Part shown: piece after piece, positions 1 to 64,000 of the stretch
How positions within the stretch are numbered: the stretch's first letter is position 1
How the letters are laid out: each line of letters begins with the position of its first letter
From: Bacteroidota bacterium
GTDB taxonomy: Bacteria; Bacteroidota; Bacteroidia; Bacteroidales; Lentimicrobiaceae
Assembly (NCBI GenBank): GCA_009773515.1
Contig: WSXX01000016.1
Location: 62,001 to 126,000, forward strand
Direction of reading: 5' to 3'
DNA: 64,000 nucleotides
Program-made: the position numbers and the translations under genes
Notes under the pieces: model-generated
Told to the model about the DNA's origin: nothing
What the model saw: the letters and a program-made list of their open reading frames with translations, nothing else
Database searches by the model: none

Positions 1-1437
1 ACAAATAAGTCCGTTATCTCCAAATTTATCCTCAAGGGTGAATGAAAATGAAAGATGTTTTTCAGATGTTGAAATTGTTTCAATATCACTTTCGGTATAA
101 CGCATAGTTCTGAGGTTAAACTGGTTTGATCGCTGAGAAAGCTGAGCAACCCTTGGTGTATTGAATTTATTGAAAGGTTCGATTACCGAAACCATATCAA
201 GGCTTTTCAGGAAGTCATCTTCGTTGACAAATGACTTCTGCATGATGCTGCGTTTGGCCTCAACCTGATATTGTTTGGTTCGTTCAGCATCTTCGTTTGA
301 GTAAGAAACTGTCTCAAATAAATTAAGTGAATAAAGGTATTCGAGATACTCAGCAGGATCTTCGGGTAATTCAGGCACAATAATTCCGGGAATATTTTCG
401 CGGACAATATTTCTTTCAAAGGGATTGTCATCGAGAAACACCATAGAATCGAAACCAATATTCAGAATACTCTGAATCAGCCTGATATTGTCGGCTTTAT
501 TGTTCCAGTTTGCAACAAATACAGCAATATCGTCTAGCCTTAATACCATGTCAGGATGCTTTTCAAAAGGTTCTTTTGCAACTGATTCGGTATTCTTGCT
601 GCATACTGCGAGGATAATTCCACGGTTTTTCAGCTTTTTTGCCCAATACTGGAACTCAGTAAAAGCTTTGCCTATTCCCAGACTACCAATCTGAATATTT
701 TCAAGACCATCATCGCCAATAACCCCACCCCAGGTAGTGTTGTCGAGATCAAGTATCAAACATTTATTTACGCGGCCATTCATGGCAGATATCAGGTCGA
801 GTGTGCGTGATGCAACATCAGGCATTATTTCAATGCTCACAACCATCTCAGAATTTATGTAAATAGATGGTTGAAAAAATGTTTTGCGCCCGTGTAAATT
901 CTGAATTGATGAAAGGTCACAAATATAAAACCCGGCGTGACCAGATGCATACTGCATCAATTGATAGTTAAGTTTTCTGAGTTGAAATATAAAAGAAGAT
1001 TCAAATTTGCCAGAATAATTCCCGAAAACGGTATCATCAATCTCGGTATAATTGAAGCAAATAATTTTGGCAGAACAATTTAAACCGATTGAACTGTTGA
1101 TGCCATCTATCAGTTCCATTTGCGAATCGGCAAGGGTGGAATAAGCTTCAGGTTTTAGCTTGTTGTACCGGCCAAGAAGTTTATGTGATGAGTGAAATAT
1201 GACAACTATTTCAGGGTTAAACTCATACAATTCTGAAGTCGGATCAAAGACCTGACGTTCAATCTGATTAAAATCAGCTTCCCATATGTTAAGGTCAAGA
1301 CCATAGTCATATCCTGTTCCCCTCAGCGCCTGCGATAAGAATTGTGTTGCACTATCGCCCAAAACGGCAACTCTGATGCTCTTCAGCTTCGAAAAATCGT
1401 TTTTTAGATTTTTGACCAACTGTGTAAATGTTTTCAT
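1..1437 (-). CDS. FkbH-like HAD-IIIC family protein (C-terminus cut by window edge)
   Basis: The reading frame is open from an ATG at 1437 to the left window edge, giving 479 residues without a stop, so the C-terminus is missing. An N-terminal SGNH-like stretch has VAVLGDSATQF near residue 25. A HAD phosphatase core follows near residue 229 with LDLDNTTWGGVIGDDG, the signature of FkbH-like proteins, and the visible end reads FGDNGLIC, also typical. FkbH proteins load a glyceryl or related three-carbon unit onto a carrier protein in polyketide systems; relatives occur in polysaccharide loci, where they are thought to help make acyl decorations. It is transcribed away from the glycosyltransferase series. 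The family call is firm; the substrate is unknown. Confidence 0.85.
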   Translation of the reverse strand, partial: MKTFTQLVKNLKNDFSKLKSIRVAVLGDSATQFLSQALRGTGYDYGLDLNIWEADFNQIERQVFDPTSELYEFNPEIVVIFHSSHKLLGRYNKLKPEAYSTLADSQMELIDGINSSIGLNCSAKIICFNYTEIDDTVFGNYSGKFESSFIFQLRKLNYQLMQYASGHAGFYICDLSSIQNLHGRKTFFQPSIYINSEMVVSIEIMPDVASRTLDLISAMNGRVNKCLILDLDNTTWGGVIGDDGLENIQIGSLGIGKAFTEFQYWAKKLKNRGIILAVCSKNTESVAKEPFEKHPDMVLRLDDIAVFVANWNNKADNIRLIQSILNIGFDSMVFLDDNPFERNIVRENIPGIIVPELPEDPAEYLEYLYSLNLFETVSYSNEDAERTKQYQVEAKRSIMQKSFVNEDDFLKSLDMVSVIEPFNKFNTPRVAQLSQRSNQFNLRTMRYTESDIETISTSEKHLSFSFTLEDKFGDNGLIC

Positions 1438-1493
1438 ACGGGATGATTAAAAGTAGTTTTTAGTGCAAGGGGTTTCGAAACTTTCTCCGCCAT

Positions 1494-1501
1494 CAAAAAT
1501 A
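1494..1501 (-). promoter_or_regulatory. Candidate Bacteroidetes -7 element for the FkbH-like gene
   Basis: On the minus strand this reads TATTTTTG, matching TAnnTTTG, 57 bases upstream of the ATG at 1437. I see no clear -33 TTTG at the right distance, so the call rests on one element. Confidence 0.3.
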
Positions 1502-1790
1502 CAATTTTCAGAGATAAATTCATAGCAGGCAGATTAAGAAATTCTTAATAAAATGAGTTTTTGAACAGTTAGAACAGTTCAGAGAAAGAACAGACGATTT
1601 AAAAAGAAAAACGATGAACATCCGGCTTTGAAGCCGAAAATTTCAATAGCAATGGAACTATCTTCTTAGAAAATTGTTCATTTCATGCCGCAATAACAAT
1701 CAAAAGCTTATTTAAGCGATCAACTGTATAAATTGCAGGCTCAAGTTCAGGCTTACGGATTTAAAACCGGCACTTTGGTAAACAATTAAT

Positions 1791-1798
1791 TATATTTG
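1791..1798 (+). promoter_or_regulatory. Candidate Bacteroidetes -7 element for the glycosyltransferase operon
   Basis: TATATTTG matches the -7 consensus TAnnTTTG about 100 bases before the ATG at 1900. A TTTG lies at 1774-1777, but the 13-base spacer is shorter than the usual 19 to 21. It would start the operon that runs at least to 6488. Confidence 0.4.
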
Positions 1799-1899
1799 TT
1801 GCTCTTTTACTAACAGTTGCAACTTTCAACCAAAACTAACTTCAGCATAGAAACCTGATTTTTAAACTATAAGGTCTTCTTTCTTTTAATTCATTTGAT

Positions 1900-3129
1900 A
1901 TGACAGTCGGATATTACATCTCAAAAATAAATGCCAGTGATGGCGGGATATATCAGTATTCAGTTTACATACTTAAAATGTTACTCTCAAGCGATGAGAT
2001 AAAAAAAATTTTCCTTTTTTATTCATTGGATCAGAAATCAACATTCGGGGCATTTTTAGATCATTCCAAAGTTGTTCCGGTTTTGCATGACAGAGGTGGA
2101 AAGCTTTACAATTATCAGAAGAAGTTATCTGAGTTTTTCCTTACACGTTACTATCTGAGACCAAATAACTCATCACTTGCCTATAAACTTTATTCGTTCA
2201 TAAACCCCGATCGAAGGTTTCTCAACAGATTCAAGCTGGATGTTCTGCATGTTCCGCGTCAGCATTCTCCTTCCTACAACCTTAATTTTCCGGTTGTTAT
2301 TTCTATGCATGATGTTCAACAACTTCATTATCCTGAATTCTTTACACCGCTCGAAAGGATATACCGCTCAATCGGATACTATACTTCTCTGAGCGAGACC
2401 AGTCATGTAATTGTATCATACGATCATGTAAAGACGGATATTAAGAAATACTTCAGGAATATATCGGCAGATGTTACTGTTTGCGCGGTACCCATGAACG
2501 AAGACTGGACAGAGAGCAAAGACCAGACAGATTCTGAAATACTTAAATCGAAGTACAACTTACCCGCGAAGTTCATTCTTACGCCGGCTGCAACCTGGGA
2601 GCACAAGAATCACAGAGCGGTTTTGGAAGCCCTTTCTATTCTTCGCAAACAGGGCGAAAAAGTTTACTGGGTCTCAACCGGTAATAAAACTGCATTTTTT
2701 AGCACTATCGAGAAAAAAATAGAAGCACTTGAATTACAGGATCAGGTTATTTTTACAGGACTGGTCTCGGATGCTGACCTTGTCGGATTATTTAAAATGA
2801 CGAGTCTGGTTGTAATTCCTACGCTTTATGAAGCAGGCTCAGGTCCACTTTTCGAAGCAATGCGGTATCAGGTTCCAGTTATTTGCTCAAACATTACCTC
2901 ACTGCCCGACACCATCAGAAACGATGAGTTCTTATTCGATCCTCACAATTTTCAACAAATTGCGGAATTAATAAAACGCTCATTATCTGACGAAGATTTC
3001 ATTGAAAGAAATAAGGCAAATTCATTGAAGCGTATCACCGACCTGCAAAACGGCGACTTTTCTCCGGCATTTTTGAGTGCATACAAATCGGCAATAGAAT
3101 ATCACAAAAACAAATCAAAATCTGCTTAA
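1900..3129 (+). CDS. Glycosyltransferase, GT4 family
   Basis: A 409-residue cytoplasmic enzyme expected to transfer a sugar from an NDP donor onto a growing lipid-linked oligosaccharide. The C-terminal Rossmann domain shows TPAATWEHKNH near residue 228, the usual start of the nucleotide-sugar domain. Further on, PTLYEAGSGPLFEAM carries the E-x7-E motif, followed by VPVICSNITSLPD. The length fits GT4/GT-B enzymes. It is the first gene of the plus-strand series, and the next start follows 10 bases after its stop, so the two are almost surely co-transcribed. Donor and acceptor cannot be read from sequence. Confidence 0.9.
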   Translation: MTVGYYISKINASDGGIYQYSVYILKMLLSSDEIKKIFLFYSLDQKSTFGAFLDHSKVVPVLHDRGGKLYNYQKKLSEFFLTRYYLRPNNSSLAYKLYSFINPDRRFLNRFKLDVLHVPRQHSPSYNLNFPVVISMHDVQQLHYPEFFTPLERIYRSIGYYTSLSETSHVIVSYDHVKTDIKKYFRNISADVTVCAVPMNEDWTESKDQTDSEILKSKYNLPAKFILTPAATWEHKNHRAVLEALSILRKQGEKVYWVSTGNKTAFFSTIEKKIEALELQDQVIFTGLVSDADLVGLFKMTSLVVIPTLYEAGSGPLFEAMRYQVPVICSNITSLPDTIRNDEFLFDPHNFQQIAELIKRSLSDEDFIERNKANSLKRITDLQNGDFSPAFLSAYKSAIEYHKNKSKSA

Positions 3130-3139
3130 TCGTTTATTA

Positions 3140-4366
3140 ATGGCAAAAAAGCTGATCATTCTTTTCGTAATAGTTGCTTCCCTTGGCATGTATGAACTTG
3201 CTTTTTTGGGAAAAGACATGATCAAGATTCTGGAATTGATGGGAATCGGAATTATGGCTGTGGTCATACTGCTTCAACTTGTTTATAGTAAAGGAGAGAA
3301 CTTTAAAACCAATTTCGGATGGGAAATATTACTCATTTTTGTTGGGGTAGTTCTGAGCATGTTAACGGCATTTTCCGGTCATAATCAAGGATTCAGCACT
3401 ACACTGATCGCTCAGCGCTTCATGTATTTCTATTTTTTTTATTACGCATTACATTTCATTCGTATCTCCGATCTGGATCTTGAAAAAGTAGTTGTTTACC
3501 TGGGAATTACCTATGTGGTATTTTACCTTCTGCAGTTTATTGCCTACCCTTCAGTTATTTTTGATGTCAGAACTGCCGAAGAAAGAGGAACGGTAAGAAT
3601 CTTTCTGCAAGGATTATCATATCTTGTGCTTGCCTATTTCTACATTTTAAACAAATTGTTCGAACGTTTTACACCCGGACGCCTGGCACTACTTTTCGTT
3701 TTCTTCAGTATTTTTATATTGATGGGTACCCGGCAGGTAATTCTCACCATGTTCATGCTTACCGTGTTTAACGTACTTTTCAGTAAAAAGGTAAAATCGA
3801 AAGTACTGATCATGTTTCTGGTAATTTTAAGTGCAATTCCGGTTGTATTTATATTCCAGGATATCTTTTTAAGCATATTAAGTGTTTCTCAGGAACAAAG
3901 CGAAGGTTTTGAAGATGACATCAGAATCAGAGCAGCAACGTTTTTTCTTACTGAACTTTTTCCCAATAAGATTTCTTACATCACCGGTAATGGCGCTCCA
4001 AGTCTGAACTCTCCTTACGGACAAATGATTCAGATGTATATGGATGTGTACAGATTTTATCAGTCTGATGTCGGGCTGGTGGGTGACTACAGTAAATTCG
4101 GTGCCTTTTTTGTAATTGCAGTGCTGAGCATTCTTATCAGGGTGCTGACTTCAAAACTGAGCAGCGAATTTTCTTATTTAAAATATTATTATTTCAGCAT
4201 AGTACTGACCATGTTTACCGGAGGCGGAACGTTTGGAGAAGGCAGTTCAATCGTTTTGATTTGCATTACTCTTTATCTGGTGGATGTTGACAAACACAAC
4301 CGAAAACTTCTGGAAGATGAAGATGATGAAGAACTGCAAACAGAACCTGACACAATCAGAAGCTGA
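3140..4366 (+). CDS. Polytopic membrane protein, probable Wzy-type polysaccharide polymerase
   Basis: A 408-residue protein with about ten hydrophobic segments and a charged C-terminal tail rich in E and D after residue 385 (DEDDEELQTEPD). A long soluble loop lies near residues 250-320. Topology and position inside a glycosyltransferase run fit an O-antigen or capsule polymerase (Wzy), which joins repeat units on the periplasmic face of the inner membrane. Wzy proteins have little sequence conservation, so the call rests mainly on topology and context. An O-antigen-ligase-like protein is the main alternative. It is tightly linked to the glycosyltransferases on both sides. Confidence 0.7.
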   Translation: MAKKLIILFVIVASLGMYELAFLGKDMIKILELMGIGIMAVVILLQLVYSKGENFKTNFGWEILLIFVGVVLSMLTAFSGHNQGFSTTLIAQRFMYFYFFYYALHFIRISDLDLEKVVVYLGITYVVFYLLQFIAYPSVIFDVRTAEERGTVRIFLQGLSYLVLAYFYILNKLFERFTPGRLALLFVFFSIFILMGTRQVILTMFMLTVFNVLFSKKVKSKVLIMFLVILSAIPVVFIFQDIFLSILSVSQEQSEGFEDDIRIRAATFFLTELFPNKISYITGNGAPSLNSPYGQMIQMYMDVYRFYQSDVGLVGDYSKFGAFFVIAVLSILIRVLTSKLSSEFSYLKYYYFSIVLTMFTGGGTFGEGSSIVLICITLYLVDVDKHNRKLLEDEDDEELQTEPDTIRS

Positions 4367-4394
4367 CCGGGAAAAACTTTTTAATTACTGAAAA

Positions 4395-5312
4395 ATGATA
4401 AATAAAATAAAAATAGGGTTGTTAATACCTGTTTTCAATGGACTTTCATTTACCTCGAAAAGCTTAACCAGATTATATGGTTTACATTCAAACTCCGAAG
4501 CATCAGGCCTTGATCTGCAGATAATAGTTATTGATGATGGATCAACCGACGGCACTTCAGAATGGATTCACAAAAATTTCCCTCAAACTCATGTTCTTAG
4601 CGGAGACGGCAGTTTATGGTGGAGCGGAGGGATAAACCTCGGAATGAACTATGCCATCGATCATCTTGATAGCGACTATATAATTTGGTGGAACAACGAC
4701 ATTTCTCCTGCTGATGACTATTTTATTCATCTGGAACAAATACTCAAAAGCAGTAAGCCTGAAATTGCCGGTTCAAAAATTTACTACGCCCACGAACCGG
4801 AAATGGTTTGGTCGATGGGTGGAATATTCGATACCCGTAATGGAAGGAAACACATGACAGGTATGAATGATAAAGACAATCAGGAATTAAGTCGTGTTTA
4901 TTCTGCTGACTGGCTTCCTGGAATGGGAACCTTGCTGCACAAAAGTGTAATTAAAAAGATCGGGTTTCTCGATGAAAAAAATTTCCCTCAGTATCATGGA
5001 GACAGCGACTATACTTACCGGGCCAAACTTGCAGGGTACAACATTTTAGTTTACCCCCAACTCAAAATCTGGAACGATAAAAGTAATTCGGGACTTTTGC
5101 ATCGAGATGATTTCAAACTACTTAAAAAATCATTGGTTGATATCAAATCAAATTACCACTTCGGGAAAGACCTCCTGTTCTACCGTAAGTATGCAACTTC
5201 AGTGTTGGCATACCAAACATTAGCAATAAAATATTGTTTGTACATCGGTGGGTTTGCCAAATGGAAATTTTTAAGCCTTTTAGGTGTCCGGAAAAAGCAA
5301 AAGTCTTTCTAA
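4395..5312 (+). CDS. Glycosyltransferase, GT2 family (rhamnosyltransferase-like)
   Basis: A 305-residue GT-A enzyme. The donor-binding motif IVIDDGSTDGT is at residues 44-54. SLWWSGGINLGMN at 73-85 is a hallmark of the WbbL/rhamnosyltransferase-like subgroup, and WWNND at 98-102 sits at the metal-binding DXD position. The catalytic-region FPQYHGDSDYTYRAKLAGY follows near residue 200. It would add one sugar, possibly a deoxyhexose, to the repeat unit at the cytoplasmic membrane face. The start is an ATG 28 bases after the preceding stop. The family is clear; the sugar is not. Confidence 0.9.
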   Translation: MINKIKIGLLIPVFNGLSFTSKSLTRLYGLHSNSEASGLDLQIIVIDDGSTDGTSEWIHKNFPQTHVLSGDGSLWWSGGINLGMNYAIDHLDSDYIIWWNNDISPADDYFIHLEQILKSSKPEIAGSKIYYAHEPEMVWSMGGIFDTRNGRKHMTGMNDKDNQELSRVYSADWLPGMGTLLHKSVIKKIGFLDEKNFPQYHGDSDYTYRAKLAGYNILVYPQLKIWNDKSNSGLLHRDDFKLLKKSLVDIKSNYHFGKDLLFYRKYATSVLAYQTLAIKYCLYIGGFAKWKFLSLLGVRKKQKSF

Positions 5313-5321
5313 ACTACTACA

Positions 5322-6488
5322 ATGAATATTTCAGTATTTAACGGAACCGGTCAGGTAGATTATATGTACGGACTTGTTTCAGGGCTTGCCTGCAATAAGA
5401 ACGACTCTATTGATGTGCTTGATGTTGACCTGACTCAGGAGCTTTTTTCCGGATTTGAAAATGTAAATTATGTTCCCGTCTTTAAGTATTATCCCCGCTC
5501 CGCTTCTGTGGCAGTTAAAACCATTAACATATTAAGATATTACCTGCTTCAATTTTGGTTTCTTGTTTCGCATAAACCTCGTATTATTCATTTTCAATGG
5601 CTTGACAGACACATAGTTATTGATCGGATCATTTTACCTGCTATTGCCAGATTGTTTGGCCATAAAGTGGTGCTTACTGTCCACAATATAAATGCAGGAA
5701 AAAGAGACAACCGTGATACCTCGATCAACCGTTTAACGCTCAGAACCTTATACAGACTTTCCAATAAACTTATTGTACACACTCCTCAAAGTAAAGTTGA
5801 ACTCATGAATGAGTTCCCGGTTGCTGAATCAAAAATCGAAGTAATAAAGCATGGGATGAACAACCGTGTGGCCAAAAAAGGAACTACAACAGCTCAGGCC
5901 AGATTGCATTTTGGCCTTAATGAAGATGATAAAGTTATTCTTTTCTTTGGAAATATAGATTATTATAAAGGCCTGGATATTCTTATAGAAAGCCTGTTAA
6001 TCTTAAACAAAGACAGAAATTGCAATTACAAAGTTTTGATTGCGGGAAATTCAAAATCGCCTGAATATACTGCACAGGTGCTCGAGAAAGCAGCCGATCC
6101 CAGGTTAAAAGGATGTATTGATGCCAAAATACAATACATTCCTGATGAAGATGTTGAGTTGTATTTCATGGCTTCAGATTGCATAGTACTTCCCTACCGC
6201 AACATCTATCAATCAGGAGTAATTTTTATGGCTTATACTTTTGGATTACCACTGATTGTTACGGATGTCGGCAATTTCAGGAACGATGTAATTGAAGGTA
6301 AAACGGGATTTTTGGTAAAGCCCGAAGATCCTGAAGATTTGGCTAAAATAATTGCAGATTATTTCAAAACAGACCTTTACACGGAGCTTGAAAAAACGAG
6401 GGAGGAAATACAGAACTGGGCATGGCAGAATTATTCATGGGAGGTAATCGGAAGCAAAACTCGTGAATTGTATCTTTCTATAAAATAA
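5322..6488 (+). CDS. Glycosyltransferase, GT4 family
   Basis: A 388-residue GT-B enzyme. N-terminal residues 80-120 (PRIIHFQWLDRH, GHKVVLTVHNIN) form the acceptor-side domain. The donor domain begins at ILFFGNIDYYKGLDILIESL and contains PYRNIYQSGVIFMAYTFG followed by PLIVTDVGNF, a pattern of GT4 enzymes in which the usual E-x7-E is altered (SGVIFMAY). It starts 9 bases after the GT2 stop, so the two are in one transcript. It probably adds another residue of the repeat unit. Confidence 0.9.
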   Translation: MNISVFNGTGQVDYMYGLVSGLACNKNDSIDVLDVDLTQELFSGFENVNYVPVFKYYPRSASVAVKTINILRYYLLQFWFLVSHKPRIIHFQWLDRHIVIDRIILPAIARLFGHKVVLTVHNINAGKRDNRDTSINRLTLRTLYRLSNKLIVHTPQSKVELMNEFPVAESKIEVIKHGMNNRVAKKGTTTAQARLHFGLNEDDKVILFFGNIDYYKGLDILIESLLILNKDRNCNYKVLIAGNSKSPEYTAQVLEKAADPRLKGCIDAKIQYIPDEDVELYFMASDCIVLPYRNIYQSGVIFMAYTFGLPLIVTDVGNFRNDVIEGKTGFLVKPEDPEDLAKIIADYFKTDLYTELEKTREEIQNWAWQNYSWEVIGSKTRELYLSIK

Positions 6489-6550
6489 AAACGACAATTG
6501 TTTTCATCATCCCCTTAAGATACTAACCTTCCGGCAAAGTCTGTGCAGTT

Positions 6551-6609
6551 TAGGTTTGTAATGAAATTGGAATTCAATTTCACACAATTGAATTGTGCAA
6601 TTAATTGCA
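6551..6609 (+). promoter_or_regulatory. Candidate -7 element and overlapping palindromes before the deacetylase
   Basis: TAGGTTTG at 6551-6558 fits TAnnTTTG. Directly behind it are three nested palindromes: AATTCAATT/AATTGAATT (6571-6594, loop 6), CACAATT-G-AATTGTG (6583-6597), and the 14-base perfect palindrome TGCAATTAATTGCA (6596-6609). Together they could be an operator or internal control point. No binding protein is known, so this is inference. Confidence 0.3.
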
Positions 6610-6674
6610 ACTGCAACTAAAACTTTTTAAGAAAAAGTTGATGAAATAAACAAAACATTAATTTGAACAATTGC

Positions 6675-7460
6675 ATGAGAGGTAAACAAAAAGTAATATT
6701 CTTCCGAAACGATGATGTCAGGGATGTACTTGATGCCTCGCTGATAAGTCTGACTGAATTGTGCATCAAACATCAGGTGCCCATTTCACACGCAGTTGAA
6801 CCGGCTAACCTGAGCCCTGAAGTTGCCGAATGGCTGATTGCCAAAAAGAAGCAGCACCCTGATTTCATTGAGATTATTCAACATGGTTACAACCACAACC
6901 GGAGCAACCCACATCAGAAATTTGAATTTGGCGGAAACCGGGGTTATGATGATCAGTTTAACGATATAAAAAAAGGGAAAGAATTGATGAGCCAGGTTTT
7001 CGGAGAACTCTGGAATCCGGTGTTCACATTTCCTTACGGGACTTTTAATGAGGAAACATTGAAAGCCATTGATGCACTTGATTATAAAATCATTTCATCG
7101 AAAATAAAGTTTGATTTCAAAGCCAGACTAAAAAACAATACAGGTAAGCTGTTGGGTAAAGATCTGATACTTGGTAAAAAAATCAACTTTCATCCTGATT
7201 TCCGCAAAGGATACAAATTCAGGGAAATCTCAGTTTCGGCAAATCTTATAAAAAAATACACAGGCGAAGCAACTGCTGACCATTTCAGCCTCGATGAAAT
7301 TATAGAGCAGGTGTTGCTGGCTGCAAAATACACGGATGTTATCGGCGTCCTTTTTCACCATCGCTTTCATGGCGATCATCTTGAACTTACAGAAAAGCTT
7401 ATTCTTCAATTAAAAGAAAAAGGATACCGCTTTTCAACATTCAAAGACATAACCGGTTAA
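6675..7460 (+). CDS. Polysaccharide deacetylase-family protein
   Basis: A 261-residue protein with NodB-like features. VIFFRNDDVRD near the N-terminus supplies the metal-binding Asp pair, IIQHGYNHNRS holds the H-x3-H zinc-binding motif, FTFPYGTFNEETL matches the substrate-groove motif, and VIGVLFHHRFH lies at the C-terminus. These enzymes remove N-acetyl groups from amino sugars in polysaccharides. I chose the ATG at 6675; a TTG at 6663 in the same frame would add four residues. There is no signal peptide, so it may act in the cytoplasm on lipid-linked intermediates or nucleotide sugars. It lies 11 bases before the AsnB-like gene. Confidence 0.75.
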   Translation: MRGKQKVIFFRNDDVRDVLDASLISLTELCIKHQVPISHAVEPANLSPEVAEWLIAKKKQHPDFIEIIQHGYNHNRSNPHQKFEFGGNRGYDDQFNDIKKGKELMSQVFGELWNPVFTFPYGTFNEETLKAIDALDYKIISSKIKFDFKARLKNNTGKLLGKDLILGKKINFHPDFRKGYKFREISVSANLIKKYTGEATADHFSLDEIIEQVLLAAKYTDVIGVLFHHRFHGDHLELTEKLILQLKEKGYRFSTFKDITG

Positions 7461-7471
7461 AACTACACACA

Positions 7472-9322
7472 ATGACTGAATACAAACACGAAATAGATCT
7501 TAGTCCGGAAATGGAGTCCCGAATTCCGGGATACTTACTTGTGGAAGCCGATGCCGACAATCCGGGCAAAAGCATCAATATCCTGCATGAAGGAATCCGA
7601 AGATTTTTTGGAGGTTTTGGCCGGAATGCACACCTTTTCGATTTTGGAAAATACAGCTTTGCTCTTCTTTTACCTGAGCAATCGCAAAAACTTGACTGCA
7701 TCAGTCTCAAGCGCGATGGTCAGGATGTGGCATTCATTGAAGGCACCTTCTCAGATTTTGATTTACTGAGAAAATGCAAAGCAGAAGACAATATCATTGC
7801 CGGATTTCTTGCATCTGAAGTATTGGAGAATGCCCGCAAAAACAACCTCGATGCATTAAAAGAACTGAATGGCAGATATTCCGGATTCGTATACCTTGCC
7901 AGTGAGGATAAACTTATCCTCATCACAGATCAATACGGGGCAAACAGGGTTTTTGTATATAACAGCAACGATAATTTTGCTGTTTCAAACAATGTTTTTG
8001 CTTTGGCAACAAATCCACATTTAAAAGTTAGCGTGGATGAAGAATCAATTTCGCAGATTCTGCAGGTAGAATATCCGGTTTACCGGGGCACTGAATTTGC
8101 TGAAATATCACTTATTTTACCTTCTGATATCTACATAAGATCAAACAAAACAACATCTTATCAGAAATTCTATCAGAAAGTAAATCGCAAAAGAACCAAA
8201 AGCGACAAACAATACATTAAAGATCTGACGGAAACGATCAATAAATACTTCAAAGACTTTGATGAATATTACAACGAAACAGTCGGGATATATCTTTCCA
8301 AAGGCAAAGATTGCAGGCTTTTTCTTCCTTTTCTGGAAAACAATAAAATACCTTACCAGCCATTTGTTTTTAAAGATGGAACAGGGGTATTTGACTATCC
8401 TTACGTGAAAGAGATTGCGACTTTGCTCGACAAAGACCTTCATGTGCTTGAAAATTATACCGTTGATAAGAAACTTGCATTTCTTTCGGCCATGAGCACC
8501 ACCCCTACTCTATCGTGGTTCGCCCTTGGCAGTGTAGCTCAGAAATACACAAACACCGCCCTGATGGGCATTTTTGGTGACATCAGCTCGGGCAAAATGC
8601 CATCATTTCGTGTGATCGGGATAAAAACAAAAATGGATCTTGCTGAAGGATTTTTCAAAATGGTGTGTAAAGGAGTTTCCGAAGAAATTTTCAAGGAATC
8701 GTTGCCTTATTACAGCAAGTATGATATTAAGAAATCTTACTTCGATCTTTTTAAGGATTACCCTGAAGCTCAGATACTTTTCGACAATGAGGTATATCAT
8801 GATGTAGATCATCGTTCGTTCAGAAATGCACTTCCTATTCTCATGAGGGCTTCACATTTTGTTACACCTGTAACACCTTACACCGACAAAGAGGTTGCAA
8901 TGGCCTATCATTCATTGCCTGAATCTTTACTTAAATCGCAGAAAGCACACACAGTAATCACAGCTCTCGAGGAAAGAAGCAGTTCGATACAAACTACTGC
9001 ATTCCCCATTTCGCTGAGTCTTGAAAGCAAAATCAGACCGGCAATGATGGCTGTAATCCGGCTCAACAACCTGTTGAATAATCGTTTTCTGAAATGGCAG
9101 AGTAAAAAGTATAATCCCTATGTTGCGGAGGATAAGTTCACACCGCGCTCAGATTATTTCAAAAAGGTTTTTGAAAACAACATTCCGGTTAAAGTCGGAC
9201 ACATCCGTTTGCTTACCAGAATGTACAATGCAGATGATTATCTGCATCTGGTTTTTCAAGAAGATATTCTCCCGCTTTGCAAAAAACCGGTGATTATCTC
9301 CAGTGAACTACCCACAGTATAA
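7472..9322 (+). CDS. Asparagine-synthetase-like protein with degenerate active sites
   Basis: A 616-residue protein with the two-part layout of asparagine synthetase B. A glutaminase-like N-domain has LNGRYSGFVYL near residue 132 and ITDQYGANRVFVY near 151. A C-terminal ATP-pyrophosphatase-like domain follows. The catalytic Cys2 of class II amidotransferases is absent (the protein starts MTEYKHE). The PP-loop SGGxDS is replaced by LSKGKDCRL near 275-283. It may therefore bind but not use glutamine, and may have altered ATP chemistry. Relatives in surface-polysaccharide clusters are thought to amidate or otherwise modify sugars, but here it could equally be structural. It sits between the deacetylase and a glycosyltransferase. 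Confidence 0.75.
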   Translation: MTEYKHEIDLSPEMESRIPGYLLVEADADNPGKSINILHEGIRRFFGGFGRNAHLFDFGKYSFALLLPEQSQKLDCISLKRDGQDVAFIEGTFSDFDLLRKCKAEDNIIAGFLASEVLENARKNNLDALKELNGRYSGFVYLASEDKLILITDQYGANRVFVYNSNDNFAVSNNVFALATNPHLKVSVDEESISQILQVEYPVYRGTEFAEISLILPSDIYIRSNKTTSYQKFYQKVNRKRTKSDKQYIKDLTETINKYFKDFDEYYNETVGIYLSKGKDCRLFLPFLENNKIPYQPFVFKDGTGVFDYPYVKEIATLLDKDLHVLENYTVDKKLAFLSAMSTTPTLSWFALGSVAQKYTNTALMGIFGDISSGKMPSFRVIGIKTKMDLAEGFFKMVCKGVSEEIFKESLPYYSKYDIKKSYFDLFKDYPEAQILFDNEVYHDVDHRSFRNALPILMRASHFVTPVTPYTDKEVAMAYHSLPESLLKSQKAHTVITALEERSSSIQTTAFPISLSLESKIRPAMMAVIRLNNLLNNRFLKWQSKKYNPYVAEDKFTPRSDYFKKVFENNIPVKVGHIRLLTRMYNADDYLHLVFQEDILPLCKKPVIISSELPTV

Positions 9323-9345
9323 TAAACCGGAAAACAGACAAAAGC

Positions 9346-10506
9346 ATGAATAAATGGATTATTTGCAGTGGCCCCGATTGGTTCAGACCTTCAGTAACCA
9401 GCACCCGGCAAATTATTTTTCAATTTCAGAAGCACGGCAATAATGTTTTGTGGGTGAATCCGGTTGCGTTTAAATCGCCATCGGTAAACTCCGACAACAA
9501 AAAGTCGATGCACAAGAAGATTGTGAACAAGCTTAAAACTCATCTCAAAATATTTAAAAAGGTAGAAAAAGGGTTTTATGTGCTGGTCCCGTTTTATATT
9601 CCTGCTTTTTCGCCTTTCTGGGATAAGGTAAATGCTTCGCTGATGAGATTTCAACTGGCATTGGTTGCTTCGTTGCTGAACATAAACTTCAAAGAATCAA
9701 TACTTTGGATATCAGGCAGTTTTACTTTATCTCCTGTATTAAATAAAAAATTCAAGACCAGGGTATATCAGGCTGCTGATCTGATTTCCGATTTCAGAAC
9801 TCCAAACAAAGCTTTACTTGCTGATCTTAAAAAAAAGGAAATCTATCTGAGCAACAATGTTGATCATCTGTTTGCCAGCTCTCCCAATATTCAGAATAAA
9901 CTGGCAAGCCTCGCCGGCCGCGAAGTAAATCTTTTAACCCATGGCGTTGATTTTGATCATTTTACCAAATTCACAGCAATAAATCCACGGCTCTCAGAAA
10001 TCAAAAGCAAAGGACTTCCGATCGCCGGATATTTTGGCACCCTGTCTGACGCAAATGACAAAGAAGTTTTCAGGGTTCTTGCCAAAAATGGATTTTCAGT
10101 GGTAATCATCGGCAAAGTGCTTGGCGATTATTCAATGCTTGAGGGCATGGAAAATGTATATTTTCTGGGTCCTGTTGCCTTTAAAGATCTGCCTTCGTAT
10201 GCCAATGGATTTGACATTTGCCTGCTCAACTGGATTATGGCAGACTGGATCAGAAATTCATTTCCGGTAAAAACAATGGAATATCTGGCAATGGGAAAGC
10301 CGATTATAAGTTGCCGCATTCCGGTGGTGGAACAAATGTTCGGAAGTCTGGTTTATTTTGCCGAAACACCCGAAGAGTTTCTGAGTCAAAGCAGACTGGC
10401 TCTAGCCGAAGACAATCCTTCGCTGAAAGAAATGCGAAAAAAAGCAGCAGCAGAGCACACATGGGACAGTAAATTTGAGTACATTTCAGGAATTATCGGG
10501 AATTAA
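9346..10506 (+). CDS. Glycosyltransferase, GT4-like
   Basis: A 386-residue GT-B-type enzyme. It opens with WIICSGPDWFRPSVTSTRQI, the DW-x-R-pattern start seen in a group of exopolysaccharide glycosyltransferases. FASSPNIQNKL and VNLLTHGVDFDHF mark the hinge, and GYFGTLSDANDKEV opens the donor domain. FPVKTMEYLAMGKPIISCRIP is the donor-binding segment, with the conserved Glu in the K-x-x-E-Y-L-A pattern. The family fits; donor and acceptor are unknown. The PaaK-like gene starts 30 bases downstream. Confidence 0.85.
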   Translation: MNKWIICSGPDWFRPSVTSTRQIIFQFQKHGNNVLWVNPVAFKSPSVNSDNKKSMHKKIVNKLKTHLKIFKKVEKGFYVLVPFYIPAFSPFWDKVNASLMRFQLALVASLLNINFKESILWISGSFTLSPVLNKKFKTRVYQAADLISDFRTPNKALLADLKKKEIYLSNNVDHLFASSPNIQNKLASLAGREVNLLTHGVDFDHFTKFTAINPRLSEIKSKGLPIAGYFGTLSDANDKEVFRVLAKNGFSVVIIGKVLGDYSMLEGMENVYFLGPVAFKDLPSYANGFDICLLNWIMADWIRNSFPVKTMEYLAMGKPIISCRIPVVEQMFGSLVYFAETPEEFLSQSRLALAEDNPSLKEMRKKAAAEHTWDSKFEYISGIIGN

Positions 10507-10536
10507 TCATAGTTTCGACCAAAGAGCGGGGTACTT

Positions 10537-11829
10537 ATGAAAGCTGGAATCAAATTAATAGACCTGATAAGGGGAACTGACATTCTGGGATGCTACGAAA
10601 AACTAAAACATCTGGCAAACCATCCTGAAGAATCCGTTTTAATTCAAAACAGCAATCTCATCAGTCTTTTAAAGTATCTCAAAACCAACAACAAATATTA
10701 CCAAAACCTGCTTGAACGGTTTACTGACGAAGAGATTAACAAATACCCGTTTGTTGTGCTGAACAACCTGCCGGTGATTGATAAACAAATCATCAATAAC
10801 AACTACAACAACTTTTACATTCCCGATAAAAAACGTCCTTCACAAAAGAAAAAAACCGGAGGAAGCACTGGTGCTCCTTTTTACTATTACGTTGACAAAG
10901 AGCATCTTTCGTGGATCTGGGCGCATATTTATTTCTTTTGGAATCTTTACGGTGGTTATCAACCAGGCGATCCTTTTGTTACCATAGCCGGCAATTCGCT
11001 CAGAACTGCCAACCGTCAGGCCAGTGAATCAGTTTATCACCTTTTGCAGAATAATTATTTTATTAAAGGCGATGTGATAAATCAGGACATGAAGATATCA
11101 ACATCAAGGATAAAAAAAGCCAGATTGTTGTATGGTTATCCGAGTTCGATACAGAATATTATCAAAGTCAGACCTGATCTTGTTAAAGCTTTCAAAAATC
11201 TGAATGCAATTTTTACAACTTCCGAGCAGCTTACTCCACAGGTTCGAAAAAGCATAGAAACTGCTTTCGGGAAACCGGTTTTTGACATGTATGGCGCCAA
11301 CGATGGCGGAATCCAGACCTGCGAATGTACCGAGCATGATGGCTATCATATCAACATGCTTAACTGCCATGCAGAGAACCACTGGAACGAACATGGTATG
11401 TGCGAAATACTTCTGACCAATCTGAGCAGTTACACATTTCCATTTATTAAGTACAAAGTCGGAGATCTGGGTGTAGTTAAAAAAGAAGCTTGCAAATGCG
11501 GCTTGTCATGGCCCAGGGTTACCGAGCTGAAAGGCAGAACACGTGATCTTATTAAACTACCATCGGGTAGTGTTATACATGGGGTCTATTTTAACAATAT
11601 CTTTTACCGTTATGAACAAATTGACGGTTACCGGATCATTCAGCATGAAGATTATTCCCTCGAAATTCTGATTCATCTTCAGGATGAGTCACAATTTGAG
11701 CGAGTTTCTTCCGAAATAGATTCTTTCATCAACAAAGAATGGCCTGAACTTAAATCGAAAACCGGCAAACTTCCCGAACTTAATCCGACCAATCTGAAAT
11801 TCAAACTCATCGAAAGCCATGTCGTTTAA
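10537..11829 (+). CDS. PaaK/CapK-like adenylate-forming enzyme
   Basis: A 430-residue member of the phenylacetate-CoA ligase-like branch of ANL enzymes. The phosphate-binding loop KKTGGSTGAPF is at residues 105-115. IFTTSEQL, FDMYGANDGGIQTCEC and KYKVGDLGVV follow in the normal order. CECTEHDGYH and CKCGLSWPR carry the four Cys of the PaaK/CapK zinc-like knot, and LKGRTRDLIKLPSG marks the hinge to the mobile C-domain. Such enzymes adenylate a carboxylic acid; CapK-type members occur in capsule loci with unknown acyl substrates. Its end overlaps the CapA-like gene by 11 bases, so translation is probably coupled. Confidence 0.85.
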   Translation: MKAGIKLIDLIRGTDILGCYEKLKHLANHPEESVLIQNSNLISLLKYLKTNNKYYQNLLERFTDEEINKYPFVVLNNLPVIDKQIINNNYNNFYIPDKKRPSQKKKTGGSTGAPFYYYVDKEHLSWIWAHIYFFWNLYGGYQPGDPFVTIAGNSLRTANRQASESVYHLLQNNYFIKGDVINQDMKISTSRIKKARLLYGYPSSIQNIIKVRPDLVKAFKNLNAIFTTSEQLTPQVRKSIETAFGKPVFDMYGANDGGIQTCECTEHDGYHINMLNCHAENHWNEHGMCEILLTNLSSYTFPFIKYKVGDLGVVKKEACKCGLSWPRVTELKGRTRDLIKLPSGSVIHGVYFNNIFYRYEQIDGYRIIQHEDYSLEILIHLQDESQFERVSSEIDSFINKEWPELKSKTGKLPELNPTNLKFKLIESHVV

Positions 11830-12817
11830 AATCATTTGCACGGGTGATGTGATGTTGGGTGAGAATGTTCACCATTTCAAACGTGGAATCGTTTCACGCT
11901 TCGATGGGAAATACCCTTCGCTGATTTCCGAAAATGTGCGGGAACAACTCTCAACAGCCGATATGCTGCTCATGAATTTCGAAGCAAGTCTGGCAAAGGA
12001 TAATCAGCTTAAGAAAATGACCATCGACAGGGCGGTTTATGTTGCTCCTGTTCAATCGCTTGAATTGCTGAAAAGCATCAAATCGCAGGTTGTTGTGAGT
12101 GTGGCCAACAATCACTTCGGACAACATGGCACTGCATCAGCAAAAGAGTCAATAAAAATTCTGGAATCCAACGGGATATTGGTAACCGGCAAAAATAATC
12201 TTCCTGTTGAAATAGAGAAGAATGGCTTTAGAGCCAGCATTTATGGCGTGAGCCTGGTAAAAGACAATCACTTTGAAGGCTCGTATTTTAAAAGCAGCTA
12301 CAGCGATTTGATTGCTGATCTTAAACTTAGTGAGAAAAGCGCGAATGAGGTCAGAATTATCAGCATTCACTGGGGTGAAGAGTACTTCACATCAGAAAAC
12401 GAAAAGCAGAGAAAACTTGCCGGGGAGTTATCGGCTGCAGGTTTTGATTACATTATCGGGCATCACCCGCACGTAATACAACCTTTCTCAAAAATCGGAG
12501 ATTCATCGGTTATTTACAGTCATGGGAATTTTATCTTTGATCAGAATTTCTCCGGCTTGACTCAGAAAGGACTGGTGAGCAGCATTTCAATTCCCGGAGG
12601 TAAAACTGAGTTGTTTATCAGTCAGCAGCGTAGGTTCAGGGTAACCGGACTTAAACAAGTTTCGCCGGAACAACTTGAAAAATTCTGTAAATCAGCATAT
12701 CACCCTAAAAAACCGGTTATGATGAGAATCAGGATGAAACTTGAACTTCTGCTGAAGTTTTACGAGTTAAACTGGCCCATCATACAGACTTTCACCTTAA
12801 GAATGTTTAAGAAATAG
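11819..12817 (+). CDS. CapA-like metallophosphatase-fold protein
   Basis: A 332-residue protein of the CapA/PgsA family, with IICTGDVMLGENV at the N-terminus, VVSVANNHFGQHG near residue 90, IISIHWGEEY near 180, IIGHHPHVIQP near 215 and VIYSHGNFIFDQ near 233. These are the conserved metal-site blocks. Family members act in poly-gamma-glutamate capsule synthesis or hydrolyse phosphoester or peptide-like bonds in surface polymers. No signal peptide is visible, which is unusual if it acts outside. It overlaps the PaaK-like gene, hinting at a shared step. Confidence 0.85.
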   Translation: MSFKIICTGDVMLGENVHHFKRGIVSRFDGKYPSLISENVREQLSTADMLLMNFEASLAKDNQLKKMTIDRAVYVAPVQSLELLKSIKSQVVVSVANNHFGQHGTASAKESIKILESNGILVTGKNNLPVEIEKNGFRASIYGVSLVKDNHFEGSYFKSSYSDLIADLKLSEKSANEVRIISIHWGEEYFTSENEKQRKLAGELSAAGFDYIIGHHPHVIQPFSKIGDSSVIYSHGNFIFDQNFSGLTQKGLVSSISIPGGKTELFISQQRRFRVTGLKQVSPEQLEKFCKSAYHPKKPVMMRIRMKLELLLKFYELNWPIIQTFTLRMFKK

Positions 12818-12820
12818 CTT

Positions 12821-13279
12821 ATGACTGTGAAAACTAAAAAGATACTTGCTGTTGCTTCAGGTGGAGGCCATTGGATACAACTGATGCGGCTAAAACCCGC
12901 ATTTGAAGGCCATAATCTTGTATATCTTTCCACCCATGACGGATATAAAAAGTTGGTTGAAGGCTCTGCTTTTTATAAAGTAACGGATGCAAACCGTTGG
13001 AATAAATTAAAACTGCTGAAGATGGCCTTTGAAGTCAGAAAAGTAGTAATGAAAGAGAAACCCGATGTAATAATCTCAACAGGGGCTGCACCAGGGCTTT
13101 TTGCAATATTGTGGGGAAGACTCATTGGAAGCAGAACCATCTGGCTCGACAGTATCGCCAATGTTGAAAAACTCAGCATGAGCGGCCGGATTATCAAACC
13201 ATTTTCCCACTTGCATTTAACACAATGGGAGCATCTTGCAAACAATTCGACCTTATTCAAAGGAAATGTAATATCTTGA
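12821..13279 (+). CDS. PssD/Alg14-like glycosyltransferase subunit
   Basis: A 152-residue protein starting 3 bases after the CapA-like stop. ILAVASGGGHWIQLMRLKP is the conserved N-terminal GGGH block, and PDVIISTGAAPGLFAILWGRLIG plus TIWLDSIANVEKLS match Alg14/PssD, the membrane-anchoring acceptor half of a split GT28 enzyme. It should pair with the next gene to make one GT-B glycosyltransferase at the inner face of the cytoplasmic membrane. The length matches PssD. Confidence 0.85.
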   Translation: MTVKTKKILAVASGGGHWIQLMRLKPAFEGHNLVYLSTHDGYKKLVEGSAFYKVTDANRWNKLKLLKMAFEVRKVVMKEKPDVIISTGAAPGLFAILWGRLIGSRTIWLDSIANVEKLSMSGRIIKPFSHLHLTQWEHLANNSTLFKGNVIS

Positions 13280-13356
13280 TTTTCTGGCATTAAAAGTTCT
13301 TAACTTCAGAATTAGCAGGAATAAAAAGGAATACCAATAAAATAAAGCCTGGAAAC

Positions 13357-13839
13357 ATGAAAATATTTGTAGTAGTCGGCACGCAGGAACCATTCGACAG
13401 AATGGTAAAAGCGATAGATATTTGGGCAAGAAATAACAGTACACATTCCATATTTGCTCAAATATCCAGCGCTGAATATAAACCAGAGTCACTCAGATTT
13501 ACCGACTTTATTTCTCCTGAACTATTTGACCAGCATTTTAAAGATGCCGATTTAATAGTCAGCCATGCCGGAATGGGAACAATTATTTCTGCACTCAGGC
13601 TTTCAAAACCGATTATTGTTATGCCACGATTGGCTGCATTGCACGAACACCGAAACGATCATCAACTTGCTACAGCAAAAAGTTTCGAAAAACTGGGATA
13701 TGTCAAAGCAGTTTATTCAGAAGAAGAGCTCAATAACGCCCTTGATGCTGCTGAACACATTATACCCGCTGCTGAAATAGGGCCGGGAGCATCAGTACAA
13801 CTTATCAATACCATTAAAAACTTTATCGACAAAAGCTAA
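13357..13839 (+). CDS. PssE/Alg13-like glycosyltransferase catalytic subunit
   Basis: A 160-residue GT28 C-terminal-domain protein. IFVVVGTQEPFDRMVKAID opens it, and ADLIVSHAGMGTIISAL is the UDP-sugar-binding block, with SKPIIVMPRLAALHEHRNDHQ following. It supplies the nucleotide-sugar half of a split transferase whose partner is the gene just upstream (77-base gap). In related systems (PssDE, Alg13/14) the pair adds a glucuronic acid or N-acetylglucosamine. It is the last gene before a 431-base gap. Confidence 0.88.
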   Translation: MKIFVVVGTQEPFDRMVKAIDIWARNNSTHSIFAQISSAEYKPESLRFTDFISPELFDQHFKDADLIVSHAGMGTIISALRLSKPIIVMPRLAALHEHRNDHQLATAKSFEKLGYVKAVYSEEELNNALDAAEHIIPAAEIGPGASVQLINTIKNFIDKS

Positions 13840-14270
13840 AATAAAAAGTTGAGATAATAATTATTTTCAATCTGCTTTCCCGTTTGTTTTGCCATACGAC
13901 GAATCTTTTACAATAACATCATTAACAATCACTTATATAAATTTATCACACTGGCAAAAACATTTAATAATAAAATAACAGAACTTACCAACAGATTCAT
14001 TATTTTTGACCTTGCAATATTCTTAACAGGCATAATTTCTGTAAAAAGCAATTTATTTACTTGTTAATGAAACATTCGTCGGATCAAAATAGCAAAAAAG
14101 TAAAATTTTTTCTTTCTTTAATGATTACAGATGCCTCTACACCTTTGCTGATAAAGGGTTTATTCAATGGATTTCGCGAACAAATATCAACATTCATTGT
14201 TAGAACTAAGGAATTACTTCTCACCCTTTAAGTGATAAACAAGGTTGAAATTAATAAACTTAACCATTAA
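13840..14270. other. Intergenic gap inside the polysaccharide locus
   Basis: A 431-base AT-rich stretch between the PssE-like gene and the glycosylphosphotransferase. It contains one TATTTTTG at 14001-14008 fitting the -7 consensus, but 260 bases upstream of the next start. There is no clear terminator and no credible gene. Confidence 0.5.
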
Positions 14271-15677
14271 ATGATACGCGAACGCGAAGATCTTGGCAGC
14301 CAGATTTTTGGCATAATAATAACAGTGATTTCACTGTTGGCCTTTATTGGAGCATTCCAGTATGTACGCTGGTATTCAGGTGCAGAAATTGAATATGACA
14401 GCCAGTATATTACTGTGCTATTGTTGTTGATCCCAATCTGGTATTATGGCATCAGCAAAACCAACCTGACCAAATTTTACAGAGCCAAAGATGCAGTTAT
14501 AATTATGCTCGAAAGCGGGCTATTCGTAATTGCAGCAACCGGAATTCTGGCAGCTTTGATAATTATACTCAAGCTCGATAAAATTAACCTAACCATTTTA
14601 CTTTTCTACGCAATCATTGATTTTGTGCTTCTCAATCTGCTGATTACCCTTTCATATGGTTATCACAAAAACCTTATGAATAAAGGGATGAATACGCGGA
14701 ATGTAATAGTTATTGCAGATCAGAATTGTGTTGACTTTGTAGAAAGGTTATTCCTTCATAAAGAATGGGGTTACAGGATTATTGCAATCATTTCTGACTC
14801 AGAACTGATCAATGAAGTATTTGCAAGCAGAGTGAAGGTTATAGAACAAACCCACAGCCTTCCGAACCTGATAAAAACCCATGTGGTTGATGAAGTTTTA
14901 TATTGTAAAAATGACATCAACCAAAACGAAATAAGGTCAATGGTTTATACCTGTGAAGAAATCGGCGTAATTTTCAGATTACAGTCTCAGTTTTTTCAGA
15001 TGTCTTCAACAAAGACACACCTCAGTTATTATGATGATGTGCCGTTTCTGACTTTTGTGAATACCCCGGTTAATAAGATGGCGCATCAATGGAAATTTGT
15101 TGTTGATATTGTTGCCTCCTTTTTTATAATAGTAATCTGGTCGCCGGTACTTTTATTTATAGCACTTGCAATAAAACTAACCTCTAAAGGGCCTGTCGTT
15201 TTCAAACAGAAACGCGTTGGATTGCGCGGACGCGAATTCAGCATCTATAAATTCCGGACAATGGTACAGGATGCTGAAAAGCTAAAGGCACTGCTCGAAA
15301 GTCAGAATGAGATGGATGGCCCGGTATTTAAAATCAAAAATGATCCCCGGATCACACCTATCGGAAGGTTCCTGCGTAAATCAGGGCTCGATGAAATTCC
15401 ACAGTTCTTTAATGTGCTTAAAGGCGACATGTCGTTGGTAGGTCCTCGTCCTCCGCTTCCGCGAGAAGTAGAACAATATGAAAGATGGCAGCTCAGGCGA
15501 TTATCAATGAGACCCGGAATTACCTGCATCTGGCAGATTGCGCCCAACAGAAACAGCATTTCGTTTGAGGAATGGATGAAACTTGACCTGCAATATATCG
15601 ATAGCTGGTCTCTGAAAATCGATTTCATACTTCTCATCAGAACAATTCAAACTGTAGCGCGTGGTTCCGGACAGTAA
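14271..15677 (+). CDS. Undecaprenyl-phosphate glycosylphosphotransferase (initiating enzyme)
   Basis: A 468-residue inner-membrane protein of the WbaP/WcaJ type. Four N-terminal transmembrane helices lie at about residues 12-130. A degenerate CoA-binding-like Rossmann domain follows, then a re-entrant helix near 283-305. The catalytic C-domain has QKRVGLRGREFSIYKFRTM near 315-330 and SLVGPRPPLPREVEQY near 388-403. It transfers a hexose-1-phosphate onto undecaprenyl phosphate, the first committed step of repeat-unit assembly. It is followed by wza- and wzc-type genes, a standard arrangement. Confidence 0.93.
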   Translation: MIREREDLGSQIFGIIITVISLLAFIGAFQYVRWYSGAEIEYDSQYITVLLLLIPIWYYGISKTNLTKFYRAKDAVIIMLESGLFVIAATGILAALIIILKLDKINLTILLFYAIIDFVLLNLLITLSYGYHKNLMNKGMNTRNVIVIADQNCVDFVERLFLHKEWGYRIIAIISDSELINEVFASRVKVIEQTHSLPNLIKTHVVDEVLYCKNDINQNEIRSMVYTCEEIGVIFRLQSQFFQMSSTKTHLSYYDDVPFLTFVNTPVNKMAHQWKFVVDIVASFFIIVIWSPVLLFIALAIKLTSKGPVVFKQKRVGLRGREFSIYKFRTMVQDAEKLKALLESQNEMDGPVFKIKNDPRITPIGRFLRKSGLDEIPQFFNVLKGDMSLVGPRPPLPREVEQYERWQLRRLSMRPGITCIWQIAPNRNSISFEEWMKLDLQYIDSWSLKIDFILLIRTIQTVARGSGQ

Positions 15678-15812
15678 AACTTAACGCTTCCGAACCAATT
15701 CTTTAAACAAGGAACAGATTTTAAATTACTTATTAACACTTTATTACACACAAAAAAAGCACTGCCAGACATTTGATAATTTTAATTAAATTTCGGCCAA
15801 AATTCACCGACA

Positions 15813-16577
15813 ATGAAAAGAACGCTTAAGCAAATCGGAATACTTATCTTTAGTTTGGGTTTATTATTTACGTCCTGCGTTCCACAGGAAAAACTCAAAT
15901 ATGTTCAGGATGAAACCTCATCTGTTGTAAAAGATATTTATAGCCACGACAGGCCTGAAAAAAGAATCAAACCTTTTGACAATCTGTACATTAATGTTTT
16001 GAGTCTTGATGAACAGACTGCGCGGATTTTCAGCAATCAGAATTCTTCCATTACTGGTGGCATGAGTATTGATTTGCTCAGTTATACGGTTAGTGAAACC
16101 GGCACCATCGACTTTCCATTTATTGGTCAGATAAACCTTAACAACCTCTCCTTGCTTGAAGCAAAAGCCAAAGTCGAAAAAGAGCTCAGCCAATATCTTA
16201 GTAACACTGCCATCACCATGAAATTTGTGAACAGCAATATTACCGTGTTGGGTGAAGTTAGAAATCAGGGTGAATTCCCATATTTTAAAGAGCAGCTCAA
16301 TATTTTTCAGGCATTGGGTCATGCCGGCGGGGTAACTGACTATGGCGACAAAAGCAAGGTAACTCTAATCAGAGAATACGACAACACAATTCAGTATCAC
16401 AACATCAACCTTACCGATAAAAGCATTGTAGAAAGTGGTTTTTATTATCTCCAACCCGGAGATGTGGTGATTGTAGAGCCAATAAAAACCAAATTCCGTA
16501 ACCTGAGAACTTTTACATATGCTACTGTACTTGCAACAACATCTACTTTAATCACTGTATTGTACTTTTTCAGATAA
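15813..16577 (+). CDS. Polysaccharide export lipoprotein, Wza/OPX family
   Basis: A 254-residue secreted lipoprotein. The signal peptide ends in the lipobox LFTSC (Cys22). The export domain begins near residue 55 (KPFDNLYINVLS), and an SLBB domain follows (NITVLGEVRNQGEFPYF, then ALGHAGGVTDYGDKSKV). A hydrophobic C-terminal segment lies at about 232-252, in line with Bacteroidetes OPX proteins, which are shorter than E. coli Wza. It forms the outer-membrane or periplasmic channel for polymer export. The Wzc-like gene starts 7 bases later. Confidence 0.92.
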   Translation: MKRTLKQIGILIFSLGLLFTSCVPQEKLKYVQDETSSVVKDIYSHDRPEKRIKPFDNLYINVLSLDEQTARIFSNQNSSITGGMSIDLLSYTVSETGTIDFPFIGQINLNNLSLLEAKAKVEKELSQYLSNTAITMKFVNSNITVLGEVRNQGEFPYFKEQLNIFQALGHAGGVTDYGDKSKVTLIREYDNTIQYHNINLTDKSIVESGFYYLQPGDVVIVEPIKTKFRNLRTFTYATVLATTSTLITVLYFFR

Positions 16578-16584
16578 TTGAACC

Positions 16585-19038
16585 GTGAAAAAAACCGAAG
16601 AAATATTTCAGCAAAAAACTGACTACAAAGATCTTGTATTCAAAATATGGCGATTCAAACATTGGTTTGTCATCTCTTTCTTTGTACTGATAACCGGCGC
16701 GTACATTTTTAACAAAATTACCCCGGCTATTTATAAAAACAAAACAACATTGCTGCTTAAGGACACTCAAAGCAGCTCATTTCTTTCGTCAGGTGACGTA
16801 ATGCAGGGATTTGGTTTATTCGGAGCCAACCAGAACATTGAAAATGAATTGGGAGTATTAACCTCCTATTCAATGATTTACGATGCTGTTAACATTTTGA
16901 ATCTTGAAACATCTATTTACAGTGAAAAATATTTGTTTGGTGGTATAATCAAACATAAAGCTTTGCGATCTGTAGATGAAATATATCTGGACAAGCCTAT
17001 TCAGATCAGCATTAACAAATCTGTGTATCAGCCTATTGATCTGCCGATTTATTTTACCATTCTCAACGATAAGGAATTCAGGATTGAAGCCAAAGGTGAA
17101 GATGTGCTCATTTATGACTACATTGAAGACAGGGTTGTAACCATTGCAAACAAAGTAAATATTGAAGGAACCTACAAGTTTGGCGAAGAAATCAAAGGTG
17201 CAAATTATGATTTCAGAGTACACCTTTCACCAGGCCAAACTGTTCTGCCTCCAAAAGATGCGCGCACATTCTTCTCATTTAACAGCATAAGTTATCTTAC
17301 CATGTATTATCAGGGATCAATCTCTGCGATTGTAACTTCACGTACTTCATCGCTGGTAGTGATCTCAATGAATGGAAACAATCTCTTTAAAATTACTGAC
17401 TTTCTGAATACACTTTCCAGTGCCTATCTTCAGCGAAATCTTGAGCGGAAAAACAGAATTGCTATAAATACTGTCAAGTTTATCGATAGCCAGATAAGCG
17501 AAGTTGCCGACTCATTAACTTATGCCGAAAGTAAACTTCAGAACTTCCGTACTTCAAACAGAGTAATGGATATCGGGTTTCAAGGACAACAGTCACTTGA
17601 AAGAATGAATCAGCTTGAAGGCGAAAGAGCTTTACTGATTATGCAAAAAAAATATTACGATTATATTCGTGGATATTTTGAGAAGAATACAGATATGGCA
17701 GACCTGATAGCACCTTCCTCAATGAATGTGCAGGATGCAATTCTCAATCAGTTAATCAGTCAGTTGATTACCTTGAATGCTGACAGAAATAACCTTTTGC
17801 AGCAAGGGAATATCAAAAACCTCCGATTAAATACCATAGAAGTACAGATAACCAATGTAAAAAACACTATAATTGAAAACATTAACAGTAATGCTGCGAC
17901 AACAGAAATAGCGCTTCAGGACATCAACAACAGGGTAGCGAGAATCTCATCTGAAATGTCGCGTATTCCTTCAACAGAACGCCAGTTGTTGGGAATGGAA
18001 AGATCATTCAAACTCAATGATGCCATTTATACCTTTTTACTTCAGAAACGTTCAGAAGCGCAGATAGCCAGAGCATCCAACGCTCCTGATTATGATGTAA
18101 TTGATCAGGCCAGGTATGTAACTTCCACCAAAATATTCCCTAAAAGCAACCTTTCGTTTATGATTGCAGGTTTAATGGGTTTGGTGCTGCCATTTATTAT
18201 AATCGTACTTCGCGACTTCCTGAATGTAAAAATTTCAGGCAAAAAAGAGATTGAGTCTATGACTGCATTTCCGATACTCGGTCATGTTTTCAACAATGAT
18301 ACAAAAGAAAACATCGTCATCAATGAAACAAGCAATTCTCCCATCTCTGAATCGTTTCGAAGCATAAGAACAAACCTTCAGTTTTATGCAAAAGGAAAGG
18401 ATAAACAGGTATTCCTGATCACTTCGTCATACACAGGTGAAGGTAAATCGTTTGTTGCCCAGAATCTGGCCGCTGTTTATGCACTTTTTGGTAAAAAAAC
18501 CTTAATCATCGGATTTGACCTAAGGAGACCTAAACTTTATCAGGACTTCAAACTTAATAATCAGAAAGGAATCAGCACTGCATTGATCAATCAAACTTCA
18601 CTGCCCGATATAATTCAGAGCACTAGCATCAAAAACCTCGATTTTATATCGGCCGGGCCGATTCCTCCCAATCCATTGGAGCTTATTTCATCAGAAAAAA
18701 CGGAAGAACTGATCAATGAATTGAAAAACCATTACGATTATATCATCATTGACTCTCCGCCAATAGGAGTTGTTTCGGATGCCTATCTTCTGATGAAGTT
18801 TTCTGATGTAAACCTGTTTGTCGTCAGACAGGGATTCTCCAACAAGGAAGCATTCAGCAACAGTGTTAATCTGCTAAAGCAAAAGAATGTACCACATGTT
18901 TCAATCGTTATAAATGATGTTAAAGCCAAAGGTTTGATGTATGACTATGGCTACGAATACACCTATTACAATGATGAAAGTAAAAAACCCTGGTACAGTT
19001 TTGCACTAGGCAAAAAGCCTGTAACCCGCAAAAAGTAA
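16585..19038 (+). CDS. Wzc-like polysaccharide co-polymerase / BY-family tyrosine kinase
   Basis: An 817-residue inner-membrane protein starting with GTG. A Wzz domain lies between TM1 (about 28-48) and TM2 (about 523-543), with long periplasmic coiled-coil segments in between. The cytoplasmic kinase has Walker A SSYTGEGKSFVAQN near 617, Walker A' LIIGFDLRRPKLY near 643 and Walker B YIIIDSPPIG near 722. The C-terminus has a tyrosine cluster (YDYGYEYTYYND, near 787) of the kind autophosphorylated in Wzc. It controls chain length and couples polymerisation to the Wza channel. A strong terminator follows. Confidence 0.94.
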   Translation: MKKTEEIFQQKTDYKDLVFKIWRFKHWFVISFFVLITGAYIFNKITPAIYKNKTTLLLKDTQSSSFLSSGDVMQGFGLFGANQNIENELGVLTSYSMIYDAVNILNLETSIYSEKYLFGGIIKHKALRSVDEIYLDKPIQISINKSVYQPIDLPIYFTILNDKEFRIEAKGEDVLIYDYIEDRVVTIANKVNIEGTYKFGEEIKGANYDFRVHLSPGQTVLPPKDARTFFSFNSISYLTMYYQGSISAIVTSRTSSLVVISMNGNNLFKITDFLNTLSSAYLQRNLERKNRIAINTVKFIDSQISEVADSLTYAESKLQNFRTSNRVMDIGFQGQQSLERMNQLEGERALLIMQKKYYDYIRGYFEKNTDMADLIAPSSMNVQDAILNQLISQLITLNADRNNLLQQGNIKNLRLNTIEVQITNVKNTIIENINSNAATTEIALQDINNRVARISSEMSRIPSTERQLLGMERSFKLNDAIYTFLLQKRSEAQIARASNAPDYDVIDQARYVTSTKIFPKSNLSFMIAGLMGLVLPFIIIVLRDFLNVKISGKKEIESMTAFPILGHVFNNDTKENIVINETSNSPISESFRSIRTNLQFYAKGKDKQVFLITSSYTGEGKSFVAQNLAAVYALFGKKTLIIGFDLRRPKLYQDFKLNNQKGISTALINQTSLPDIIQSTSIKNLDFISAGPIPPNPLELISSEKTEELINELKNHYDYIIIDSPPIGVVSDAYLLMKFSDVNLFVVRQGFSNKEAFSNSVNLLKQKNVPHVSIVINDVKAKGLMYDYGYEYTYYNDESKKPWYSFALGKKPVTRKK

Positions 19039-19047
19039 CTAAAAAAT

Positions 19048-19074
19048 AATCCGGCTCGCTGCCGGATTTTTTTT
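19048..19074 (+). terminator. Rho-independent terminator of the polysaccharide operon
   Basis: An 8-bp perfect stem AATCCGGC/GCCGGATT with loop TCGCT, followed by a run of T, starting 10 bases after the Wzc-like stop. A second weaker hairpin GCCTTAT/ATAAGGC lies at 19082-19105. Confidence 0.92.
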
Positions 19075-19643
19075 GGCATTAGCCTTATTGAATTTTTTAT
19101 AAGGCACAAAATCTGGTATTCAGTTTTTTTATTGAAGTGCTTTTAAACGTCAGGCTCATATTTTTTAACACAGATTTTCATTGTAAATAGCCCAGAGGAA
19201 TCAAGGACTCCGACTATTTTAACCTGTGTTGACACAAGTACAAATTCGATGTTCGCCGGATCTCATTTAAGCTCCCAAATAGAGGATAAAATAACTGTGG
19301 AAAAATTCCCCAAATCGGGAAGTATAATATAGTATTATCCCTTTTCTTAATTAGACTATTTATAAATAATTTAAAAATGCTGGCCTGACATAATTATAAA
19401 CATCTATAAACCAAACAGTAGCAACCGGGAATAATTAATAACCAGCACTTTGGGTATTTTTCTATTTTACTGGCATAATTTTACTATACCACATCATGCA
19501 ACATAGGGGACAAAGTTGCTAAACAAGAACAGGGATATGATAATGATTCCCGGATTGTTATTCGCGTAATCATTATTTTTCCTGCTATTTTAATCAGTTT
19601 TAAGTCCTTGTCAAGGGCTTATTTCAATTTAAAAAGGGGATAA
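19075..19643. other. AT-rich intergenic region before the first beta-helix gene
   Basis: About 570 bases with no credible gene. Apart from the weak hairpin at 19082-19105, I find no clear TAnnTTTG promoter. The start at 19644 is preceded by AAAAAGGGGATAA, a rare Shine-Dalgarno-like purine run for this window. The true promoter is not evident. Confidence 0.5.
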
Positions 19644-22600
19644 ATGAAAATTAAAACAGGGAGAATTTCCAATCAAACACATCAATCGAGATTTATTTTC
19701 TTGATATTAACAGTTTTTCTTACTCTATTTTACACAACATTGATATTCGGAGCTACTTTTCACGTAGATCCTACATTTACGGGTTCAGTACAAAATGGTT
19801 CGATCACCAATCCGTATAATTCATGGAGTAAGGTAACCTTTAACAGCAACAACTCTTATCTTCAGAAAAGAGGGACAACTGCCAGCATTACAGGCAGCAT
19901 AACGATCACCGGCCGTAGCAATATTATAATCGGAGCATATGGTACAGGTAACAGGCCACGCATTAATAAGACATCTGGCAGCGGGCATGTTCTTGATCTG
20001 ACTACAATTTCCAATTGCACCATACAGGAATTGGAAATCAGCTCAACATCAAATGCTACCTCAGGCATTTTGATTGATGGCTATGGAACTGCCATATCGT
20101 CAAACAACCTGATAGACAACTGCGTAATTCACGGCTGTGAATGGGGTGTCAGAATAATTACCCGTGCAGCAGGCAACAGAATTCTGAATACTACCATTCA
20201 TAACATTGGAGATGATGGAATTTACATCGGAGAAGTGCTTAACATTGAAATAGGATATTGCAATATCTACAATGTAAACACCAAATTCTTCATTAATCCT
20301 GATGAGAGTTACTCTGCCGGCGACAACATTCAGCTTGTTTCGCTGAACAATATGTATTTCAATATTCATCATAATACACTTGATCACAGCTCAACAGGGA
20401 ATAAATTCTGTTTTATCTCTGCCGGCGAAACCTATTCCGGTGTTATTGAATACAATACCATGATTGGTAATTCCAGTCAGACGACAAGTTGTATCTATCT
20501 GGGAAACACAAACAATACAGTTACGGTAAGATACAACACCCTGAAAGATGCGAATTATGCTGTATACTCCTATGCCAGTAATCTGCAGTTCCATTACAAC
20601 CAGATAATAAGAAACAATCAGGGATTGAGCATAATGAGCAACAGAAGCTTAACGGCACTCAATAATGTTTTCTACAACAACAATGGCATCAGTATAGGAG
20701 CAGGCAGCGGGACCAGTGTTACATCCAGAAACAATATATTCCACATAGCAGGTAGTAATTCAAGGGTTTATAATACCTCAGGTTCAGTTACCTCCAATAA
20801 TAACAACTTCAATACACAACAGAATGGATTTCTGAGTGGCCATAGTACACTGGCATCATGGAGATCAGCAACAGGAAACGACATGAATTCATTTGTTGCC
20901 AACCCATTGTTTGTAAATCCTTCAAATGATGATTTTTGTGTTCAACCAACATCTCCATGTATCAATACAGGAATTAATGTTAACCAGCCGATTGACTTTT
21001 TCGGCACACAAGTTCCACAGTCCAATCTTCCTGATATTGGATTTTATGAATTAGCAAATAATCAGGGGGGAAATCAAGCTCCGGTTATTAATAATCAATC
21101 TTTTAATGTTGCTTCAAATGCAACAAATGGAACCATTATTGGGACTGTTGTTGCTACTGACCCGAATCAGGGACAGACACTGACTTTTTCAATTACTTCG
21201 GGCAATACCAATGGGGCTTTTGCACTAAACGCAGGTAGTGGAGTTATAACCGTTGCAAATGCTGCAGCTCTTACAGGAAATGCCATTAGTCTCGTTGTAA
21301 GAGCTACGGATAACGGCAGCCCTGTAATGTGGTCACAGGCTACTGTTACGATTAATATTTCTGCAAACTCCAATCAGGCACCGGTTATAAACAACCAATC
21401 ATTCAGTGCCATACAGGGTTCCTCAAACGGAACTGTGGTTGGAACTGTTGTTGCAACCGACCCAAATGCAGGTCAGACTTTAACCTTCAGCATTACAGGC
21501 GGCAATACAAATAATGTGTTTGCAATAGCTGCTTCAACAGGTATTATTACTGTTGCAAACACTTCAGCTATGACTACCGGCGTAAGGAATCTTACGGTAA
21601 GGGCAACCGACAACGGCAGCCCTGTAATGTGGTCGCAGGCAACAGTAGCAATAACTGTAACTGCTGCTGCTAACCAGGCACCGGTAATAAACAATCAATC
21701 GTTCAGTACTATTCAGGGTTCTTCCAACGGAACTGTGGTTGGAACTGTTGTAGCAACCGACCCAAATGCAGGTCAGACTTTAACCTTCAGCATTACAGGT
21801 GGCAATACAAATAATGTGTTTGCAATAGCTGCTTCAACAGGTATTATTACTGTTGCAAACACTTCAGCGATGACTACCGGTGTAAGCAATCTAACGGTAA
21901 GGGCAACCGACAACGGCAGCCCTGTAATGTGGTCGCAGGCAACAGTATCGATCACCGTAAATGCAGCAGCAAGCAATTTACCTCCTGTGGTGGTAAATCA
22001 ATCTTTCTCAAGTGCTCCAAACCCTTCCAATGGAACCAATATTGGTGTTATGATTGCAACAGATCCAAATCCCGGGCAGACACTGAGATATAATATTACC
22101 GGCGGAAACACCAACAATGCATTCTACATTCTTTCAGCTACAGGCATGATAAGGGTAGGCAATTCAAGTGCAGTAAATCCAGGCGTTTTTAACCTGACGG
22201 TGAGGGTTACCGACAATGGAAGCCCGATAATGTGGACAGAAGCTACGGCAACAATAACCGTTGGCGGGGGCAGTAATCAGCCGCCTGTCATCACAAATCA
22301 GTCATTTTCAGTTGCGGCCAATCCTCCTGGCGGAACTCAGGTTGGGACAGTTGTGGCAACAGATCCTAATGCCGGTCAAACCTTATCGTTTTCAATCACA
22401 TCCGGAAACACCAACAATGCATTCAATATAACATCTTCATCAGGACTAATCACAGTTGGAAATTCAGCTGCTGTTAATCCCGGTGTATTTAATCTGACCG
22501 TAAGAGCCACTGATAACGGAAGCCCTGTTATGTGGTCGGAAGCTACTGTCAGCATCAATGTCAGTGGCACAAGTAATCAGCCTCCTGTAATTGCAAACCA

Positions 22601-23474
22601 ATCTTTCAGCATAAATGAAAACTCGCCCAACGGCACGCTGGCAGGTACAGTAATTGCAAGCGATCCAAACTCAGGACAGACTCTTACTTATAGCATTATT
22701 GGCGGAAATACCGGGGGAGCTTTTAATATTAACGCTTCTAATGGAAATCTCACAGTTGGCAACACCACTTTGCTTAACTTTGAAGTTAACCCTGTTTTTA
22801 ACCTTACTGTTAGAGTTACAGATAATGGTTCAGGCAATTTATGGTCACAAGCAACTGTTACTGTAAACCTTATTGACGTTAATGAACCTCCGGTTTTAAA
22901 CCCAGGCACATTTTCAGTTACACAATTTGCTCCTAATGGTACTTTTGTCGGTGCTGTGTCAGGATATGACCCTGATTTGGGGCAATCGGTTACTTATCAG
23001 ATTATTTCGGGAAATACCTCCGGTGCTTTCCATGTTAATTACAACAATGGTTCAATCAATGTGGTAAATGGTTCGGCACTTAATCCTAATGTCAACCCTG
23101 TATTCTTTCTGAATATCAGAATCCGGGACAACGGATCGCCATCGCTGTCATCTACAGGAATTATAAGGATTGATGTATTGAGCAATAAAACCGAACTTGT
23201 TGAAGAAACCCTTACACCGGAAAGTAAAGTTGACCCGGTATTTAATCTTTATCCAAACCCTTCACCGGACGGAATATATACATTGACATCCGAAAATTTT
23301 GATGAAGAAGCAGTTATCATGGTTTTTGACCTTGCTGGCAAGATGGTTTCAGAAGTCAATAATTTTTCAGGCGACAGGGTCAGTATAAATCTTGAAGCTA
23401 TGCCAAAAGGCATCTATATGATACGAATAAACTCGGAGTCCTGCACAAAAACAATTAAAGCCATTAAGCAATAA
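19644..23474 (+). CDS. Secreted parallel beta-helix / cadherin-repeat protein with T9SS C-terminal domain
   Basis: A 1276-residue protein. The signal peptide ends near residue 36. Residues 40-470 form a right-handed parallel beta-helix typical of polysaccharide lyases and carbohydrate-binding proteins (repeated N-N and G-I-x-I patterns, e.g. NLIDNCVIHGCEWGVRI). From 21072, seven cadherin-like repeats of about 100 residues follow (PVINNQSF ... ATDPNxGQTL ... VRATDNGSPVMWSQATV). The last 80 residues (LYPNPSPDGIY ... MPKGIYMIRI) are a type A T9SS sorting domain. It should be exported by the type IX system and anchored or released at the surface. It is tandem with a longer paralogue and directly follows the export genes, so binding or cleavage of the locus polymer is plausible but unproven. 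Confidence 0.88.
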   Translation: MKIKTGRISNQTHQSRFIFLILTVFLTLFYTTLIFGATFHVDPTFTGSVQNGSITNPYNSWSKVTFNSNNSYLQKRGTTASITGSITITGRSNIIIGAYGTGNRPRINKTSGSGHVLDLTTISNCTIQELEISSTSNATSGILIDGYGTAISSNNLIDNCVIHGCEWGVRIITRAAGNRILNTTIHNIGDDGIYIGEVLNIEIGYCNIYNVNTKFFINPDESYSAGDNIQLVSLNNMYFNIHHNTLDHSSTGNKFCFISAGETYSGVIEYNTMIGNSSQTTSCIYLGNTNNTVTVRYNTLKDANYAVYSYASNLQFHYNQIIRNNQGLSIMSNRSLTALNNVFYNNNGISIGAGSGTSVTSRNNIFHIAGSNSRVYNTSGSVTSNNNNFNTQQNGFLSGHSTLASWRSATGNDMNSFVANPLFVNPSNDDFCVQPTSPCINTGINVNQPIDFFGTQVPQSNLPDIGFYELANNQGGNQAPVINNQSFNVASNATNGTIIGTVVATDPNQGQTLTFSITSGNTNGAFALNAGSGVITVANAAALTGNAISLVVRATDNGSPVMWSQATVTINISANSNQAPVINNQSFSAIQGSSNGTVVGTVVATDPNAGQTLTFSITGGNTNNVFAIAASTGIITVANTSAMTTGVRNLTVRATDNGSPVMWSQATVAITVTAAANQAPVINNQSFSTIQGSSNGTVVGTVVATDPNAGQTLTFSITGGNTNNVFAIAASTGIITVANTSAMTTGVSNLTVRATDNGSPVMWSQATVSITVNAAASNLPPVVVNQSFSSAPNPSNGTNIGVMIATDPNPGQTLRYNITGGNTNNAFYILSATGMIRVGNSSAVNPGVFNLTVRVTDNGSPIMWTEATATITVGGGSNQPPVITNQSFSVAANPPGGTQVGTVVATDPNAGQTLSFSITSGNTNNAFNITSSSGLITVGNSAAVNPGVFNLTVRATDNGSPVMWSEATVSINVSGTSNQPPVIANQSFSINENSPNGTLAGTVIASDPNSGQTLTYSIIGGNTGGAFNINASNGNLTVGNTTLLNFEVNPVFNLTVRVTDNGSGNLWSQATVTVNLIDVNEPPVLNPGTFSVTQFAPNGTFVGAVSGYDPDLGQSVTYQIISGNTSGAFHVNYNNGSINVVNGSALNPNVNPVFFLNIRIRDNGSPSLSSTGIIRIDVLSNKTELVEETLTPESKVDPVFNLYPNPSPDGIYTLTSENFDEEAVIMVFDLAGKMVSEVNNFSGDRVSINLEAMPKGIYMIRINSESCTKTIKAIKQ
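21072..23183 (+). repeat. Seven tandem cadherin-like repeats (coding)
   Basis: Units begin at 21072, 21372, 21672, 21975, 22275, 22575 and 22881, with periods of 300, 300, 303, 300, 300 and 306 bases. Units 2 and 3 (21372-21671 and 21672-21974) are nearly identical in DNA, including long unbroken matches, which implies a recent duplication or gene conversion. Confidence 0.9.
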
Positions 23475-23497
23475 TTGCTGATTTCCTTTACAGACAC

Positions 23498-23528
23498 GGC
23501 GGCTATTTAAAATAGCCGCCTTTTTTTT
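23498..23528 (+). terminator. Rho-independent terminator after the first beta-helix gene
   Basis: A 10-bp perfect stem GGCGGCTATT/AATAGCCGCC with loop TAA, followed by eight T, 24 bases after the stop codon. Confidence 0.93.
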
Positions 23529-23810
23529 GCATATATAGACAGGCAATATGCATAAATGATTGTAAATTTTTTATACTTCAGCGCAATAATTTTTGTAATA
23601 TTTTTTACCATTCTCATTTCAACAACATAGATGCTTGATTTTCAGCATCATTACCAACGCCAGACATTTACTTATTTTACCATTATTTTATTAATAATGA
23701 TTAAAAATAACAAAAAAAATTACTTTCAGGGGATTACTTTTTGAAAAACAGGTAATAAAATACTGATTACTGCACGGGACAACTTTAAACAAGAAAGCAG
23801 TATATCAGAC
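23529..23810. other. AT-rich spacer between the two paralogues
   Basis: Between the terminator and the next start lie about 280 AT-rich bases with no gene and no exact TAnnTTTG element. The second paralogue presumably has its own promoter here, but I cannot place it. Confidence 0.4.
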
Positions 23811-26800
23811 ATGATTTTATTACTCAAACCGTCTAATCAAACTCATCACACAATGAAAAGACAATTTTTACTCCCCCTGACAAATAGAATTTCCTCAAGG
23901 ATACTTAATTCCGGTATCCTCGCTCTGATTCTTCTCACCTTCACTCTGGCCACAACAGCGCAAACCACTGTACATATTGACCCAACCTATACCGGATCAG
24001 GTCAGAATGGCTCTCTGCAAACTCCTTACAGCTCATGGAGCCAGGTAAGCTTTGCCAATGGCAACAGTTATCTTCAAAAAAGAGGAACTACTGCTTACAC
24101 CACAAGTAATATTACCATAACGGGCAGAAATAATATCACAGTTGGTGCATATGGAAGCGGCGACAGGCCAAGAATCATCAAAACCACAAACGGAGGACAT
24201 GTTCTCGATTTTACAACCGTTTCAAACTGTATTATCCGCGACCTTGAAATCAGCTCAACTGCAGCCGTAACCTCCGCCATTATTATTGATGGATACGGTA
24301 CAGCCATTTCGCCAAACAACCTTATTGACAACTGTGTGCTTCATGGTACCGAATGGGGTGTCAGACTTATAACTCAGGCACCCGGAAACCGCATTTTGAA
24401 CACTACTATTCATAATATCGGTGATGATGGAATTTATGCAAAAGACATTTCAACCATTGAAATTGGTTTCTGTAATATTTACCACATCAACACCAAATTC
24501 TTTATAAATCCTGATCAAAGTTACTCTGCAGGTGACAATATTCAGCTGGTTTCATTGTACAACCTCGACTTTTACATTCACAACAATATTCTTGACCACA
24601 GTTCAACCGGTAATAAATTCTGCTTTATTGCAGCCGGTGAAACTTACACAGGAGTTATTGAAAATAATGTTATGATAGGAAATTCAAGCCAGACAACCAG
24701 TTGCATCTACCTTGGAAACACCAATAATATGGTGACCATAAAAAATAATATTCTAAAAGATGGTAATTATGCTGTTTATTCCTATGCCAGCAATCTTCAG
24801 TTCCATTACAATAAAGTATTAAGGAACAATCAGGGAATCAGCGTTATGAGCAACAGAAGTCTGACTGCACTTAACAACGTGTTTTACAACAACAATGGTA
24901 TCAGCATAGGCGCAGGAAGCGGCACCAGCATTACCTCGAAAAACAATGTATTTCACATCTCCGGAAGCAGTTCGAGAGTTTACAATTGCAACAGTTCGGT
25001 TGTATCAAACTTTAATAACTTTACAAGTCAACAAAGCAATTTCCTGAACGGGCACAGCACACTTTCTTCCTGGCAATCAGCTACAGGCAATGATGCCAAC
25101 TCCTATGTTGCCAATCCTCAATTTGTTAATCCCGCTGCTGATGATTATTGCTTACAGCCCGTATCGCCCAATATCAATGTTGGTGCTGCGGTCGGACTTT
25201 CAAATGACTTCTTCGGCACCGCTGTTCCTCAGGCCAGTTCTCCTGATATCGGAATTCATGAAGTAATTTCAGGAGGTTCATCAAATTTACCTCCAACCAT
25301 CAGCAACCAATCGTTTAGCATTGCTGAGAACAGTGCAAACGGAAGTGTGGTTGGACAGGTAATTGCCTCTGATCCGGATGCAGGACAAACTATAACCTAT
25401 TCAATTACTTCCGGAAATACCGGCAATGCATTTGCTATTAATGCTGCTACGGGCGAGCTTTCAGTTTCAAATCAGCAGGCTCTCGATTTTGAAACAAATC
25501 CTTTGTTTCAGTTAACAATTCAGGTTCAGGACAATGGCTCAGGAAACCTAACCGCAAGTGCTACCATAACAATCAATCTGGTTGATGTAAATGAATCTCC
25601 GGTAATGAGTAACAAAAGTTTCCAGCTTAATGAAAACTCACCTGCCGGTGCAATTGTCGGAACAATGACTGCCACTGATCCTGACCAGGGCCAAACCATC
25701 AGTTTTTCAATTACTTCAGGAAACCAATCAGGGGCATTCAGTATAAATCCAACCTCTGGGCTTATACAGGTAAGCAATAGTTCTGTAATTGACTTTGAGC
25801 TATACCAGAGCTTCACCCTTACAATTGTTGCGACTGATAACGGAACACCTTCATTATCTGCAACTGCATCTGTAATTATCAGCATAATTGACCTCAACGA
25901 AAGCCCGATAATCAATGATCAGGACTTCGAGGTTGAGAGTGGTTCACCAACAGGGTATATCATTGGCGAAGTTGAAGCATCAGATCCTGATGCCGGTCAG
26001 TCATTGACCTATTCAATAATATCAGGAAATACTTCCTCTGCATTTCAGATCAATCCTTCTTCAGGAGTATTGAGTGTTGCGAACAGTTCAGCGGTTAACT
26101 ATCTGATTAACCCTCAGTTTAATCTAGTGGTCAGGGTTGCCGACAATGGCAGTCCATCACTTAACAGCAGTGCAAATGTTCAGGTATCTGTATCAGCTCA
26201 AATTAACAATCCACCTGTAATTTCTGCTCAAACATTTCAAATTCCCGAAAACAGCGCAAACGGAACTCAGGTAGGACAAGTTACAGCCTCTGATCCAAAT
26301 CCGGATCAAACACTAACTTATTCGATTACCGGTGGAAATACCAATGGAGCATTTTCATTAAACGCTGCAACAGGAATTATTTCGGTTGCCAATCAAAGTG
26401 CTCTAAATTTTGAAACCAATCCTCAATTTCTGCTTACCGTTCAGGTACAGGATAACGGGGAAGGAAGCCTCACTGCAAGTGCAACAATGACTATTAATCT
26501 GACTGATGTAAACGAAAGTCCGGTAATCACCGATCAGAACTTCCAGGTTGAAAACTATGCTACTAACGGAACAATCGCCGGAGTTGTGGTTGCATCAGAC
26601 CCCGATCAGGGACAAAGCCTCGCTTTTGCAATTGTTTCAGGAAATACCTCCGGTGCATTCGCAGTGAATTCAGCAACAGGCGTTTTGAGCGTTGCCAACA
26701 GTGCTGCCATCAATTATCTGATAAACCCTGAGTTTGATCTTGTAGTGAGCGCAACTGACAACGGAATACCTTCGCTCAGCAGCAGCACAAACGTTTATGT

Positions 26801-28922
26801 GTTTATTGTGCCTTCAAACAATGACCCTCTGATCAACCCTCAATCATTTCAGGTTGCAGAAAACAGCGCCAACGGAACATTGGTTGGGCAGGTCGTAGCT
26901 TCAGACCCCGATCCGGGACAGGCAATAACCTACTCCATTATATCAGGAAACTCAGAATCTGCGTTTATGATCAATGAAAGTGGCCAGCTTCTTGTAAATA
27001 ACGGATTGGCTATCAACTACGAAGTGCAATCAACTTATCAGTTAACTGTTATGGTTACTGACAACGGAGAGCCTTCATTATCAGCTTCAGCAAGAGTTAC
27101 CGTTTCTATAACTGACATCAATGAAGTACCGGCTATTGCTCCAGATCAGGCTCTCACTATTTCTGAACATGTACAATCCGGAACTCAGATTGGCATAGTA
27201 ATGGCTTCAGATCCCGACTTTAATCAAACCTTAACATACTCCATTACCGGCGGCAATAACCTGAATGCGTTCTCAATTCATCCTGCTACAGGAATGATAA
27301 GCATTGCAGGGTTTGTTTGCTTTGAATACTGCAGTTCCTACGAATTATCAATCAGGGTAACTGACAACGGAAGCCCTGCTTTGAGTGATGAAAAAACGCT
27401 TAGTATTGTTATTACTGACATCAATGAGACTCCTGCAATTGCTGATCAATCCTTCGACATTGATGCTTACTCACCTGTAGGCACAACAGTAGGTACAGTT
27501 GTGGCAACAGATCCTGATTTTAATCAAACACTTACTATCTCAATTGAAGGAGGTAATACTCAGGGTGCTTTTGTTATAAGCAATAGCGGAGAAATCACAG
27601 TTGCCAACCCGGAAGCATTGAACAACCTGACAAACCCATCTTTCAGCCTAACTGTAAGGGCTCAGGATAATGGCTCACCATCACTGAGCGCATATGCAAC
27701 CATCACAATATCGGTAAATTCAGTTAACAGCTCTCCTGTTATTGAAGCACAAAGTTTTCAGGTTGCTGAAGGAAGTGCTGTTGGGTTTGTTATCGGACAG
27801 ATCGAAGCATCCGATCCCGATCAGGGGCAACAGCTTACTTATACAATTCTTACCGGAAATACATCAGGTGCATTTGCACTTTCTCAAAGCGGACTTTTAA
27901 CGGTAAGCAATCCTCAGGCACTTGTTTACAATCAGAACCCATCATTTACCCTGACTGTATCAGTTAGCGACAATGGATTACCGGTATTGTCAGCCGAAGC
28001 ACAAATCACCATTGATGTTGTTACATCAAACAATCCTCCGGTTATGCTTCCACAAACTTACAGTTATAACGAAAATGCACCCAATGGAAGATATATCTGC
28101 ACTGTAGTGGCAACTGATGAACCGGGTGACACATTCCAGTTCTACCTTTTAGGCGGAAATACAAATGATGCATTCAAACTTCAGGCTTACACCGGCAGAA
28201 TTTTTGTAAACAATACACTTGCACTGGATTTCGAAACCACTCCGGTATTCCATCTGAATGTCAGAGCAATTGACAACCACGGTGCCTTTTCCGATGAGAT
28301 CATCACCATTCAGTTGAATGATGTAAACGAGGCTCCGGTTGTTATGAATCAGACTTTCTCAGTCATCAGACCAGCCAACTCCAATACTCCTGTTGGCACT
28401 GTTATAGCAACTGACCCGGATTTTGGACAGGTCCTCAGGTACTTCATTCAACAGGGAAATACAAACAACATCTTTAAGATTGATATGATGACTGGCTTGA
28501 TCAGAATAAATAACGCTTCTGCATTTAACAAGTCAACAGCAACTTCGTACAACCTTCTTATCAGGGTGCGCGATGATGGCTCTCCTGCTCTGTCTTCTTA
28601 TGCTATGATAACCATCAATGTGGTTAAAAGCAAAGATTCTGATGAAATTACTATAGAACAGATTGAAGCAAAGGTACAGACCGAAGTGGCTGCGTATCCG
28701 AATCCTTCATCAAACGGAATATTTACAATTAAATGTGGTGAATTCAACAGTTCAGATGTAGTCATGACCGCTTCTTCTCTAACTGGAAAAACTATTGTGC
28801 AGCAGCAGGTATTCAGCAGCAGCCAAACCATTCTTGACCTGAGTGCTATGCCAAATGGCATATACATCATAAGGATTCTTGACGGAGAAAATTCCTACAT
28901 GAAAAAACTGATAAAACAGTAA
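23811..28922 (+). CDS. Giant secreted beta-helix / cadherin-repeat protein with T9SS C-terminal domain
   Basis: A 1703-residue paralogue of the preceding gene. After the signal peptide, the beta-helix at about 55-490 matches the first protein nearly block for block (GTAISPNNLIDNCVLHG, INPDQSYSAGDNIQLVS, SSTGNKFCF). Eleven cadherin-like repeats follow, mostly in the SPSLSASATV style rather than the PVMWSQATV style. A type A T9SS sorting domain closes the protein (AYPNPSSNGIF ... MPNGIYIIRIL). The start at 23811 is supported by SNQTH at residues 9-13, shared with SNQTH near the start of the first paralogue; an ATG at 23853 (MKRQFLLP) would still give a good signal peptide. It is surface-exposed and probably carbohydrate-interacting. 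Enzymatic activity cannot be judged. Confidence 0.87.
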   Translation: MILLLKPSNQTHHTMKRQFLLPLTNRISSRILNSGILALILLTFTLATTAQTTVHIDPTYTGSGQNGSLQTPYSSWSQVSFANGNSYLQKRGTTAYTTSNITITGRNNITVGAYGSGDRPRIIKTTNGGHVLDFTTVSNCIIRDLEISSTAAVTSAIIIDGYGTAISPNNLIDNCVLHGTEWGVRLITQAPGNRILNTTIHNIGDDGIYAKDISTIEIGFCNIYHINTKFFINPDQSYSAGDNIQLVSLYNLDFYIHNNILDHSSTGNKFCFIAAGETYTGVIENNVMIGNSSQTTSCIYLGNTNNMVTIKNNILKDGNYAVYSYASNLQFHYNKVLRNNQGISVMSNRSLTALNNVFYNNNGISIGAGSGTSITSKNNVFHISGSSSRVYNCNSSVVSNFNNFTSQQSNFLNGHSTLSSWQSATGNDANSYVANPQFVNPAADDYCLQPVSPNINVGAAVGLSNDFFGTAVPQASSPDIGIHEVISGGSSNLPPTISNQSFSIAENSANGSVVGQVIASDPDAGQTITYSITSGNTGNAFAINAATGELSVSNQQALDFETNPLFQLTIQVQDNGSGNLTASATITINLVDVNESPVMSNKSFQLNENSPAGAIVGTMTATDPDQGQTISFSITSGNQSGAFSINPTSGLIQVSNSSVIDFELYQSFTLTIVATDNGTPSLSATASVIISIIDLNESPIINDQDFEVESGSPTGYIIGEVEASDPDAGQSLTYSIISGNTSSAFQINPSSGVLSVANSSAVNYLINPQFNLVVRVADNGSPSLNSSANVQVSVSAQINNPPVISAQTFQIPENSANGTQVGQVTASDPNPDQTLTYSITGGNTNGAFSLNAATGIISVANQSALNFETNPQFLLTVQVQDNGEGSLTASATMTINLTDVNESPVITDQNFQVENYATNGTIAGVVVASDPDQGQSLAFAIVSGNTSGAFAVNSATGVLSVANSAAINYLINPEFDLVVSATDNGIPSLSSSTNVYVFIVPSNNDPLINPQSFQVAENSANGTLVGQVVASDPDPGQAITYSIISGNSESAFMINESGQLLVNNGLAINYEVQSTYQLTVMVTDNGEPSLSASARVTVSITDINEVPAIAPDQALTISEHVQSGTQIGIVMASDPDFNQTLTYSITGGNNLNAFSIHPATGMISIAGFVCFEYCSSYELSIRVTDNGSPALSDEKTLSIVITDINETPAIADQSFDIDAYSPVGTTVGTVVATDPDFNQTLTISIEGGNTQGAFVISNSGEITVANPEALNNLTNPSFSLTVRAQDNGSPSLSAYATITISVNSVNSSPVIEAQSFQVAEGSAVGFVIGQIEASDPDQGQQLTYTILTGNTSGAFALSQSGLLTVSNPQALVYNQNPSFTLTVSVSDNGLPVLSAEAQITIDVVTSNNPPVMLPQTYSYNENAPNGRYICTVVATDEPGDTFQFYLLGGNTNDAFKLQAYTGRIFVNNTLALDFETTPVFHLNVRAIDNHGAFSDEIITIQLNDVNEAPVVMNQTFSVIRPANSNTPVGTVIATDPDFGQVLRYFIQQGNTNNIFKIDMMTGLIRINNASAFNKSTATSYNLLIRVRDDGSPALSSYAMITINVVKSKDSDEITIEQIEAKVQTEVAAYPNPSSNGIFTIKCGEFNSSDVVMTASSLTGKTIVQQQVFSSSQTILDLSAMPNGIYIIRILDGENSYMKKLIKQ

Positions 28923-28938
28923 ATTAAAAGTCCTCAAC

Positions 28939-28970
28939 AAAAAAGGCTGCTATGATTAGCAGCCTTTTTT
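28939..28970. terminator. Bidirectional terminator between the second paralogue and fcl
   Basis: Stem AAAAAAGGCTGCTA/TAGCAGCCTTTTTT with loop TGAT. The A-run on one side and T-run on the other let it serve both the plus-strand gene ending at 28922 and the minus-strand fcl ending at 28973. Confidence 0.92.
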
Positions 28971-28972
28971 GT

Positions 28973-30079
28973 TTATTTCGAATAATTCTGATAAACCATC
29001 TCAATTCCTTGTTTAAGACTTATTTTGCTTGTCCATCCCAGCGACGCCAATCTTGAACTGTCAAGTAACTTTCGCGGAGTTCCATCGGGTTTGGTGAGGT
29101 CAAAATCAATCTTACCTTTAAATCCAACCACTTCCTGAATTGTCATTGCAAGATCTTTGATTGAAACTTCATTTCCAGAGCCTATATTTATGTGAGTATT
29201 TCTTACCTGCCCGGCATTTTCACTTCTCAGTGTTTTCAGCAAATCTTTGAACCCATAATTCTGCATCAGAAAAACGCAGGCATCAGCCATATCATCACTC
29301 CACAAAAACTCCCTTAAAGGGCTTCCTGAACCCCAAAGCGAAAGAGTAACCTGAGAAACATCGCCATCAGTAGATTGGGAAATACCATACCTTTTAAGGT
29401 ATTCAAGTATTTCACTTTCTGACGTATCCTGACCTATCCCTGCAGAGTTATGTGTAAGAAGGTCCTGATGAATTGCTTTCAAATCTCCATTGCTGAGGCA
29501 TTTACTCAGGTGAATCTTGCGGATAAGGGCCGGAAGCACATGCGAGTTTTCAAGGCTGTAATTGTCATTCAATCCATAAAGATTGGTAGGCATCACCGAA
29601 ATAAAGTCAGTACCATACTGATTGTTGTATGCCTCGCACATTTTCAGTCCTGCTATCTTTGCAATGGCATAAGGCTCATTGGTAAATTCCAGTTCGCTTG
29701 TGAGCAACTGCTCCTCATTCATTGGCTGAGGTGCATTTTTAGGATACACGCAACTACTCCCCAGAAACAACAATTTGGTAACGCCACACAGATAAGCACT
29801 GTGAATCACATTATTTTGAATCTGCAGATTTTCGAATATAAACTGAGCCCTGAAGGTATTGTTGGCCATTATCCCTCCTACCTTGGCTGCAGCCAGAAAC
29901 ACATATTCAGGCTTTTCGTCCTGAAAAAACTGTAGAACCGAAACTTGTGATGTCAGATCAAGCGCTGCATGTGTGCGGGTTATAATATTAGAATATCCTT
30001 TGGAGATCAAATTGCGAACAATTGCACTTCCTACAAGTCCCTTGTGCCCGGCAACGAAAATTTTGCTGTTTGGATTCAT
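28973..30079 (-). CDS. fcl: GDP-L-fucose synthase
   Basis: A 368-residue short-chain dehydrogenase that converts GDP-4-keto-6-deoxymannose to GDP-L-fucose with NADPH. The nucleotide-binding motif [15 protein letters not shown] is at the N-terminus. [11 protein letters not shown] carries the catalytic Ser, and YAIAKIAGL the catalytic Tyr-x3-Lys. An extra stretch of about 45 residues near 207-250 precedes [13 protein letters not shown]; similar long forms are usual in Bacteroidetes. It lies 25 bases after gmd in one operon, completing GDP-fucose synthesis from GDP-mannose. Confidence 0.95.
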
Positions 30080-30104
30080 CTGTTAATTAGAGTTTAAGAT
30101 GATA

Positions 30105-31223
30105 TTATTCGAAGTAACTCAGCACATCATAACCGCCATCTTTCAGGTATTTGTCTTTTTTCGTAAGCTTGACATCGCCTTCCATCATATCTTTAACCAG
30201 TCCCTGCAGATCGTATTCGGGTTCCCAACCGAGTACAGATTTAGATTTGGCAGGATTACCGATCAGCAGCTCAACCTCTGTTGGCCTGAAATACATAGGA
30301 TCAACGGCAAGTACTTCTTTGCCAATCGGCAATTGAAACTCAGGATTATCACATTTGTCAACAAATGCTTTTTCATCAACACTGCTTCCGCTGAATCGCA
30401 AGGATATCCCAACTTCGGCAAAAGCCATTCTGACGAATTCACGCACTTCTGTAGTAACTCCGGTTGCAATTACGAAATCATCAGGTTTGTCCTGCTGAAG
30501 TATCAAATACATTGCTTTGATATAATCTTTGGCATGACCCCAGTCGCGCTGTGCCGATAAATTTCCCAGATACAGCTTATCCTGCATTCCCAATGCAATA
30601 CGCGAAACCGCCATGGTAATTTTACGGGTAACAAAAGTTTCACCTCGAATCGGAGACTCATGATTGAATAATATACCGTTTGATGCAAATATACCGTATG
30701 CTTCGCGATAATTAACTGTAATCCAGTAGGCATATAATTTGGCAACAGCATATGGACTACGCGGATAGAAAGGTGTTTTCTCACTCTGCGGAACTTCCTG
30801 AACCAGACCATATAATTCGCTGGTGGAAGCCTGATAAATGCGTGTTTTTTTACTCAGGCCCAGCAATCTCACTGCTTCAAGCAGACGCAGTGTTCCAATT
30901 CCGTCAGCATCAGCTACATATTCAGGCGAATCAAAACTAACCTTAACGTGCGACATAGCAGCAAGATTATAAATTTCGTCGGGCTGAACTTCCTGCACAA
31001 TTCTGATAATATTGGAAGAATCAGTCATATCGCCATAGTGAAGTACAAAATTGCGGTTTTCAATATGCGGATCCTGATAAAGGTGATCTATCCGGTTGGT
31101 ATTGAACATTGAACTACGGCGTTTTATGCCATGAACAATGTAATTTTTTCTTAGCAGGAATTCAGCAAGATAGGCACCATCTTGTCCTGTTACTCCTGTA
31201 ATCAGAGCTACTTTTTGCGACAT
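30105..31223 (-). CDS. gmd: GDP-mannose 4,6-dehydratase
   Basis: A 372-residue NADP-dependent dehydratase of the extended SDR class, making GDP-4-keto-6-deoxymannose. [20 protein letters not shown] starts near residue 5, [14 protein letters not shown] follows, [10 protein letters not shown] holds the catalytic Thr/Ser-Glu, and [12 protein letters not shown] the Tyr-x3-Lys. I chose the ATG at 31223 ([10 protein letters not shown]), which matches the family start; the frame stays open to an ATG at 31250, but those nine residues (MQIRKKQES) are not typical. It is first in the gmd-fcl operon. Confidence 0.95.
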
Positions 31224-31249
31224 ACTTTCTTGTTTTTTTCGAATTTGCA

Positions 31250-31257
31250 CAAATCTA
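31250..31257 (-). promoter_or_regulatory. Candidate -7 element for gmd-fcl
   Basis: The minus strand reads TAGATTTG, fitting TAnnTTTG, 27 bases before the chosen gmd ATG at 31223. This position supports the shorter start, since the -7 box reaches the upstream ATG at 31250. Confidence 0.45.
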
Positions 31258-31342
31258 CAAACTTATGAACAACCGTGAAGTAATTTGGTTAATGAAGCCC
31301 TAAAATAAATCGGGTATCAAAAGTTTTATAAAAACCATTGCA

Positions 31343-31375
31343 TTGAAGCATTGTAAATAAAGTATTCTAACTTTG
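31343..31375 (+). promoter_or_regulatory. Candidate promoter for the tungstate/molybdate-type ABC genes
   Basis: TTG at 31343-31345, a 22-base spacer, and TAACTTTG at 31368-31375 (fits TAnnTTTG), with the ATG at 31410. The predicted leader is about 28 bases. Confidence 0.5.
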
Positions 31376-31409
31376 CGACACGAATTAGTATTCATATCGA
31401 CTGGGAAAA

Positions 31410-32195
31410 ATGAGCAGCAGGGCTTTCAATTTAATACTTACATCAGGGTTGGCGCTCATCCTATTATTTATTCTTGCTCCGCTGGGTGGAATGATATTCA
31501 AAACTCCGCTTTCGGTATTGTTTGAGACCGCCACAGATAAAGAAGTTTCAAACAGCATCCTGCTTACCATATCTGCTTCATTTACAGCAACCTTAATTTT
31601 TGCAATGCTTTCTTTGCCGGCTGCCTGGCTTCTTGCCCGCAGGAATTTTCCTTTCAAAAGGCTTGTTCTGGGCATTATTGACTTACCGGTTGTTATACCT
31701 CACACTGCTGCAGGCATTGCTTTGCTGGGGCTTGTATCGCGGGATACCACCCTGGGCAGACTGGCCGATTCGGTCGGAATAGATTTTGTCGGACATCCCT
31801 CGGGTATTGTTCTTGCAATGGCATTCGTAAGTTTACCTTTTTTTATTAACGCGGCCCGTGAAGGATTTGCAAGTGTGCCTGTGCGATTTGAACATGCTGC
31901 GTTAAACCTTGGAATTTCGCCTTTCAGGGTATTTTTCACCATTTCGGTGCCTTTGGCTGCGCGGCATATTGTAAGCGGTGCAGTGATGATGTTTGCCCGC
32001 GGAATGAGCGAATTCGGCGCAATTGTTATAATTGCATACCAGCCAATGACTACGCCGGTGCTGATTTTTGAACGATTCAGCTCTTTCGGACTTCAGTATG
32101 CAAGACCTGTGGCACTTCTGTTTATTATTATTTCTGTGGCTATGTTTCTGCTTATGCGTTTATTGACCAAAGACCCCGAAAATGTTAGAAATTAA
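31410..32195 (+). CDS. ABC transporter permease, tungstate/molybdate type (WtpB/ModB-like)
   Basis: A 261-residue inner-membrane protein with about six transmembrane helices. The EAA-type coupling loop is seen as EHAALNLGISPFRVFFTIS near residue 165. VVIPHTAAGIALLGL and MSEFGAIVIIAYQPMTTPVLI are typical of molybdate/tungstate permeases. It overlaps the ATPase gene by 14 bases, so the two form one translation-coupled unit. No periplasmic binding protein gene adjoins. Tungstate, molybdate and sulfate permeases are hard to separate by eye; the WtpB-like reading is the best fit. Confidence 0.85.
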   Translation: MSSRAFNLILTSGLALILLFILAPLGGMIFKTPLSVLFETATDKEVSNSILLTISASFTATLIFAMLSLPAAWLLARRNFPFKRLVLGIIDLPVVIPHTAAGIALLGLVSRDTTLGRLADSVGIDFVGHPSGIVLAMAFVSLPFFINAAREGFASVPVRFEHAALNLGISPFRVFFTISVPLAARHIVSGAVMMFARGMSEFGAIVIIAYQPMTTPVLIFERFSSFGLQYARPVALLFIIISVAMFLLMRLLTKDPENVRN

Positions 32196-33219
32196 AAACC
32201 TCAACAAAACCTTTGGTCGGTTTAGCATTAAAAACATAAACCTGACAGTTGCTTCTGATGACTATTTTATTCTTCTTGGGCCTTCGGGAGCCGGTAAATC
32301 ATTGTTGCTCGAAATTATTGCCGGTCTCACCAAAGCTGACTCAGGAACCATCAAACTGAACGGAGAAGATATAACCGGAAAAGCAATCGACAAAAGAAAA
32401 ACAGGACTGATTTTCCAGCATCCGGCCATTTTCCCTCATCTGAGTGTAAAGGATAACATAATGTTTCCAATGGTTGGTTCATCGCGCGAAGCAAGAAAGT
32501 TAAAATCTGATTTGCTTGCCGAACAAATGGGAATTACACATCTGCTTGATTCCCGGACTGCAAAACTATCGGGTGGTGAGTTGCAACGTGTGGCACTTGC
32601 CCGGGTTCTCGCTTCAGAACCTTTGATCCTTTTACTCGACGAACCTTTGTCGGCAGTTGACACTTCAATGAAAACTGGTTTAAGAGGCCTCCTCAGAAAC
32701 CTCAATCAGAATGGGCTGCCCATACTACACGTTACACACGATTATGAGGAAGCAATTTCACTTTCCACTTCAATGGCTGTTATTGAAGACGGCGTAATTA
32801 TTCAGAAAGGAACGCCGGAAGCAATATTCAATAAACCGGCAAGTTCATTTGCTGCAGCATTTTCAGGAGAGCTGAACTTCTTTAAAGTCAGAATCAAAAA
32901 TCACAATATACATCCTGAAGGGAATAATGACATTTCCATAATCGGCCCGGAAATTATCGAAGATGGAACTGCTCATATTTTGATTCGCAGCAGAAACATT
33001 ATTATTTCAGTTCAGAAACCCGAACTCAGTACCATGAATAATTTTCAGGGCACTGTGCAATCCATAAACCCACTCCGCGATGGTTTTGAAGTAATGATTG
33101 ACTGCGGAATCAACATTTTCGCAAAAATAACAAGAGAATCAGTTGAACGACTTAGCCTTCATCCCGGCAAAAGTGTATGGGCATGCTTTAAAGCTTCTTC
33201 GGTTGAAATTATCAGATAA
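32182..33219 (+). CDS. ABC transporter ATP-binding protein, tungstate/molybdate type (WtpC/ModC-like)
   Basis: A 345-residue ATPase. Walker A LLGPSGAGKS at 31-40, the Q-loop IFQHPAIFPHL, the signature LSGGELQRVALAR near 131, Walker B LILLLDEPLSAVD near 152 and the switch His in HVTHDYEEA are all intact. A C-terminal TOBE/Mop-like oxyanion-sensing domain occupies about 240-345. It energises the permease encoded just upstream. The length fits ModC/WtpC proteins. Confidence 0.9.
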   Translation: MLEIKNLNKTFGRFSIKNINLTVASDDYFILLGPSGAGKSLLLEIIAGLTKADSGTIKLNGEDITGKAIDKRKTGLIFQHPAIFPHLSVKDNIMFPMVGSSREARKLKSDLLAEQMGITHLLDSRTAKLSGGELQRVALARVLASEPLILLLDEPLSAVDTSMKTGLRGLLRNLNQNGLPILHVTHDYEEAISLSTSMAVIEDGVIIQKGTPEAIFNKPASSFAAAFSGELNFFKVRIKNHNIHPEGNNDISIIGPEIIEDGTAHILIRSRNIIISVQKPELSTMNNFQGTVQSINPLRDGFEVMIDCGINIFAKITRESVERLSLHPGKSVWACFKASSVEIIR

Positions 33220-33249
33220 ACCTGTATGCCTTATGTCTGGCATAAGTAT

Positions 33250-35895
33250 TTAGTAATACACCACCTCAACACCAGGCCTTTTTTCCTTAAACTTGTTTAC
33301 ATTTTTTTCTGAAATCCGGGTATTATATATCCTGAGAAGCTTCAGACTCATCAAATTCTCAATTGGTTTTAAACTGCTTATGCGGGTGTTAAAACATGAC
33401 AACTGCACAAGCGCTGAAGATGAAGAAAGTGCATTCAGACGCGTTACCTGAGTTCCGGATATATCAAGAGTATTAAGTTTTGTAAGAAATTCCAGGGGAT
33501 CAATATCTTTGACAGGCGTGTTTGAACAATTCAGTATCTCAAGACCCGAATTGGTAGTCAGCGGACTGAGGTCAGAAACCGGAGTGTTTGAGCAATCAAG
33601 CTCTTTCACCCGTTTAATCAATCCGACTGGAAGTACATCTGCCACCTGAGTTCCTGAAAACCTGAGCACCTCCAATTTCCTGAGTTGTGATACCGGCATC
33701 AGCGATGAAATATCACGGTTACGGCTGATGTCAAGTTCCTTAATTGATGTAATTCTATGTAATTGCTCACGGTCAGGTGTGCCAGTGTAAGGGTCAATTT
33801 CAGCAAAAACCTGCTTCCATGAGGCAGGGAGTGAACCCCACCAGCTTACCAATTCAGCGCTCTGATAAACAACCAGCAAATCAGGAATACTATCCCAAAT
33901 CTTTTCAACCGTATTTGCAACTGCCGGAACACCATCAGCAAAAAGTTTTTCCAACCGTGTCAGATTGAGGATGGCATTGACGCTTGCTGCCTGAACATTG
34001 TCCATTTCCAGGCGCTGCAGATTTCGCAGATTTCCAATCGGAGAAATATCTATCGCTTTTGTATCTGAAATATTTAGCAGATTAAGTCCGGTAATACCGG
34101 ATAAAGGGGTAAGATCAATAACTGCAGTTTTGGAAATATTCAGCTCCTTGAGATCGGGCAAATCTTTGATTTCGAGCACACTCTGAATTCCTGAAGAAGA
34201 TGCATCCAGATTAGACAAAGATGGAAGCTTCCTCAACGGAGCAAGCGTTTGAATCTCTGCGTTTCCTGAAATATCAATCTTACGCAGGTTTGATATCTCA
34301 TATAACTGCTCCCGAAGCGGCGGATTCTGAACTTCAACAAGATTGCTGAAAACTGATTTCCACGCTTCAGCAAGAGTTTCCCACCAAACAGAAAGTTCCT
34401 CTGACTCATAAATGACTTTTACTTCGGGACGAGACTGAATGAAAGTAAGGGCTGCCTGCTTTCCAATCATTGATTTATCGCAATAAATAACTTTCAGATC
34501 GGGAAGCTTAAGTAAAGGAGCAATGTTGTTAACCGGAGTATAATCAAGATAAATATATTGAAGCTTCGGCATGGCAGCCAAAGGAATGACATCATTCACA
34601 TAAGTTTTTGTGAGGTAAATCCGTTGAAGTGCATCCATACCTTCCAGTGCACTGATATCTGACAAAGGTATTCCTGACATATCAAGGGTTTCGAGTAAAC
34701 TTAAACCCGCGAGCCCATCAAGAGATTTAAGCGGCACACGCGAAATTTTCAACTCCCTTAATCCGGTAAGTTCGCGAAGCAAAGCAATATTTTCAAGCGG
34801 AGTATCAGAAAGATTGAGAAATTCCAGCATTTTGAAATTCCCGACAGGAGTAATATCAGTAACAAAAGTTGAGGAAATATCAAGATTTCTGAGTCCTGTG
34901 GTATATTGAACAGGATCTAAGGTGGTAATCAGGGTTGAGGAAGCATTCAGAGATTCAAGCTTCGAAAGATTTCGTATCGGCCCGAGTTCAGTAACTCTGG
35001 CACCTGAAATATTCAGATGTTTCAGCATTGTAAATGCGCTTAAAGGCTCAAGATCGTAGATTCCTTTAAGTCCGCTGATATCCATTTGCTCCAGTCTCCA
35101 TAATTTCCGAACCTCAGCCAGCAATGAAGCAGGAGCAGTTTTTATGGTATCGGCTTTTTGCAGAGAATCCGGTAAATTATTGTTGGTTTTCACCAGAAGA
35201 TAGTCGCGGCCAACCTGTTGAATGAAACTCATTTTCAACCCGTCGTTAAGAATGGTTTCACTTGCAAAATAATTTCTCCACACGTCATCCAGGGCATTCC
35301 ACCAGGCCATAAGTTCCTGCTCTTCGCTTGAACGTGTGGTATAAATACTAACAATTTTCAATCCCCGGCTGGCTTTGTCAAGATTAATTTCGATAAATCT
35401 TGGCCTGTTCTCGTTGATATCCTTGCCTTCAATAGTTTTTCCTTTAAGGTTTCGGCTTGACTTAACCTTAAAATAGGTTTCCCCTTTTTCGTTGACTTCT
35501 GTGGTAATCTCTTCGACGGTGTACTTAAAAGTAACTTCCCTGAAAAAGAAGTCAATATCTTTCAGATACGCCTGAATGTCTTTGTTTGTAACTACATCCC
35601 TTTTTTCAACCAGATCATCCTCTACCTGAACTTTGCCATCGCGAAAAAACTTAAGAAAGGATTGATTTATAATGATATCCTTATCTCTGTATTCCGATTT
35701 AGGACTTCCCAGCGTATTGAAAGCAAACTCCATAAATCCAACAAGTTGGGTTGCCTGCTTCTGAAAAGTGGCAAGCTCATCTGCACTTAAGGTATCAGTT
35801 ACAGGCCCTGCGGATGTTGCAGTATTCTGCGAAAAAGCATTTGCGGCAGCAAGTACAATCAGCAATGCAACAATAAATTGTTTTAAACTATTCAT
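33250..35895 (-). CDS. Secreted leucine-rich-repeat protein with three WW-capped LRR blocks
   Basis: An 881-residue protein. The signal peptide ends near residue 22 (ANAFS). Residues 45-190 form an N-terminal domain that resembles the whole 191-residue protein encoded at 36827-37402. Three super-modules follow, each opening with a WW cap (AWWNALDDVWRNYF near 198, VWWETLAEAWKSVF near 504, SWWGSLPASWKQVF near 686). Each continues with about 22-residue LRRs of internalin type (LxxLDISGTxVxDIxPL) and ends in a VxVIY-like strand. LRRs usually bind proteins; the partner is unknown. The gene overlaps the upstream gene by 8 bases. A surface or periplasmic scaffold role is inferred. Confidence 0.85.
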   Translation of the reverse strand: MNSLKQFIVALLIVLAAANAFSQNTATSAGPVTDTLSADELATFQKQATQLVGFMEFAFNTLGSPKSEYRDKDIIINQSFLKFFRDGKVQVEDDLVEKRDVVTNKDIQAYLKDIDFFFREVTFKYTVEEITTEVNEKGETYFKVKSSRNLKGKTIEGKDINENRPRFIEINLDKASRGLKIVSIYTTRSSEEQELMAWWNALDDVWRNYFASETILNDGLKMSFIQQVGRDYLLVKTNNNLPDSLQKADTIKTAPASLLAEVRKLWRLEQMDISGLKGIYDLEPLSAFTMLKHLNISGARVTELGPIRNLSKLESLNASSTLITTLDPVQYTTGLRNLDISSTFVTDITPVGNFKMLEFLNLSDTPLENIALLRELTGLRELKISRVPLKSLDGLAGLSLLETLDMSGIPLSDISALEGMDALQRIYLTKTYVNDVIPLAAMPKLQYIYLDYTPVNNIAPLLKLPDLKVIYCDKSMIGKQAALTFIQSRPEVKVIYESEELSVWWETLAEAWKSVFSNLVEVQNPPLREQLYEISNLRKIDISGNAEIQTLAPLRKLPSLSNLDASSSGIQSVLEIKDLPDLKELNISKTAVIDLTPLSGITGLNLLNISDTKAIDISPIGNLRNLQRLEMDNVQAASVNAILNLTRLEKLFADGVPAVANTVEKIWDSIPDLLVVYQSAELVSWWGSLPASWKQVFAEIDPYTGTPDREQLHRITSIKELDISRNRDISSLMPVSQLRKLEVLRFSGTQVADVLPVGLIKRVKELDCSNTPVSDLSPLTTNSGLEILNCSNTPVKDIDPLEFLTKLNTLDISGTQVTRLNALSSSSALVQLSCFNTRISSLKPIENLMSLKLLRIYNTRISEKNVNKFKEKRPGVEVVYY

Positions 35896-36715
35896 GGTAG
35901 ATGTATTTCAATAACACGTCTTTTTGATTTTCGTCAATCTCCATCAATCCGGAAATTAGCCAGCCTGAATTACCTCCTGGCCGGTTGAATTCTGACAATT
36001 CAAAATACCAGCCATCGATCTGAAAAAAGTGAAATTTAACATTGCTTACATTCTTAAATTTCAGATTTCCTTTTTTAAACTCATAGAGAAAAAGTGTCAG
36101 AAAATCGGGCTGATACTCTTTTTCGGTATAAAGGTCAACATATTCCTTTTCTTTAAAAACCCTCACCAGATTCATAAAATCGAGTTCATGACTGAGCGGA
36201 TGCAAAAAATGGCTGCCGCTTTCCTGATTGGTGTTAAACATCAGATGGAAATGCCTGAAATAAACCTTTGAAATCACCCACTTGTAACCAAGTTTTTCCT
36301 GTTCAAGCTTCATATATAAGGTAACATTTTCATCTTTTCCCTGATAAAGGAATCGGGTAGTAACTTCAGCAAACCATTGTCCCTGATGAAAATTTAAAAA
36401 TTGCGGAGCAGCAGAATTCAGGACATCACGGGTGAATGAATCGCGCATCGGGTCGGTCATTGATGCATTTTGCTGATCGAAGAGCACATTCAGATACTTG
36501 CGGCGTAATTCAGTGCTGCGATAATCCTTATCGGCAGGGTAATAGCGGTCGCCTTTTGCATTCTCCTCTCCATTGAATCTCCTGAAAAACTGATTCACCT
36601 GCTTGGTTTGTGCATTCAATATGCTTTCATCGCCAAGCATAGAATTAAATGCCTGAGCAGGAGCCAACATGGGAAATATGATCATCAGCATCAACAACTT
36701 AACGTATCTTGGCAT
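35888..36715 (-). CDS. Secreted protein of unknown function upstream of the LRR protein
   Basis: A 275-residue protein with a signal peptide (MPRYVKLLMLMIIFPMLAPAQ) and no recognised domain. Residues 36-75 contain QVNQFFRRFNGEE and RRKYLNVLFD. The rest is rich in aromatic beta-strand patterns (GYKWVISKVYFRHF, WYFELSEF), compatible with an NTF2-like or repeated alpha+beta fold. It overlaps the LRR gene by 8 bases, strong evidence for joint translation. Function unknown. Confidence 0.8.
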   Translation of the reverse strand: MPRYVKLLMLMIIFPMLAPAQAFNSMLGDESILNAQTKQVNQFFRRFNGEENAKGDRYYPADKDYRSTELRRKYLNVLFDQQNASMTDPMRDSFTRDVLNSAAPQFLNFHQGQWFAEVTTRFLYQGKDENVTLYMKLEQEKLGYKWVISKVYFRHFHLMFNTNQESGSHFLHPLSHELDFMNLVRVFKEKEYVDLYTEKEYQPDFLTLFLYEFKKGNLKFKNVSNVKFHFFQIDGWYFELSEFNRPGGNSGWLISGLMEIDENQKDVLLKYIYHE

Positions 36716-36761
36716 ATTTCAGGATTAATTAGAGAATCGGAAGTGGAAGTGAATTAAATTT

Positions 36762-36807
36762 ACAAAAATCTGGCTTCAACACATAAATAGTTAAGGTTGA
36801 AGCCAGA
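36762..36807 (-). terminator. Strong hairpin between the secreted-protein genes, probable terminator/attenuator
   Basis: A perfect 12-bp stem TCTGGCTTCAAC/GTTGAAGCCAGA with a 15-base loop (arms 36769-36780 and 36796-36807). On the minus strand it is followed by ATTTTTG, so it can terminate transcripts from the upstream gene pair before the 275-residue and LRR genes. No exact TAnnTTTG lies between it and the next gene, so partial read-through is likely. Confidence 0.7.
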
Positions 36808-36826
36808 ATTAAAATAGTTAAAATCA

Positions 36827-37402
36827 TCAACCGGGTTTGGTTTCAGATACCCTGATATCTCCAAGCAGAACATCCCAGAAACCTATAATACGGCCAGATA
36901 TCTGGGTAGTTTTACGTTCAACGTAAACTGTTACATCTTTTTTGGTAACGTCAACATATCTCAGGCCTTCTTCGGTAGTTCCTTCAAAACGCTGATAAAT
37001 GGTTATAACGCCTACATACCTGCCATCCGGCTGACGTTCCAGATCGCTGATATACTGAATGTTATACCACGAAATATTGACTTTATCATAATTAAGCGCC
37101 ATCAGTCTTTCAAGATACTCTCTTACGCCGTAATAATTAACCTCTTCTTTGCTGAGGGATGAAACTCCCATCAGGGCACCATCAGCAAAAAGCTCAAGGG
37201 TGCGTTCTATTACGCGGTTTGCTTCCGACCAGGGGGTATCTTTGTTTCCAACGATGCTGATGTATTTGCTCAGATCACGGACTTTTTCAAGAGCAAGAGA
37301 GTCAATTGCCTGCTTGCGTGAAGGGCTGATATCGTCCTGCGCCCATGTGTTGCCTGCTGAAAAAATCATCAAAGCAGCCAGTATTCCTAAGATTTTTGTC
37401 AT
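36827..37402 (-). CDS. Small secreted protein sharing a domain with the LRR protein
   Basis: A 191-residue protein with a signal peptide (MTKILGILAALMIFSAGNTWA). The mature part can be aligned by eye with residues 45-190 of the LRR protein: vGNkdTpwSEaN versus LGSPKSEYRDKD, LELFADGA versus FLKFFRDGK, and VREYLERLMAL versus IQAYLKDIDFF, followed by a beta-rich half. The two probably share one domain used alone here and as an N-terminal cap there. It starts 6 bases after the lipoprotein gene. No known family recognised. Confidence 0.75.
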   Translation of the reverse strand: MTKILGILAALMIFSAGNTWAQDDISPSRKQAIDSLALEKVRDLSKYISIVGNKDTPWSEANRVIERTLELFADGALMGVSSLSKEEVNYYGVREYLERLMALNYDKVNISWYNIQYISDLERQPDGRYVGVITIYQRFEGTTEEGLRYVDVTKKDVTVYVERKTTQISGRIIGFWDVLLGDIRVSETKPG

Positions 37403-37408
37403 GATTAT

Positions 37409-38098
37409 TTATTTTTTAATCAGTTCCAGTTCTTTAATTTTTCCATTGTTGTCAAGCACTGCATTGAGCACCTTGTTTGGTGATTTTTTCTGGTCTTTGA
37501 TAAATTCCAGATATTTCCTGATGGTGGTAGGTCTGTCGTAATCCTTGATATCACCATCGCTGCTTATCAAAATCAAAACAGGAACTTCATCACCTGCAAA
37601 AGCAGCCATCGCTTCACGAATACGGGCGTTGGCTGATGAAACATCACTTGCCGAAGCAACGGCATCCAACGACTGGTTAATTGCTCTGAACTGTCCACCT
37701 TCACGCAATTCGCGTTCACGGGCTTCTTTTTCCCGCTGCATTCTTTCTTCTTCTTTTTTACGCTCAACTGCGGCACGCTCTCTGGCAAGAACCTCTTCAG
37801 CCTGAACAATCAGATCCTTAACTTCCTGATCTTCAAGATTCATCCGCTTAATGGTTGCAAGTTTAAATTCTTTTTCTTCAAGAGTCATCCTGCCATCATC
37901 ATTAATAATTGCCAGAAGATCGGTCTTTGCTTTGGCAGTTTTTTCAGCCAGCTCCATAGCGGCTTTCTTTTTGGCTGCTTTTTTTGAGCTTTTGCATGAT
38001 GTGAAACTTGCCCCTAAAGAGACGATCAACATCATTACCAAAAACATCCTGAACTTACCCGCAAAATTAAAGCGGAGTTGGTTTTCTGTGTTCATCAT
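37409..38098 (-). CDS. Lipoprotein with charged helical region, first gene of the secreted operon
   Basis: A 229-residue protein with a signal sequence ending in lipobox ASFTSC (Cys35), then a Lys/Ala-rich linker (KSSKKAAKKKAA). Residues 50-100 read DDGRMTLEEKEFKL followed by NLEDQEVKDLIVQAEE, resembling TerB-like helical repeats. A very charged coiled-coil (EVLARERAAVERKKEEER) comes next. The last 70 residues form a small alpha/beta domain (VPVLILISSDGDIKDYDRP). An ATG two codons in could also serve as start. It heads the four-gene group and has a promoter and leader hairpin upstream. Function unknown. Confidence 0.75.
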   Translation of the reverse strand: MMNTENQLRFNFAGKFRMFLVMMLIVSLGASFTSCKSSKKAAKKKAAMELAEKTAKAKTDLLAIINDDGRMTLEEKEFKLATIKRMNLEDQEVKDLIVQAEEVLARERAAVERKKEEERMQREKEARERELREGGQFRAINQSLDAVASASDVSSANARIREAMAAFAGDEVPVLILISSDGDIKDYDRPTTIRKYLEFIKDQKKSPNKVLNAVLDNNGKIKELELIKK

Positions 38099-38168
38099 GA
38101 TTAAGTATTAATTTGGGTTTAAAACTCATTTTGCTATCAAAAATTGTGCGATTCTGCACAGAAATGCC

Positions 38169-38198
38169 GGGACTTAGCAATTTTTGTTAAGTCCCGCA
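38169..38198. other. Leader hairpin upstream of the secreted operon
   Basis: A 9-bp perfect stem CGGGACTTA/TAAGTCCCG extended inward by GCAA/GTT pairing and outward by AAATGC/GCATTT across one bulged C. It lies between the candidate promoter and the lipoprotein ATG, so it would form near the 5' end of the mRNA. On the plus strand it is followed by TTTTATTTT and could act as a terminator, but no plus-strand gene precedes it. Confidence 0.6.
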
Positions 38199-38208
38199 TT
38201 TTATTTTA

Positions 38209-38241
38209 CAAAGTTAATTTATTTTCATTCTTAATAAACAA
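38209..38241 (-). promoter_or_regulatory. Candidate promoter of the secreted LRR operon
   Basis: On the minus strand: TTG (38239-38241), a 22-base spacer, then TAACTTTG (38209-38216), the same layout as the promoter at 31343-31375. The predicted leader is about 100 bases and contains the hairpin at 38169-38198. Confidence 0.45.
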
Positions 38242-38353
38242 TCATCGGGAGGTTGTCAAATTAAAACCGAAAAAAGCATGATAAGTTCCTCTGTAACTAA
38301 TATTAAAAGATATCTTTTGGAAAGAAACAATGAGGAAGGAAAGAAATTTTCCG

Positions 38354-38384
38354 GGCAAAAAAAAATCCCTTGTTAAAGGGATTT
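38354..38384 (-). terminator. Terminator after tRNA-Leu
   Basis: Stem AAATCCCTT/AAGGGATTT with a 4-base loop, followed on the minus strand by a run of nine T including the end of the stem. Confidence 0.88.
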
Positions 38385-38389
38385 CGGTG

Positions 38390-38473
38390 TACCCGAGGCC
38401 GGACTCGAACCGGCACGGCCGCGATGGCCAAAGGATTTTAAGTCCTTCGTGTCTACCATTCCACCACTCGGGC
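38390..38473 (-). tRNA. tRNA-Leu (TAA anticodon)
   Basis: An 84-base class II tRNA. Acceptor GCCCGAG pairs with CTCGGGT, the anticodon loop reads CTTAAAA with anticodon TAA, there is a long variable arm, the T-arm has GGTTCGAGTCC, and the discriminator is A. CCA is not encoded. It lies just downstream of tRNA-Gly. Confidence 0.96.
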
Positions 38474-38487
38474 ATCCATATTATATA

Positions 38488-38513
38488 ATAAAAAACCCCG
38501 TTTAACCGGGGTT
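38488..38513 (-). terminator. Terminator after tRNA-Gly
   Basis: Stem AACCCCG/CGGGGTT with a 6-base loop, followed on the minus strand by TTTTT, placed between the two tRNA genes. Confidence 0.8.
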
Positions 38514-38515
38514 CG

Positions 38516-38588
38516 AGCGAAAGACGGGACTCGAACCCGCGACCCTGACCTTGGCAAGGTCATGCTCTACCAACTGAGCTACTTTCGC
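38516..38588 (-). tRNA. tRNA-Gly (GCC anticodon)
   Basis: A 73-base tRNA. Acceptor GCGAAAG pairs with CTTTCGC, the D-arm has GCTCAGTTGGTAGAGC, the anticodon is GCC within TTGCCAA, the T-arm is GGTTCGAGTCC, and the discriminator is T (U73), as expected for glycine. CCA is not encoded. Confidence 0.97.
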
Positions 38589-38642
38589 TTATCGCTTTAG
38601 CGGCTGCAAATATACAATCACTTTTCTATCCTGCAAACAAAA

Positions 38643-41273
38643 TCAGGATTTTTTTAAAAGTTTTTTTATTTCATTCAGCTTCATCAAGGCTTCAACCGGT
38701 GTAAGTGTATTAATATCAGTGTCGAGGATGTCCTCTCTGATTTGCTCCAGCAATGGATCATTCAACTGAATAAAACTCAATTGATAAGGATCTCCTGTTG
38801 TTTTTGCCTTTTTTCGTGATGAAGATCCCTGCAGCTGACCTCCTCCATGCGATTTTTCAAGAACCGACAACAACTGATTTGCTCTCTCCAGCACTGTTTG
38901 AGGCATTCCTGCCATTCTGGCAACGTGAATCCCGAAACTATGCTCACTGCCTCCGGGTTCGAGTTTGCGCATAAAAATCACTCTTTTGCCAGCCTCTTTT
39001 ACTGAAATGTGGTAATTTTTTATCCGGTTCAGGCTTGAAGCCATTTCGTTGAGTTCGTGATAATGTGTTGCAAATAAAACCTTTGCCTTGAAAAGCGGAT
39101 GTTCGTGAAGGTATTCCGCGATGGCCCAGGCTATGCTGATTCCATCATAAGTACTGGTGCCACGTCCGATTTCATCGAGCAAAATAAGACTGCGGTTTGA
39201 GATATTGTTCAGGATACTGGCAGTTTCATTCATCTCTACCATAAAGGTTGATTCGCCCGATGAAATATTATCTGAAGCCCCTACCCTGGTGAAAATTTTG
39301 TCAACCAGTCCTATTTCAGCACTGCTGGCGGGCACATAACATCCTACCTGCGCCATCAGCACAATCAAAGCAGTTTGCCTTAACAATGCTGATTTTCCTG
39401 ACATATTCGGACCTGTAATGATGATAATCTGCTGATTGCTGTCATCAAGCAAAACATCATTGGCCACATATTTCTCTCCCGATGGCAGGTTTTTCTCAAT
39501 CACAGGATGTCGTCCGTCTTTGATATTCAGTTCAAAACCTTCATTAATTGATGGACGGGAATAGGAATTCTGTATTGAAACCACTGCGAATGACAAAAGG
39601 CAATCAATTTTTGCGACAATCCTTGAATTGATCTGAATCGGCTCGATATAGTCAACAAGGCTGTAAATCAAATCGTTGTAAAGATTTGTTTCCAACGTCA
39701 GAATCCGGTCTTCTGCATTCAGAATCTTTGATTCATACTCTTTAAGTTCGGGTGTTATATATCGTTCTGAGTTAACGAGTGTCTGGCGTCTTTCCCATTC
39801 CGGGGGCACTTTATCTCTGTGCGTATTGGTAACCTCAAGGTAATAACCGAAAACATTATTGAAAGCAACTTTCAGCGATGGGATTCCGGTTCTCTCTGAT
39901 TCGCGCTGCTGAAGTCTTGCCAGATAGTTTTTACCTGAATGAGACAATTCACGGAGTTCATCCAGCTCGGGAGAAATTCCGGAAGCAATAACATTCCCTT
40001 TATTTACGGCAACAGGAGGCTCGGAATTAAGTTCTTTCCCGATTTTCTCAGCCATCAGAGTGCAAAGGTTAATCTGATCAGCCATCAATTGAAGCGCGGG
40101 CACCGGAGAACCGGCACAAAAAGTTTTTACAGGTTCAAGCGCAAGCAGTGCCCGTCTGAGTTGTATAACTTCCCGCGGATTAATTCGTGCAACAGCAACT
40201 TTTGAAATTATGCGTTCGAGATCGCCAATTGATTTTATATGTGAAACGATTTCTTCGGCAGCGCTTTGGTTTTGAATAAAATGAGCCACCACATCGTGTC
40301 GTTCAACAACCGGTTGTTTATCTTTTAACGGAAGCACCAGCCAACGCCGCATCAGTCGGCTACCCATGGGTGAAACCGTTTGATCAAGTATATGCAGCAA
40401 AGTGGTTGCTTCTTCGTTTGGAGAGTTTAAAATCTCAAGATTACGTACCGTAAACTTATCGAGCCAAACGTAATGATCCTCCTCCACGCGCGATAACCGA
40501 CAGATATGTCCAACCTTATCATGCTGGGTCTCTGCAAGGTAGTGTAATGCAGCACCAGCAGCAATAATTCCGGATTGCATATCGTCAACACCGAATCCCT
40601 TCAGCGACTTGGTACCAAAGTGCCTCAGCAATAAATCATTGCCAAAATCCCGGGTAAAAACCCAGTCTTCGAAAGTATTGATATAAAACTTCTCGCCAAA
40701 GAGTGCTGAAAATTCCCGCCTCAGCGATTTTTGTATGATGACTTCGCTGGGTCTGAATGTCTGAAGAAGTTTGTCAATGTAATCGTTGTTTCCTTCTGCA
40801 ATAAAAAATTCACCGGTTGATATATCCAGAAATGCAACTCCGCTGGATTTTGGAAGCAGGTGTATGCTTGCCAGAAAATTATTCTGTTTGTTTTCTAAAA
40901 CCTTGTCATTGTATGAAACGCCGGGTGTTACAAGTTCAGTTACACCCCGCTTTACGATGGTTTTTGTAAGCTTCGGATCTTCAAGCTGATCGCAGATGGC
41001 AACCCTGTGGCCTGCTCTTACCAGTTTGGGTAAATAAGTATCAAGGGAATGGTGTGGAAATCCGGCAAGTTCAACATAAGATGCGGAGCCATTGGCACGA
41101 CGGGTCAATACAATTCCAAGAATAGCGGAAGCTTTTATGGCATCTTCTCCGAAAGTCTCATAAAAATCTCCAACCCTGAAAAGCAACAATGCATCAGGAT
41201 ATTTAGCCTTGATAGAATTATACTGCTTCATCAAGGGGGTCTCAGCTATTTTACTTGCGGTCTCTTTTGTCAA
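38643..41273 (-). CDS. mutS: DNA mismatch repair protein MutS
   Basis: An 876-residue MutS1-type protein that recognises mismatches and small loops and recruits MutL. The mismatch-reading F-x-E motif appears as [10 protein letters not shown] near residue 35, after [15 protein letters not shown]. Connector, lever and clamp domains follow. The ATPase has Walker [18 protein letters not shown], Walker B/signature [21 protein letters not shown] and LFATHYHEL. Full length for the family. Its start is close to the divergent TrmH-type gene, with which it shares a promoter region. It is a housekeeping gene. Confidence 0.97.
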
Positions 41274-41292
41274 AATCCTGTTTTTTTGAAAA

Positions 41293-41300
41293 CAAAAATA
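41293..41300 (-). promoter_or_regulatory. Candidate -7 element for mutS
   Basis: The minus strand reads TATTTTTG (fits TAnnTTTG), 20 bases before the mutS ATG at 41273. No clear -33 element is seen. Confidence 0.35.
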
Positions 41301-41325
41301 GGCAGATTGCTTTAAACATGCCGGG

Positions 41326-41360
41326 TTGTTTTCCGGAAATTTATAAACAACCTACCTTTG
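41326..41360 (+). promoter_or_regulatory. Candidate promoter for the TrmH-type methylase
   Basis: TTG at 41326-41328 and TACCTTTG at 41353-41360 (fits TAnnTTTG) with a somewhat long 24-base spacer, 26 bases before the ATG at 41387. It argues against any start upstream of 41360. Confidence 0.45.
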
Positions 41361-41386
41361 CAACTCATTTTGAAAAAAATCAGCCC

Positions 41387-41926
41387 ATGAAAAAACGATC
41401 AATGACGGCGCTGAACCGCATTAGTGTTGAAGAATTCAAAGAATCGCCGAAACTGCCACTTGTTGTGGTGCTCGACAACATAAGAAGTCAGCACAATACC
41501 GGTTCAGTATTCCGCACTGCCGATGCTTTCAGGGTTGATGGAATTTTGCTGTGCGGAATTACTGCCACACCTCCAAATCGTGAAATTCAAAAAACAGCTT
41601 TGGGAGCAACTGAATCGGTAAGATGGGAGTATCATGATTCTACGGCTGAAGCAATTAAGGAATTAAAAAGTAAGGGATATATTATTATAGCTGCTGAACA
41701 GGCAGTCGGAAGTATTATGCCCGAAGAATTTGTTCCGGTTTCCGGGATGAAATATGCATTAATTTTTGGCAATGAAGTCATGGGTGTAGAAGATGAAGTG
41801 ATGGATCTCTGCGATTTTTGCATTGAAATTCCTCAATTTGGCACCAAACACTCATTAAATGTTTCGGTTTCTGCCGGCATACTTATCTGGGAAGTTTACA
41901 AAAAATTAATTGATGCAACAAGCTGA
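41387..41926 (+). CDS. SpoU/TrmH-family RNA 2'-O-methyltransferase
   Basis: A 179-residue SPOUT methylase acting on tRNA or rRNA with S-adenosylmethionine. Motif 1 is VVLDNIRSQHNTGSVFRTAD, motif 2 KYALIFGNEVMGVEDEVMD and motif 3 CIEIPQFGTKHSLNVSVSAGI, which together form the trefoil-knot cofactor site. The same frame is open upstream to 41255, overlapping mutS, but the ATG at 41387 follows a candidate promoter and fits the family start. The exact target nucleotide is not readable. Confidence 0.9.
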   Translation: MKKRSMTALNRISVEEFKESPKLPLVVVLDNIRSQHNTGSVFRTADAFRVDGILLCGITATPPNREIQKTALGATESVRWEYHDSTAEAIKELKSKGYIIIAAEQAVGSIMPEEFVPVSGMKYALIFGNEVMGVEDEVMDLCDFCIEIPQFGTKHSLNVSVSAGILIWEVYKKLIDATS

Positions 41927-42214
41927 GGAAGACTTCTTGATACTGTTATAAAAAATCAGCAGAATCAAATTGATCGATCAGAATGAAAGATTAAATTCGT
42001 TAACTGCCTTAAACTATAATTATCAAGTACACTGGCCTGAAAAGATATTTTACGAAAAAATAATAATGCTCTTTCAAATACTATTTTCATTTCATTTCAG
42101 ACCCCGTTTTTTTTCAGAAGTATCAGAATTTAACAGTGTTGAAAACCTCTGATTTAAGGGAAAACATAAAAATTATAACTAAATGATGAATTTAGTTTAA
42201 CATTTTAAAAAATC

Positions 42215-42259
42215 ACATTAAACAAAGTTAAACTTTTATATCCGACCTTTGTTTAATGT
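42215..42259. repeat. 13-base inverted repeat, possible operator or RNA hairpin
   Basis: ACATTAAACAAAG (42215-42227) and CTTTGTTTAATGT (42247-42259) are exact reverse complements separated by 19 bases. They lie 78 bases upstream of the -33 box of the next gene. No T-run follows, so a terminator is unlikely. Confidence 0.8.
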
Positions 42260-42336
42260 AAGGGTGGGAACAAAGGCCAAAAAAACTCTGCAAAAGGCAA
42301 TATTTCTAATGTTTTTCTTAAATAATATGCATTTTT

Positions 42337-42367
42337 TTTGAAAACACCAGAAACTGCCCTATATTTG
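42337..42367 (+). promoter_or_regulatory. Consensus Bacteroidetes promoter for the OmpA/TPR gene
   Basis: TTTG at 42337-42340, a 19-base spacer, and TATATTTG at 42360-42367. This is an exact match to TTTG-N19-TAnnTTTG, the strongest promoter in the window. The start codon follows about 75 bases later. Confidence 0.8.
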
Positions 42368-42442
42368 TGCAAAAATTGCGCTTGCACAGCATTGAGAGAC
42401 CAAGAAAAAACAAAAACAACAAACTGAAATCTTTCCTTAATT

Positions 42443-44899
42443 ATGACCGTTATGAAAAAAGTAAACTACAAATCATTTGTGATGATGCTCATCCTGATGT
42501 TTGGTTTAGCGCCTGTATTGGTGTTTGGCCAGGAAGAAAGCACAGAAAAAAGTGAGAAAAAATCATCATTTGACAAACATTTCTACCTCCAGGCCAGTGG
42601 TGGAGTTTCTCAGTTTTTTGGAGACGTCAACAAATTTGACTTTCACAATGAGAGAATGAATTTCTTCTATGGACTTGGAGCTGGTTATCAATTTAGCCCG
42701 GTAATCGGAGTAAGAGGATTATTCAATAACGGTTGGGTGGTAAGTACCCGCGAAGAATCAGATCTCAGAATGTCTTCAAGTGTTTGGGATGCTCAGTTGC
42801 AGGTAACTGCGAGCCTGACCAATTTAATTTTCGGATACAAACCTGAGCGTTTCCTCAACGTTTATGCATTTGCAGGTGGTGCGCTTACAAATTATTCATC
42901 AGTATTGTACCGAAACAGTGATGACTTCATTATTGACCGCAATGGTCCCGATGCAGATGCTCCATTTGATCAGGAAGCATATCGCGCTGTGACAATCCCT
43001 GCAGGTTTAGGTTTAAATTTCCGCCTTGCCGAAAAGTGGGATCTCAATTTAGAATACAATCTGCGGACTATGTTCGTTGATGATCTGGATTTGCTTGAAA
43101 GTAACGACAAAAACGACGCCTACTCAACAGCTATGCTTGGTGTAACATACAAGTTCAAACCAAGTGCCAACCTGAAATCAATGGAAAAAAATTATGGTTT
43201 GGTTAAGTATGAAACCACACCTGATCCTCTTGTTAAAGTTGGTGATACTGTTTGTGTAAACGTAAAAGTTGTTTTCCCTGAGAAATATTTTGCGAAAAAA
43301 GCAGCAATGAATTTCCAGCCTGAACTGAAATATGCCGGAACCACACGCAAACTGAAAGCAGTTAATTTCCAGGGCGAAGATGTTAATGGCGATGGTATTG
43401 TAATCAATTACAAAACAGGTGGAACTTACACCTATGTTGATTGTATTCCTTACGAACCAGGTATGAATGTTTCTGATCTGGTTGTATCACCAAAACTTTA
43501 CGAACCTAAAGAACCCGTTTCGAAAAATGCAACAGCTGAAGAAATTGGTGCAAAATATAAAGTAATCGACCTTCCTGAGCGTAAACTGGCTGACGGAGTT
43601 ATCGTTACCGATATGCGCATTGCTCATGATGAAGATCTTATCCTTGCTGATCACGGATACGAAAAAGAAACCATCATTTCAAAAGATGCTACCATCTATT
43701 TCGCTGTTAATATGCACAATCTGAACTGGAGACTTCCTCTCAACAGGAACAATGAAGTTCAGAAACAGCTTGATGATCTGGCAGCATTCATTAAAATGGG
43801 ATACTCAATCCGTGACATTGATATCAATGCATGGGCTTCTCCTGAAGGTGAAGAAAGCTTCAATCAGGGACTTTCAGAGCGTCGTGCTCAGGCAGGCAAA
43901 AAACATTTGCTTGATATGATCAAGAAAATGGCTAAAGATAAAGTAGCTCCTTTCGTAATAGAAGATCCTGAAAACACCCTTAAGTTCAACACCTATGCAA
44001 ATGGTGAAGACTGGAATGGTTTCATGAAAGCAGTTGAAGCATCAAATATCGGAGACAAACGTATCATCATGAACGTTGTAAACTCACAATCTGATGTTAC
44101 CAAACGTGAGCAGGAAATTCGCAACATGAGTCTTGTTTACAGAGAGATTGAAGAAGATGTTCTTCCTCCGCTCCGCAGGGTAGTTATTGCAGTAAATTGC
44201 TTCGAGCCTAAGAAAACTGACGAAGAAATTGCAACTCTTGCCACCAGCGATCCTTCAAAACTCAATGACAAAGAATTGCTTTACGCTGCAACTCTTACCA
44301 ATGACAATGAAACCAAACTGCGTATTTACAAGAATGCAACCACTCAGTTTGCCAACGATTGGAGAGGATTCAACAATGCAGCTGTTATTGAACTTCAGGA
44401 AAATCAACTTGGTGAGGCTGCTTCACACCTGAACAAAGCCGATCAGCTTGAGCCTAACAACAAAGCCGTTGTTAACAATCTTGGAGCACTTGCTTCAAAG
44501 AAAGCTGACTACAAAGGCGCAGTAGTTCAATACAACAAAGCCAAAACCCTTGGTGCTGATGTTAACTACAACCTTGGCATTACTCAGCTTGCCGCTGGCA
44601 AATACGACTCAGCCCTTGGCATGATGGGAAGCAAAAAGTGTAACAGCAATGTAGCTCTTGCTCAGATACTGACTGGCAAATACAGCGAAGCTGCTACTTC
44701 ACTTAAATGTGCTCCTGAATCAGGACATAACTACTACCTCCTGGCTGTTGCCGGTGCCCGCAGTGGTGATGTTAAGATGCTGACAGAGAATCTTGCAAAA
44801 GCAATTGAGAAAGATCCTTCACTGAAAGCAACTGCTGCTGAAGACCGTGAGTTTATCAAATTCTTCGCTAATCCTGAATTTGCAAACCTGGTTAAATAA
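42443..44899 (+). CDS. Outer-membrane beta-barrel / OmpA-like / TPR protein
   Basis: An 818-residue exported protein. The signal peptide ends at VFGQ near residue 30; the start is 42443 or the ATG at 42452. Residues 45-240 form an OmpW/OmpA-type beta-barrel (FYLQASGGVSQFFGDV, then LNLEYNLRTMFVDDL). An extracytoplasmic middle region follows, then an OmpA-like domain near 440-500 (ININAWASPEGEESFNQGLSERRA-type, here DIDINAWASPEG), the peptidoglycan-associated fold. TPR units near 640-760 read GFNNAAVIEL, NNKAVVNNLGAL and NYNLGITQLAAGKYDSA. It probably links the outer membrane to periplasmic partners. A strong promoter and terminator make it a single-gene unit. Confidence 0.85.
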   Translation: MTVMKKVNYKSFVMMLILMFGLAPVLVFGQEESTEKSEKKSSFDKHFYLQASGGVSQFFGDVNKFDFHNERMNFFYGLGAGYQFSPVIGVRGLFNNGWVVSTREESDLRMSSSVWDAQLQVTASLTNLIFGYKPERFLNVYAFAGGALTNYSSVLYRNSDDFIIDRNGPDADAPFDQEAYRAVTIPAGLGLNFRLAEKWDLNLEYNLRTMFVDDLDLLESNDKNDAYSTAMLGVTYKFKPSANLKSMEKNYGLVKYETTPDPLVKVGDTVCVNVKVVFPEKYFAKKAAMNFQPELKYAGTTRKLKAVNFQGEDVNGDGIVINYKTGGTYTYVDCIPYEPGMNVSDLVVSPKLYEPKEPVSKNATAEEIGAKYKVIDLPERKLADGVIVTDMRIAHDEDLILADHGYEKETIISKDATIYFAVNMHNLNWRLPLNRNNEVQKQLDDLAAFIKMGYSIRDIDINAWASPEGEESFNQGLSERRAQAGKKHLLDMIKKMAKDKVAPFVIEDPENTLKFNTYANGEDWNGFMKAVEASNIGDKRIIMNVVNSQSDVTKREQEIRNMSLVYREIEEDVLPPLRRVVIAVNCFEPKKTDEEIATLATSDPSKLNDKELLYAATLTNDNETKLRIYKNATTQFANDWRGFNNAAVIELQENQLGEAASHLNKADQLEPNNKAVVNNLGALASKKADYKGAVVQYNKAKTLGADVNYNLGITQLAAGKYDSALGMMGSKKCNSNVALAQILTGKYSEAATSLKCAPESGHNYYLLAVAGARSGDVKMLTENLAKAIEKDPSLKATAAEDREFIKFFANPEFANLVK

Positions 44900-44918
44900 T
44901 TAATCTGATTTCAGATAT

Positions 44919-44952
44919 AAAAAAAGGCTGGTCTCTGACCGGCCTTTTTTTT
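44919..44952 (+). terminator. Terminator of the OmpA/TPR gene
   Basis: Stem AAAAAAGGCTGGTC/GACCGGCCTTTTTT with one T-G wobble and loop TCT, ending in eight T, 20 bases after the stop. Confidence 0.92.
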
Positions 44953-44972
44953 ATACCCGAATTCGTTGGTCT

Positions 44973-45643
44973 CTGGGTTTGACAAATTGAAAACAAGTGT
45001 TTCGCAAAACAAGGTAAAATCAAGTAGAGACCTGACTTTCACAAGTTAAAAGTAAAACAGATTTGAGTTAAAAGTAAAAAGAAAGAACTCAACCTTACCG
45101 GACATTTCGCAGATTTTTTTTTACTGCATAGCAGCATCTTTAATCGTGGAAAGGCAAGATCAGAGGATAAAACAAACGAAAATTAGAACAGGATTACATA
45201 GGGTCTGCTGAAAAACTCCGTTAGGAGTTTCCCTTTAATAACCCCCGGTGCGGCTTGCCGCACCGGGGGTTAATGGATCATCAAACAAAACAACCCTGTA
45301 AGGGTTGCCCTTTATCATGGGGGAACCCACTCTGGGGTTCTGTTTTTCGGTTCGTATTGCATGAGACAACCTCATTATTAATATGCACTTTTGTTCATAA
45401 TTAACTCTGTAAGTTACTAACAATATGACTTTTAATTATTTTTAAGCAGACCCTACATAGAGATTAAATCCTTGTAGAATAGAGTTATCCGGAAAATCAA
45501 ATAGCAATGTATGCTTTTATCAATGGTTTCAATACATTACTCAAACCATTTAACATTACATCCGCATGAATATCGATGACTCGATGAAAGTCAGCGCTTG
45601 ACTTGTTTTTGCAAAACGTTTACTTTCAACTAATCAAACCCTG
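44973..45643. repeat. Diverged inverted arms flanking the MITE-like element
   Basis: The left arm (44973-45042) and the reverse complement of the right arm (45585-45643) share the ordered blocks GGGTTTGA, TTGAAA, GTTTxGCAAAA, CAAG, TCAAG and CTGACTTTCA, with small gaps. They may be remnant ends of an older element into which the MITE inserted. Confidence 0.5.
45195..45459. mobile_element. MITE-like non-autonomous element with target-site duplication
   Basis: The element at 45201-45453 (253 bp) has 15-base terminal inverted repeats GGGTCTGCTGAAAAA and TTTTTAAGCAGACCC, with one mismatch. It is flanked by the 6-base direct repeat TACATA (45195-45200 and 45454-45459). Inside are four hairpins: 45213-45230 (AAACTCC/GGAGTTT), 45240-45271 (15-bp perfect stem, loop TT), 45291-45307 (CAACCCT/AGGGTTG) and 45323-45340 (GAACCC/GGGTTC). 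There is no transposase. The TIR and duplication pattern indicates transposition by an enzyme supplied elsewhere. Confidence 0.82.
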
Positions 45644-45660
45644 GCTTGCTGATTCTATGT

Positions 45661-47208
45661 TTAATAATAAGCCAGCTTGCTGATGTAAAATACATTTTTA
45701 TTGCTTCGTCCGCTCACATAGCTGTTGCGGATATTCTGGTAACCGTAAACCACAAAATAATTGTTATACCAGGGTTCAATATTACTGTTAGCGTCATTAA
45801 AAACTCTGTCGCGCGGGCTCAAGGGAGCAATATCCGATTGTGACACTGCTTCGATGGTTGAACCTCCACTAATAACTTTGGAAATAATTTTACCATCAGC
45901 AGCGTAAGCCAGCACCAAACCTTCCGGATCATCCCATGCAAGCACCCTTCGTTTAAGGTTCTGCGAAAGGATATTTCGTAGTTCAAGATCGTTATTCCAT
46001 TGCAAATTACCGTTAATGTCAAAACCTGCAATAAAGGTGGTCAGGTATCTGAATCCTTCAAAAACCGAGTAAGTAGAAGGGTAAGGACGTCCATAATAAT
46101 CATAAACCATTGTTGTAACGGTGCGGTATTCGGGGAAATATGCTTCAGCCATAAAAACAAACTGATCGTTCCATTTAAAGACTTCATGAGCCATCAAATC
46201 ATGGTTGGACGAATATTCACGTCCCCGCTCGATGCGTGTAGAACTCCGGCGAGTATTAAGGTCAGCAGGGCGACGTAAATAGCGGAAGAAATTCTCAAAA
46301 TCAGTAAACTCATAAAAGTTTGAGTTAGATTCCTGATTATCCTTTACCAGGATTGAAAAAAAGCCGGTTGATGCTACACCTATTGTTTCAATTCCTTCAA
46401 TATTCCGGGTACGGTTGCTACTTCCATAAGAACCAATGATCAGATCAGTATTATTATCTACCCGATATGAAAATGCAGTGTTGATCATACGGCTGTCGTC
46501 AAACTTACTGAGCTGAATATTTGTGATGATATTCCCGTTTATGTCGGTTTTGACCAGAAAAAAGTTTCGTTTTCGCGCAGAACCAGAAGTACGAATCAAT
46601 GAAGATATTACTCCGGTAGATTTATCGATATTAATTGAAACAATGACTACACTTCCGGCAACTCCGGGGTTGATAACAGAAATCTGCTGATTACTAAACT
46701 GATAAGCCAGAATCAGCGATTCATCATTTCTTATGTTAATTCCGGCAAGTGCAAATTCATTGCCAATGCTGAAATATGCCATCCCGGATCGCTCAGGCAC
46801 TGAGTAAGAATGGCTTTTGTGTCCACCTGAAATAACATCCATATCTACAATCCTGAAATTGTTTTCAGGAGTTCCTTTGGGTGCATGGAAAAACAGAATA
46901 AGGTGTTTGTTGCTATACAGCGCATCCTGCAGATTAAATCCTTTAGGCAGAGGAACTGATTGTCGCCATATTTCTTTTAATTCCTTGTCGAGCATTGCTG
47001 TTACCCACAACATATTTCCTTCTTCATCAGAGTCGGCACTGAGGTACACAATCATTAAACCGTGCTCATCACAAGGCACAACCTTATATATCTCTGTGTC
47101 ATCTTTAACAGGAATCTCCATTCTTACAGGCTTATTGCTCTGTCCGGAAGCAAGTTGATTCTGGGCAAAAAGCAGCAGAATCAATATGGGGATGAAATAT
47201 TTTTTCAT
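45661..47208 (-). CDS. Secreted protein of unknown function, propeller-like
   Basis: A 515-residue protein with a signal peptide (MKKYFIPILILLLFAQNQLASG). The mature part consists of repeated beta-rich segments such as DEHGLMIVYLSADSDEEGN, KTDINGNIITNIQLSKF, AGFDINGNLQWNNDLEL and AWDDPEGLVLAYAADGKII. The recurring D-x-N/D-G-N turns resemble a beta-propeller of the type found in Bacteroidetes surface proteins. No catalytic motif is recognised and there is no C-terminal sorting domain. It stands alone between repeat DNA and dnaK. Confidence 0.75.
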   Translation of the reverse strand: MKKYFIPILILLLFAQNQLASGQSNKPVRMEIPVKDDTEIYKVVPCDEHGLMIVYLSADSDEEGNMLWVTAMLDKELKEIWRQSVPLPKGFNLQDALYSNKHLILFFHAPKGTPENNFRIVDMDVISGGHKSHSYSVPERSGMAYFSIGNEFALAGINIRNDESLILAYQFSNQQISVINPGVAGSVVIVSINIDKSTGVISSLIRTSGSARKRNFFLVKTDINGNIITNIQLSKFDDSRMINTAFSYRVDNNTDLIIGSYGSSNRTRNIEGIETIGVASTGFFSILVKDNQESNSNFYEFTDFENFFRYLRRPADLNTRRSSTRIERGREYSSNHDLMAHEVFKWNDQFVFMAEAYFPEYRTVTTMVYDYYGRPYPSTYSVFEGFRYLTTFIAGFDINGNLQWNNDLELRNILSQNLKRRVLAWDDPEGLVLAYAADGKIISKVISGGSTIEAVSQSDIAPLSPRDRVFNDANSNIEPWYNNYFVVYGYQNIRNSYVSGRSNKNVFYISKLAYY

Positions 47209-47358
47209 AGTATCAGAAGATCATATTGTTGCAATCGGGAACTCCGTTGATTCATGATAAAGGTACAAAAAACAGGCTTACGTAAAGGTGCAGTAACTTC
47301 ATCCCGACACCTTTGCCTTATATTGAAACTTTCGCGTTGGGCGAAAATCATATTCAAC

Positions 47359-47382
47359 AAAAAAGGCGGGAAAACCCGCCTC
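47359..47382 (-). terminator. Rho-independent terminator of dnaK
   Basis: On the minus strand: stem AGGCGGG/CCCGCCT with loop TTTT, followed by TTTTTT, about 45 bases after the dnaK stop at 47425. Confidence 0.9.
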
Positions 47383-47424
47383 TTAGCTGCAAATTTCGTG
47401 CAGAAAAAATTCTGAAATGAAAAA

Positions 47425-49338
47425 TTACTTCACTTCTTCGAAATCAACATCAGTTACTTCCTGATCCGGATTTCCTGAAGGGCCACCTTCATTGGGTGCA
47501 GATGCTTTTTCTCCCTGAGGTTGCTGGCCAGCTTCCTGAGTGTTTTTGTACATCTCTTCACTGGCAGCAGTCCATGCTGTATTCAGAGCAGCCAACGATG
47601 CATCGATACCTGCAATATCACGATTTTTGTGTGCTTCTTTCAAATCGGCAAGGGCCTTTTCAATGGGTGCTTTTTTATCGTCAGGCAGTTTGTCGCCATA
47701 TTCTTTCAGCTGTTTTTCAGTCTGGAAGATCATGGTATCTGCACTGTTTACTTTGTCAACTTCTTCCTTTGCTTTGCGATCGGTTTCGGCATTGGCAGCA
47801 GCTTCATCTTTCATCTTCCTGATTTCGTCTTCCGACAAACCTGAAGATGCTTCGATTCTGATTTGCTGTGATTTTCCGGTTCCTTTATCTTTTGCAGAAA
47901 CATGAAGAATACCATTGGCATCAATGTCAAAAGTTACTTCAATCTGCGGAACTCCGCGAGGTGCGGGTGGGATTCCGTCAAGATGGAAACGTCCGATACT
48001 CTTGTTGTCGCGAGCCATAGGCCTCTCCCCTTGCAGGATATGAATTTCAACCGATGGCTGACTATCGCTGGCTGTTGAGAAGGTTTCTGATTTTTTTGTA
48101 GGAATGGTTGTATTTGATTCGATAAGTCTTGTCAAAACACCACCTAAAGTTTCGATACCTAAAGAGAGAGGTGTAACATCGAGTAAAAGAACATCTTTTA
48201 CTTCTCCGGTAAGAACACCACCCTGAATGGCGGCACCAATAGCTACTACTTCGTCAGGATTTACACCCTTTGACGGAGCTTTGCCGAAGAACTCTTCCAC
48301 GATTTTCTGAATGGCAGGAATTCGGGTTGAACCACCAACGAGGATAACTTCATCGATATCGGAAGTACTTAAACCTGCATCTTTCATAGCCTGACGGCAA
48401 GGATCGATGGTAGAGCGGATCAGTTTATCATTGAGTTGCTCGAATTTTGCACGGCTTAAAGTGCGCACAAGGTGTTTTGGAATTCCATCAACCGGCATAA
48501 TATATGGCAGGTTGATTTCGGTGGATGTTGAGCTTGAAAGTTCGATTTTAGCTTTTTCGGCTGCTTCTTTCAAACGCTGCAAAGCCATTGGATCTTTGCG
48601 GAGATCGATGCCTTCGTCTTTTTTAAATTCATCAGCAAGCCAGTCAATGATGCTGTGGTCAAAATCGTCACCACCTAAGTGGGTGTCACCATTTGTTGAT
48701 TTAACTTCAAAAACGCCTTCGCCCAATTCAAGAATTGAGATATCAAAAGTACCACCGCCAAGATCGAAAACAGCAACTTTAATGTCTCTGTTCTTTTTAT
48801 CAAGACCATATGCAAGAGCTGCAGCCGTTGGCTCGTTGATGATTCTTTTTACTGTGAGTCCGGCAATTTCTCCGGCTTCTTTGGTAGCTTGGCGCTGTGA
48901 GTCGCTAAAATAAGCTGGAACGGTGATTACCGCTTCTGTTACTGTCTGTCCCAGATAATCTTCGGCAGTTTTCTTCATTTTCTGAAGAACCATTGCTGAA
49001 ATTTCCTGAGGAGTATAGGTGCGGTCATCTATCTGAACACGTGGTGTGTTGTTATCGCCTTTAACAACTTTATACGGTACACGACCAATTTCTTTGGTTA
49101 CACGGTCGAAGGTTTCACCCATGAAACGTTTTATGGAGAACACAGTACGCTCAGGATTTGTAATTGCCTGACGCTTGGCAGGATCACCAACTTTACGTTC
49201 ACCATTATCTGTGAAAGCTACAATTGAAGGAGTGGTTCTACGGCCTTCGCTGTTTGGGATTACCACAGGTTCATTACCTTCCATAACGGATACGCATGAA
49301 TTGGTGGTACCCAGATCGATTCCTATTATTTTACCCAT
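47425..49338 (-). CDS. dnaK: Molecular chaperone DnaK (Hsp70)
   Basis: A 637-residue Hsp70. The ATPase domain starts [20 protein letters not shown] and carries [18 protein letters not shown] and [14 protein letters not shown]. The substrate-binding domain has [14 protein letters not shown]. The helical lid follows, and the C-terminus ends in DVDFEEVK, the GrpE/DnaJ-interacting-type tail. The frame is open upstream to 49524, but those residues are not Hsp70-like, so the ATG at 49338 is taken. It folds nascent and stress-damaged proteins with DnaJ and GrpE, which are not adjacent here. No CIRCE-type inverted repeat was noticed upstream. Confidence 0.98.
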
Positions 49339-49560
49339 ATTTTCTGAAAATTTGAAATTTCGTATTGTTTTAGCCCATTTGTCAAGTATTGTGCCAAGTT
49401 GGTCGGGTTGAAAAATCAAGGCTGTTACTCGCGATATATTTTGATATAAATCATTGATTTTATGTTTATTATATAATAAAAATGGCCAGACAATCAAGCC
49501 TGACCATAATATTTTTTCTGACAAAGAGTTATGACATTTCGTCAGGAAATCATTGAAAAT

Positions 49561-50610
49561 CTAATTGCCGATTTTCTTGATGAATTTGATATTCTCACTG
49601 ATTAGTCTCTCTTCCGTAAGTGGGCTGAGACGCATCTTAACCTCAGGCGTTTCGGTGGTTCTAACAAACCGGCAGGAGAATAGGCCAATCCCGTTTTCGA
49701 TATTTGTATAATCGGGTTTATCCTGAACAATTCCTGACGAAGGCTCATTGACTTCCATATAGGTATTCAACTCATCGCCTGAAACTGAGAAAAGAAATTC
49801 CACCCGATTTACCAGTCGCGACACAACGCTGCTTTCGCTGATTTCGCTGCCTTCTTTATGCGGAATCAGACTTTTGCAAACGCTGAAGAAGCTCGAAGGC
49901 GCATACTGAATTTCCAGTGCTTCGCCACCCTGGAGAGAATTTGATTTAATAGAATTGAAATTCCAGTCAATATAACGTGGAATGGTATCTCTGGCAGCAC
50001 CTCTGATTTCATCAAACCAGAACCTGACTGAGACATTATAGCGTTTGCCGTTTTTGGCTGATGTCCACTTAACCCTCTGCAGGCTTCCTTCTGTTGCAAA
50101 ATTGATAACCGGTTGACCCGGACGGGGAGTTTCAACTGCAAAATTATAAACCAGCGGCGTTTTCGCAGTAATTAACTTCCCGGTTAATTTATTTCTGATT
50201 TCCAGATTATACACAAGATCTCTTGATGAATAATCGGCTGGAACTTTAAATGCAGATTTATAAACCACCTGATGAGGTGCATAAAAAATACCTGGCTCTT
50301 TGTTATAAACCGAGGTAGTATCAAAGGTTAAAGTTCTGATTACACTTCCATTGCTTGATTCTTTAAGAACTACCTCAAGATTTCCTCCATAGGAACTTGA
50401 ATCAGGATTCTGTGCATATTCAAGGGCATTGCCCGCACCCAGAAACGCTTTGTTGATCTTTATGTAATGAACACTGTCATTCTGACTTATTAAACCATAA
50501 ACAACTGTGATATCCTGCCATGGAGCAGTAACATCAAAATCAGTTTCGCAGGATTGGAAAACAAAAGGAAAGAAAGACAGAAGCAGCAAAAGCAGAGATA
50601 TTCTCTTCAT
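49561..50610 (-). CDS. DUF4249-family lipoprotein
   Basis: A 349-residue lipoprotein with lipobox VFQSC (Cys21). The mature N-terminus reads FDVTAPWQDITVVYGLI and DSVHYIKINKAFLG, the signature of DUF4249, a Bacteroidetes family often encoded near outer-membrane receptors. The role is unknown; a surface lipoprotein partner of a transporter is usually assumed. Here no TonB-dependent receptor adjoins, so it is an orphan. A candidate promoter lies upstream at 50669-50700. Confidence 0.85.
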   Translation of the reverse strand: MKRISLLLLLLSFFPFVFQSCETDFDVTAPWQDITVVYGLISQNDSVHYIKINKAFLGAGNALEYAQNPDSSSYGGNLEVVLKESSNGSVIRTLTFDTTSVYNKEPGIFYAPHQVVYKSAFKVPADYSSRDLVYNLEIRNKLTGKLITAKTPLVYNFAVETPRPGQPVINFATEGSLQRVKWTSAKNGKRYNVSVRFWFDEIRGAARDTIPRYIDWNFNSIKSNSLQGGEALEIQYAPSSFFSVCKSLIPHKEGSEISESSVVSRLVNRVEFLFSVSGDELNTYMEVNEPSSGIVQDKPDYTNIENGIGLFSCRFVRTTETPEVKMRLSPLTEERLISENIKFIKKIGN

Positions 50611-50668
50611 TTTAAAAGGATTTGGCAGTAAATTCTAACGAGTAGAGTGCAATGATATTATCAACTGA

Positions 50669-50700
50669 CAAATTTAGATAAATTCCGGCTTCAAAATCAA
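50669..50700 (-). promoter_or_regulatory. Candidate promoter for the DUF4249 lipoprotein
   Basis: On the minus strand: TTG (50698-50700), a 21-base spacer, and TAAATTTG (50669-50676), fitting TAnnTTTG, 58 bases before the ATG. Confidence 0.42.
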
Positions 50701-50804
50701 CTATAGATTTGTATTTTGAAAATCAATAAAAAAGAGATGGTTTATTTAGTGTAATCCTTAAGTTCAATAACCGCCATGTAAGACCTGTCGATTGATTTCT
50801 TTCG

Positions 50805-50812
50805 TAGCTTTG
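50805..50812 (+). promoter_or_regulatory. Candidate -7 element for panB
   Basis: TAGCTTTG fits TAnnTTTG, 66 bases before the panB ATG. The -33 position has only CTG, so support is partial. Confidence 0.35.
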
Positions 50813-50878
50813 CAATCTTGAGTTTCGCATATCAGTGATTGAACAGGCAGTTGTTTTATTCTACTTAAAAAAAAACTT

Positions 50879-51709
50879 ATGATTGAGCCAAGTATTTCGA
50901 AGTTTGCCAATGTGATGAAAGTAACCACACATGTGCTTCAGGAAATGAAGTTGAAAAATGAAAAAATCGCTATGCTTACAGCATATGATTATTCAATGGC
51001 CCGACTTCTTGACAAAGCAGGGATTGACGTTATACTTGTAGGTGATTCTGCATCCAATGTTATGGCAGGTCACACATCAACACTGCCCATCACTTTAAAC
51101 GAAATGATCTACCATGCTACTTCGGTGGTAAGGGCTGTTAAAAGAGCGCTGGTGATAGCGGATATGCCATTCGGAACCTATCAGGGCAACTCAAAGGAAG
51201 CGCTGAGTTCGGCCATCAGAATAATGAAAGAATCAGGTGCTGATGCAGTTAAACTGGAAGGAGGACGTGAAATTCTTGAATCTGTTGACAGGATTCTGTC
51301 GGCTGGCATACCCATTATGGGTCATCTTGGGCTCACACCACAATCCATCCATAAGTTTGGCACCTATGTGGTTAGAGCTACTGAAGAAAATGAAGCCCAG
51401 AAACTGGTTGAAGATGCTCATATACTTGAAAAAGCAGGTTGTTTCGGAATAGTTCTGGAGAAAATTCCTGCAAAACTTGCTGCAAAAGTTACCAGTGAAA
51501 TTAAAATCCCGATTATTGGTATCGGAGCTGGCCCTGAAGTGGATGGGCAGGTGCTTGTGCTTCATGATATGCTGGGTATAACTCAGGAGTTTTCTCCCCG
51601 TTTCCTGAGACGTTACCACAACCTCAGCGAAGAGATTCAAGGTTCGGTAAGATCATATATTAAAGATGTAAAATCTGTTGATTTCCCCAACGAACGCGAA
51701 CAGTACTAA
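50879..51709 (+). CDS. panB: 3-methyl-2-oxobutanoate hydroxymethyltransferase (ketopantoate synthesis)
   Basis: A 276-residue cytoplasmic enzyme of pantothenate and coenzyme A synthesis. It transfers a hydroxymethyl group from methylene-tetrahydrofolate to ketoisovalerate. [34 protein letters not shown] (metal-binding Asp), [19 protein letters not shown] and [20 protein letters not shown] are all typical. The ATG at 50879 gives a slightly longer N-terminus than most, with ATG codons also at residues 13 and 23. The pseudouridine synthase gene starts 13 bases after its stop. Confidence 0.96.
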
Positions 51710-51722
51710 ATTTTACTGATTT

Positions 51723-52421
51723 ATGTCCGGTCTTCCTGAAATCCTGTTTGAAGATAACCATATTCTGGTTGTGAATAAACGTACGGGAGATATTGTGCAG
51801 GGAGATAAAACCGGCGATCTTGCACTCACCGACTTATTGAAAGCCTACCTCAAAGAAAAGTACAATAAACCCGGAGAAGTATTTCTTGGTCTGGTACATA
51901 GAATCGACAGGCCGGTAAGTGGCGCTGTGATACTTGCCCGCACTTCAAAAGCTTTGACCAGACTTTCTTTGATGGTCAAAAACCGGGAGATAAAAAAAAC
52001 TTACTGGGCAATTGTAGATAAAATTCCTGAACCCGCATCCGGAAGGCTGGAAAATCATCTGAAAAAAAACGAAAAACAAAATAAATCATACATCGTTGAA
52101 GCTGGAACACCGGAATCAAAACCTGCAATCCTCGATTATAAACTTATCGCATCATCAAAATCACTTCATTTGCTTGAGATTGACCTGATCACTGGCCGCC
52201 ATCACCAAATCAGAGCTCAATTGTCAGCCAAAGGGTGGTTAATCAGAGGAGACTTGAAATATGGTGCAAAAAGATCAAACCCTGATGGTTCAATTTGTCT
52301 TCATTCGCGTATGCTTCAATTCACTCATCCCGTTTCAGGAGAAAATCTGAAAATTGTGGCCGGTTTACCATCACTACCGGAATGGACCTATTTTAATCCG
52401 GATCAATTGACCCAAAAATAA
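51723..52421 (+). CDS. RluA-family pseudouridine synthase
   Basis: A 232-residue enzyme that isomerises uridine in rRNA or tRNA. The catalytic block LVHRIDRPVSGAVILARTSKA carries the essential Asp in HRIDRPVSG. ILVVNKRTGDIVQG precedes it, and LLEIDLITGRHHQIRAQLSA is the second conserved block. There is no S4 domain, so it is a short RluA/RluC-like form. It is probably co-transcribed with panB. The target site is unknown. Confidence 0.92.
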   Translation: MSGLPEILFEDNHILVVNKRTGDIVQGDKTGDLALTDLLKAYLKEKYNKPGEVFLGLVHRIDRPVSGAVILARTSKALTRLSLMVKNREIKKTYWAIVDKIPEPASGRLENHLKKNEKQNKSYIVEAGTPESKPAILDYKLIASSKSLHLLEIDLITGRHHQIRAQLSAKGWLIRGDLKYGAKRSNPDGSICLHSRMLQFTHPVSGENLKIVAGLPSLPEWTYFNPDQLTQK

Positions 52422-52449
52422 ACTTCGACAAGACAAAAGACAGATATAT

Positions 52450-55281
52450 TTGTTTGAAAAGATACTTAAACAAGATATTGTGAGACTTTGTAAAGCGGTG
52501 CTTGCCATTTTTCTGATTTTTTCATCAGGCTTTCATGCAAGAGGGCAATTCTATGATATTGGACAGGCGCCTGCTTCAACAAGATGGAACACGATTGAAA
52601 CCCCGGATTTTCAATTTATTTTTCCAGTGTATCTTGATTCTTTTGCCATAGAAACTGCCCGGTCTTTTCAGCACAATGCCGGGGCTGTAAAATCGGGTTT
52701 ACGCACACAACCGCTCAAAACACCTGTATTACTTCATCCGCAGAGTGCCATTTCAAATGCATATGCAATATGGGCGCCCCGGCGGATTGAGGCACTCACA
52801 ACACCTCCACAGAAAAACTATGCACAACCCTGGATGCACCAGCTTGGACTTCACGAGTACCGCCATGTTGTTCAGCTTTCGAAGCTAAATCAGGGATTCG
52901 GCAAAGGCTTAGGATACCTTTTTGGCCAACAGGCTGCGGCTATACTAACCGGACTTTTTATTCCTCCCTGGTTTCTGGAGGGTGATGCCGTTTTGACCGA
53001 AACCCTGCTGAGTAAGTCCGGCCGGGGAAGGGTGCCTTCCTTTTCAGCAGATCTGAAAGCCCAGATGCACGAAAAAGGAGCTTACAGTTTTGCAAAAGCC
53101 ACGCTGGGTTCATACCGGAATTATGTACCCGATATTTACACCACCGGCTATTATATTGTTGCCCACGGACGCAAAAAATACGGGATAGAATTGTGGAACT
53201 CCGCACTTAATCATGTTGCAAGAAGCCCCCTTACATTTACTCCCTTTAACCGGGGACTGAAAAAAATCAGCGGGCTGGACAAAGAAAGCCTCTATGATGA
53301 AGCAGTTGAAGAATTCATCACGGAAAATAAAGCAGAATTTACCGAAGCTGTCTTTTGGCCGATACCAGCAGTTAGAAAAGACTTTGTAGAATATCACCAT
53401 CCTTTTAAGCTGAATGACTCAACGGTTGTTGCACTGAAAACTTCTTTTGCATTCAATCCTGAAATTGTAAAGCTAGACCAGTCAGGCAATGAAACCACGC
53501 TGCTGCAGACCGGTTATGTCATGGATCAACTGGTAAGCATGAACAACGGCATTATGGCCTGGAGTGAGTACCGGCCGCACATCCGGTGGCAAACCGTAAG
53601 TTACACCGATGTGGTAATGTTTGATCCGGTAACTGGTATTTCTGATAGAATGTCATTCAAAAGAAGACTTTTTGCGCCCGTGGCCGGTAAAAAAACCGGA
53701 TCTTTTGCAGCGGTTGGATACAAGAAAGACGCAACAGCTTACATCTTTATTTACAACAATGGTTCGCAATCAGAGTTTTCCGTTCCCGATGGCTTGCATC
53801 CACTTGCACCTGCATGGACTGATGATGGGAGTGCATTGATTTTTATCACGGTAAGCACAGAGGGTAAAAGTTTTATGAAACTTGATACCCTCAACAGAAC
53901 TTTTAGTTCGCTTACCGTGCCTTTATTTGCCGAAATCAGCGATCCATTTGTAAGCGGAAATCAGGTTTACTTTACAGGCACAAACGGTGAAACAAGTCAG
54001 ATATGCATGATTGATCTTACATCCGGCGAGACCGTTGTTATTACAAATTCTCAGTTTGGGGCAACCAACCCGGCAATTAAAAACGATACGCTCATCTATA
54101 ATGAATACACTTCGGATGGAAACCGGATTGCAATACTCAATACTGATAATATTTCAACCAAGGCTTACAATCCGCTGACTCCTGATGAATGGCCGGGCAT
54201 AGCTGAGATGTTTTCGCAGGAGGAATTTCCCGATCGTGTAAAAACCGGGAATAGTTCATTTACCATCAACAGCTATAAAAAAGCTGCGAATCTTTTTAAA
54301 GTTCACAGCTGGGCGCCGGTGTTTGTAGATATAGGCGGAGAAACAGCAAGGCCCGGCTTTTCAGTGATGAGCCAGAACCTGCTTTCAACGCTGGTATTAA
54401 CGGGCGGATATGATTTCAGCATGGTTGAGCGAACAGGAAAATTCAGGGCAGATGCAACCTGGAAAGGCTGGTATCCGGAGTTGAGGGCAGGATTTTCAAA
54501 TGGAAAAAGATCGGCCATTACTTCTGAATCCAACACAAGATATACCTGGAATGAAACGTCTATTGATCTGAGTGCAAGTCAAAGCCTTAACCTCTCAAAA
54601 GGGAAGCACAGCCGCGGACTTTTCGGAGAAGCAACTTATACACTATATAAAACCTCCCCCGATGCAGGCAGCCCTGATAATTTTAATGCGGGACAACTTT
54701 CGGTACTCACCTACAGGGCTTTTGCCTATACCTATGAAAGGCAGGCATACCGCGACCTTGCACCCGCTATGGGAATAAATGCAGATTTAAGATTCCGGCA
54801 TGCTGCAGGAGGGACACTTGATGCCGGAAATATATTTGCTGTGCGGTCAAATATCTTTTTGCCAGGCATTTACAGAAATCACTCCATCGGTTTGTATGCG
54901 GGTTATCAGTATTCTTCTCCTCAGGAATACCGTTTTCAGAATATGATCAGCACCAGCAGAGGTTACTTTGATCTGGAAGCAGGCAATGTGTTGGTGAGCC
55001 TTAAAGCCAATTACCGTATGCCTATTGTTTATCCCGACTTCAATTTCCTGTACAGTTTTTATATAAAACGTCTCCGTTCAAATATATTTTATGATTACAC
55101 GAATATCTCAGGCGGCATACCTGTTACTACATACAACTCTTCGGGAGTTGACCTGATGGCCGATATGCATGCTTTTGGGTTAAGCACACCCATAAGTATC
55201 GGATTCAGAACATTATATCAGTTTCAAACAGAGGCCATTGGCATTGAATTATTGTTTTCAATTAATTTTTATGAGTATTAG
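52450..55281 (+). CDS. Exported HExxH metalloprotease-like / propeller / beta-barrel fusion protein
   Basis: A 943-residue protein. The signal peptide ends near residue 33. HEYRH at 135-139 fits the zinc motif HExxH, with WFLEGDA (Glu177) downstream as the likely third ligand, as in gluzincin (peptidase MA-type) proteases. Residues 310-600 show TolB/WD-like strands (HPLAPAWTDDGSALIFITV, GTNGETSQICMIDLTSGE). The last 300 residues are amphipathic strands ending in ELLFSINFYEY, the aromatic end of an outer-membrane barrel. The start is uncertain: TTG at 52450 or GTG at 52480, the latter giving a compact signal peptide. It may be a surface or periplasmic protease tethered by its own barrel (inference). 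Confidence 0.8.
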   Translation: MFEKILKQDIVRLCKAVLAIFLIFSSGFHARGQFYDIGQAPASTRWNTIETPDFQFIFPVYLDSFAIETARSFQHNAGAVKSGLRTQPLKTPVLLHPQSAISNAYAIWAPRRIEALTTPPQKNYAQPWMHQLGLHEYRHVVQLSKLNQGFGKGLGYLFGQQAAAILTGLFIPPWFLEGDAVLTETLLSKSGRGRVPSFSADLKAQMHEKGAYSFAKATLGSYRNYVPDIYTTGYYIVAHGRKKYGIELWNSALNHVARSPLTFTPFNRGLKKISGLDKESLYDEAVEEFITENKAEFTEAVFWPIPAVRKDFVEYHHPFKLNDSTVVALKTSFAFNPEIVKLDQSGNETTLLQTGYVMDQLVSMNNGIMAWSEYRPHIRWQTVSYTDVVMFDPVTGISDRMSFKRRLFAPVAGKKTGSFAAVGYKKDATAYIFIYNNGSQSEFSVPDGLHPLAPAWTDDGSALIFITVSTEGKSFMKLDTLNRTFSSLTVPLFAEISDPFVSGNQVYFTGTNGETSQICMIDLTSGETVVITNSQFGATNPAIKNDTLIYNEYTSDGNRIAILNTDNISTKAYNPLTPDEWPGIAEMFSQEEFPDRVKTGNSSFTINSYKKAANLFKVHSWAPVFVDIGGETARPGFSVMSQNLLSTLVLTGGYDFSMVERTGKFRADATWKGWYPELRAGFSNGKRSAITSESNTRYTWNETSIDLSASQSLNLSKGKHSRGLFGEATYTLYKTSPDAGSPDNFNAGQLSVLTYRAFAYTYERQAYRDLAPAMGINADLRFRHAAGGTLDAGNIFAVRSNIFLPGIYRNHSIGLYAGYQYSSPQEYRFQNMISTSRGYFDLEAGNVLVSLKANYRMPIVYPDFNFLYSFYIKRLRSNIFYDYTNISGGIPVTTYNSSGVDLMADMHAFGLSTPISIGFRTLYQFQTEAIGIELLFSINFYEY

Positions 55282-55341
55282 ATTGTAAATGAATAATTTG
55301 TATTTTCGTAAATGAAAGACAAATAATTCCGGATACAGACC

Positions 55342-55704
55342 ATGAAGTTCCCTATAAGACTCCTGCTTACAACTGTGGCTGTTATGACTACAATTTATAT
55401 TCTCCCCGGAATTACTGCGGCTTCATTTTTATCATGGTTCAGCACCTCTGTTTTAATAGCTTTCTGCAATACTGTGCCAAAGCGGCTGCTGCTAAAGCTG
55501 AAAATACCAATGAACCTTATTTTTTTTGGTTTTCTGATGCTTGCTCTGAATATTATTCTTACATATCTGGCCGCCGGAGTATTTCCGGAATTTACCGCTT
55601 CAAAGTTTTATCAGGTTCTGGTATTCAGCATCATAGTGACTTCAATAACATCCGTAATGAATTCCATTATTCCTTCGGATAAAGCGGATAATCCGGAAGA
55701 ATGA
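55342..55704 (+). CDS. Small membrane protein, phage-holin family 4 / YvlD-like
   Basis: A 120-residue protein with four transmembrane helices (about residues 5-23, 27-45, 56-78, 88-108) and a short acidic tail (DKADNPEE). FPIRLLLTTVAVMTTIYILPG and a V-P-K-R-type turn fit the PF04020-type family, widespread in bacteria and not tied to phage. Function is unknown. No phage genes surround it. Confidence 0.75.
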   Translation: MKFPIRLLLTTVAVMTTIYILPGITAASFLSWFSTSVLIAFCNTVPKRLLLKLKIPMNLIFFGFLMLALNIILTYLAAGVFPEFTASKFYQVLVFSIIVTSITSVMNSIIPSDKADNPEE

Positions 55705-55813
55705 TAACCGGAATCAGCTTTTGCTCATTACAGAGCAAAAAACACTATTTCTGATTTTACCCCCATCATAAAAGACTTTTGTATATTCGCATCCTGATAA
55801 ATATTCAAGGAAT

Positions 55814-56278
55814 ATGAAAAGCAGATTTATTACCTTACCACAGGAAATTGAGCGCATCATAAAATCATGTGATGTATGCAATCTTGGCATGATTGACCTT
55901 GATAACAAACCCTACACCTTGCCTTTTAATTTCGGATTTGAAGAACAGACAGTCTATCTTCACTCAGGGCCTGTCGGGAAAAAGATCGATATTCTGCGTA
56001 ATAACCCAGATGTTTGCATCACTTTCAGCACTGACCATCAGCTTTACCACCAATCGGAAGATGTTGCCTGCAGCTATGGAATGAAGTACAGAAGTGTACT
56101 GATTCAGGGAAAACTGGAGTTTATTGAGGATGCTGATGAAAAAATCAGGATACTGAATATCATTATGCGGCAATATACCAAACGCGACGACTATAAATAC
56201 AGTGGACCTTCGGTTGCAAATGTTGCGGTAATGCGGGTTAAAGCAGAAACTATTACTGCAAAGGCATTTGGGTATTGA
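55814..56278 (+). CDS. Pyridoxamine 5'-phosphate oxidase-like flavin-binding protein
   Basis: A 154-residue split-barrel protein of the PPOX/NimA-like group. It opens IERIIKSCDVCNLGMIDLD, has PYTLPFNFGFEEQTVYLHSG in the FMN-binding region and VCITFSTDHQ further on, and ends with VAVMRVKAETITAKAFGY. Such proteins bind FMN or F420 and reduce small molecules; some relatives give nitroimidazole resistance. TATATTCG at 55781-55788, one mismatch from the -7 consensus, lies upstream. The substrate is unknown. Confidence 0.85.
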   Translation: MKSRFITLPQEIERIIKSCDVCNLGMIDLDNKPYTLPFNFGFEEQTVYLHSGPVGKKIDILRNNPDVCITFSTDHQLYHQSEDVACSYGMKYRSVLIQGKLEFIEDADEKIRILNIIMRQYTKRDDYKYSGPSVANVAVMRVKAETITAKAFGY

Positions 56279-56512
56279 TGGGTGATTTACAAACAATAGA
56301 TACCATTAAAATAATTTCCTCAAATAACACACTTTTTTTATCCCCCTCTTCTCCCCCTTTTGGACCTTCGACCAGGCTCAGGCACCAGGGGGACGATTAC
56401 TTTCGTGTTTTTAGGCACATTCGTTTGCAGAAAGCCCTGTAAGCAGGCACGCTCACTTGATGAACGAATCGTCCTAACAAGTTTTCTTTCAACTTGTCAG
56501 GTCTTCTTGTTT

Positions 56513-57100
56513 TTAGTGAATCGAACGATGCGATTTACCCTGCACCCCTGTATCTGCCAGTCGGTAGAGCCTGAAAACTGCCCAACCGATCAATGCTCCA
56601 ACCGCTCCTCCAGCCAAAACATCGCCGGGATAATGCACCCCCAGATAAATTCTGCTGTAAGATATAATTCCTGCCCAGACAAGTAATGCCGGCAACACCC
56701 ATCCAAAGCGCTTTTTAAGCATCAGCCCACTGAAAACAGCCATACCAAATGTATTCGTGGCATGCGAAGAAACAAAACCATATTTACCGCCACAGTGCTC
56801 ATTTAAGATTCTAACCATTCCTTCAAGTAATGGTTCGTGGCACGGTCTTAATCTAAGAAAAACATCTTTAAAAGCTTTTACTGAAACCTGATCGGTGATG
56901 GTAACCAGTAAAGCAATGGAAATGAGAATAAGCCACCAGCGTGCGGGGCTTTGCCGGATCATCAGAAACAACAAAACAGCATAAAGCGGAATCCAGATGA
57001 ATTTATCGCTGAGCCAGAACATCAGAAAATCGAAAAACGGGGAGTGCATCCCGTTGATGATTAAAAAAACCTGCCGGTCAAACTGAATAATGTGATCCAT
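56513..57100 (-). CDS. PAP2-family membrane phosphatase
   Basis: A 195-residue inner-membrane protein with about five or six helices. The three phosphatase motifs are present: KDVFLRLRPCHEP (K-x6-RP), GFVSSHATNTFG (SSHA in place of PSGH) and SRIYLGVHYPGDVLAG (SR-x5-H-x3-D). It dephosphorylates a lipid phosphate such as undecaprenyl pyrophosphate or phosphatidate on the periplasmic side. It starts 3 bases after the obgE stop, so the two are co-transcribed. Confidence 0.9.
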   Translation of the reverse strand: MDHIIQFDRQVFLIINGMHSPFFDFLMFWLSDKFIWIPLYAVLLFLMIRQSPARWWLILISIALLVTITDQVSVKAFKDVFLRLRPCHEPLLEGMVRILNEHCGGKYGFVSSHATNTFGMAVFSGLMLKKRFGWVLPALLVWAGIISYSRIYLGVHYPGDVLAGGAVGALIGWAVFRLYRLADTGVQGKSHRSIH

Positions 57101-57103
57101 TTT

Positions 57104-58105
57104 CTAGAAGTAGGGTTTATGCAATGCTTTCCAGACTTCGTCTTTCAATTCACTGATGCCTAGTCCTGTATGTGATGAAATAAACACAATGGGAACATCG
57201 GGTAATTTGCGTTTTTTCAGTTTACGCATTCCATCGGCATCCAGCAGGTCGCATTTGGTGATGGCCAGAACCTTGTTTTTATCCAACAGTTCGGGATTAA
57301 ACTGTTCAAGTTCGTTGAGCAGGATATCGTATTCTTTTCTGATGTTTGACGCAGTAACAGGCACCATAAACAGCAGCGCAGAATTTCGTTCTATGTGCCG
57401 CAGGAATCGCAATCCAAGGCCACGCCCTTCAGAAGCACCTTCGATAATTCCGGGAATATCAGCCATTACAAATGAGCGGTCATCGCGATAAGCAACGATA
57501 CCAAGGTTAGGACGCAGGGTGGTAAACGGATAATCAGCAATTTCGGGCTTTGCAGCTGAAACCACCGATAAAAGTGTTGATTTTCCGGCATTTGGAAAAC
57601 CTACGAGACCAACATCAGCCAATATTTTCAATTCAAGAATTTTCCATGCTTCCTGACCCGGTTCTCCGGGCTGAGCGAACCGAGGTGTTTGATTTGTGGG
57701 AGATTTAAAATGGTCGTTGCCAAGTCCGCCACGGCCACCACTGAGAAGGATATAAGTTTCTCCATCCTCCGTAATTTCAGCTTCCTGTTCCATGGTTTCA
57801 GGATCTTTAACAATGGTACCAAGAGGCACTTCAACAATCACATCCTTTCCGAAAGCACCTGTGCGGCAACTGGAACCTCCGCCAACACCATCGCCGGCCT
57901 TGAGGTGTTTGGTATATTTAAGATGAAGCAAAGTCCATAACTGAGCATTTCCTTTCAGAATGATATGCCCTCCCCTGCCACCGTCGCCGCCATCAGGTCC
58001 GCCTTTAGCGTTTGCCCGGGTCCGCAACAAGTGAGCAGAACCGGCACCTCCTTTGCCTGAGCGGAGGTTCAACTTTACATAATCAACAAAATTGGAAGAA
58101 GACAT
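57104..58105 (-). CDS. obgE: GTPase Obg/CgtA
   Basis: A 333-residue GTPase needed for late 50S ribosome assembly and stress control. The Gly-rich Obg fold covers residues 1-158 ([20 protein letters not shown] and [10 protein letters not shown]). The G domain has G1 [11 protein letters not shown]3 [16 protein letters not shown] and G4 ITKCDLLD. It lacks the C-terminal OCT extension of some homologues. Its -7 element sits directly beside the adk terminator. Confidence 0.96.
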
Positions 58106-58137
58106 AGGGAATTTTCGTGTAAGTAATTTAGAATGGG

Positions 58138-58145
58138 CAAAAGTA
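58138..58145 (-). promoter_or_regulatory. Candidate -7 element for obgE and the PAP2 gene
   Basis: The minus strand reads TACTTTTG (fits TAnnTTTG), 33 bases before the obgE ATG and immediately after the T-run of the adk terminator. Confidence 0.42.
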
Positions 58146-58170
58146 CAAAAAATGCCGGACAGGCCGGCAT
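58146..58170 (-). terminator. Terminator of the hpt-adk operon
   Basis: On the minus strand: stem ATGCCGG/CCGGCAT with loop CCTGT, followed by TTTTT, 31 bases after the adk stop. Confidence 0.85.
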
Positions 58171-58200
58171 AATTATTATATATATTTGAAATACAAATAC

Positions 58201-59370
58201 TTATCTGATTACCTTCATTGCGGCTTCAACTTTTACAGATAAACGTTCGTAAACATCCTCTTCTCCACCCACAGCATCAATGGAGGCAAATTTATTTTGT
58301 TTGCTGTAAAACTCAGCAACGGGCAGCGTTTTTTCCTGATATTCTTCAAGCCGGTGAATAATAAGATCGGCATTCAGGTCATATGACCGTGCCTGAGGTG
58401 TTTTTGACCTTGCACTCAGTCGTTTGATTGATTCAAGCGTAGAAGCATGAAGTTCAATACAATAAGAGACCGTAGAGTCGAGGCGTCTGAGCAATCCATC
58501 GAGAATATATGCTTGAACAATGGTTCGGGGGAAGCCTTTAAAAACAAATCCCCGTACATTGTTGTGCTGTTTGATTTCGCTTTCGAGGAGACGGATAACG
58601 ATCTCATCAGGAACCAATTCTCCAAGAGCCATTATTTCCTTGACCCTAACGCCAAGATCGCTGCCCGATTTGATCTCGCGACGAAGCAGTGATCCGGTAG
58701 AAATATAGTACAGATTATACTTTTTGGCCAGCAGTCTGCCCTGGGTACCTTTTCCTGAGCCAGGTGCACCTGTCAGAACAAGATTAAACCAAACATTCTG
58801 CAGTGTGCGGTCGATAGATTCAACCAATCTGCCAAGAACATCATCTATTTTACCAACCCCATTAATGGGAATGTATTTGTCTCTGTCCTGATAAAATTCG
58901 GCAACCGGTTTGGTTTTGTTGTTGTATTCTTCAAGCCTGAACTCAATAACTTCTGCGGTATCATCGGTTCTGCCGGAAGATTTTCCTCTTTCGAGCAATC
59001 GTTCTATCAATTCTTCGCGGGGTACTTCAAGACTAAGCATACAAGCGAGAGAGGTATTGAGTTTAAGCAGCAATCCTTCAAGAATATAAGCCTGAACCAT
59101 GGTACGCGGGAATCCATCGAAAAGAATTCCGTTTTTATCTGTACTTGAAACAATTCTTTTTTCAATAAGCTGAACAATCATTTCATCTGAAACCAATTGC
59201 CCGCGATCGATAATATCTTTGGCTTTTTTACCCAGTTCAGTACCTTCAGAAATTTCATGACGTAACAGGTCGCCTGTGGAGATATAAGCCAGATTATACT
59301 TTTCAATCAACATGGCTGACTGTGTACCTTTACCTGCTCCCGGAGGGCCGAACAATGCGATATTTAGCAT
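58201..59370 (-). CDS. adk: Tandem double-domain adenylate kinase
   Basis: A 389-residue protein with two complete adenylate kinase units (1-190 and 192-389), each of the short, LID-reduced form. The first has [10 protein letters not shown] at 8-17, STGDLLR, FDGFPRT at 84-90 and GRTDD at 133-137, and looks active for AMP + ATP = 2 ADP. The second keeps [10 protein letters not shown] at 201-210 and STGSLLR, but has FKGFPRT (Asp to Lys) and ARSYD in place of GRxDD, so it is probably impaired or altered. It lies in an operon behind hpt, consistent with purine salvage. Confidence 0.93.
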
Positions 59371-59447
59371 AAACTATTAAGTTATGAAGTACAAAAAGCC
59401 GGCAATTTACAAATGATTTTCCTGATTGGCAACTACCTGATTGGCAA

Positions 59448-59987
59448 CTATTCAATGATTTTGTAAATATCCGGAAGATTCCGACCAAAGCCATCATAAT
59501 CAAGACCATAACCCAGAATAAAATCGTTGGGTATTTCGAGCCCGATATAGTCGATCTTATAATCGGCAGTAAAAGCTCCGGGTTTAAAAACAAGTGTTGC
59601 AATTTTAACATCAGCGGCTTCCTGCTGATTAAGAATCTCAAGCATACGTTGCATGGTGAGTCCTGTATCGATAATATCTTCGAGAATGACCACTGTGCGC
59701 CCTTTAACCACTTCGGTTAAACCAATCAGTTCACTTACAACCTGTGAACTTCTGGTGCCGGAATAAGACGACAATTTAACGAAGGAAATGTTATTCTCGA
59801 GCTCAATTTTTTTCAAAAGATCGGAGGCAAACATGAATGCACCATTCAAAACAACCAGAAATAAAGGTGTTTTTCCTTTAAGATCGGTATTCAGAGATTG
59901 AGCAACCCGGCTAACAGCCTGATCAATGGCTTCTGCGGAAATATAGATACCAAATTCTCTGTCGCAGACTTTAATTGTTTTATTCAT
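59448..59987 (-). CDS. hpt: Hypoxanthine phosphoribosyltransferase
   Basis: A 179-residue purine salvage enzyme converting hypoxanthine or guanine with PRPP to IMP or GMP. The PRPP-binding loop TVVILEDIIDTGLTM is clear. LFLVVLNGAFMFASDLL and VKLSSYSGTRSSQVV match the remaining conserved blocks. The length is normal. It is the first gene of the hpt-adk operon, with a 77-base gap to adk. Confidence 0.95.
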   Translation of the reverse strand: MNKTIKVCDREFGIYISAEAIDQAVSRVAQSLNTDLKGKTPLFLVVLNGAFMFASDLLKKIELENNISFVKLSSYSGTRSSQVVSELIGLTEVVKGRTVVILEDIIDTGLTMQRMLEILNQQEAADVKIATLVFKPGAFTADYKIDYIGLEIPNDFILGYGLDYDGFGRNLPDIYKIIE

Positions 59988-60006
59988 AAACTGTTTAATT
60001 GGCCTT

Positions 60007-60014
60007 CAAAAGTA
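60007..60014 (-). promoter_or_regulatory. Candidate -7 element for hpt-adk
   Basis: The minus strand reads TACTTTTG (fits TAnnTTTG), the same octamer as at obgE, 20 bases before the hpt ATG. Confidence 0.4.
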
Positions 60015-60097
60015 CAATAATTAAGAAATATAAAAGCAGGCTTTTTGCTTTTTGACCAAAATGATAGTTTTCAGGAAACACAAATGCCGTTTCAATA

Positions 60098-60293
60098 CTT
60101 TTACCCATCCCAACCCTCCCAGGAACAGGGAGGGAGCGCATCCTACCAGGTTGAGCATCGTTCTTTATGCATGCTGAATATTAGGTTCTTTGCTCGTTTT
60201 GTCCTTCGTTGCTATAGCCACATGCAGGAATGACAATATTTCTTACCTTTTACCCACCCCAACCCTCCCTGGAACAGGGAGGGAGTGCATCCT
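60098..60293. repeat. Two 47-base direct repeats carrying hairpins
   Basis: Copies at 60098-60144 and 60247-60293 differ at three positions and lie 149 bases apart. Each contains the perfect stem CCCTCCC/GGGAGGG around a 7-base loop and ends GCATCCT. They resemble dispersed intergenic palindromic repeats. No T-run follows, so they are not simple terminators. Confidence 0.85.
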
Positions 60294-60455
60294 GGTCGAT
60301 TGATGGCTGGCTCTCTTATCATGCTGAATGTCATGCATTCTCCTGTTTTAAGAGAAGTCAGAAGCACTATAACCTATATCCCCAACTCCATTCTTCGCAC
60401 TAAGTTAAATTAAGTTTAAGCTTTTTAGAATCTCATAAAAATCCACTAAATTTCA

Positions 60456-60463
60456 TATTTTTG
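60456..60463 (+). promoter_or_regulatory. Candidate -7 element for purE
   Basis: TATTTTTG fits TAnnTTTG, 20 bases before the purE ATG at 60483. No clear -33 TTTG is found. Confidence 0.4.
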
Positions 60464-60482
60464 CATACTAAATATCTTAAAC

Positions 60483-60989
60483 ATGGAACCAAGAGTAAGC
60501 ATTATAATGGGTAGCACCTCGGATTTGCCGGTGATGAAAGAAGCTGCAGAAATCCTCAACGATTTTCAGATTCCTTTTGAAATCAATGCGTTATCGGCTC
60601 ACCGTACGCCAAATGAGGTTGAGACATTCGCTAAATCAGCTTACAGTCGCGGTATAAGAGTAATCATCGCCGGCGCTGGAATGGCAGCCCATCTTCCCGG
60701 TGTTATTGCTGCGATGACAACGGTTCCGGTAATCGGAGTTCCCATTAAAGCTTCGCTTGATGGTTTGGATTCTCTGCTTGCCATCGTTCAGATGCCTCCT
60801 GGCATTCCGGTTGCAACAGTTGCCATAAATGGCGCGCGCAATGCAGGGATACTTGCAGTTCAGATGATGGCAACCGGCGATGATGAGCTGATGATGAAAC
60901 TGATTGCTTTCAAGGAAGAATTGAAAACAAAAATTGTGAAAGCCAACGAGGAACTGAAAAAAGTTGAATACAAATTCAAGGTAAATTAG
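60483..60989 (+). CDS. purE: N5-carboxyaminoimidazole ribonucleotide mutase
   Basis: A 168-residue class I PurE of de novo purine synthesis, converting N5-CAIR to [23 protein letters not shown] binds the ribonucleotide phosphate, [12 protein letters not shown] carries the catalytic His, and [20 protein letters not shown] plus VPVIGVPI complete the site. The length fits bacterial PurE. purK is not adjacent, so it is a lone purE divergent from the salvage gene hpt. Confidence 0.96.
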
Positions 60990-61284
60990 TAGCACCTCAT
61001 CCCCCGTCATAAAAGTGCGACGGGGCAAGCTGCCCTTCGTGCACCTTCTCAATGGAGAAGGACCTGCTAACAAGCATACTTCTATGCAGTAAGTACATTG
61101 ATGATCTATCATCATTTTTCCATAAACGCTAACCTTACCCACGCCGCTAGCGCGCGTCCCCTGACGCGTGCTCCTGAATTCCCTCCAGCTGCTTTATCTG
61201 GAGGAAAACAAAAATCTTTTAATCATTTACACTTCATCTATTCGTGTAAACGTTGCATTTCCTATGTTTTCATAAACCGTGATA
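60990..61284. repeat. Cluster of short palindromes after purE
   Basis: Four hairpins are seen: CCCCGTC/GACGGGG (about 61003-61026), CCTTCTC/GAGAAGG (about 61043-61060), CGCGTC/GACGCG (61153-61168, in an unusually GC-rich patch) and CCTCCAG/CTGGAGG (about 61182-61204). None has a T-run. They look like dispersed repeat elements rather than genes. Confidence 0.65.
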
Positions 61285-61995
61285 TTACGGATTCATCTTA
61301 ATACCCTCATAAGTGTTTGTATAATAATTTCCTAATGGTCCACCTACAGTATAGTGAATACTATCATTAGCAAATAAAACCCCTGAATGATAGCCAAAAA
61401 AACTACCTGTCGGAGAGCTATAAAAGCCATTTGAATTGTTATAAAACATCCTACTTCCCTCCCAACCGTGTTCTATATCACTCCTGGTTAAAATATTTAT
61501 TATATTGAATGTGCCATTTTTCACAACAGTCAATGTATCTTGATAATATTCCAATGATCCATCATTTGAATAAGTTACATCACAAATATAAATTCCGATG
61601 TAGTCATTTCTATAATCATATCTCACTGAATCAAAGGTATCAACCTTTATCTCATGTTGAAATCTTTTAACTGTATTTTCACTGTCTGAAATTTCAAAAT
61701 CCAATATGAGATCATCCGTTATCATCATTTTAAATGGTCCTTCTCCTGATAAGGTATCGGGGTTATACCAATTAATGCTATACGCTCCTATTTCATATTT
61801 GGGTTTAATGTCGAAAGCTATTGAAATATGTTGATCAGGGTAATAAATAATCTCATTTGCCTTAAATTCAAAGTCTATGGGATTAGTTGGATTATTTTCT
61901 TTCTCACATGAGTAACTTATGAGAACCAAAATTGTGAGATAAAGAATCGCAGCACTAAATTTAATTTTTAAAGTCTGCTTTAGAAAAGCTTTCAT
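61285..61995 (-). CDS. Lipoprotein of unknown function
   Basis: A 236-residue protein with a signal sequence ending in lipobox LISYSC (Cys30), then EKENNPTNPIDFEFKANEI. The mature part is beta-rich (YYPDQHISIAFDIKPKYEIGA, and DYRNDYIGIYICDVTY), resembling an immunoglobulin-like fold. No family recognised. It stands alone, flanked by repeat DNA on both sides, with a candidate promoter at 62120-62127. Confidence 0.7.
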   Translation of the reverse strand: MKAFLKQTLKIKFSAAILYLTILVLISYSCEKENNPTNPIDFEFKANEIIYYPDQHISIAFDIKPKYEIGAYSINWYNPDTLSGEGPFKMMITDDLILDFEISDSENTVKRFQHEIKVDTFDSVRYDYRNDYIGIYICDVTYSNDGSLEYYQDTLTVVKNGTFNIINILTRSDIEHGWEGSRMFYNNSNGFYSSPTGSFFGYHSGVLFANDSIHYTVGGPLGNYYTNTYEGIKMNP

Positions 61996-62119
61996 AATAA
62001 AAATATTTAAGTTGTTAACTGGAATACTTTGGCTGCTACCAACCAGTGGATATATTTGGGTTTAAATCTGACATTTTTACACCACTTCAGGAGTGAAAAT
62101 CCAAGTCAGATTAACAATA

Positions 62120-62127
62120 CAAATATA
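62120..62127 (-). promoter_or_regulatory. Candidate promoter for the lipoprotein gene
   Basis: The minus strand reads TATATTTG (fits TAnnTTTG), with TTG 21 bases upstream (62149-62151). It lies 125 bases before the ATG at 61995, so the leader would be long. Confidence 0.35.
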
Positions 62128-62157
62128 ATGTTTTTTTAGATATCAAAACAATCTCTA

Positions 62158-62211
62158 TTGAATTCCTCTTGCTTTAGCTGAAGGTTGAATTCCTCTTGCT
62201 TTAGCTGGAGG
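62158..62211. repeat. 27-base tandem duplication
   Basis: Two adjacent 27-base units (62158-62184 and 62185-62211) starting TTGAATTCCTCTTGCTTTAG and differing at one base (CTGAAGG versus CTGGAGG). They abut the stop codon of the cyclase gene. A related sequence with GAATTCC, CCAGCTGCTTTA and CTGGAGG lies at about 61176-61206. Confidence 0.85.
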
Positions 62212-64000
62212 TTATGCCTCCACAAAATACATATCAATATCACCCTTATTTTTTGCCTTAATTTTTCCGCGATAAACGCAGTTAAACTGATCCTTTACCA
62301 GTTCGAAGGTATCTCCTGATATATTTACCTTACCGGGTTCACCGCTTGATTCCATGCGGCTGGCTGTATTTACTGCATCGCCCCATATATCGTAGGCAAA
62401 TTTGTTTTTGCCCACAACTCCGGCAATTACCCTTCCGGTATGAATACCGATGCGCAATTCCCAATAGTCCTGTCCGCTGGCTTCTCTTTCTGATTTTACA
62501 CGATCCATGTAAGCTTTGATTTCAAGACCTGCCTTAACCACATCTGAAGGATTGGTGGTATTGGCAACAGGAATTCCGCCTGCACACATATACGCATCAC
62601 CGATTGTTTTAATTTTTTCGAGGTTGTGCTTGTCAATGATATGGTCAAACTGAAGGAAACACTGATTTAGTTCTGCAACCAGTTGTTCAGGAGTAAGCTT
62701 TTCGGCAATGGTGGTAAAACCTTTAAAATCGGTAAAAAGTACTGAAACCATATCATATTGTTTGGGCGTTGCCGAGCCTTTTTCTTTTAACTCTTCAGCT
62801 GTTTCATAGGGTAAGATATTCAGCAGTAGTTTTTCGGACCGGTCTTTTTCGTCTTCAATTATTTTTTTTGTTTTCCTGACATAACGGTAACGGTTAAAGA
62901 GTCCGATTGCCAGAAGCAACAACAGAATTCCGGTAACACTGGTAGCGTTCCTGATGGCTTTTTGCCGCTGGAGATCAAGTTCCTGCAAAGCTCTGTCTTT
63001 GGTAAGCAGATCTACTTCTCCCTGCTTTTTTTCAAGATCAAAATTCAAGGTCAAGGCCTGAAGCCGCTTATCCATTTCGGCATTATACAGCGTATCTTTA
63101 ATAGAAGAAAACAGGGTTTGGTATTTATATGCATTTCTGAAGTCTGATATCTTCTCGTATAAAACTGCAAGCCCTTCGTATGCAAATTTAAGTTCATAAT
63201 TTGCTCCGATTTCAATTGCGAGATCCTTGGCTTTCAGATAAGTATCAACAGCTGAACCAAAATCACCCTTAAGGTTATAAGTACTGGCCAGGCCAAGAAG
63301 AGATTGTGTCATTTCGAGCTTTGCATTTTGCCGGGCTGCCAGCTCAAATGCCTCTCTCTGGTATTCAATAGCTTTTACAAAATCCTTTCTGCTTGCGTGC
63401 ACTTTCCCTATGTTGTTGAGCGCATAAGGAATGTTCCCGTTTTCGGAGGCTCTGTAAGCTTTAAGTGCTTTTTCAAAGTAAATCAGGGCAGATTTGTCAT
63501 CACCTCTTGCCAGATATATTTCACCCATATTAACAGCTGAAGTGCCGATGGCATCATTGTCGCCCAACTCTTCGCTTAAGGGCAGCGCTTTCAGATAATA
63601 TTCCAAAGCCCTGTTGTGTGTGCCTGTTTTGTTGTAATAAACTGCGCCGATGTTTACCAGTGCTGTTGCAATCCGCAGCTTATCGCCGATTTCTTCCGAA
63701 ACCTTCAGCGACTCCAGATAATATTGAATTGCTTTCTCATCATCGCCTTCGTTAAAGTTTACTGCACCTAAGTTATTCAGCATATTGGCGATGCCAAGCT
63801 TATCATCAATGGTTTGAAAAGCAGAGAGTGATTGTTGCCAGAAAAGCAACGTTTCGATATAATTTCCCTGAAAATAATAACTCATGCCGATGTTTTTGAG
63901 GGCATAAGCTTCACCCCGCACAAAATCAAGTTGCTTTGCAAGGCTGAGTGCATCATTTGCATAGCGGAGTGCTTCGTTAGCATCAACCCGCAATAAACTC
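62212..64000 (-). CDS. TPR / class III adenylate cyclase (N-terminus cut by window edge)
   Basis: The frame is open to the right window edge, so the start lies outside; the first codon seen that could initiate is a TTG at 63993. At least six TPR units (e.g. ANMLNNLGAVNFNEGDDEKA, YALNNIGKVHASRKDFVKA) precede a coiled segment and one transmembrane helix (TGILLLLLAIGLFNRYRYV). The C-terminal cyclase domain has metal-binding LFTDFKGFT and the substrate-specifying Lys in EKIKTIGDAYMCAG. It also has Asp in YDIWGDAVNTASRMES, a Lys/Asp pair that points to ATP. It would make cAMP in response to a signal sensed by the TPR part, probably in the periplasm (inference). Confidence 0.9.
   Translation of the reverse strand, partial: SLLRVDANEALRYANDALSLAKQLDFVRGEAYALKNIGMSYYFQGNYIETLLFWQQSLSAFQTIDDKLGIANMLNNLGAVNFNEGDDEKAIQYYLESLKVSEEIGDKLRIATALVNIGAVYYNKTGTHNRALEYYLKALPLSEELGDNDAIGTSAVNMGEIYLARGDDKSALIYFEKALKAYRASENGNIPYALNNIGKVHASRKDFVKAIEYQREAFELAARQNAKLEMTQSLLGLASTYNLKGDFGSAVDTYLKAKDLAIEIGANYELKFAYEGLAVLYEKISDFRNAYKYQTLFSSIKDTLYNAEMDKRLQALTLNFDLEKKQGEVDLLTKDRALQELDLQRQKAIRNATSVTGILLLLLAIGLFNRYRYVRKTKKIIEDEKDRSEKLLLNILPYETAEELKEKGSATPKQYDMVSVLFTDFKGFTTIAEKLTPEQLVAELNQCFLQFDHIIDKHNLEKIKTIGDAYMCAGGIPVANTTNPSDVVKAGLEIKAYMDRVKSEREASGQDYWELRIGIHTGRVIAGVVGKNKFAYDIWGDAVNTASRMESSGEPGKVNISGDTFELVKDQFNCVYRGKIKAKNKGDIDMYFVEA

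Follow-up and report, generated by a model that had tools for sequence, protein, structure and literature searches.

Tandem β-helix/cadherin proteins, candidate type IX cargo, encoded beside an exopolysaccharide export locus in Lentimicrobiaceae

Introduction

RbmB of Vibrio cholerae is an α-1,4 lyase that acts on the matrix polysaccharide VPS (PMC11637428). Like the two proteins described here (A and B), it is a β-helix protein encoded beside polysaccharide genes, in its case those of its own polymer, and its fold is matched by the N-terminal β-helix heads of A and B (Z 31, rmsd 2.5–2.6 Å, 293 residues); sequence identity to the heads is 12–13 %, and no shared catalytic residues were identified. 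RbmB is not known to have a cadherin stalk or a tail for the type IX secretion system (T9SS). The AlgE mannuronan C5-epimerases are secreted modular enzymes that modify exopolysaccharide (EPS), and the AlgE A-module was the top fold match of both head models (AlgE6: Z 34.2–34.6, rmsd 2.4–2.6 Å, 318 residues). Identity is ∼13 %, the conserved region of the aligned heads lacks DPHE (the catalytic motif of the mannuronan C5-epimerases AlgE/AlgG), cadherins are found here in contrast to the RTX modules of AlgE, and alginate is not indicated.

A second kind of likeness is offered by the rhizobial Rap proteins (RapA2, RapD), described as secreted cadherin-like calcium proteins that bind their own EPS and alter the matrix and the length of the polymer (PMC5061743, PMC9298526). 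Rap proteins differ in using type I secretion and in having one or two CHDL domains, the cadherin-like domain itself being the lectin, and a β-helix head is not described for them in the abstracts of these reports. Cadherin-repeat T9SS cargo of type A shares with A and B the signal peptide, the long repeats and the TIGR04183 tail; what A and B add is a conserved β-helix head, together with a tandem pairing and an EPS locus that are both fixed. In the literature searched on type IX secretion, combined with cadherin and exopolysaccharide or with β-helix and covering few subscription papers, no such proteins were described, and a search for RemA with wza/wzc yielded nothing relevant.

To our knowledge, the shaping and retention of EPS after its passage through Wza are poorly known in Bacteroidota. 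A pair of surface proteins conserved at a single EPS locus, with heads that seem to track the chemistry of the polymer and stalks of two set lengths, would give a testable handle on both, with head swaps acting on polymer specificity and cadherin trimming on reach. A and B are proposed here to work like RbmB (PMC11637428) and the calcium cadherin matrix proteins of the Rap type, although by sequence they belong to neither family.

Locus and domain organisation

The window analysed is a stretch of 64 000 nucleotides (contig WSXX01000016.1, assembly GCA_009773515.1; genome G000). The two giant genes with closely similar heads and sorting tails that an initial annotation had noted in it were recovered as open reading frames, and their domains were identified with Pfam and NCBIfam (Table 1). 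Both proteins consist of a signal peptide, a β-helix head of ∼440 residues, a chain of tandem cadherin domains and a T9SS type A sorting domain. Pfam counts of cadherin stretches (PF00028) agree with those of the initial annotation, namely 7 in A (E 1.6e-87) and 11 in B (E 1.6e-172), and the first repeat resembles the EC domains of protocadherin-15. Beta_helix (PF13229) was matched above the cut-off in A (29.1 bits) and below it in B (19.4 bits; cut-off 25.9); Por_Secre_tail (PF18962) exceeded its cut-off in both, and the type A sorting domain TIGR04183 scored 45.2 and 41.3 bits in the two proteins (cut-off 23). The heads of A and B in the window are 73 % identical as protein and only 70 % identical as DNA.

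Table 1. Coordinates of features in the window.
Feature	Coordinates	Strand	Evidence or remark
W10537, CoA-ligase-like EPS-locus gene (locus marker)	10537..11829	+	co-occurs with the A/B pair
PGA_cap-type gene	11819..12817	+	main tree split shared with the heads
WbaP-type initiating sugar transferase	14271..15677	+	PF02397, E 4.5e-68
wza-type EPS export protein	15813..16577	+	PF02563 and SLBB
wzc-type chain-length protein/tyrosine autokinase	16585..19038	+	
Terminator-like hairpin between wzc and A	19048..19068	+	
Gene A: β-helix head, 7 cadherin repeats, T9SS tail	19644..23474	+	1276 aa; ORF, Pfam/NCBIfam
A head, residues 37–477	19752..21074	+	HMM boundaries, AF2 model
Conserved patch of A head, D191–K254	20214..20405	+	alignment of 28 heads
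A cadherin stalk, 7 repeats	21072..23177	+	1 repeat with the full calcium motif set
A T9SS type A sorting domain	23238..23471	+	Pfam, NCBIfam, HMM
Terminator-like hairpin 3′ of A	23498..23520	+	∼46–50 nt past the A stop in 6/9 genomes
Gene B: β-helix head, 11 cadherin repeats, T9SS tail	23811..28922	+	1703 aa; ORF, Pfam/NCBIfam
B head, residues 51–492	23961..25286	+	HMM boundaries, AF2 model
B cadherin stalk, 11 repeats	25284..28622	+	5 repeats with the full calcium motif set
B T9SS type A sorting domain	28686..28919	+	Pfam, NCBIfam, HMM
fcl-type GDP-fucose synthase, conserved 3′ neighbour	28973..30079	-	sequence, synteny
gmd, GDP-mannose 4,6-dehydratase	30105..31250	-	PF16363, E 2.5e-146

GldM, the sole secretion component searched for, is present in the same genome (TIGR03517, 389.8 bits), together with at least 150 T9SS tails. 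From the C-terminal type A sorting domains and the presence of GldM we infer that A and B are type IX cargo exported to the cell surface.

The pair is bordered on its upstream side by WbaP, wza and wzc and on its downstream side by fcl and gmd, which are oriented towards B. The upstream EPS genes comprise glycosyltransferases and polysaccharide deacetylase-like, CoA-ligase-like and PGA_cap genes; two flippase-type genes, an aminotransferase and acyltransferases lie farther upstream. Among the annotated genes of the EPS locus there is no uronic-acid dehydrogenase, such genes being present elsewhere in the genome. Strong terminator-like hairpins follow both wzc and A, in many relatives as well as in the window, and for this reason a single operon of wzc, A and B is unsupported and A and B are likely to be separate transcription units. 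A scan for the Bacteroidota promoter elements TTTG/TAnnTTTG gave no excess over shuffled sequences and no match 5′ of A or B.

Conservation of the locus

The genus set comprised G000 and 18 relatives (19 genomes); a contig search for close relatives yielded two (L062, from the Bacteroidales MAG UBA5537, and L063) and one distant relative. The head is present in 13 of the 18 other genomes of the genus and, wherever the contig is long enough, its gene lies immediately 3′ of wzc with a gap of 312–1002 nt; the contig of G017 begins with the final wzc codons, ahead of the pair. The order wzc, A, B, followed by divergent fcl and gmd, is kept across the genus. The EPS marker W10537 occurs in 13/18 relatives and is accompanied by the head in all except G015, the contig of which ends ∼290 nt past wzc. 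Neither marker nor head was found in G002, G014, G016 and G018, and heads occur with no marker in G011 (680 contigs). Co-occurrence of head and marker was significant across the 19 genomes (Fisher p=0.006) and when the fragmented G011 and G015 were omitted (p=0.0004).

In other families of the order, the head lies within 7 kb of wza in 4 of 13 genomes (G135, G136, G233, G262), against a chance expectation of 0.2 of 13 (simulated p 2.5e-5, a value that ignores the kinship of G136 and G233), and in G188 and G346 it adjoins fcl/gmd. Heads away from EPS loci were found in G161, G280, G054, on a second contig of the window's own genome (G000:C44) and as three dispersed short copies in G008. The link of A and B to the EPS export locus is therefore strong, not universal, and its stability is that expected of an EPS-locus matrix protein. 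Random placement of homologues, which had been named at the outset as the outcome that would speak against such a link, is at odds with the position 3′ of wzc in all checkable genomes of the genus, the co-occurrence and the proximity to wza.

The three short head genes of G008 (L039, L040, L041) encode 0–1 cadherin repeats and a T9SS tail and are distant from EPS genes, and a locus copy is also present in that genome. In G262 (L103, 6482–13047), which belongs to a different family, two head genes that differ in architecture lie in tandem a few kb 5′ of WbaP and wza.

Similarity of the heads between genomes correlates with that of W10537 (rho 0.71) and PGA_cap (rho 0.73) and only weakly with that of wza (0.33) and WbaP (0.34), though both of these are nearer on the DNA; the correlation with W10537 persists when wza is controlled for (partial Mantel, rho 0.67, p 0.0004). 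Topology tests rejected the wza clade for the heads (p 1e-4) and the W10537 clade for wza (p 0.0016). PGA_cap shows the main split of the heads as well (96/94), and rpoB rejects it (p 0.017). In these comparisons, which used small sets and groups picked after the trees had been seen, head history thus follows that of the genes for polymer synthesis more closely than that of rpoB or of the neighbouring exporter, a pattern that fits heads matched to polymer structure.

Origin of the pair

When the last cadherin repeat and the tail of five A and five B proteins were placed in one tree, the A proteins fell on one side of a clean split and the B proteins on the other (96/94), and AU tests on the tails rejected grouping of A with B of the same genome (p 4e-4, 1e-4, 7e-68). 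The heads gave a conflicting picture: in G000, G010 and G017 the A and B heads of the same genome are sisters, and a position-based grouping of these heads was rejected by AU tests (p 2e-6 to 1e-59), whereas in G003 and G009 the heads sort by position. Tracts of raised DNA identity were found in differing parts of the head in G001, G005 and G013 and fall off at the cadherin boundary; those of G001 are sharp, with 90–95 % identity against 55–70 % in the flanks.

With tails that split into A and B and heads that in several lineages group within a genome, these data show that A and B are ancient paralogues, duplicated before the genus diversified, and that their heads have repeatedly been copied between A and B by gene conversion, the stalks and tails keeping A and B identity. 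Recent local duplication was ruled out by the tail split across species and by the 70 % DNA identity of the window heads, which is too low for a recent event. Independent duplication in each lineage was likewise ruled out by the tail split and by the sharp tracts of G001. Conversion of the heads may be neutral, conversion requiring similarity. The conflict between head and tail trees makes this a clear natural case of conversion limited to one domain. Duplication followed by independent repeat expansion, as initially suggested, is too simple an account: the paralogues are ancient, the likeness of their heads stems from conversion, and the excess of repeats in B is conserved and not a product of drift.

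Cadherin stalks

Repeat numbers (A/B) in the seven complete pairs were 7/11, 6/39, 4/8, 3/5, 9/12, 9/12 and 12/30, B (5–39) exceeding A (3–12) in every pair. Repeats were scored for the calcium-linker motifs xEx, DxE and DxNE and for all three together. The full set was found in 10/50 A repeats and 60/117 B repeats (p 1.6e-4), and the difference in repeat style between the window stalks pointed out in the initial annotation is seen in these motifs (one of 7 repeats against five of 11). B also surpasses A in calcium-type repeats in 7/7 pairs (sign test p 0.016, in which independence is overstated by shared ancestry). Only part of the repeats carry the set, and the three motifs come and go together, which supports their reading as calcium sites.

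The longer and calcium-richer stalk of B is thus an asymmetry that has been conserved, not a product of drift. In animal cadherins, linkers without calcium sites are flexible. By analogy, A, which is short and has few calcium sites, is probably flexible, and B, which is long and has many, is probably stiffened by calcium. Repeats 2 and 3 of A in the window share 91 % DNA identity and mark the only recent repeat duplication.

Several unusual stalks were noted. Gene B of G001 (G001:C2; L043/L044), a genome assembled into only two contigs, encodes 4613 aa and 39 cadherin repeats, and that of G012 has 30 repeats. Gene B of G013 (L045/L067) is split into two frames with 5 and 9 repeats, probably by a frameshift or an assembly error in the repeats. 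In G084 (L053, 8521–13788) and G280 (L097, 1–3444), two tandem heads precede the cadherins in one ORF, as if the heads of A and B were fused on one stalk.

Head fold and conserved patch

AlphaFold models were obtained for the A head with one cadherin (mean pLDDT 74) and for the B head alone (77, pTM 0.81); the coils are mostly at pLDDT 84–95 and the C-terminal cap is poor. Both models gave the same fold neighbours: the AlgE6/AlgE4 epimerases (Z 34–35), the Sf6 tailspike (32), PL6 (Z 30.8) and RbmB (Z 30.6–31.0), consistent with a right-handed β-helix. Comparison with polysaccharide lyase families, the check proposed along with the initial annotation, thus placed PL6 and RbmB among the best matches, below the AlgE epimerases. 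Lacto-N-biosidase and pectate lyases, enzymes of host and plant glycans, are further related folds. The neighbours are mostly glycan-active or glycan-binding, and the predicted fold is of a glycan-active type.

No polysaccharide lyase family was among the Pfam or NCBIfam matches of A and B, and a PDB sequence search with one head gave nothing convincing; a head profile matched 9rx2 in part (2e-8) and GH136 and pectate lyases more weakly. In the alignment of 28 heads, D191, N212, D227, Q230, N253 and K254 are invariant and D247 is kept in all but one (96 %). By predicted strand order, the invariant residues lie at the turns of three successive coils, distinct from a structural Asn ladder at 298, 319, 340, 363 and 387. 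This Asp/Asn/Lys patch resembles an active site or a binding site. A β-helix fold by itself does not separate an enzyme from a lectin. A C-terminal head-like match was also seen within an open frame of 11871 codons (G102:C35:30415-31071).

Proposed function

On balance we consider it somewhat probable that A and B are paralogous surface or matrix proteins, exported by the type IX system, that act on the EPS of the adjoining WbaP–Wza–Wzc locus. After export to the surface or matrix, the β-helix head would engage the locus's own EPS and most likely modify it in a lyase- or epimerase-like manner; an enzyme is favoured over a pure lectin by a narrow margin only. The cadherin chain would serve as a stalk, short and flexible in A and long and calcium-stiffened in B, so that one head type would be displayed at two reaches, and gene conversion would preserve the likeness of the two heads and their fit to the polymer, the stalks and tails retaining their A and B identities. 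The arrangement suggests a short and a long partner, matched to each other, that would act on the slime of their own cell. A more specific version is rather doubtful: a polymer-handling device of two reaches, with an EPS-specific head made uniform by conversion and co-evolving with the synthesis genes, in which the level of the slime layer at which the polymer is retained or processed would depend on calcium and repeat number.

The most serious competitor, distinctly less probable than modification of the polymer by A and B, is that both are pure adhesins, their lectin heads anchoring EPS to the cell or cell to cell with no chemistry and their calcium-binding cadherins providing stiffness or homophilic contacts, as in the rhizobial Rap lectins and the cadherins of Saccharophagus. 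EPS binding by RapA2 and RapD, with its effects on matrix and polymer size, lends weight to this, as do bacterial cadherins reported, in work cited in PMC12153261, to be carbohydrate-binding and homophilic; no catalytic motif was recognised in the heads. Against it stand the invariant patch across three coils and the fact that the top fold matches are enzymes. Action on foreign glycans such as food polysaccharide or host mucin, the EPS neighbourhood being only a shared island of surface genes, is unlikely: lacto-N-biosidase and pectate lyases are among the related folds and several copies of the head are distant from EPS genes, but strict synteny, co-occurrence with the EPS locus, proximity to wza in other families and a head history that tracks the polymer genes all argue otherwise, and no SusC/SusD pair was found among the annotated genes of the window (annotation covered part of them).

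Very improbable, finally, is the view that A and B are ordinary giant adhesins with no specific link to a polymer, co-inherited by plain linkage and with head conversion arising neutrally from the tandem arrangement. The genome is rich in T9SS cargo and conversion ends where similarity drops, at the boundary of head and cadherins, as this view would have it. Linkage alone, however, predicts wza as the best match to the head, and the wza and head trees conflict; the stalk asymmetry in all seven pairs also speaks against it.

Other features of the window

A large leucine-rich repeat protein is encoded at 33250–35895, and its place near gmd and ABC transporter genes is kept across the genus. A 27-bp tandem repeat (2.1 copies) lies at the end of an ORF (62158–62213).

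Follow-up and report, generated by a model that had tools for sequence, protein, structure and literature searches.

Organisation of the gene cluster

Four genes transcribed in the same direction in a 64,000-nucleotide stretch of a Lentimicrobiaceae genome (the window) raise the question of what a lipoprotein, two small exported proteins and an LRR protein do together. In the ORF list they form one minus-strand operon in the order LP229, P191, P275 and LRR881, spanning positions 38098 to 33250. LP229 (37409-38098) is a lipoprotein (Cys35) with a basic/helical linker and a C-terminal domain (residues 130-229) related to P191. P191 (36827-37402), with a signal peptide judged by eye, is a predicted stand-alone NTF2-like protein and the most conserved member of the set, and P275 (35888-36715) is the product of its partner gene and is without a clear known fold. 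LRR881 (33250-35895) includes a P191-like N-terminal domain (residues about 24-190; 35326-35826), considered NTF2-like by homology, and three blocks of 22-residue LRRs (residues 198-881 with caps; 33253-35304), with WW..L...W...F caps at residues 198, 504 and 685.

LP229 and P191 are separated by 6 bases and P275 and LRR881 overlap by 8 bases; these coordinates agree with an earlier note on this DNA, which had described four co-directional genes in two tight pairs. The gap between P191 and P275 is 111 bases. A weak terminator-like inverted repeat (33225-33244, reported on the plus strand) lies between LRR881 and the convergent downstream gene. Across the four genes dN/dS is 0.01-0.10 (window versus locus L049, with synonymous sites near saturation), which indicates that the coding is real. 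Two tRNAs were the only RNA families above the cut-off. Apart from these and the four operon genes, genes of the window (mutS, ABC and others) were named by eye from their translations.

LP229, P191 and P275 gave no credible match in Pfam, NCBIfam, PADLOC or PDB sequences, in line with the view of the earlier note that the three smaller proteins resemble no known family. Pfam returned zero rows for P275 and LP229 and one row at E 0.2 for P191, all NCBIfam rows for the three had E 0.03 or worse, and PDB sequence searches with alignments A1, A2 and A3 gave nothing credible. No description of the operon system was found in the accessible portions of open-licence papers.

Conservation of gene order

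Conservation of the four genes together, chosen beforehand as the point on which the proposal of one system could fail, was found in 17 of the 18 other genomes of the genus (the single miss sits at a contig end), in 25 of the 31 loci fetched for other families within the same order, and in 71 of the 80 best named-genome loci, out of at least 513 named-genome relatives; the three sets overlap. No other neighbour cluster of the named-genome set extends to more than 21 of 80 loci, and P275 adjoins P191 in 77 of 80 canonical loci. However, LP229 and P191 occur without P275 and the LRR gene at that place in seven loci (L083, L089, L097, L098, L168, L176 and L186), and P191 occurs alone there in one (L096), which argues against a rigid four-gene unit.

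Carriers belong to the Cytophagales and to environmental Bacteroidales, and all four genes are present in the cultured genera Marivirga, Fulvivirga, Roseivirga and Flexithrix. Lateral transfer was considered using a P275 tree of 54 rows (window and named-genome loci after duplicate removal, from 104 sequences) built by a quick method. The tree groups the orders (7 changes for Cytophagales, compared with a shuffled mean of 12.5), with many deep forks unsupported. Owing to these forks and to some wrong taxon titles, it establishes neither transfer nor vertical descent.

P191 has a predicted NTF2-like fold

The AF2 model of P191 (pLDDT 89.8) has helices at residues 27-52, 58-69 and 93-102 and long strands. 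The NTF2-like fold, also called cystatin-like, is a cone-shaped α+β fold of three helices and a curved antiparallel sheet. Comparison of the model with known structures gave 716 of 999 chains at Z ≥ 8, with the top matches to 3rob_A (Z 13.5, rmsd 2.5, 129 aligned) and LinA 3s5c_E (Z 13.3, rmsd 2.3, 129 aligned), and a further match to PA1314 1tp6 (Z 12.4, rmsd 2.7, 123 aligned). On this model P191 can be placed with confidence in the NTF2-like superfamily by fold, although it has no credible Pfam or PDB sequence match. A known member of the superfamily in a lipoprotein/LRR operon was not found, and the shared fold reveals no function.

In each of the nine loci compared for both proteins, P191 was higher in identity than MutS. 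Within the genus, a neighbouring sugar-nucleotide dehydratase-like gene reaches a level of conservation similar to that of P191 (81-90%, higher in L066). An alternating invariant row of P191, Y149-D151-T153-K155, persists even in distant relatives.

LP229 and LRR881 contain domains related to P191

In hhalign, P191 and the LRR881 N-domain scored 34.6, while 100 column shuffles reached at most 30.8; with mature P191 the probability was a modest 58.8. Over the whole genome, the P191 profile (signal peptide included) found at E ≤ 1 only P191 itself and the LRR N-domain (E 7.2e-5). Searching with an HMM of the mature LRR N-domain recovers some relatives of P191 across a nearly identical span; at E 1e-3 only one of the 80 P191 proteins of the named loci passes, and among the 3111 ORFs of these loci only operon proteins were matched. 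These profiles support the earlier proposal that P191 is the stand-alone version of the LRR N-terminal domain. The structural match expected there between P191 and LRR residues 45-190 is borne out on the P191 side by the predicted NTF2-like fold; on the LRR side the correspondence is one of profiles.

P191 and the LP229 C-domain scored 37.7 over 66 columns (100 shuffles, at most 18.3). There was no direct match between the LP229 C-domain and the LRR N-domain (17.3, a score reached by 4 of 100 shuffles). Both domains appear to be NTF2-like by a single route, their profile matches to P191, the LRR881 N-domain at modest strength. The related domain of LP229 had been overlooked in the earlier note.

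The lipid-attachment Cys of LP229 is invariant in 28 of 28 aligned members, and the region after it is net basic in 27 of them. A signal for surface export of lipoproteins (LES), as described in the accessible part of PMC5080379, is an acidic pair close after the lipid Cys. In contrast to such lipoproteins, none of the 28 aligned LP229 members, window included, has an acidic pair at +2 to +6, and the family thus lacks this signal. The own genome contains one LP229 match.

P275 was also modelled (AF2, pLDDT 85.6). Its best structural match, to a designed NTF2 protein, is weak (Z 5.4, rmsd 3.5, 98 aligned), and the best Foldseek hit (E 0.02) is to an unrelated chain. Homology of P275 to P191 was rejected, as there is no profile signal: for either half, 28 of 100 shuffles score as high as the real alignment. 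A listing with nothing above Z 5.4 is not evidence for a new fold.

The LRR part of LRR881

The N-terminal P191-like domain is the most conserved part of LRR881. Its LRRs were recognised by Pfam (LRR_4, E 1.3e-44), and the WW..L...W...F caps number three in 63 and two in 19 of 82 family members. Conservation was scored on 23 repeat windows, a few of them out of phase, with repeat positions assigned to what we take to be the concave and convex faces. On average, conservation is slightly higher at exposed concave positions than at convex ones, although concave position 3 does not exceed the convex positions. This position conservation and the fixed cap architecture do not favour a diversifying receptor.

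LRR881 shares 22-residue LRRs with internalin-type proteins but differs from them in its N-terminal domain, its three WW-capped blocks and its Gram-negative host. The NCBIfam model internalin_H matches the LRR part (E 2.5e-49), but at 168.4 bits this is below the cut-off of 1050, and identity as a class 1 internalin was rejected. No surface-anchoring domain was among the domain matches listed for LRR881.

Promoter and RNA elements

TAnnTTTG is the Bacteroidota -7 consensus. An element of this type, TAACTTTG (38209-38216, minus strand), lies 110 nt upstream of LP229, with TTG at 38239-38241, 22 nt further upstream. Among genus loci with the full 260-nt upstream region, TAnnTTTG occurs 99-125 nt upstream of LP229 in 15 of 16, window included (L064 lacks it; L052, L063 and L065 were too short to be counted). 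A leader hairpin of 13 pairs (38168-38196, minus strand) is present in the window; the leaders of relatives fold weakly or differently, and the terminator-like match at this hairpin points to the plus strand. A second hairpin followed by a T-run, attenuator-like, lies between P191 and P275 (36769-36807, minus strand). Folding of the gap there scores z -4.1 in the window, and z ≤ -2 is reached by 16 of the 19 gaps of the genus while their sequence varies. The internal hairpin is not general, since 10 of 26 loci from other families have overlapping P191 and P275 genes; where the gap in those families is at least 40 nt, 11 of 13 also fold at z ≤ -2.

Thus, of a dedicated promoter, leader hairpin and internal attenuator proposed earlier, conservation within the genus is seen for the promoter and the internal hairpin but not for the leader. 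The accompanying suggestion of separate dosing of the two gene pairs is therefore only partly supported, by the internal hairpin and not by the leader.

Distant relatives of P191

In 16 of 20 distant loci a gene with the LRR N-domain follows the P191 relative at a distance of one to three genes downstream. Among distant relatives the LRR N-domain occurs in fusions with TPR, FGE, OMP-barrel and other modules. Some distant loci are near secreted caspases, and one family is near TssN; Pfam found no Peptidase_C14 in the four window proteins. These arrangements suggest that P191, often with P275, may be a reusable core beside proteins with a fused LRR N-domain.

Proposed role and alternatives

The operon appears to encode a machine, so far undescribed, of the space between the two cell membranes. 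We consider the chances about even that its products make up an NTF2 hub, lipid-anchored and facing the periplasm, with an LRR arm attached; for this model we infer complex formation, docking and location, as well as LRR binding and dosage. The operon proteins would assemble at the periplasmic face of the envelope into a lipid-anchored complex, with P191 as the NTF2-like hub and LP229 tethering it to a membrane. The related domains of LP229 and LRR881 would dock onto P191, possibly as mixed NTF2-type dimers, and P275 would complete the P191 side. LRR881 would extend a fixed, internalin-like arm of three blocks to bind a conserved partner. In the genus, the attenuator after P191 would make LP229-P191 more abundant than P275-LRR881. 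The physiological output is most likely envelope sensing or scaffolding.

A periplasmic assembly helping parts or cargo of type IX secretion (T9SS) and gliding would suit the distribution of P191 over Cytophagales and environmental Bacteroidales, and GldM is present in all 45 order-sample genomes with a P191 match. However, GldM is also found in 137 of 153 genomes without P191 (182 of 198 overall), so that it hardly discriminates, is confounded by ancestry and was rejected as a co-occurrence link. With no T9SS genes recognised by eye among the recurrent neighbours and no T9SS C-terminal domain of LRR881 among Pfam and NCBIfam rows up to E 1, this role is unlikely. We likewise doubt that P191 is an enzyme or small-ligand carrier to which the LRR protein presents substrate. 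LinA, scytalone dehydratase and ketosteroid isomerase use the NTF2 pocket; LinA and a putative scytalone dehydratase are among the best structural matches, and the persistent Y149-D151-T153-K155 row also speaks for such a role. But many non-enzymes have this fold, with the CaMKII hub, CagV and TraM among the matches, and the very different settings of P191 relatives fit a scaffold better. P191 shares its fold class with the periplasmic NTF2-like proteins VirB8/TraM/CagV of type IV secretion (CagV 6iqt, Z 11.1, rmsd 3.5, 127 aligned; TraM periplasmic fragment 3wz3, Z 11.0, rmsd 3.4, 131 aligned) but differs in having no more than a signal-like helix at its N-terminus; among recurrent neighbours, inspection by eye recognised no type IV secretion genes.

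It is improbable that the operon is a contact-dependent antagonism module related to T6SS-iii, with P191-family proteins forming or docking an injection device. In 9 of the 14 genomes that contain both TssN and a non-canonical P191 relative, TssN has a P191 relative within 25 kb, and locus L193 contains TssN, L194 ClpB-type AAA and PAAR proteins, and L210 an OmpA-domain protein. All nine of these cases, however, come from a single family (f130), and TssN is missing from 14 of the 28 genomes carrying the non-canonical type, as well as from G407, which has both types. While tssN, of the T6SS-iii membrane complex (TssNQOPR), is near some distant P191 relatives, TssN had no match in the window genome and two others of the genus (G000, G001 and G012), and, among 11 Cytophagales genomes whose only match is of canonical type, was found in one (G607). 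According to the accessible text of PMC10781749, T6SS-iii systems in which part of the complex is missing are found chiefly in Spirosoma, Hymenobacter and Flavobacterium; a text search of this portion found no mention of NTF2. Least probable is an immunity or toxin-neutralising locus. Imm-NTF2 and Imm-LRR proteins are known from polymorphic toxin systems (PMC3482391, accessible part), but the operon proteins appear by eye to be exported by their N-termini, the own genome has a single LP229 match, conservation is wide and under purifying selection, and neither a toxin domain (Pfam, NCBIfam) nor a PADLOC match was found for the four proteins.

More broadly, and tentatively, an undescribed extracytoplasmic machinery of modular design may exist in Bacteroidota with the P191 family at its core. 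In it an NTF2-like hub, often with P275, would take exchangeable arms via a shared docking domain (LRR canonically; TPR, FGE-sulfatase-like, Fib_succ_major, outer-membrane-barrel and perhaps fn3 elsewhere). A conserved envelope complex, secreted-caspase loci and, in a single family, T6SS loci would all recruit this same hub.

P191, unmatched in the libraries used, is small, exported and better conserved than MutS, and its operon persists across Bacteroidales and Cytophagales. The cultured carriers make the operon directly testable. If the hub model is true, a common envelope module of Bacteroidota has been overlooked, and its relatives would tie secreted caspases and T6SS loci to one adaptor.

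Gene organisation

The four genes lie on the minus strand and encode a lipoprotein (LP229, 37409-38098), a stand-alone NTF2-like protein (P191, 36827-37402), its partner (P275, 35888-36715) and an LRR protein with a P191-like N-terminal domain (LRR881, 33250-35895). The LP229 and P191 genes are separated by 6 bases and those for P191 and P275 by 111 bases, and the P275 and LRR881 genes overlap by 8 bases. On the upstream side are a terminator-like hairpin, genes for tRNA-Leu and tRNA-Gly, and a putative mutS; a convergent gene for a putative ABC ATPase lies downstream (both gene names assigned by eye). The hairpin (38362-38385, minus strand) directly follows tRNA-Leu and divides the tRNA side from the operon.

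Among the four proteins, only LRR881 includes known Pfam domains. No credible family was found for LP229, P191 or P275 in NCBIfam or PADLOC, PDB sequence searches with the family profiles gave nothing or noise, and searches of open-licence literature found no description of the operon or family.

Related domains in three operon proteins

The AF2 model of P191 (pLDDT 89.8, pTM 0.78) is NTF2-like, with a best Foldseek E of 7.5e-4 and a VIA Z of 13.5 (rmsd 2.5, 129 aligned). The model of P275 (pLDDT 85.6, pTM 0.78) had no confident structural match; its weak hits were to NTF2- and VirB8-type structures, with a best Z of 5.4.

The earlier note had proposed that P191 is a stand-alone form of the LRR881 N-terminal domain, and profile comparison agrees. 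When the signal peptides, which were called by eye, were kept, hhalign gave E 1.7e-7 (probability 93.8); the mature domains gave E 9.4e-5 (probability 58.8). The score of 34.6 compares with a mean of 14.0 and a maximum of 30.8 in 100 column shuffles. A whole-genome search with the P191 profile at E up to 1 recovered only P191 and the LRR N-domain, the latter at E 7.2e-5 with the signal peptide included in the match. An LRR N-domain HMM lacking the signal peptide matched 11 P191-type ORFs, two of which belong to a single record, with E between 1e-5 and 8e-4; nine of the matches span approximately positions 4-145, and those in L222 and L238 are slightly shorter. Against 3111 ORFs from 80 named loci, this HMM found operon proteins only, but just one of the 80 P191 proteins passed E 1e-3.

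The C-terminal domain of LP229, which had been missed, aligns with P191 too (E 5.7e-6, probability 85.5), with a score of 37.7 against no more than 18.3 in shuffles; it has no direct match to the LRR N-domain in profile comparison. Since the LRR N-domain and the LP229 C-domain each match P191, related domains appear to be present in LP229, P191 and LRR881.

Location of LP229 and architecture of LRR881

The net charge past the lipid-bearing Cys is basic in 27 of 28 aligned LP229 members, and an acidic pair at positions +2 to +6 is absent from all 28. This pattern differs from the surface-export lipoprotein signal described in PMC5080379, and LP229 is thus likely to face the periplasm.

LRR881 has 22-residue, internalin-like repeats. 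Conservation is highest in its N-domain, at 0.81 within the genus and 0.60 across all 82 members; the LRR blocks have 0.63-0.73 and 0.44-0.53, respectively. The exposed positions 5, 7 and 8, but not 3, of the face we take to be concave are somewhat more conserved than the presumably convex positions 12, 15, 18, 19, 21 and 22. A WW..L...W...F cap occurs in three copies in 63/82 members and in two copies in 19/82, and lengths are 782-912 residues, a range partly due to the 780-960 filter used. This pattern of conservation, caps and lengths is more in keeping with a binding arm that stays fixed than with one that diversifies. The LRR gene is broken into two reading frames in L061, L092, L143 and L173, through either assembly error or decay.

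Conservation and distribution

P191 is present in all 19 genomes of the genus, and the four genes occur in the same order in 17 of the 18 others (fetched loci, some cut by contig ends and one with a split LRR gene); the sole exception, L059, lies at a contig end. In one genus genome LP229 has another strong match (E 4.3e-81; G004:C80:120660-121286), through a duplication or an assembly effect. P191 was matched in 45/198 genomes of the Bacteroidales sample, and in 36 the match is close (E <= 4.2e-68). Of the 33 close genomes outside the genus, 31 were fetched (G034 and G180 were left out), and 25 of these loci keep the order of all four genes, with the lipoprotein gene set off by 2.3 kb in L090. 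Four others carry just LP229 and P191, another has P191 alone, and the last, at a contig end, is without LP229.

A scan of named genomes found at least 513 relatives. The best 80, many being records of the genus and order sets, include LP229 in 80, P275 in 77 and the LRR gene in 71. Five of the nine LRR misses lie at contig ends, ~890 bases without a match remain in L149, and L168, L176 and L186 have neither P275 nor LRR. Going by their titles, some of which are wrong or vague, the 80 include 33 Bacteroidales and 29 Cytophagales. L149 (titled Thalassobius) and L151 (titled Bacteroides) are probably mislabelled bins, since their P275 groups with Flexithrix and is near-identical to that of Ohtaekwangia, respectively. 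No neighbour family besides the operon recurs widely; the largest other cluster, apparently mixed, covers 21/80 loci. P191 was matched in 86/241 Cytophagales genomes (55 of the close type) and in 8/395 of a phylum-wide sample (six close, counting the window's own genome); hence the distribution of the operon is patchy.

The window was compared with ten of the other 18 genus loci. P191 identity is 84-94%, higher than that of MutS (74-81%, from seven loci), LP229 (63-84%), P275 (57-77%) and LRR881 (48-67%), and about equal to an adjacent dehydratase-like gene product (81-90%). In two loci from another family, P191 shares 74-75% and MutS 68-70% identity. Across 63 sequences, P191 keeps 62 of its 191 positions unchanged. 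With synonymous sites saturated, dN/dS was computable for some pairs only, giving 0.01-0.19 for the four genes.

Putative promoter and hairpins

For 16 genus loci the full 260 nt upstream of LP229 are available, and in 15 of these, including the window, TAnnTTTG occurs 99-125 nt before the gene; this is a raw count over related loci. The leader hairpin claimed in the earlier note is present in the window but is not conserved in relatives. A stable hairpin occurs in 16/19 genus P191-P275 gaps at z <= -2 (60 shuffles each; exceptions L049, L053 and L064), its sequence differing between species. The terminator rule of a stem followed by a T-run holds in 15/19 gaps, yet also in up to 22/30 shuffles; thus, the fold is the solid part of this element and the T-run is not. 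The P191 and P275 genes overlap in 10/26 loci of other families, where 11 of 13 gaps of at least 40 nt fold at z <= -2.

Distant relatives of P191

A P275 relative accompanies a distant P191 relative in 25 of 53 loci examined (L067, L099-L107, L188-L198, L203-L234). Among the neighbouring proteins, the LRR N-domain is fused to FGE-sulfatase and Fib_succ_major domains (L101), an outer-membrane barrel (L104), TPRs (L206, L207, L217, L221) and, slightly below the Pfam cut-off, fn3 (L203). With the ~400-residue P191 type, a protein directly matched by the N-domain HMM is encoded 1-3 genes downstream in 16/20 fetched loci, and P275 adjoins P191 in 8/20. In L104, L105, L106 and L189, the P191 relative lies beside a giant protein and one of ~640 residues, which in L104 is an OMP barrel; P275 is also present in the first three. 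Very distant relatives in L067 (8555-10125), L190 (1363-2937) and L191 (8440-10016) are each preceded by a similar ~310-residue protein, a further pairing that recurs.

Peptidase_C14 proteins occur in six P191/P275 loci (L101, L103, L107, L188, L225 and L226), and a seventh, L195, gave a weak match to a caspase model; as the caspase-like neighbours scanned were chosen by eye, no frequency can be given. The dense L101 cluster (3270-18294) combines a long P275 relative and two relatives of P191 with a caspase, a papain-like protease, and FGE, Fib_succ_major, TPR and kinase/MORN genes, and has the appearance of an exported locus for conflict or signalling.

In one Cytophagales family (f130), an OmpA-domain gene often takes the place of P275 (L210 by scan, others by clustering), and its loci L193, L194, L210-L212, L214-L216, L219 and L220 often have an LRR-N-domain gene together with one of OmpA type. 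Some have T6SS-iii surroundings, namely TssN (L193) or a ClpB-type AAA and PAAR (L194). Both TssN and a non-canonical relative occur in 14 genomes. In nine, all from this family (G403, G581, G667, G718, G750, G759, G767, G775 and G818), TssN lies within 25 kb of the P191 relative; in the other five the two are on different contigs. TssN was found neither in 14 further genomes with a non-canonical P191 type nor in the window genome. According to PMC10781749, those T6SS-iii that are short of some membrane-complex parts are concentrated in Spirosoma, Hymenobacter and Flavobacterium. The genes at the f130 P191 loci could be substitutes for the absent parts.

Proposed architecture

The canonical operon is best read as encoding a periplasmic NTF2 hub that is lipid-anchored and bears an LRR arm, in which the related domains of the operon proteins would dock on P191, as their sequence relationships suggest. 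Taken as a whole, the P191 family seems to be a core that can be reused with arms that are swapped.
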